Source: a virus. From it: a stretch of DNA of 22,871 bases. Position numbers and translations under genes: made by a program. Position 1 is the stretch's first letter, and each line of letters opens with the position of its first letter. The notes under the pieces are model-generated. The model saw only the letters and a program-made list of their open reading frames with translations, ran no database searches and had not been told where the DNA came from. Of the stretch, positions 1-22,871 are shown piece after piece. The stretch lies in the IMG/VR virus record IMGVR_UViG_3300033388_002911, positions 1 through 22,871 of that record. One strand, given 5' to 3'.

Positions 1-1149
1 TCATCAAGAAATAAAAATGGGCAAACTAAAACAGGCTTATATAAACTTTTTATTCCTATGGAATGGAATTATGAGGGTTTTATTGATCAGTACGGCTATC
101 CTGTGTTTGATACTCCAAAAAAAGAAACATTAGACCCACAGGGAAATTTAATTACGGAAGGAGTTATACAGCACTGGGAAAACGAAGTTGAAGGATTAAA
201 AGATGATGCAGATGCTCTAAATGAATATTACCGGCAGTTTCCTCGCACAGAGCAACACGCTTTTAGAGACGAGGCAAAACAATCTATATTTAATTTAACA
301 AAAATCTATCAGCAAATAGATTATAACGAAGAATTAAAAAATTCTGCTATGGTTACCCAAGGTAACTTCCAGTGGGAAAACGGTATTAAAGATACCAAAG
401 TAATATTCTATCCAAATAAAAGTGGTAGATTTTTTATTACTTGGGTACCGGATCAAGGACAACAAAATAACTTAATAATAAAAAATGGTATTAAATATCC
501 TGGTAATGAGCATTTGGGGGCATTTGGATGTGACAGCTATGATATTAGTGGTGTTGTTGGTGGTGGCGGATCTAACGGGGCGCTTCATGGATTAACAAAA
601 TTTTCTATAGAAGATGTACCACCTAATCATTTTTTTCTTGAGTATATTGCAAGACCTTCTACTGCGGAAATGTTTTTTGAAGATGTATTAATGGCTTTAG
701 TATTTTATGGTATGCCTTTATTAGCAGAAAATAATAAACCTAGACTGCTTTACTATTTAAAACGTAGAGGGTATAGGGGTTTTAGTATTAATAGACCAGA
801 CAAAACATATAATAAATTATCAGTTTCAGAAAAAGAAGTTGGCGGAATACCTAATTCAAGTGAGGATATAAAACAAGCACATGCATCCGCTATAGAAACA
901 TATATAGAAGATTTCGTAGGTGAAAAAAAAGATGGATATGGAGATATGTATTTACAAAGAACACTGGAAGACTGGGCAAGATTTGATATAAATAATAGAA
1001 CTAAGCATGATGCTTCTATAAGTTCAGGACTTGCCTTGATGGCTTGTAATAAACATAGGTATAATCCTAAAGGCTTAACTAAAATTAAATCATATTCTTT
1101 AGGTTTTAAAAAATATAATAACGAGGGAACTACTTCAAAAATAATATAA
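1..1149 (+). CDS. terL: Terminase large subunit, C-terminal part (5' end outside window)
   Basis: DNA-packaging motor subunit; the part seen is the C-terminal nuclease half, which cuts phage DNA at the portal. The frame is open from base 1 with no stop, and the residues before the first ATG (base 58) run directly into terminase-like sequence (KLFIPMEWNYEGFIDQYG), so that ATG is internal and the gene starts upstream of the window. The nuclease (RNase H-like) domain shows an acidic cluster GCDSYD near bases 526-543 and a late conserved Asp in KHDASISSGLAL (Asp codon 1009-1011), the usual pattern of catalytic acids in terminase nucleases. The ATPase half (Walker A/B) is not in the window. The gene ends with tandem TAA stops (1147-1152), the second touching the portal start codon. 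Order terminase-portal-scaffold-capsid supports the call. Confidence 0.92.
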   Translation, partial: SSRNKNGQTKTGLYKLFIPMEWNYEGFIDQYGYPVFDTPKKETLDPQGNLITEGVIQHWENEVEGLKDDADALNEYYRQFPRTEQHAFRDEAKQSIFNLTKIYQQIDYNEELKNSAMVTQGNFQWENGIKDTKVIFYPNKSGRFFITWVPDQGQQNNLIIKNGIKYPGNEHLGAFGCDSYDISGVVGGGGSNGALHGLTKFSIEDVPPNHFFLEYIARPSTAEMFFEDVLMALVFYGMPLLAENNKPRLLYYLKRRGYRGFSINRPDKTYNKLSVSEKEVGGIPNSSEDIKQAHASAIETYIEDFVGEKKDGYGDMYLQRTLEDWARFDINNRTKHDASISSGLALMACNKHRYNPKGLTKIKSYSLGFKKYNNEGTTSKII

Positions 1150-1152
1150 TAA

Positions 1153-3564
1153 ATGAATATAAGTACAAATACTAATAGCTCATTTCCAGATCAGGTTGTA
1201 AGTGACGCTGAGAAAGCAACGTGGGAATACGGACTTCAAGTTAGTAGAGCTATTGAACAAGAATGGTTCAATTATGGAGGTGGTGGCTCAAATCGTTATG
1301 CTGCAAATTGGAATAACTTTCATAATCTACGGTTATATGCTAGGGGTGAGCAAAGCGTACAAAAATATAAAGACGAATTAGCTATTAATGGAGATTTGTC
1401 TTATCTTAACTTGGATTGGAAGCCAGTCCCTATATTATCTAAGTTTTCTAATATAGTTGCTAATGGTATAACTCAAAAGCAGTATGATTTAACTTCGTAC
1501 GCTCAAGACCCTGAGTCTTTAAAGAAAAGAACAGACTTTGCTGAGGACTTATTATTTGATATGCTCACTAAAAACGAGCAAGCTCAAGCGTCTGAAATAG
1601 TTAACGTTAATTTGAGCAGGTCTAATATTTCTCCAGATAATTTGCCTGAGTCTTTAGAAGAAAGAGATCTTCACATGCAACTTAGTTATAAGCAAGCAAT
1701 TGAAGTAGCCGAGGAAGAAGCTATTAGCGCGGTTTTAGCAACTAATGAATTTGATCTTACTAAAGCTAGAGTAAATCAAGATTTAGTAAATATAGGAATA
1801 GGCATTACCAAAACTTCTTTTAACCCCGCGGAAGGTGTTGTAATTGATTATGTTGATCCAGCTTATTGCGTTTGGTCTTATACAGAGGATCCTCATTTTG
1901 AAGATATATATTATGTAGGAGAAGTTAAATCTATAACTATACCAGAACTTAAGAAGGAATTCCCTAATATATCTAATGAAGAATTGAAAAAAATTCAAGA
2001 TATGCCTGGTAATAGGCGAATGATTAGAGGTTTTGAAAGCTATGATTATAATACAGTTCAAGTTTTGTATTTTGAATATAAGACTTATGCAGATCAAGTA
2101 TTTAAAATAAAAAGAACTGACTCTGGGTTGGAGAAAGCAATTGAAAAAACTGATGAATTTAACCCTCCTCCAAATGACAATTTTGAAAGAGTAGCTAGAT
2201 CTATAGAAGTTTTATACGAAGGAGCTAAAGTTATAGGAACTGATATAATGCTTAAGTGGGAAATGTCAGAAAACATGACAAGACCTTTGGCCGATACAAC
2301 TCGTGTTGAAATGAGCTATTCTTTATGTGCTCCCAGAATGTATAAAGGAAAAATACAATCCTTAATAAGTAAGTGTATAGGTTTTGCTGATGTCATTCAA
2401 TTAACTCATTTAAAAATACAACAAGTTTTATCTAGAATGGTTCCTGATGGTATATTTTTAGATATGGACGGATTAGCTGAAGTGGATTTAGGCAACGGAA
2501 CAAATTATAATCCTGCTGAGGCATTGAACATGTACTTTCAAACAGGTTCTGTTGTGGGTAGATCTCTTACTCAAGATGGAGATATGAATAGAGGTAAAGT
2601 ACCTATCCAGGAGTTAAATTCTTCTAACGGCATGGGCAAAATACAATCCCTTATAACAGCATATAACTATAATATGCAAATGATTAGAGATGTCACCGGA
2701 TTGAATGAAGCAAGAGATGGCTCTTTACCTTCAGCAGATTCATTAGTTGGTTTACAAAAAATGGCCGCTAATGCTTCGAATGTGGCTACTAAACATATAC
2801 AAGATGCTAGTTTATTTTTAGCTTTAAGCACTTGTGAAAATATATCTTTAAAAATAGCTGATGTTTTAAATTTTCCATTAACAAAAAATTCTTTAATGAA
2901 CAGTATATCTACATTTAATGTAGCTACTCTTAATGAAATTCAGAACTTAAATCTTCATGATTTTGGCATATATTTAGAAATGGAACCCGACGACGAAGAA
3001 AAAGCTGAATTAGCAGCTAACATAAATGCTTCGCTTCAACAAGGTAGTATTGATATAGAAGATGCTATCGATATACGTGAGATTAAAAATCTTAAGTTAG
3101 CTAATCAAATGCTAAAGCTTAAGCGCAAGAAAAAATTAGAGAGAGAACAAGCGGTAACACAACAAAATATCCAGGCTCAGGCTGAAGCAAATGCTCAAGC
3201 TTCTGAAAAAGCTGCAATGGCAGAAGTACAAAAACAGCAAGCACTCACATCTGAAAAAGTTGCAATTGAACAGGCTAAGTCTCAGTTTGAAATACAAAGA
3301 ATGGAAAGAGAAGCTCAAATTAAAAAGCAGTTAATGGCAACTGAATTTGAGTACAATATGCAATTAGCACAGGCGCAAATTGGCGCCACTACGCAAAAAG
3401 AAAAAGAAATAGAGGATCGAAAAGATAAAAGAGTAAAAATACAAGGAACTCAACAGAGTGAGCTTATACAGCAAAGGCAAACAGAAGGAATGCCTAAAAA
3501 CTTTGAATCACAAGGAAACGATGTAATGGGAGGATTTGACTTATCATCCTTTGATCCTACATAA
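1153..3564 (+). CDS. Portal protein
   Basis: Predicted to form the ring at the special capsid vertex through which DNA is packaged and released, and to which the collar proteins attach. At 803 residues it is in the size range of portals of large podovirus-like and crAss-like phages. It directly follows terminase and precedes scaffold and capsid genes, the standard position. The middle of the protein (about residues 350-560) has portal-like helical sequence, e.g. GKIQSLITAYNYNMQMIRDV followed by TGLNEARDG. From about residue 653 to 776 it becomes very rich in Gln, Glu, Lys and Ala with no Gly or Pro breaks, a likely long coiled coil, matching the C-terminal helical barrel or crown of portals. 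Start choice: the ATG lies directly after a double TAA, in an A/T-rich context without Shine-Dalgarno. Family assignment comes from position, length and remembered similarity. Confidence 0.88.
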   Translation: MNISTNTNSSFPDQVVSDAEKATWEYGLQVSRAIEQEWFNYGGGGSNRYAANWNNFHNLRLYARGEQSVQKYKDELAINGDLSYLNLDWKPVPILSKFSNIVANGITQKQYDLTSYAQDPESLKKRTDFAEDLLFDMLTKNEQAQASEIVNVNLSRSNISPDNLPESLEERDLHMQLSYKQAIEVAEEEAISAVLATNEFDLTKARVNQDLVNIGIGITKTSFNPAEGVVIDYVDPAYCVWSYTEDPHFEDIYYVGEVKSITIPELKKEFPNISNEELKKIQDMPGNRRMIRGFESYDYNTVQVLYFEYKTYADQVFKIKRTDSGLEKAIEKTDEFNPPPNDNFERVARSIEVLYEGAKVIGTDIMLKWEMSENMTRPLADTTRVEMSYSLCAPRMYKGKIQSLISKCIGFADVIQLTHLKIQQVLSRMVPDGIFLDMDGLAEVDLGNGTNYNPAEALNMYFQTGSVVGRSLTQDGDMNRGKVPIQELNSSNGMGKIQSLITAYNYNMQMIRDVTGLNEARDGSLPSADSLVGLQKMAANASNVATKHIQDASLFLALSTCENISLKIADVLNFPLTKNSLMNSISTFNVATLNEIQNLNLHDFGIYLEMEPDDEEKAELAANINASLQQGSIDIEDAIDIREIKNLKLANQMLKLKRKKKLEREQAVTQQNIQAQAEANAQASEKAAMAEVQKQQALTSEKVAIEQAKSQFEIQRMEREAQIKKQLMATEFEYNMQLAQAQIGATTQKEKEIEDRKDKRVKIQGTQQSELIQQRQTEGMPKNFESQGNDVMGGFDLSSFDPT

Positions 3565-3576
3565 ATAAGTATTTAA

Positions 3577-3595
3577 TAATTATATAATATTATAT
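3577..3595 (+). promoter_or_regulatory. AT-rich intergenic element before scaffold gene (possible promoter)
   Basis: The 32-nt gap between portal and the next gene is only A/T apart from a few bases. It begins with TAATTATAT, the same nine bases that open the exact 13-mer at 6271-6283 and 7161-7173. It also contains a perfect 14-nt palindrome, ATATAATATTATAT (3582-3595), directly before the start codon. This may be a phage promoter or a translation-enhancing leader, but the simple composition makes chance similarity possible. Confidence 0.3.
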
Positions 3596-3596
3596 C

Positions 3597-4748
3597 ATGA
3601 ATGAACCAGTAAAAACGGAAGGATCTTTTAAGATTCAATCTAAGCCAAAGCTAACTGATGAACAGATAGCGGCAAAAAACAGGGAACCCTTAATAGACGT
3701 TCCAGGTAATGTAACTAGAGTAGTAATTCCTAAAGAAGAAAAAGATGCCGTTCAAAAGCCAAGCACAGGCAGTGTGGATGAGAATAAACCAGCCGAAGAT
3801 GTACAAAAAGTGGAGGAAGGAACATCCGAACCAGTCATTAAGGAAATTACCGAAGAAAAAACAGAAGTAAAAACTGAAGATTCTGCTGAAGAAAAAGTAG
3901 TAGAACTGCAACCTGTTCAAAATGATTTACCAGAAAATATAAATAAGTTGGTAGATTTTATGAAAGAAACAGGTGGAACCATGCAGGATTACATAAGGCT
4001 AAACACCAATTACGAAGATGTTGATAGAGACGTTTTAGTAAAAGAATATTATAAAAGTACTAAACCCCATTTGTCAAAAGAAGAAATTGATTTTATGATT
4101 GAAGACACTTTTGCATTTGATGAAGATATTGATGAAGAGCGAGACATCAAAAGAAAAAAACTCGCATACAAAGAAGAGGTTTCAAAAGCCCGTAAGTTTT
4201 TAGAAGATACAAAGAAAAAGTATTATGACGACATCAAGTTGAAGTCGCCTCAACTTTCAGAAGATCAACAAAAAGCTTCGGACTTTTTTAATCGATATAA
4301 AGAGGATCAGGAAAGAAACTCACAAAACCATGAGAAGTTTAAAGCTCAAACCGAACAATTATTTAACAAAGATTTCGAAGGTTTCGATTTTAATTTAGGA
4401 GAAAAAAAGTTTAGGTATGGAGTACAAAATGCGTCTCAGGTGGGAGAAAAACAATCGGACATTAGCAATTTCATAGGGAGGTTCCTTGGTGAAGATGGTG
4501 CGATTAAAGATACAAAAGGGTATCACAAGGCTTTATATGCAGGAGCAAATGCTGATAAAATAGCAAATCACTTCTATGAACAAGGTAAGGCAGATGCTAT
4601 TAGAGATGTTGTAAACAAATCTAATAATACATCTACTGAGGCTAGAAAAGCGGCACCTGTTGAAAGTGCTCGTTTTGGAGCTTATAAAGTTAAGTCAATT
4701 TCTGGAGCGGACTCTGCAAAACTAAAAATTAAAAAGTTTAAAAACTAA
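3597..4748 (+). CDS. Putative capsid scaffolding / assembly protein
   Basis: Likely helps the capsid protein assemble around the portal and is then lost or stays as an internal protein. Evidence is position (between portal and major capsid) and composition. It has 383 residues, mostly charged, with a disordered, Glu/Lys/Val/Thr-rich first third (about residues 1-110), then a helical region (about 115-260) containing NINKLVDFMKETGGTMQDYI and a run of alternating acids and bases (DEDIDEERDIKRKK). No enzyme motif, signal peptide or membrane segment is visible. Proteins of this type sit in the same place in other crAss-like and marine phages, which I recall but cannot check. It could instead be a head-internal protein. 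The start ATG is 3 nt after the AT-rich element described separately; a 5-nt gap separates its stop from the capsid gene. Confidence 0.6.
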   Translation: MNEPVKTEGSFKIQSKPKLTDEQIAAKNREPLIDVPGNVTRVVIPKEEKDAVQKPSTGSVDENKPAEDVQKVEEGTSEPVIKEITEEKTEVKTEDSAEEKVVELQPVQNDLPENINKLVDFMKETGGTMQDYIRLNTNYEDVDRDVLVKEYYKSTKPHLSKEEIDFMIEDTFAFDEDIDEERDIKRKKLAYKEEVSKARKFLEDTKKKYYDDIKLKSPQLSEDQQKASDFFNRYKEDQERNSQNHEKFKAQTEQLFNKDFEGFDFNLGEKKFRYGVQNASQVGEKQSDISNFIGRFLGEDGAIKDTKGYHKALYAGANADKIANHFYEQGKADAIRDVVNKSNNTSTEARKAAPVESARFGAYKVKSISGADSAKLKIKKFKN

Positions 4749-4753
4749 TAACA

Positions 4754-6214
4754 ATGAGTTTATTACCACAATTTGGGAGTATAGTCCCATCACAAACACA
4801 GCAATTACTTGCTACAAATTATTTACAATGGAACAACAATGGCGGAGGTGCTGGAATTCCAGGAAACTTTGTTGACTTTGCTCAGCAGTATTTACCAGAA
4901 ATCTACGAAGCAGAAGTAGAACGTTATGGAAACAGAACGTTATCTGGATTTTTACGAATGGTTGGCGCTGAAATGCCAATGACTTCTGATCAAGTTATTT
5001 GGTCTGAACAAAACAGATTACACATTTCTTACGCTGGAGTATCTCAAGCTAACGGAGCTGGTACATTATCTGTAATTACTCTTAACCCAGGCGCTGTAGC
5101 AGGAGTTAGTAATGTAATCTCAGTAAATGACACTGTTGTTGTTTTAGATCCAGCTAATGGACTAGAAGCTAAAGGTATTGTAACTGCTTCAGTATTAGGA
5201 GCTGCAGGAACAATTACTATTCAGCCTTTTGCTGGAACTACTTTGACTACTCAAGGTTTCTCTGCAACTGGATTAAAAGTATTTGTTTACGGATCTGATT
5301 ATTCTAAAGGAACTACAATCGGAACTGGAGCAGGTAACTCAGCTGCAAGAAATAGTATTGAACCGGTATTAACACAATTTTCTAACTCTCCAATCATTAT
5401 TAGAGATCAGTATGTTGTATCTGGGTCTGATACTGCACAAATCGGATGGGTAAATGTAGCGACTGAAGACGGAACTGACGGGTACTTATGGTATTTGAAA
5501 GCTGAATCTGAAACACGTCTACGTTTTGAAGATTATTTAGAAATGGCAATGGTAGAAGGTGAATTAAATGCATCTGCTCTTAATCCATTAACTCAGCCAG
5601 GAACACAAGGTTTATTTGCCGCTATTCAAGATAGAGGAAATGTTGAAACTGGATTTACAGCTGCAAATGGATTAACTGAATTTGATGCAATCCTTAAAAA
5701 CCTTGATACTCAGGGAGCAATTGAGGAAAACATGTTATTCTTAAATCGCCAGACTGCTTTAGATTTTGATGATATGCTAGCAAGCATTTCTTCAGGAGTT
5801 TCAGGAGGTGTTGCTTATGGATTATTTGAAAATTCAGAAGACATGGCACTTAACTTAGGATTTAGCGGTTTCCGTAGAGGATCTTATGACTTTTACAAAA
5901 CAGATTGGAAATACTTAAATGATGCGTCTACTCGTGGAGCTATCAATGGAGTTAATTCAATTGAAGGTGTATTAGTACCTGCTGGAACTTCAACTGTTTA
6001 CGATCAAGTTTTAGGAACTAATATTCGTCGTCCATTTTTGCACGTACGATACAGAGCTTCTCAAACTGATGACCGTAGAATGAAATCTTGGTTAACAGGA
6101 TCTGTTGGAGGCGCTAGTAACTCAACTCTTGATGCAATGGAAGTAAACTTCCTATCTGAAAGATGTTTGATTACTCAAGCAGCTAATAACTTTGTATTAT
6201 TTAGAGGAATCTAA
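4754..6214 (+). CDS. Major capsid protein (crAss-like, HK97-type fold expected)
   Basis: Main shell protein of the phage head. It has 486 residues, a typical size for crAss-like capsid proteins. Recognisable stretches are QYLPEIYEAEVERYGNRTLS near the N terminus, IWSEQNRLHISY (about residues 75-86) and the C-terminal LSERCLITQAANNFVLF, which I associate with crAss-like capsid proteins. A Gly/Thr/Val-rich segment at about residues 95-190 looks like a beta-rich insertion in the shell domain. Codon use differs a little from neighbours: by my count 11 of 21 arginines use CGN codons, against 3 of 14 in the terminase part from base 58 on, as expected for a highly expressed gene. The gene is closed by a strong hairpin terminator 14 nt after its stop, so a large share of its transcripts probably end there. 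Confidence 0.93.
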   Translation: MSLLPQFGSIVPSQTQQLLATNYLQWNNNGGGAGIPGNFVDFAQQYLPEIYEAEVERYGNRTLSGFLRMVGAEMPMTSDQVIWSEQNRLHISYAGVSQANGAGTLSVITLNPGAVAGVSNVISVNDTVVVLDPANGLEAKGIVTASVLGAAGTITIQPFAGTTLTTQGFSATGLKVFVYGSDYSKGTTIGTGAGNSAARNSIEPVLTQFSNSPIIIRDQYVVSGSDTAQIGWVNVATEDGTDGYLWYLKAESETRLRFEDYLEMAMVEGELNASALNPLTQPGTQGLFAAIQDRGNVETGFTAANGLTEFDAILKNLDTQGAIEENMLFLNRQTALDFDDMLASISSGVSGGVAYGLFENSEDMALNLGFSGFRRGSYDFYKTDWKYLNDASTRGAINGVNSIEGVLVPAGTSTVYDQVLGTNIRRPFLHVRYRASQTDDRRMKSWLTGSVGGASNSTLDAMEVNFLSERCLITQAANNFVLFRGI

Positions 6215-6227
6215 TAATTCCAACACT

Positions 6228-6263
6228 AAAGGCGGGGGCTTTCGAGCCCTCTCCTTTATTTTT
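6228..6263 (+). terminator. Rho-independent-type terminator after capsid gene
   Basis: A 13-position stem (6228-6240 with 6245-6257) closes on a four-base TTCG loop (6241-6244). All positions pair except one C/T mismatch and one G-T wobble, and the arms are GC-rich in an otherwise AT-rich region. ATTTTT follows at 6258-6263. It lies 14 nt after the capsid stop codon. The stable UUCG-type loop and the T tract make this the clearest regulatory site in the window. Confidence 0.85.
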
Positions 6264-6270
6264 AATTATT

Positions 6271-6283
6271 TAATTATATTATA
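6271..6283 (+). promoter_or_regulatory. Repeated 13-mer TAATTATATTATA (copy 1), candidate promoter
   Basis: The 13 bases TAATTATATTATA lie between the capsid terminator and the ATG at 6286, and occur identically at 7161-7173. A terminator followed at once by this element would make sense if it restarts transcription. It lies only 2 nt before the start codon, which argues for a leaderless or very short transcript, or for a role in translation instead. It does not match the usual Bacteroidota host promoter (TTTG near -33, TAnnTTTG near -7). Confidence 0.35.
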
Positions 6284-6285
6284 TT

Positions 6286-7140
6286 ATGGCAAATAAAAAA
6301 CCTGTAGCTAAAAAAGCTACAACAGAAAAAGAAATTATAGAAACAGTAGAAAAAGCAACTGTTAAGGAACCGGTTGTTGAAACACCAAAAAAACCAACTA
6401 AACCTAAATGGGAAATTAAAGATAGGTTGTATTACTTAGTAGGTAGACATACTCCTCTTACATTAACTATTCCGGGTAAGCATACTAGAAAACATGCATT
6501 GTTGTATTTTGATCCCGAAACCGGTAACCAAAAAGAAATTAGATACGCCACTAATCATGATTCCCCTTTTAAAAGTGAGCAAGAAGGAGAAGCTACGTTA
6601 GGGCATATTATGTTTAGAGATGGGGATTTAAGAGTTCCTAAAGAACAACAAAATTTACAAAAACTTCTTTCTTTATATCACCCCTTAAAAGGTCGTATAT
6701 ATGAAGAATATGATCCCGTTGAAGAAGCTTACGATGATTTAGAATTATTAGATCTTCAAACCGATGCAGCAGTATTTGCTAGAGATATGGATATTGACGA
6801 TGCTGAAGCTATATTAAGGGTTGAAATGGGCAGCACAGTTAATCAATTGTCATCAAAAGAAATAAAAAGAGATTTAAGATTGTTTGCAAATAAAAATCCT
6901 GAATTATTTTTAGAATTAGCACAAGACGAAAATGTAGGACTTAGAAATGTAGCAATAAAAGCTACAGAAAGTAATATAATTACTTTATCTCAAGATCAAC
7001 GAACTTTTTCTTGGACATCTAATGGCAGAAAATTAATATCTGTACCTTTTGATGAAAATCCTTATTCAGCTATGGCAGCTTATTTTAAGACCGACGAAGG
7101 AGTTGAAGTTTATAGATCTATAGAAAAGAAACTTAATTAG
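6286..7140 (+). CDS. Conserved structural-cluster protein of unknown function
   Basis: A 284-residue soluble protein. The first 40 or so residues are Lys/Thr/Glu/Val-rich and probably disordered. A compact domain follows, beginning near WEIKDRLYYLVGRHTPLTLT and including KHTRKHALLYFDPETGNQKE and DEEV-type acidic stretches; the C terminus contains LSQDQRTFSWTSNGRKL. I recall similar proteins next to capsid genes of crAss-like and marine phages without an assigned function. No catalytic motif, membrane segment or coiled coil stands out. Position between capsid and ring proteins suggests a head-completion, capsid-decoration or portal-adaptor role, which is inference. It is the only gene here with TAG as its stop, doubled (TAGTAG at 7138-7143). 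Its likely promoter element (6271-6283) lies just upstream. Confidence 0.8.
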   Translation: MANKKPVAKKATTEKEIIETVEKATVKEPVVETPKKPTKPKWEIKDRLYYLVGRHTPLTLTIPGKHTRKHALLYFDPETGNQKEIRYATNHDSPFKSEQEGEATLGHIMFRDGDLRVPKEQQNLQKLLSLYHPLKGRIYEEYDPVEEAYDDLELLDLQTDAAVFARDMDIDDAEAILRVEMGSTVNQLSSKEIKRDLRLFANKNPELFLELAQDENVGLRNVAIKATESNIITLSQDQRTFSWTSNGRKLISVPFDENPYSAMAAYFKTDEGVEVYRSIEKKLN

Positions 7141-7160
7141 TAGTTTTTTAAAAAAACACG

Positions 7161-7173
7161 TAATTATATTATA
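7161..7173 (+). promoter_or_regulatory. Repeated 13-mer TAATTATATTATA (copy 2), candidate promoter
   Basis: An exact second copy of the element at 6271-6283, inside the 100-nt gap before the ring protein gene. Here it is followed by a hairpin (7189-7218) and then the start codon at 7241. If this is a promoter, the ring/muzzle transcript would begin with the hairpin in its 5' leader. The rest of the 7141-7240 gap holds a T6A7 run (7144-7156) and nothing that looks coding. Confidence 0.35.
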
Positions 7174-7188
7174 GATGGTGAATTATTA

Positions 7189-7218
7189 TTGACCGGTTTC
7201 TTAAGTGAGACCGGTTAA
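7189..7218 (+). terminator. Stem-loop in leader of ring gene (terminator or 5' leader structure)
   Basis: A 12-position stem (7189-7200 with 7207-7218), including two G-T wobbles and no mismatches, closes on a six-base loop TTAAGT (7201-7206). Each arm contains ACCGGT, itself a palindrome. What follows (TATTTATAAC) is only weakly T-rich, so termination is less sure than at 6228. The hairpin ends 22 nt before the ATG at 7241 and could equally protect or regulate the downstream message. Confidence 0.5.
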
Positions 7219-7240
7219 TATTTATAACAAAAGAAATAAA

Positions 7241-8088
7241 ATGGCAGTAAACGTAGACATAGTTTATAAAACGGTGTTACTTATTCTTAACAAAGAACAG
7301 AGAGGTATACTGTAAATATACAACTTCGTAGACCAGACAATGATACGGAATATGGTGACAGAATTAAAAATGTTGATCAAGCCATTTCTATATTTAAAAA
7401 ATACGGGACAGCTACTTATGTTGCACCAGATAAATGCTTTACGCTTCCTACAGCCTCTGGAGCTAGTGCAGCTACACAAAATTTTACAGGAAATGGCACA
7501 TCTATATCGTTTCCTTTTACATCAATAACATCTTCTCAGTTAGCTAGTAGTGTAATATCCGTCACTATTAATGGTGTTATTACAACCGCTTTTACTATTA
7601 GCGGTGCTAACATAATATTTAATACTATTCCAGCTAATTCAGCCGCTATAGTTGTTACGGCAACCCCAGAGGACTTTTATAAGCTTGGCACAGTAATATA
7701 TAAAGACACTACAGAAGCTCAACTGGTGCAGCGAAACGAGCTTTTATATATAAATACCACTCCTTTGGTTGCACCTACTGCCACATATCCTGTATATTTA
7801 TATGAGAACCATAAATTATATTTATATCCGCAAACTATTACATCGGATATAACAGTAAGCTATTTAAGAAAACCTTTAGATGTTATTTGGAATTTTACAA
7901 TACCGTCAGGACAAAATTATTACCAATGGGATCCAACTAATTCTGTTGATTTCGAATTATCAAAAACAGAACAAACTAATATTATATTAAAAATATTACT
8001 TTATTCTGGAGTCGTTATAAAAGATCCTCAAATAATTAATGTAGCCGCTCAACAAGTTCAACAAGAAGTACAACGCTCAACATTATAA
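7241..8088 (+). pseudogene. Collar/ring (tail tubular-type) protein gene, disrupted by frameshift or deletion
   Basis: In crAss-like phages this family forms part of the collar ring below the portal. The start at 7241 gives MAVNVDIVYKTVLLILNKEQ and then RGIL, stopping at 7313-7315 after 24 residues. The next frame over is open from 7291 to 8088 and reads IQLRRPDNDTEYGDRIKNVD, then LGTVIYKD, RNELLYIN, YPVYLYENHKLYLYP and SYLRKPLDVIW, clearly the rest of the same protein. From memory of relatives, about 25 residues that normally follow NKEQRG (a segment with a TPxEFN-like motif) are missing from both frames, so a non-triplet deletion fits better than a single-base slip. No classic slippery heptamer is visible in the 7291-7312 overlap. 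A beta-rich insert lies at 7475-7670. As written, the longest piece with its own ATG starts at 7726 (120 residues). Natural mutation and assembly error are both possible. Confidence 0.78.
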
Positions 8089-8091
8089 GAT

Positions 8092-9303
8092 ATGCCTATA
8101 CCTAATGGCGGTTTAATAACCGAAACTAACGAACAATATTACGCTGGAGCTCAGCGATTTTTATCTGACGGGAGCGGAGAAATAACTACTACATTTAATA
8201 CTGATTTAGTTTTTTCTACTTCTAATACAGCGTTACCAGAATATGCACTAAATAATTTTCAAATATATACTAGCACAACAAACAATCCGGGGTCTTATAC
8301 TGAATATGTTGGGACATATACGGTTGCTAATAATAAAATAACTTTTAGTGTTGCACCTGTAGCTGGGTTATATATTGCAGTCCAATTAAAATCTTTAGAT
8401 GGCGGAAATTTTGGTAACGAACAGGCTATAGGAACCGCTGTACAAGAAAATTACGGAAGTTATGGCTATACTTCTTTAAATGATATTATAAACGGATTTA
8501 TAGCTACTTATGTTGGAGAACATAAATTAATTCCAGACGTAAAAAGAACAGATGTAATATTTCATGCTAAAAGAGGATTACAAGAATTTAGCTACGACAC
8601 ATTAAGAAGTATTAAATCTCAGGAGTTAACTATTCCTGCAAGTTTAAGTGTTATAATACCTCAAGATTATGTAAACTATGTTAATATATCATATATAGAT
8701 GCTTTAGGAGTTAAACATCCTATATATCCCGCTAATAATTTAACTATGTCTCCTTATGAGGTTCCTATTCAAGACGATGAAGGTGACCCTACCCAAGATT
8801 ATTTTGGAGATAACCTAGAAGGCACTTCTGTGACTATGCAGCGATGGGCCGATGCTAACGACAATTTATTAAACGGAAATATAAGTCCTCAAGATTATTT
8901 TGCATACGCTGGTTGGCTAACTGGAAATCCTATTTTAGGAGAGCGGTATGGAAATGACCCGCAATATACTCAAAGAAATGGGTGGTTTAATATGAATGAA
9001 AGAGATGGAACAATAGCTTTTTCTTCTAACTTAAAAGATTGTTTAATAATACTTGAATACATATCAGACGGCTTAGCTTATGAATTAGATTCAAGAATAC
9101 CAAAAATGGCTGAAGATGCTTTATATGCACATATATTATATTCTATATTAGCATCTAGAATTAATCAGCCCGAATATATTGTACAAAGATTAAAAAGAGA
9201 CAGATCGGCTAAACTGAGAAATGCAAAAATAAGATTATCAAATATTAAGCTTGAAGAAATTACTCAAGTAATGCGCGGTAAATCGAAATGGATTAAATCA
9301 TAA
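8092..9303 (+). CDS. Collar/ring protein (tail tubular-type, crAss-like)
   Basis: Probable ring component joining portal to tail muzzle. It has 403 residues. The region from about residue 120 on contains IPDVKRTDVIFHAKRGLQEF, SYDTLRSIKSQELTIPASLS and VIIPQDYVNYVNISYID, stretches I recognise from crAss-like tail tubular/ring proteins. Residues about 27-101 form a separate beta-rich unit (GSGEITTTFNTDLVF ... NKITFSVAPVAGLYIAVQLK) that resembles the small domains found in phage tail fibre and decoration proteins. A similar unit sits in the preceding gene. The C terminus is basic (RLKRDRSAKLRNAKIRLSNI), possibly facing DNA or the portal. The start lies 3 nt after the stop of the upstream gene and the stop 4 nt before the next, so these genes are co-transcribed. 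Confidence 0.85.
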   Translation: MPIPNGGLITETNEQYYAGAQRFLSDGSGEITTTFNTDLVFSTSNTALPEYALNNFQIYTSTTNNPGSYTEYVGTYTVANNKITFSVAPVAGLYIAVQLKSLDGGNFGNEQAIGTAVQENYGSYGYTSLNDIINGFIATYVGEHKLIPDVKRTDVIFHAKRGLQEFSYDTLRSIKSQELTIPASLSVIIPQDYVNYVNISYIDALGVKHPIYPANNLTMSPYEVPIQDDEGDPTQDYFGDNLEGTSVTMQRWADANDNLLNGNISPQDYFAYAGWLTGNPILGERYGNDPQYTQRNGWFNMNERDGTIAFSSNLKDCLIILEYISDGLAYELDSRIPKMAEDALYAHILYSILASRINQPEYIVQRLKRDRSAKLRNAKIRLSNIKLEEITQVMRGKSKWIKS

Positions 9304-9307
9304 TTAA

Positions 9308-9799
9308 ATGGCTCAACAAATAAAAAACACATTTCTAAAGTCTAAGATGAATAAAGATCTTGACGATAGAATATTACCTAACGGTGAATATAGAGATGCT
9401 CGGAATATATCTGTTGGTAGATCTGAAGATAACGATGTTGGCGCTTTAGAAAATATAATAGGTAACAATTTAATACCTAGTACAGACTTAGGTTCTGACT
9501 TAACTATTATAGGAATTAAAAAAAATAATGCCACCGACCAAATATTTGTTTTTTTAACAGATTACACAGATCCTAATCCCTCTAGCCCAACTGATGCTCC
9601 ATTGGGATCAAATCATTATATATATGTTTACAATAATTCCACTAAAGAATATACTCCTTTAGTAAGAGGGGAATTTTTAAACTTTTCAACAACAAATAGG
9701 ATAATAGGAATAAACTTAATTGAAAACTTATTGTTTTGGACTGATAATAGAAATCAGCCTAGAAAAATTAACATTAATTTAGCTACTATAGCGGAATAA
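9308..9799 (+). CDS. N-terminal part of split tail muzzle protein
   Basis: A 163-residue protein beginning MAQQIKNTFLKSKMNKDLDD and continuing RILPNGEYRDARNISV, which I recognise as the N terminus of the large crAss-like tail muzzle/tail tubular B-type protein. It ends with LLFWTDNRNQPRKININLAT, a stretch that in relatives is followed soon by the EHQISVAKY-type sequence seen at the start of the next gene. The TAA at 9797-9799 is in the same frame as the next gene, whose ATG comes 12 nt later. TAA ends most genes in this window, so recoding is unlikely. The fragment is long enough to fold and could assemble with its partner. Whether the stop is natural or a sequencing error cannot be told from this copy alone. 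Confidence 0.8.
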   Translation: MAQQIKNTFLKSKMNKDLDDRILPNGEYRDARNISVGRSEDNDVGALENIIGNNLIPSTDLGSDLTIIGIKKNNATDQIFVFLTDYTDPNPSSPTDAPLGSNHYIYVYNNSTKEYTPLVRGEFLNFSTTNRIIGINLIENLLFWTDNRNQPRKININLATIAE

Positions 9800-9811
9800 T
9801 ATAATAAAATT

Positions 9812-12800
9812 ATGGGAGGTCAAGCAGCCGAAGATTATTACACGCAGGAACATCAAATATCTGTAGCTAAATACAACCCTTATCAAGTTATAAAATTATA
9901 TAATAGAATAAACTTGGTAACTACGGGGGGAGGAACTACATACTTCAGTTTAGCTGGAGACGTTGAAGCTTCTATAACTCCTTTCATTGGGGCTACCGTA
10001 GTATCTCCAGAACAAAGCACAGCTATAACAGGGCTAGATCATATAAAAGTAACTGCAGTTCAATATGTTAGTACATTTAATGAAACTAGAGTAGACGTTT
10101 CCCCGTCTTTTTCTGCGGTATTAGCCGCTAATACCTATGTTTCTTTAATTATTTCTACAATGGCCAATAAAACAGGTGATAACACATGGCCTGGAGATCC
10201 TGATTATTTAGAAGATAAATTTGTTAGATTTAGTTATAGATTTAAGTTTGATGACAATGAATACTCTTTGATGGCCCCATTTACCCAAATAGCTTATATA
10301 CCTAAGCAAGATGGATATTTTTTAAATGGGGACGAAGATGCCGCTTATCAGTCTACTATTGTTCCTTTTATGGAAAATCAAGTCCAAAACATAGGACTAG
10401 TTATACCATTACCGACAAGTGGGAGTAGAATAGTTAATGACTATAAAATAAAAGAATTAGAGATATTATTTAGAGAAAGTGATAGTGTTGCTGTTAAAGT
10501 TTTAGAAAGTGTTACTGCTCAACAAATTGCTGGAGCAACAGCCATTAATAACTATTACACTTATGACTATCAGTCGCGTAAACCTTATAAAACTCTACCA
10601 GAAGCTCAAACAACTAGGGTTTATGATAAAGTGCCAGTAAGGGCGTTTTCTCAAGAAAGTTCTGGTAATAGAATTATATATGGAAATTATAGAGATCAGC
10701 ATACACCTCCTACAAATATAAATTACAACTGCAGAATATCTAATAAAAGTAGTACAGGAAAATATAATAATTGGATAGAATATCCTAACCATTCGGTAAA
10801 AAGAAATAGAAATTATCAAGTGGGATTTGTTTTAGCTGATAAATTCGGACGTCAATCTCCTGTAATATTATCTTCAGTAGATAATGGAATAACTAGTGAC
10901 GGTCAATTTTATTTTGGATCTACTATATATAGTCCTTATGATATTAATGCGGCTGACACTGATGTTAAAAGCTGGTTTGGAGATGCTATAATGGTTTTAG
11001 TAAATTCAGAAATAGCCTCTACAAAAAATTTATCAGCTGGTACGCCAGGGTTATATGCAATAAAACAGGATGCTGGCTCAGGAAACGGAGAGGGTTTTGC
11101 TATTAATGGTAACGCAGCAATTGTTGACGATTCCACATATACATTTTCTTTAAATAGTACTTCTTTTCCTAACAACAATCATATTCCTAATATAGGCGAT
11201 TATATGAGAGGTGCTTATGAAGATTTTGTTAAAGTAGAAAATAGAACAGGTCCATCAGGAGGAGGACAAACTTATACCGTTACTACATCTGGTAGAGTAA
11301 GTGATGTTTATTTACGAACAGATAACTTGCCTTCGGGTACACCTGATTTAAAATTTGCATATAACATAAATGATTTAGGTTGGTATAGTTACAAAATAGT
11401 TGTGAAACAAACACAACAAGAATATTATAATGTATACCTGCCTGGAATACTTAATGGTTACCCCGGACAAAGTGGAGCTATTAATGAACCAACCAACCCA
11501 AACGTTGCAGGAGGAATTGATAATGGTTTGTTTCCTACAGACGAAACAAATCTTACTGCTTTTACCGTGTTATTTAATGACAATATAAATAAAATACCTA
11601 GAGATCTAGCTGAAGTTGGTCCGGATCAAAAACAATATAGAAGTTCTGTTACATTGTATGGTAGAGTAACTAATATAATGACGGTTGCAAGCGCAGGAAA
11701 TCCTTCAATACCTTACAATAGTCAATATTATGCTAGAATTACTTCAGAAGGCAAAACGGCAATATCACACACCTCTACAGCAATAGCGAGAGCTAAAGAG
11801 GTTAACATGGGGTACTCCGATTTATCTAATGGTTATTCAGTTGCGCCTCCTAACGCTGTAAACACAGGCCCTGGAATTGGAAACAAAGCTTTTTATCAAA
11901 TAGATACAAATCCGTTGATATCAAGAATTTCTACAGTTGATAAACCTATAGGAGCCACTTCTTTAAACATAGTTCCAACGCCGCCTTTAGTGGATTCACT
12001 TAATTTACCAGCGGGGGCTGAAAACATGGAACCATATTTAGCGATTTATGAAACAGAGCCTACAGAATCATTATTAGATATATATTGGGAAACAGCTAGT
12101 GAAGGATTAATAGTCGATTTAAACTCAGATGTGCTTTCAGGAGCTGGGGGAGCGACTTCGTTTATAAATGTAACATGGGATTTTAGCGAGACTACTACAA
12201 AAAATACTTATGTAACGGGATTTTTTGAGCCTGTTAATGCTTCAGGTGAGGTTTTTGCAACTCCTACTACGGCAGAACTAATAAGTCAAACTAATGGTAA
12301 TAATGAAGCTGTTGCGTTATTTAGGCTTTACTCTGGCACTGGTAGTTTTGACGGGCAATATAAGTTAGAATACATAGGAGAAAATCCTTTAGTATTTATT
12401 GATTCAAGTAGAGAAAATGACGTTTATTCTTTTGTTATCAGAGTTACTACAAGTGATGATGATGTTAGCGAACTTACGCTTGCTGGCGAGATAGAAGGTT
12501 TTGGCGCTTTAAAAAACATAGTACCTACGTATAATCAAATATCTAATTTTTCTACTACGAAAGATACCCAAATAATATTACCAGGCGTACCAGGAACAAA
12601 ATGGACCGCGGCAGATCCTAAAAATGGTACAGGAAATAATTCTCAGGTTAGAACACAACTACAATACACTATTAATAACCCAGACGATGTTCCTTCTAAC
12701 TGGTCTATGGATATAGAAAACGGAGAAATAACTCAAACAGTTCCTAGTAATGCTAGCGGCTCTTATAATGTTGATATACGAGTTACAGACGCTAACGGAA

Positions 12801-13984
12801 TAACTAATCCTACTGTATCTGGTAATTATGGTCAACTAGATGTAACCCGAACTACAACTATTACTGTAGGATATGCATCTGTTAATACTGAGGCTCTTAG
12901 CACTATTTGTACTTTTGATCCGAATACATCAGGGACGCCTCCAGCTGATGTAATGATAGCAAATACTACTCCTGTTACTGGCTTATGGTATATAAGCGAA
13001 CAAAATACTGGTAATTATCTTGATTTTGGAGATTTATATACCGAATACGGGATAGATGTCAGTAACACAAAAAGAATTGGTAGTAAAGCACATAAGTCAG
13101 GTACTTTAGCAATAACAGCTAATTTTAAACAAGAAAATTTACAAGCAGGACCCGCTGTAGATAGCAAATTTAAAGTTAAAAATATTGAATATTACTATAG
13201 ATATTTAGATACTTCTGGAATACCAATAGGATCTTGGCAAAAAGTTTCTAGACTTTTAGAATACAATAAGTCTGGTATAACAACTGAAATCGCTTCCCCT
13301 ACTTATAACGAACCCTCATACATTCAAGGATTTCCAATAGGAAGTGGGGGCTATGAGGTTTCAGGAGGCGGCATCACGCAAGGTAATAGCAAGTGGTTGC
13401 AAACAATTAGAGCTTTTGATTTTCTACAAATTACAGAAGGTAATAATATAGGAAGCGTAGAATATGCTTTTATTATAGAAGATTTACAACGAACTTTTGG
13501 AAATTCCTTACAACCCGTAGCTGGCTGGATTAATGCAGATGATTTACATTATCCTGCCTGTATTCCTTGGCAGGGAACTAATTTAGCTGCCTCGTACACT
13601 GAATATAAATATTTTAGGTCTGCTCCGAGTCCAAATTCTATTAACACAGGTCCTCCTGGTACGGACGCAATATACGCAGAAACACCTTATATAGAGTATG
13701 TTAATCAATTTTTTACAGATGTAGCCTTACAAACACCATATAAACCAGCTACCTATCCTTATATTAGTGCTAAGTTAGATTTATTTTATGGAGCTGGAAT
13801 TCCAGGGCTTACAGACTATACAGGATTTCCTTTAGGAGATGTAAATTTTTCCGTAGGGCTAAGTACAGAAGATGGGGTTAGACTTCAAAATGAGGATCTA
13901 AACGTGGGGGTAAATACCATACCTACAATTGGTACATCTCCTTTTAATCCAGCAGGCTTAAGTAGAATAAAAACAATTTTGTAA
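9812..13984 (+). CDS. Main part of tail muzzle protein
   Basis: A 1390-residue tail protein that would form the channel extension under the collar and may contact the host surface. It starts MGGQAAEDYYTQEHQISVAK, then VRFSYRFKFDDNEYSLMAPF (about residues 138-157), both typical of crAss-like muzzle proteins. Mid-protein MEPYLAIYETEPTESLLDIY (about 742-761) is a motif seen in many phage tail proteins. Residues about 780-890 look cadherin-like (LFRLYSGTGSFDGQYKLEYI then YSFVIRVTTSDDD). Residues about 905-1025 look Ig-like (NWSMDIENGEITQTVPSNAS, then YNVDIRVTDANG). It is Thr/Ser/Asn-rich with few charged runs, as expected for an extended beta structure; no membrane segment or signal is visible. 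The same frame upstream encodes its probable N-terminal piece beyond a TAA. Its stop is 2 nt before the next gene. Confidence 0.87.
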   Translation: MGGQAAEDYYTQEHQISVAKYNPYQVIKLYNRINLVTTGGGTTYFSLAGDVEASITPFIGATVVSPEQSTAITGLDHIKVTAVQYVSTFNETRVDVSPSFSAVLAANTYVSLIISTMANKTGDNTWPGDPDYLEDKFVRFSYRFKFDDNEYSLMAPFTQIAYIPKQDGYFLNGDEDAAYQSTIVPFMENQVQNIGLVIPLPTSGSRIVNDYKIKELEILFRESDSVAVKVLESVTAQQIAGATAINNYYTYDYQSRKPYKTLPEAQTTRVYDKVPVRAFSQESSGNRIIYGNYRDQHTPPTNINYNCRISNKSSTGKYNNWIEYPNHSVKRNRNYQVGFVLADKFGRQSPVILSSVDNGITSDGQFYFGSTIYSPYDINAADTDVKSWFGDAIMVLVNSEIASTKNLSAGTPGLYAIKQDAGSGNGEGFAINGNAAIVDDSTYTFSLNSTSFPNNNHIPNIGDYMRGAYEDFVKVENRTGPSGGGQTYTVTTSGRVSDVYLRTDNLPSGTPDLKFAYNINDLGWYSYKIVVKQTQQEYYNVYLPGILNGYPGQSGAINEPTNPNVAGGIDNGLFPTDETNLTAFTVLFNDNINKIPRDLAEVGPDQKQYRSSVTLYGRVTNIMTVASAGNPSIPYNSQYYARITSEGKTAISHTSTAIARAKEVNMGYSDLSNGYSVAPPNAVNTGPGIGNKAFYQIDTNPLISRISTVDKPIGATSLNIVPTPPLVDSLNLPAGAENMEPYLAIYETEPTESLLDIYWETASEGLIVDLNSDVLSGAGGATSFINVTWDFSETTTKNTYVTGFFEPVNASGEVFATPTTAELISQTNGNNEAVALFRLYSGTGSFDGQYKLEYIGENPLVFIDSSRENDVYSFVIRVTTSDDDVSELTLAGEIEGFGALKNIVPTYNQISNFSTTKDTQIILPGVPGTKWTAADPKNGTGNNSQVRTQLQYTINNPDDVPSNWSMDIENGEITQTVPSNASGSYNVDIRVTDANGITNPTVSGNYGQLDVTRTTTITVGYASVNTEALSTICTFDPNTSGTPPADVMIANTTPVTGLWYISEQNTGNYLDFGDLYTEYGIDVSNTKRIGSKAHKSGTLAITANFKQENLQAGPAVDSKFKVKNIEYYYRYLDTSGIPIGSWQKVSRLLEYNKSGITTEIASPTYNEPSYIQGFPIGSGGYEVSGGGITQGNSKWLQTIRAFDFLQITEGNNIGSVEYAFIIEDLQRTFGNSLQPVAGWINADDLHYPACIPWQGTNLAASYTEYKYFRSAPSPNSINTGPPGTDAIYAETPYIEYVNQFFTDVALQTPYKPATYPYISAKLDLFYGAGIPGLTDYTGFPLGDVNFSVGLSTEDGVRLQNEDLNVGVNTIPTIGTSPFNPAGLSRIKTIL

Positions 13985-13986
13985 AA

Positions 13987-15582
13987 ATGGCAGCAAATAT
14001 AGAACTTAAATATTTCAATACATTCTGGTTAAAGAAAATGAAAACTATAACCAAAGTATTGCCAGAGGCTCAAATAGATCCTACGACTCCTCTAACGGTA
14101 CAAAATGTTACAGCCGCAGGTATCGAAGTGCAATCAAATACTTTATTAACGGATGGAATAATAAATGTGGGACAGGAAGTTGTTATAAACTATGTTAATC
14201 TAGGAATTCCTGTTAACTTTGTAAGTTATATAACAGAAATAGTTTCTTCTACAGTTTTTAAAACCAAAGATACTCTACAATCTCTGCCACCTACTGGAAC
14301 TCCGATAATATTTGGAAAAATTATAAATTTTGATCAAATACCTCAAGCTTATGCAAGCGTAGTTGATAGCGATTGGCTAATTGAGGAATCTAGAATAACT
14401 GGTGGATATAATAATACATCTGTTGATTTTGGGGTTAAGGCTTATATAGTTGAAGATGAACCGGCTCAATCTCACAGGTTTAGCGGATTAATACATTCAG
14501 GTATATTTAATTCTAGAACAGGTTTTAATGCAACTAATCAATTTAGTGTAGGAGAAGACATAACTAGGACTATAGATCCAGCTAACGGATCTATTCAAAA
14601 ATTATATGCAGAAGATACTAACCTTATTATATTTCAAGAAAGTAAAGTGAGTAAATCTTTAATAGATAAAGACGCTATATATTCTGCAGAAGGAAATGCT
14701 AGTGTTACTAGTCGTAATTTAGTTATAGGGCAAAATATAGCTTTTGGAGGAGAATACGGAATTAGTACTGATCCAGAATCATTTGCTGTTAATGGGTATA
14801 GAAAGTACTTTACGGATAAAGACCAAAATGTAGTTTGTAGACTATCTATGGACGGAATAACTGTAATATCAAACTATGGTATGTCTGATTATTTTAGAGA
14901 TAAGTTATCTACTGCAACATCAGGAGGAATTAAGGGTGGCTGGGATGCTCACAATAAACAATATGTAGTTTCAGTTACATCGGAAATACCGGATTCAAAA
15001 GGATCTACCACTGAAAATAATACTTTAGCGTTTGATGACACTGTAAAAGGGTGGACTAGTTTCTTTGATTATAATCCAAATCATATAATAAGTTTAAATA
15101 ACGATTATTTTACAACAAATAACGGAAAATTATATAAGCATTATACCTTAGCGGCTAATACAACAGACAGAGCGGTATTTTATGGAATTACGTATAATTC
15201 TAGTGTAACATTTGTGTTTAATGGAGCTCCGTCAACAGTTAAAAACTTTCAAACTATAAACTATGAGGGATCTGATGGCTGGAGAATGGAAAGCTTTTTT
15301 ACTAATACCGATACAGCTTTGCCTATAACTCAATCAATATTTGTTACTAATTTACAGCAAATGCAGGATTCTCTTTTAATAAACAGATTTAAAGCTAAAG
15401 AAGACAAATATTATGCTGACATTGTTAATAGCACACCGCCTCAAAATGGAGAAATTGTTTGGGGATCTTCTTCCTCTGGTGTAAAAGGGTTTTATGGGGA
15501 AATTAAAATGGACATAAATAATATAAATGCAGGCAAAAAAGAATTATTTGCAGTAAGCACAACTTTTGTGCAATCATCTTAA
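13987..15582 (+). CDS. Tail protein, probable C-terminal or partner part of muzzle
   Basis: A 531-residue structural protein. From about residue 130 it carries stretches I associate with the distal or C-terminal region of crAss-like muzzle proteins: ITGGYNNTSVDFGVKAYIVE, SGIFNSRTGFNATNQFSVGE, IQKLYAEDTNLIIFQESKVS and ESFAVNGYRKYFTDKDQN. Repeated short beta units (GGWDAHNKQYVVSV, FDDTVKGWTSFFDY) look like propeller blades. Residues about 24-105 appear to be a beta-rich insert between NTFWLKK and the main domain. It starts 2 nt after the previous stop, in a different frame from the 1390-residue protein. It may be a naturally separate subunit in this lineage or the third piece of a divided muzzle; I cannot decide without relatives. 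Assignment as a tail structural protein is firm, exact role less so. Confidence 0.78.
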   Translation: MAANIELKYFNTFWLKKMKTITKVLPEAQIDPTTPLTVQNVTAAGIEVQSNTLLTDGIINVGQEVVINYVNLGIPVNFVSYITEIVSSTVFKTKDTLQSLPPTGTPIIFGKIINFDQIPQAYASVVDSDWLIEESRITGGYNNTSVDFGVKAYIVEDEPAQSHRFSGLIHSGIFNSRTGFNATNQFSVGEDITRTIDPANGSIQKLYAEDTNLIIFQESKVSKSLIDKDAIYSAEGNASVTSRNLVIGQNIAFGGEYGISTDPESFAVNGYRKYFTDKDQNVVCRLSMDGITVISNYGMSDYFRDKLSTATSGGIKGGWDAHNKQYVVSVTSEIPDSKGSTTENNTLAFDDTVKGWTSFFDYNPNHIISLNNDYFTTNNGKLYKHYTLAANTTDRAVFYGITYNSSVTFVFNGAPSTVKNFQTINYEGSDGWRMESFFTNTDTALPITQSIFVTNLQQMQDSLLINRFKAKEDKYYADIVNSTPPQNGEIVWGSSSSGVKGFYGEIKMDINNINAGKKELFAVSTTFVQSS

Positions 15583-15592
15583 ATCAAATTAA

Positions 15593-16057
15593 ATGAATAA
15601 TGAATTATCAATTAATTTTATAAAACAATTAGAAGTATTACAGAATGTGCTTATAGAAAGCAATGAAGAGGGTGTTTATGGAGATGGTAAAAATTTAGTT
15701 AATAATGAAGAATTTCCAATAACTAATAATTTTACCGACGGATTATACATGCGACAAATGAAAATGAAAGCTGATACTATGGTTATAAGTGCTATACATC
15801 ATACGAATCATTTTTGGTTTCTTCTTTCTGGGAAAGTAATAGTACAGGCTGACAATGAAACTGTAGAACATGTAGCCCCTTGTTGGTCATACTCTTTAAA
15901 AGGAACTAAAAGATTAATTAAATGCGTAGAGGATTGTGTTTGGATAAACATAATAGCAAACCCTACAGATACTAGAAATATAGAAGAGGTGGAGAATAAT
16001 TTCTTTTCCTTTACAATGGAAGAATATAATAAAAAAGAAAAGTTATGTCAGGAATGA
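15593..16057 (+). CDS. Small cupin-like phage protein
   Basis: A 154-residue protein with a likely single cupin (small beta-barrel) domain: FTDGLYMRQMKMKADTMVIS, then HHTNHFWFLLSGKVIV (His at residues 69, 70 and 73), APCWSYSLKGTKRLIKCVED and a final strand WINIIANPTDTR. The order, spacing and Gly turns match phage cupins that I recall from structural gene clusters, whose function is not established. The canonical metal-binding Glu of motif 1 is not evident, so metal binding or enzyme activity is uncertain. It may be a small virion or assembly factor, or may modify a virion part. Its TGA stop (the only TGA stop here) overlaps the next gene, indicating coupled translation. Confidence 0.72.
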   Translation: MNNELSINFIKQLEVLQNVLIESNEEGVYGDGKNLVNNEEFPITNNFTDGLYMRQMKMKADTMVISAIHHTNHFWFLLSGKVIVQADNETVEHVAPCWSYSLKGTKRLIKCVEDCVWINIIANPTDTRNIEEVENNFFSFTMEEYNKKEKLCQE

Positions 16058-16935
16058 TTGTAGCCGCTGGGATAGGTGCGGCAACCAGTATAATCGGCGG
16101 AATAGTTGGAGGAAGAAAAGCCAAAAAGCAAGCTAGAGCGGCCGCTGCCGAAAAGAAAAGAATTCAAGGAGCTATAAATGCTTTTGAAAAAAATAGACAA
16201 GATGTTATAAATCCTTATTCTGATGTTAAATCTTTAGCTGGATTAGCTACTGATCTTAGTGGGGAAATGTCTAATCCTTATGCAGATTTAGGAGTAGCTA
16301 CGAGTGCCGCTGAAATTCAAATGGAACAAACTGATTTAGCTTTAGCTGCAACTCTAGATACATTACAAGCAACAGGAGCTAGTGCCGGTGGTGCCACTGC
16401 TTTAGCAAATGCCGCGGCTAAAAGTAAGAAAGATGTTGCTGCTAATATAGAGCAACAAGAAGCTCAAAACGAAAAGTTAGCTGCGCAGGGTGAAGCTGAT
16501 TTACAGGCTAAACAAATGGCTGAAAAAGCTAGAATACAAGGAATACAAATATCTGAAGGAGGTAGAGCTCAAATGGCACAAGCGCAAGGTGAAGCTTTTA
16601 AATTTCAAGCACAAGAAGGAAGGGATCAAGCTACTCTTGACAGAATGGCTGCGGGTCTTACACAGGCTAGCGCAAATCAAGCTAATGCTAATGCAGCTCA
16701 AGCAGCTAGCACAGGAGCTATAATAAGCGGTGTTGGTAATATGGCTGGAGCAGTAATTGGCGCTGGAGGATTCGGTAAAACCCCAACTGCTAATACAGGC
16801 GGATCAACCGAAGGTTTTGGCGGTGCTCAAACACAAGCAGGATATGATTACTTTAATGATCCAAATATACCTACAGGAACTACTAATAGTACACAACCCG
16901 TAGGAGTAGGTAGTATGGGTAATTTACCTAATTAA
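16045..16935 (+). CDS. Putative internal virion / DNA-ejection protein (small)
   Basis: A 296-residue protein, Ala/Gln-rich. Residues 3-22 are a hydrophobic Gly/Ala/Ile stretch (GMIVAAGIGAATSIIGGIVG) followed by a basic patch (GRKAKKQARAAAAEKKR). A long helix, likely coiled coil, spans about residues 80-230 (many Ala, Gln, Glu, Lys). A second Gly/Ala hydrophobic segment follows (about 225-245, TGAIISGVGNMAGAVIGAGG), and a Gly/Thr/Asn-rich tail ends the protein. This layout matches small ejection proteins of podoviruses (T7 gp14-like in type), which enter the host envelope to build a DNA channel; the match is by architecture, not by sequence. The start is ambiguous: ATG 16045 overlaps the cupin gene by 13 nt, whereas the in-frame ATG at 16054 gives the classic 4-nt ATGA overlap and only loses MSG. 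Either way it is translationally coupled. Confidence 0.65.
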   Translation: MSGMIVAAGIGAATSIIGGIVGGRKAKKQARAAAAEKKRIQGAINAFEKNRQDVINPYSDVKSLAGLATDLSGEMSNPYADLGVATSAAEIQMEQTDLALAATLDTLQATGASAGGATALANAAAKSKKDVAANIEQQEAQNEKLAAQGEADLQAKQMAEKARIQGIQISEGGRAQMAQAQGEAFKFQAQEGRDQATLDRMAAGLTQASANQANANAAQAASTGAIISGVGNMAGAVIGAGGFGKTPTANTGGSTEGFGGAQTQAGYDYFNDPNIPTGTTNSTQPVGVGSMGNLPN

Positions 16936-16945
16936 AAAAAATAAA

Positions 16946-18448
16946 ATGAGTTATAGAAATCCACAAATAATACAAGATCGTTCCGGCGAAATAATATCTC
17001 AATCTATAGCGCAGGCTACGGGAGCTATAGCGCAGGGAGTAGCTAAATTTGGTGCTGATCAAAAAAGAGAACGAGAAAAACGAGAGTTAGAAAGAAAACA
17101 GTTTAATCAAAACATGATTAAATTATCTAACGAGCAAGCTGCTGATGCGTCGCTATTTAATAAGGGACTAGCTGGTATGTCAGACTCTATGCGCCAGCAA
17201 ATGGTAATAGGTAATAATGCCACTCTTGAAAGAATATATGCAATTAAAAAAGCTCAGATGCAAGGGAATAACGACCCTGCACTTTCGGAGAGTTTAGCCC
17301 AAGAGCGGATGAAAATAGCTACATATAATGAATTAGCTAAAACCGCTATTGGAGCTACTGCGGATTTACCTGAAATGGTAAAAAACTTTCAGCAAGCAGG
17401 TACTGAAATATTCTTAAAAGAAAATGCTGATGGAACAACGACTGAGTCTGAAGCTTTATTCAATGGTTTTGGGGGAGCTCCAGGATATCAGGCGGGGCTA
17501 AAGTATAAAGGAGATGGAAGTATGGTTGCTTGGGCAAAAAATAAAGCTGGTAAGTATTTTGAAATCAATGCTCAAGATTTTCCAGAAAGAATGCAAAATT
17601 TAACTATACAGGCTAAAAATCCAGTTAATGAGATGGGCACTAGTCAAGCAGCTATGCTTTATGATAAAAAAGGTAACTTTCTGCCCAACATTGTAGAAGG
17701 AGAAACTGTTCTTACTAAAGGCGAACCCAATAGCTTGGGCCAACTCACTTCTTATGAAAAACAAAATTTGAATGTTGAACGAGTAAATGCTATTAGGGAA
17801 GAATTATCAGAAAAAAACTTAGCTAAAATTCAAGCAGCGGATGGTAACAAACAACTGCAGAATTATTATTTGGACATGTTCAATATTGATGCAGACGCTA
17901 ATTCTTGGCGATCTATGACTGATGAAGAACAAAAAAAGAAAGTAAAAGAAACTAGCGACGCTATATTTTTTGCCGGTACTAAAATACAAGAAGTAAAAGA
18001 TGGCGATGCTACTGCTGGTTACTTTAGAAAGTTAAACGAAAAATCTTATAACCCTCCCAAACAAAGTACTTCAAAAATTAGTGAAGCCCAAAGAGATAGA
18101 TTAGCTTATGATCGTAGGACTAACGATTATTTTGCTCAAGAGGGTGTTGACAAACTAGTTGCTCTTAAAAACTCATTCGACTTAAGCAGCGCGGCTAAAC
18201 TTGATAATCAGAATATCACTAGCGTAGATTTTAATCCTACTGGCTTTACAGTTAATTTAGGAGAAGACCCAAATGCAGAAATTGGCGCAGGTGGAGTAGC
18301 TCCTTCTATAACAAAAGAATTTTCATATAATTCTACGGACGGATTCAATGCGCTATCTAAGTTAGTTAGCACCCAATATTTTGGAGGAAAAAAGAGAACT
18401 GAAGCAGAAAAAATGGTTGCTAATATACTTAACAAATACAAAAATTAA
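16946..18448 (+). CDS. Putative internal virion (cargo) protein
   Basis: A 500-residue protein with no recognisable enzyme motif. The N terminus (about residues 1-30) is Gly/Ala/Ile-rich and amphipathic (IAQATGAIAQGVAKFGADQ). A strongly charged helix follows (QKREREKRELERKQFNQN, about 38-56), then mostly helical soluble sequence, with a last domain (about 400-500) of mixed strands and helices (FTVNLGEDPNAEIG, SKLVSTQYFGGKKRTEAEKM). Position between the small ejection-type protein and the giant virion protein suggests it is the second member of a set of three proteins carried inside the head, as in podoviruses (T7 gp14-gp15-gp16) and the cargo proteins of crAss-like phages. This is inferred from order and size. 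The ATG follows an A-rich stretch; the next gene begins 6 nt after its stop. Confidence 0.6.
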   Translation: MSYRNPQIIQDRSGEIISQSIAQATGAIAQGVAKFGADQKREREKRELERKQFNQNMIKLSNEQAADASLFNKGLAGMSDSMRQQMVIGNNATLERIYAIKKAQMQGNNDPALSESLAQERMKIATYNELAKTAIGATADLPEMVKNFQQAGTEIFLKENADGTTTESEALFNGFGGAPGYQAGLKYKGDGSMVAWAKNKAGKYFEINAQDFPERMQNLTIQAKNPVNEMGTSQAAMLYDKKGNFLPNIVEGETVLTKGEPNSLGQLTSYEKQNLNVERVNAIREELSEKNLAKIQAADGNKQLQNYYLDMFNIDADANSWRSMTDEEQKKKVKETSDAIFFAGTKIQEVKDGDATAGYFRKLNEKSYNPPKQSTSKISEAQRDRLAYDRRTNDYFAQEGVDKLVALKNSFDLSSAAKLDNQNITSVDFNPTGFTVNLGEDPNAEIGAGGVAPSITKEFSYNSTDGFNALSKLVSTQYFGGKKRTEAEKMVANILNKYKN

Positions 18449-18454
18449 ATTAAT

Positions 18455-21400
18455 ATGTTTGAATATTTAATTGACGGTAATACCGTTATATATAACTCAA
18501 TTGAAGAGCGTGAAGCAGGTTTAAACGATGCAGACGCTAAAGGACTTGAAATAGTATTTGTTTCAGGAGATTTAATGAGTTTAGCAGAGGATCCTATAGA
18601 AGGCCCTGTTGAGCAACAAGACGATATAATAGGAAAACCGGGTTTTCTCCCAGATGCTGCAAAGAGTGCGGATGTAGTATCGGAAATACTACCAGCACAA
18701 GATACGGAATTACCCTCGGAAGATGGTTCTTCGGAATTACCATTAGCTGAAAAAGTATGGGAAGGGTATGAGGATTTTAAAGCTTTTTCAAAAAGAAGAA
18801 GAATAGAAGAACTTTTATCAGAAACTCCAGAAACAAAAGCTGCTGAAAAAAGAGACGTAGAGTTAAGAGAACAAGACAAGCCTATCGAACCTATATTCAG
18901 CAAGTCAGGCAATATAATTAATAAACCTAAAAAAACTGATGCTCAAAAAGAGCGGGAATATCAAAAAGAATTACAATCTTTACAAGGAGCAGAGGCCGCT
19001 AATTTTGCTAGTCAATTTTTAGATAAAGATAATTCTAAAATTTTTAACCCACTAGTAGCGGAATCAGATGTTGTAGGAACAACTATAGCTGAAATGGAAA
19101 AAAGTGGAGACCTAATAGGAGCTACAGTTGATTACATGAAAGATCAACTAGGGGTAACATTTTTTAATGACCAAAATATTAGCACTGAAACCTTAGAAGA
19201 TATAGCTAAAACACAAATTCAAAAGGTAAAAAATAAAGAAAGCATAAAGAAAAGAGAAGAACAAGCAGAAATTTTAAAACAAAATAATGTTTCATCTTTT
19301 GATATATATGAAAATAACTTAAATAATCAAATTGCATACGTTTCTAACAATTTGGATGACTTAGAAAAAGAAGTCACAAATAATAAAAAAGAAATGATGT
19401 TAATGAAGAAAAACAGACCTTCTGACGGGAATGTTGAAGCTATTATAAGTTATGGCAATAACTTAGCTAATGCTACAGAAAAATGGGAAAATAGCTTAAA
19501 AAAGCTAAGAGGAGATGAGACCGTAATGGCTTTTGATCCGTATACTCATGAAAGATTAACGGCTCCTGCTGCTAGAGCCTTAGAAGCACAAGGAGTAGAA
19601 CCTATAGACTTATCAGGAGGATATAAAACTTTAGCTGATCAGCTTCCAGGTACTTATGAAGGAGTCAAAGCCGCGTGGATTTCAAATGTTAACGAGTCTT
19701 CTAATCTTGATGATTCTTTGCAAGGCAAACCTGACTTTAAAACCAAGGGAATGGCTTCCTGGAGCTCATTTATTCAAGGAGGCTTAATAGGAACAGAAAA
19801 CATGTCGTTAGGTGATATGGTTACTTTGAGAGCCGAAGGTGGCGATTTTAGCGGAGTGACTCCTTTAGATGATTCTACATTAAAAACTGGAGAAGATTTA
19901 AACAAATATTTGGACAATATCATTTCAAGAAGAAAATACTTAAATTTAAACCAAGCCGTTTTAAATGATATGTTTTTATTTAATAACGACTATAGTGATC
20001 CTAACGAAAAAGATAGCTACGGCACCGAGGCTAGTCAATTTTTAAAAATGATGAGCGGAGGTCTAATTGGAGATGCCAATTTAGAGGAAAAATTAAATGA
20101 CTTAGGTGTTCAAAATTTTACTTCAAGAGAAAAATTAGATCAAGCTATAACTACATTACCTGAACTAGGCTTTGAGTTAAATGAAACTCAAGAAAAAAAT
20201 TTAGATAGAACTTTTGGCATGGAAGCTACTGAAATGACCGGAGGTTTAGCGGGAGCTTCTTTAAGTTTTTTTGCAGGTAATAAAATATTAGGAGCAGCTA
20301 AATTTCTTAAAGTTGCTAATGCTTCCGGCAAAGGATATAAATATGTTTCGTTAGGCGAAAAAGCTAAAGATTTATTAAAAAGTAATAGTACAATAGCTAA
20401 AGCTCAAGGAGTACTTTTAACAGGGATAAAAGAAGAAGCTTTAATGCAAACTGCATTCCAAGGAGAAGCTCTTAAGGGTCAAGGATTCGGCTGGGGTATT
20501 GGAGGATTAGCTGGTGGTAAATTATTTTCTGCGCTTCCTAAATTTTCGGGAAGATTTTGGGGATTAAATGGGGTTGCTCAACATCTTACAGGGGGAGTTA
20601 CCGGGGGCTTTGTCGCACACCCTTTTTCTATGTTTACTGAAAGCTTATATCAAAGTATAGCTAAAGACAAAAAGTTTAAAACAGTCCTTGAGGAGTCGTT
20701 TATTCGCGATGCCAATGGCAACGATGTTGATCTGCTTAGAGATTCTTTAGTAAGTGCTCTTGGTTTTACTGTTTTTGGATTTAAAGATATTAAAAAAAGT
20801 ACTGTTAAAAATCTTTTTACTTCAAGAGAAAAAGTTAAAAGACTTAATACAAATTATTACCAAGCAATTAAAGAAATAGAAAACGAAAGGGGAGTTACTC
20901 CTGAAAATTATAAAGAAAAGTTAAATGGCTCTGGATTAAAAATATACGAAACTTTAGTAAACGACTACTTTACGTCTAATTTTAACCTTAAAATGATTGA
21001 AGGTTTTTTAGGTGAAAGCGCAATGAATGATTTAAAGTACAGTGCAAATCGCGCAGAAGCCTATCTTACTTCGACTCCTGAACAGCGAGCTAAAAGCACA
21101 GAATTTTCTAGTAGAGAAGAGGCATTAAATGTACAGGCTGAGTTCAATTCTAGATTACAAAAACTTAATGGCATGGCTAAGGCTGAATTTGAAAACTTCA
21201 AAAAGGGTAGAAACGAAGCGGGTGACAAGTCAGTAAACAAATATGAAATTAAAATAGTAGATAATACAACTGCCAATGGAGCTTACAAAAATATCCGGGC
21301 AAATTTAACTGACAATATCCTTAGGGTTAACACTAGTAACCTAAACGCGGGAACTCTTAAACATGAGTTTAACCACATGCTACTAGCCACATTAAGCGGA

Positions 21401-22871
21401 GCAGAAGGAGCACCGGTTAAATTAAAAAGCACCATAGAAACTACCGTTGATAGGGCTATGCGAAATGCCAATAAATTGTTTTTTTATGAAGGCAAAACAT
21501 ACAAGTCTTTCGCGGAATATATAGATAAAGTTCACGAGGGTAAATCTGATGACTATAAAGCTAACGAATATATTTCTTATTTGGTTGAAAATTTAAAAAC
21601 AGATGCATCGTTTAGAAAAGCTCTTATTGATGGGGGCGCTCTATCCGCCATGAAAGCCGGAGTCACTAAATATGCAACACTATTAAATCTTTCTGATAAA
21701 GTAGGTAATTTTGCTTTTACAAACAAAGGTGGAGTTGTTGATGCTCCTGTATCTGCTAGTGAAATACTTCAGTTTTATGATTCTTTTGCTAATGGCGGAA
21801 AAACTGCAAGCAGTTATAAACAGTCTACAAAAGCTTACGAACAGCTTTTAGGAAATATAGCTGTAATGCCTGATGGCAAAACCGTTAATAAACATTTAGG
21901 AACTGAAGTAGTTAGCCTAGAAGAAGGTGTAAGAAGATCTTTCGATTCAAAACTTATTAAAGCTGAAACAGAAAAATTTAAAAACGAGAACTTAGCTAAA
22001 ATAAATAAAGAGTATAGAGACCTATTAGATAAAAATGAAGAGATCGATATGATTGGTCTAGTTATAGGAAATAAATTTAGACCTATAGCTGAAAAAACCA
22101 TGCAAAATTATTTAACTTCCAAAGATTTAACCATTCCATCAGAAACTCAAAGAGATATGGTATCAGATCTTATGTATGAGTCCTTACCGAAAGTTATAAA
22201 AGGTTACACTGAGGGACAATTATTTATAAAGTATGTTAAAGATAATAACCTTTCTAAAGAAGACGCTTTTGTTGAATATAAAAACAGAAATTTAAAAGAT
22301 ACCTCAGGTACTGAAAGATTTGAGCGTTTATTCGGAATGGCTAAAGGCACTACTAAAGAGGCTTCAATTACGTCTTATATCTTAGGTAACATTACTAATC
22401 AATTAATTGGAGTATTTAAAAAACCAGCTTATGCTGATATTTTTAGAAGTGTTTCCTTAGAAGTAGATAAAGTAGATAAACTGCAACAGCAGGGTGATCT
22501 ACCACCTTCTGAAGCTGTTTCCGTAGATATCTCTTCCCCTTTGTTAACGCCTAGAAGAAGTAGATTAACTGCTCAAGCTAAATTAAATTTATCAGAAAAA
22601 ACTGTAAATAAATTAGAAAAAACAGTAGACAATATATTTGCTAACGAAAAGCTAGAGGATTTAGACGCGAAGACTATAGGTACTATAGAGCTAGGGCCTG
22701 CTGGGAAAATAAAACTAGTATTTCCTAAAGATACAAACAGAGCAATAGTAGAGTATTCTGATGGCAAAAAAGAAATAATGTTAGGGGCTAGATCTCCTAA
22801 ACCTATAATAGCAAAAATAATTAAAAAGCTAAAGTCTGAAGCATTCGCTAGGCTAAGAAAACCAGGTGCAA
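18455..22871 (+). CDS. Giant internal virion protein with HExxH metallopeptidase motif (3' end outside window)
   Basis: The reading frame is open from the ATG at 18455 to the window end: 1,472 codons and still running. The N terminus MFEYLIDGNTVIYNSIEERE is followed by an acidic, Pro-rich linker (about residues 45-110) and charged helical stretches (about 247-280 and 299-320). Three Gly-rich hydrophobic segments follow (about 592-615, GGLAGASLSFFAGNKILGAA; 675-697, GFGWGIGGLAGGKLF; 712-726, GGVTGGFVAHPFSMF), which could insert in or cross a membrane. At residues 970-974 is HEFNH within TLKHEFNHMLLATLSG, a zinc-binding HExxH motif, with E1038 in NEYISYLVENL a candidate third ligand. Such giant proteins after the cargo genes are ejected virion proteins in related phages, and in crAss-like phages giant proteins may also carry RNA polymerase domains; none is seen in this part. 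The peptidase may act on virion proteins or during entry. Confidence 0.8.
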   Translation, partial: MFEYLIDGNTVIYNSIEEREAGLNDADAKGLEIVFVSGDLMSLAEDPIEGPVEQQDDIIGKPGFLPDAAKSADVVSEILPAQDTELPSEDGSSELPLAEKVWEGYEDFKAFSKRRRIEELLSETPETKAAEKRDVELREQDKPIEPIFSKSGNIINKPKKTDAQKEREYQKELQSLQGAEAANFASQFLDKDNSKIFNPLVAESDVVGTTIAEMEKSGDLIGATVDYMKDQLGVTFFNDQNISTETLEDIAKTQIQKVKNKESIKKREEQAEILKQNNVSSFDIYENNLNNQIAYVSNNLDDLEKEVTNNKKEMMLMKKNRPSDGNVEAIISYGNNLANATEKWENSLKKLRGDETVMAFDPYTHERLTAPAARALEAQGVEPIDLSGGYKTLADQLPGTYEGVKAAWISNVNESSNLDDSLQGKPDFKTKGMASWSSFIQGGLIGTENMSLGDMVTLRAEGGDFSGVTPLDDSTLKTGEDLNKYLDNIISRRKYLNLNQAVLNDMFLFNNDYSDPNEKDSYGTEASQFLKMMSGGLIGDANLEEKLNDLGVQNFTSREKLDQAITTLPELGFELNETQEKNLDRTFGMEATEMTGGLAGASLSFFAGNKILGAAKFLKVANASGKGYKYVSLGEKAKDLLKSNSTIAKAQGVLLTGIKEEALMQTAFQGEALKGQGFGWGIGGLAGGKLFSALPKFSGRFWGLNGVAQHLTGGVTGGFVAHPFSMFTESLYQSIAKDKKFKTVLEESFIRDANGNDVDLLRDSLVSALGFTVFGFKDIKKSTVKNLFTSREKVKRLNTNYYQAIKEIENERGVTPENYKEKLNGSGLKIYETLVNDYFTSNFNLKMIEGFLGESAMNDLKYSANRAEAYLTSTPEQRAKSTEFSSREEALNVQAEFNSRLQKLNGMAKAEFENFKKGRNEAGDKSVNKYEIKIVDNTTANGAYKNIRANLTDNILRVNTSNLNAGTLKHEFNHMLLATLSGAEGAPVKLKSTIETTVDRAMRNANKLFFYEGKTYKSFAEYIDKVHEGKSDDYKANEYISYLVENLKTDASFRKALIDGGALSAMKAGVTKYATLLNLSDKVGNFAFTNKGGVVDAPVSASEILQFYDSFANGGKTASSYKQSTKAYEQLLGNIAVMPDGKTVNKHLGTEVVSLEEGVRRSFDSKLIKAETEKFKNENLAKINKEYRDLLDKNEEIDMIGLVIGNKFRPIAEKTMQNYLTSKDLTIPSETQRDMVSDLMYESLPKVIKGYTEGQLFIKYVKDNNLSKEDAFVEYKNRNLKDTSGTERFERLFGMAKGTTKEASITSYILGNITNQLIGVFKKPAYADIFRSVSLEVDKVDKLQQQGDLPPSEAVSVDISSPLLTPRRSRLTAQAKLNLSEKTVNKLEKTVDNIFANEKLEDLDAKTIGTIELGPAGKIKLVFPKDTNRAIVEYSDGKKEIMLGARSPKPIIAKIIKKLKSEAFARLRKPGA

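Follow-up and report, generated by a model that had tools for sequence, protein, structure and literature searches.

A tail muzzle gene apparently split twice, into three adjacent open reading frames, in uncultured crAss-like phages

The muzzle, the plug of the tail tip, is normally a single chain and in this form is considered a conserved hallmark of crAss-like phages. Muzzles of this type are defined as hexamers composed of ring-joining, 7-bladed propeller, IG1, IG2 and crass-fold domains. In crAss001 it is gp44, one chain of 1371 aa (PF25731/PF25729; PMC10172136), in which domain IG1 spans residues 163–292 between propeller blades 2 and 3, and residues 318–1021 contain IG2 together with its crass-fold insertions (PMC10172136). 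The window analysed here, which spans an entire virus record (22,871 bases) and encodes terminase and portal upstream of the muzzle, shares with crAss001 the N- and C-terminal homology, the order of the parts and the position after the tail ring genes, but distributes the muzzle over three genes of 163, 1390 and 531 aa. Among the closest named muzzle relatives (26–37% identity by tblastn) are phi38:1 gp097 and phi13:2 gp120 from Cellulophaga phages, Flavobacterium elemo phages and Tenacibaculum phage Gundel_1; the hosts of the named relatives are thus Cellulophaga, Flavobacterium and Tenacibaculum. These muzzles share the gene neighbourhood of the window, and all are in one piece (1324, 1613, 1470 and 1386 aa, respectively), in contrast to the three genes of the window.

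Phage genes split by homing endonucleases include Aeh1 nrdA, the T4 topoisomerase gene and gene 43 of Aeromonas phage 25, and the pieces of Aeh1 nrdA and of phage 25 gene 43 are reported to form active enzyme (PMC2988022). Enzymes provide the known examples of split phage products that assemble, and most of these splits followed insertion of a homing endonuclease (PMC2988022). The window resembles these cases in that a protein that is single elsewhere comes from adjacent genes, but differs in that a structural virion protein is concerned, with two breaks apparently of different age. Neither an endonuclease gene nor an insert is present at either break in the window, where the genes lie 12 nt and 2 nt apart, and no contig with the first junction carries an insert there. 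We found no description of a split muzzle in the open (non-subscription) literature searched.

All features lie on the plus strand. ORF1 (9308..9799, 163 aa) is the N-terminal piece, as indicated by Pfam PF25731 crAss_MUZ (positions 5–145, E 9.2e-12, 44.3 bits against a cut-off of 27), phrog_14478 (positions 1–153, E 5e-25) and alignment to crAss001. The middle piece, ORF2 (9812..13984, 1390 aa), aligns with one-piece muzzles and matches phrog_14478 at 189–334 (E 4e-23), the profile assignment being through this PHROG only and not through Pfam; annotation by a full-length profile will miss or mislabel this piece. ORF3 (13987..15582, 531 aa) is the C-terminal piece, matching Pfam PF25729 crAss_MUZ_C (E 5e-10, 40.2 bits against a cut-off of 27) and phrog_14478 (positions 928–1258, E 1e-47). 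Sequence searches of the PDB with ORF1, ORF2 and an N-terminal alignment gave no match, nor did a DNA-level search of GenBank phages. The first-pass annotation had read ORF1 and ORF2 as one muzzle protein interrupted by a stop, in agreement with their common match to phrog_14478, and had suggested fission into a two-chain muzzle. The fission is borne out by a clade-wide junction, purifying selection and start signals (see below), but the two chains are not, as ORF3 is the C-terminal part: muzzle homology runs on past a second boundary (13984/13987) that had been overlooked. Instead of a single polypeptide, the window has three ORFs, and a muzzle of three chains rather than two is therefore predicted.

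Alignment to crAss001 gp44 places ORF1 at residues 1 to ~155 and profile alignment places ORF3 at ~920–1364; split 1 thus follows residue 155, by alignment just before domain IG1. By the published domain map, ORF1 is predicted to comprise the ring-joining part and the first propeller blades. The alignment is weak within ORF2 and domain limits are approximate, so that the position of the cuts relative to the gp44 domains suggests only roughly that ORF2 corresponds to the cell-facing tip, formed by IG1, IG2 and the crass-fold, while ORF3 would hold the end of IG2, the rest of the propeller and the C-terminal domain, forming the base together with ORF1. The N-terminal 440 aa of L103, a relative with an intact muzzle, were modelled at a mean pLDDT of 75, with confidence falling to ~55 in the linker block 161–170 that follows strand 151–155, compatible with a loop at split 1. 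The proposal that stop and restart lie in a linker fits both this model and the variation in length and sequence at this place among intact relatives. A PDB fold search with the N-terminal model returned nothing at E <= 0.001, and matches at E > 0.001 (some propellers, one phage portal-tail complex) were set aside. The model of ORF3 was of low confidence and too poor to use.

ORF1 and ORF2 share one frame and are separated by a single TAA (9797..9799) and the 12 nt TATAATAAAATT, followed by an ATG at 9812–9814; the frame is then free of further stops until 13984. The junction TAA-TAYAATAAAATT-ATG is present in the window and in five other IMG/VR contigs, the TAA being identical in all six and replaced by sense codons in the ~20 nearest intact relatives. 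Across four diverged genomes, 1/12 spacer sites varies.

The ATG at 9812 looks like a genuine start on account of its upstream context, suppressed synonymous change downstream and a recurrent motif. We scored its context with a position matrix trained on 77 gene starts of intact relatives, largely homologous genes, and tested against 3,488 internal ATGs, of which only 0.3% reach the score of ATG 9812. The score in L101 is similar, while the junction of L108, another split phage, gives a weak score that 3.4% of internal ATGs reach. Positive start determinants in Flavobacterium johnsoniae are adenines at -3, -6 and -12/-13 in an AT-rich leader (PMC6847099). ATG 9812 has A at -3, -6 and -13 and T at -12 in an AT-rich leader (9795..9811), in keeping with the A/T-rich context described at first pass, and so conforms to a Bacteroidota-type (non-Shine-Dalgarno) start as defined by determinants from F. 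johnsoniae. Among four diverged split phages, the 15 codons that follow the ATG (9815..9859) show suppressed synonymous change, with 1/13 comparable codons changed compared to 55% overall (binomial P 0.0005). This is particular to the split clade: anchored on conserved YY codons, 3/14 are variable in split phages vs 10/13 in intact relatives (Fisher P 0.007). In the same phages, the corresponding counts at other starts are 3/14 for ORF1, 4/13 for the upstream gene and 7/14 for ORF3, so that such suppression is common but not universal.

The leader also contains the 14-nt motif AATAATATAATAAA (9795–9808), of which the window has three copies, each closely preceding a start, against an expectation of 0.24 (0/100 shuffles reach three). 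The second copy is an exact match at the portal gene start (1140..1153, ATG at 1153), and the third, found by motif search with one mismatch, lies at 16020..16033, ahead of the gene that begins at 16045. An origin of split 1 through copying of the portal start region is not claimed, because the idea is supported by one shared 14-mer and a check in relatives returned nothing.

The same junction bears on the alternative raised at first pass, programmed readthrough, whereby most ribosomes would terminate at TAA 9797 while some would read on to yield a joined N-terminal and middle protein. The spacer can be translated in frame (YNKI) in all six contigs, its lone variable base falls on a third codon position (TAT/TAC), and its low variation also fits coding (P ~0.09 under a coding model, a hand estimate); judged on the junction by itself, readthrough therefore keeps a small probability. 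The open frame is the one observation in its favour. In bacteria, termination at a TAA with a following T is tight, the junction shows no unusual RNA structure (z ~0), and no tRNA gene, hence no suppressor, occurs in the window or in the four loci scanned. The start-site signals at 9812 would moreover be superfluous. We consider readthrough improbable and fission the better account of the junction.

The contigs sharing the junction are 3300021378_000106, 3300025543_001096, 3300050343_000104, 3300017782_000037 and 3300024255_000448, which are 82–87% identical to the window over the DNA compared, two of them being mutually 95% identical. The best 80 relatives of ORF1 were examined, the top three of which have the same stop and restart; a scan for the junction pattern, together with a second scan at the protein level, brought in two further contigs, and a looser pattern recovered the same five and no others. 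Most matches to the junction pattern outside the clade were rejected as chance, there being no muzzle sequence there. The next-nearest relatives (L004–L022, L103 and L119) are open across the place of split 1, with a linker variable in length and sequence. In trees that exclude the linker, the six split sequences group as one clade (support 100/100 for protein and 99/97 for ORF1 DNA) in which the window is the first to branch. The sequence comparison thus strongly supports a single origin of split 1, in an ancestor shared by the window and its five known relatives. Comparison with homologues had been proposed at first pass, with intact genes in all near relatives and a single-base difference as the outcome speaking against fission; that pattern did not materialise, the split being common to five other contigs while ~20 next-nearest relatives are uninterrupted. 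Two other near relatives, L109 and L111, have many frameshifts over the muzzle region, suggestive of error-prone assemblies.

Within the split clade, ORF1 displays dS of 0.60–0.95 and dN/dS of 0.07–0.12, near the values of the upstream gene. ORF3 is similar (dN/dS 0.10–0.13), while ORF2 is looser (0.12–0.34 by part and pair). High dS with low dN/dS indicates that split 1 is old and that both parts have been kept since; such values would not be expected of a gene that is dead or newly broken. It is conceivable that the fission is real but ORF1 is a separate protein with another role, the muzzle being formed by ORF2 and ORF3 only, as the membership of ORF1 in the muzzle is deduced from its sequence. 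ORF1 is however 74–86% identical to the N-termini of intact muzzles in the nearest intact relatives (L004–L021) and under the same constraint as its neighbouring gene. Furthermore, no second copy of the N-terminal muzzle part occurs elsewhere in the 22,871-base record. A separate role for ORF1 therefore appears quite unlikely compared to membership in a fissioned muzzle.

A sequencing error or recent nonsense mutation in one phage could be suspected given that the window does have a 70-nt deletion and frameshift in a neighbouring gene. The junction is nevertheless present in the five contigs at 82–87% identity, with the high dS and low dN/dS noted above, and because these contigs come from other metagenomes, chance or error is very unlikely to have produced it, as the first-pass annotation had held in arguing against random damage. 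Reassignment of TAA to an amino acid can be dismissed: stop codons are reassigned in some Crassvirales, but the published cases concern TAG (to Gln) and TGA (to Trp) rather than TAA (PMC10136315; PMC12386605), and TAA is the normal stop of the window genes, closing 10/12 closed genes (9/11 without ORF1), in a window with no tRNA gene.

At split 2 (13982..13989), the ORF2 stop is followed after 2 nt by the ORF3 ATG in a different frame. A separate ORF carries the C-terminal muzzle part in 57/57 uncultured loci with both ends, window included, although some of these loci are near-identical and most were found through ORF1, making the sample non-random. The ORF3 start is conserved across loci and resembles MAATIELKYFNSFWL. 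One-piece muzzles are found in crAss001 and five GenBank relatives (phi38:1, elemo, phi13:2, ctfjg026 and Gundel_1). By parsimony, split 2 would be the older and split 1 the younger event. In Maribacter phage Panino (L116, 6800–7500), the annotated muzzle is frameshifted inside the C-terminal part and the rest annotated as hypothetical, possibly through sequencing error. L108 has an extra in-frame TGA in a variable ORF2 linker (~10251–10302, offset 2754–2805 from the ORF1 start), seen in this contig only, with the next ATG 48 nt later. This TGA was not counted as a fission, as that ATG lacks a start-like context; it may be a third break, damage or error.

We propose that the muzzle gene has truly been fissioned twice (probability roughly 0.86). 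An older split would have set apart the C-terminal part, and a younger one would have turned the loop before IG1 into a stop and a Bacteroidota-type AT-rich start. Translation of ORF1 would terminate at TAA 9797 and that of ORF2 would start at ATG 9812, with ribosomes either reinitiating locally or initiating independently; the same would apply to ORF3. Translation as separate chains, assembly and function are what we infer from this arrangement, with the three chains predicted to assemble non-covalently as a hexameric tail-tip gatekeeper. A natural three-chain muzzle would show where the protein tolerates cuts and provide split points for structural and assembly work. Furthermore, with an essential virion protein represented by stages of one, two and three pieces, the route by which a gene undergoes fission becomes open to testing.

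In two members of the split clade, L100 and L101, a ~1.4 kb tract of ORF2 has few differences (offset ~3420–4860 from the ORF1 start), despite dS of ~0.9–1.1 in ORF1 and ORF3. The tract ends ~35 nt inside ORF3, while its left end falls inside ORF2, not at split 1. This pattern shows recombination between the sequences, with one end near the ORF2/ORF3 border. It is possible, and in keeping with this tract, if rather doubtful, that the gatekeeper of a large uncultured crAss-like group is being progressively broken at domain borders, the cell-contacting ORF2 tip becoming a separate subunit exchangeable between phages while the propeller base of ORF1 and ORF3 stays; such a modular tip is hypothetical.

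Strong mosaicism is also seen over window positions 4800–9500 in comparison with L100, L101, L103 and L108. L101 and L103 are 95–97% identical up to ~7300 and ~80% beyond, and the closest of them to the window is L103 immediately before the muzzle and L100 at the split itself. In the same region, a 305-aa gene (window 7168–8088) that is intact in L001 and relatives is reduced by the 70-nt deletion and frameshift to ORFs of 62 and 120 aa; either damage to the gene or a flawed assembly may account for this. Downstream of the muzzle, at 16045–22870, three large genes (296, 500 and >=1472 aa, the last being at least that long) with no Pfam or PHROGs match occupy the place of the cargo and RNA polymerase genes in crAss001.
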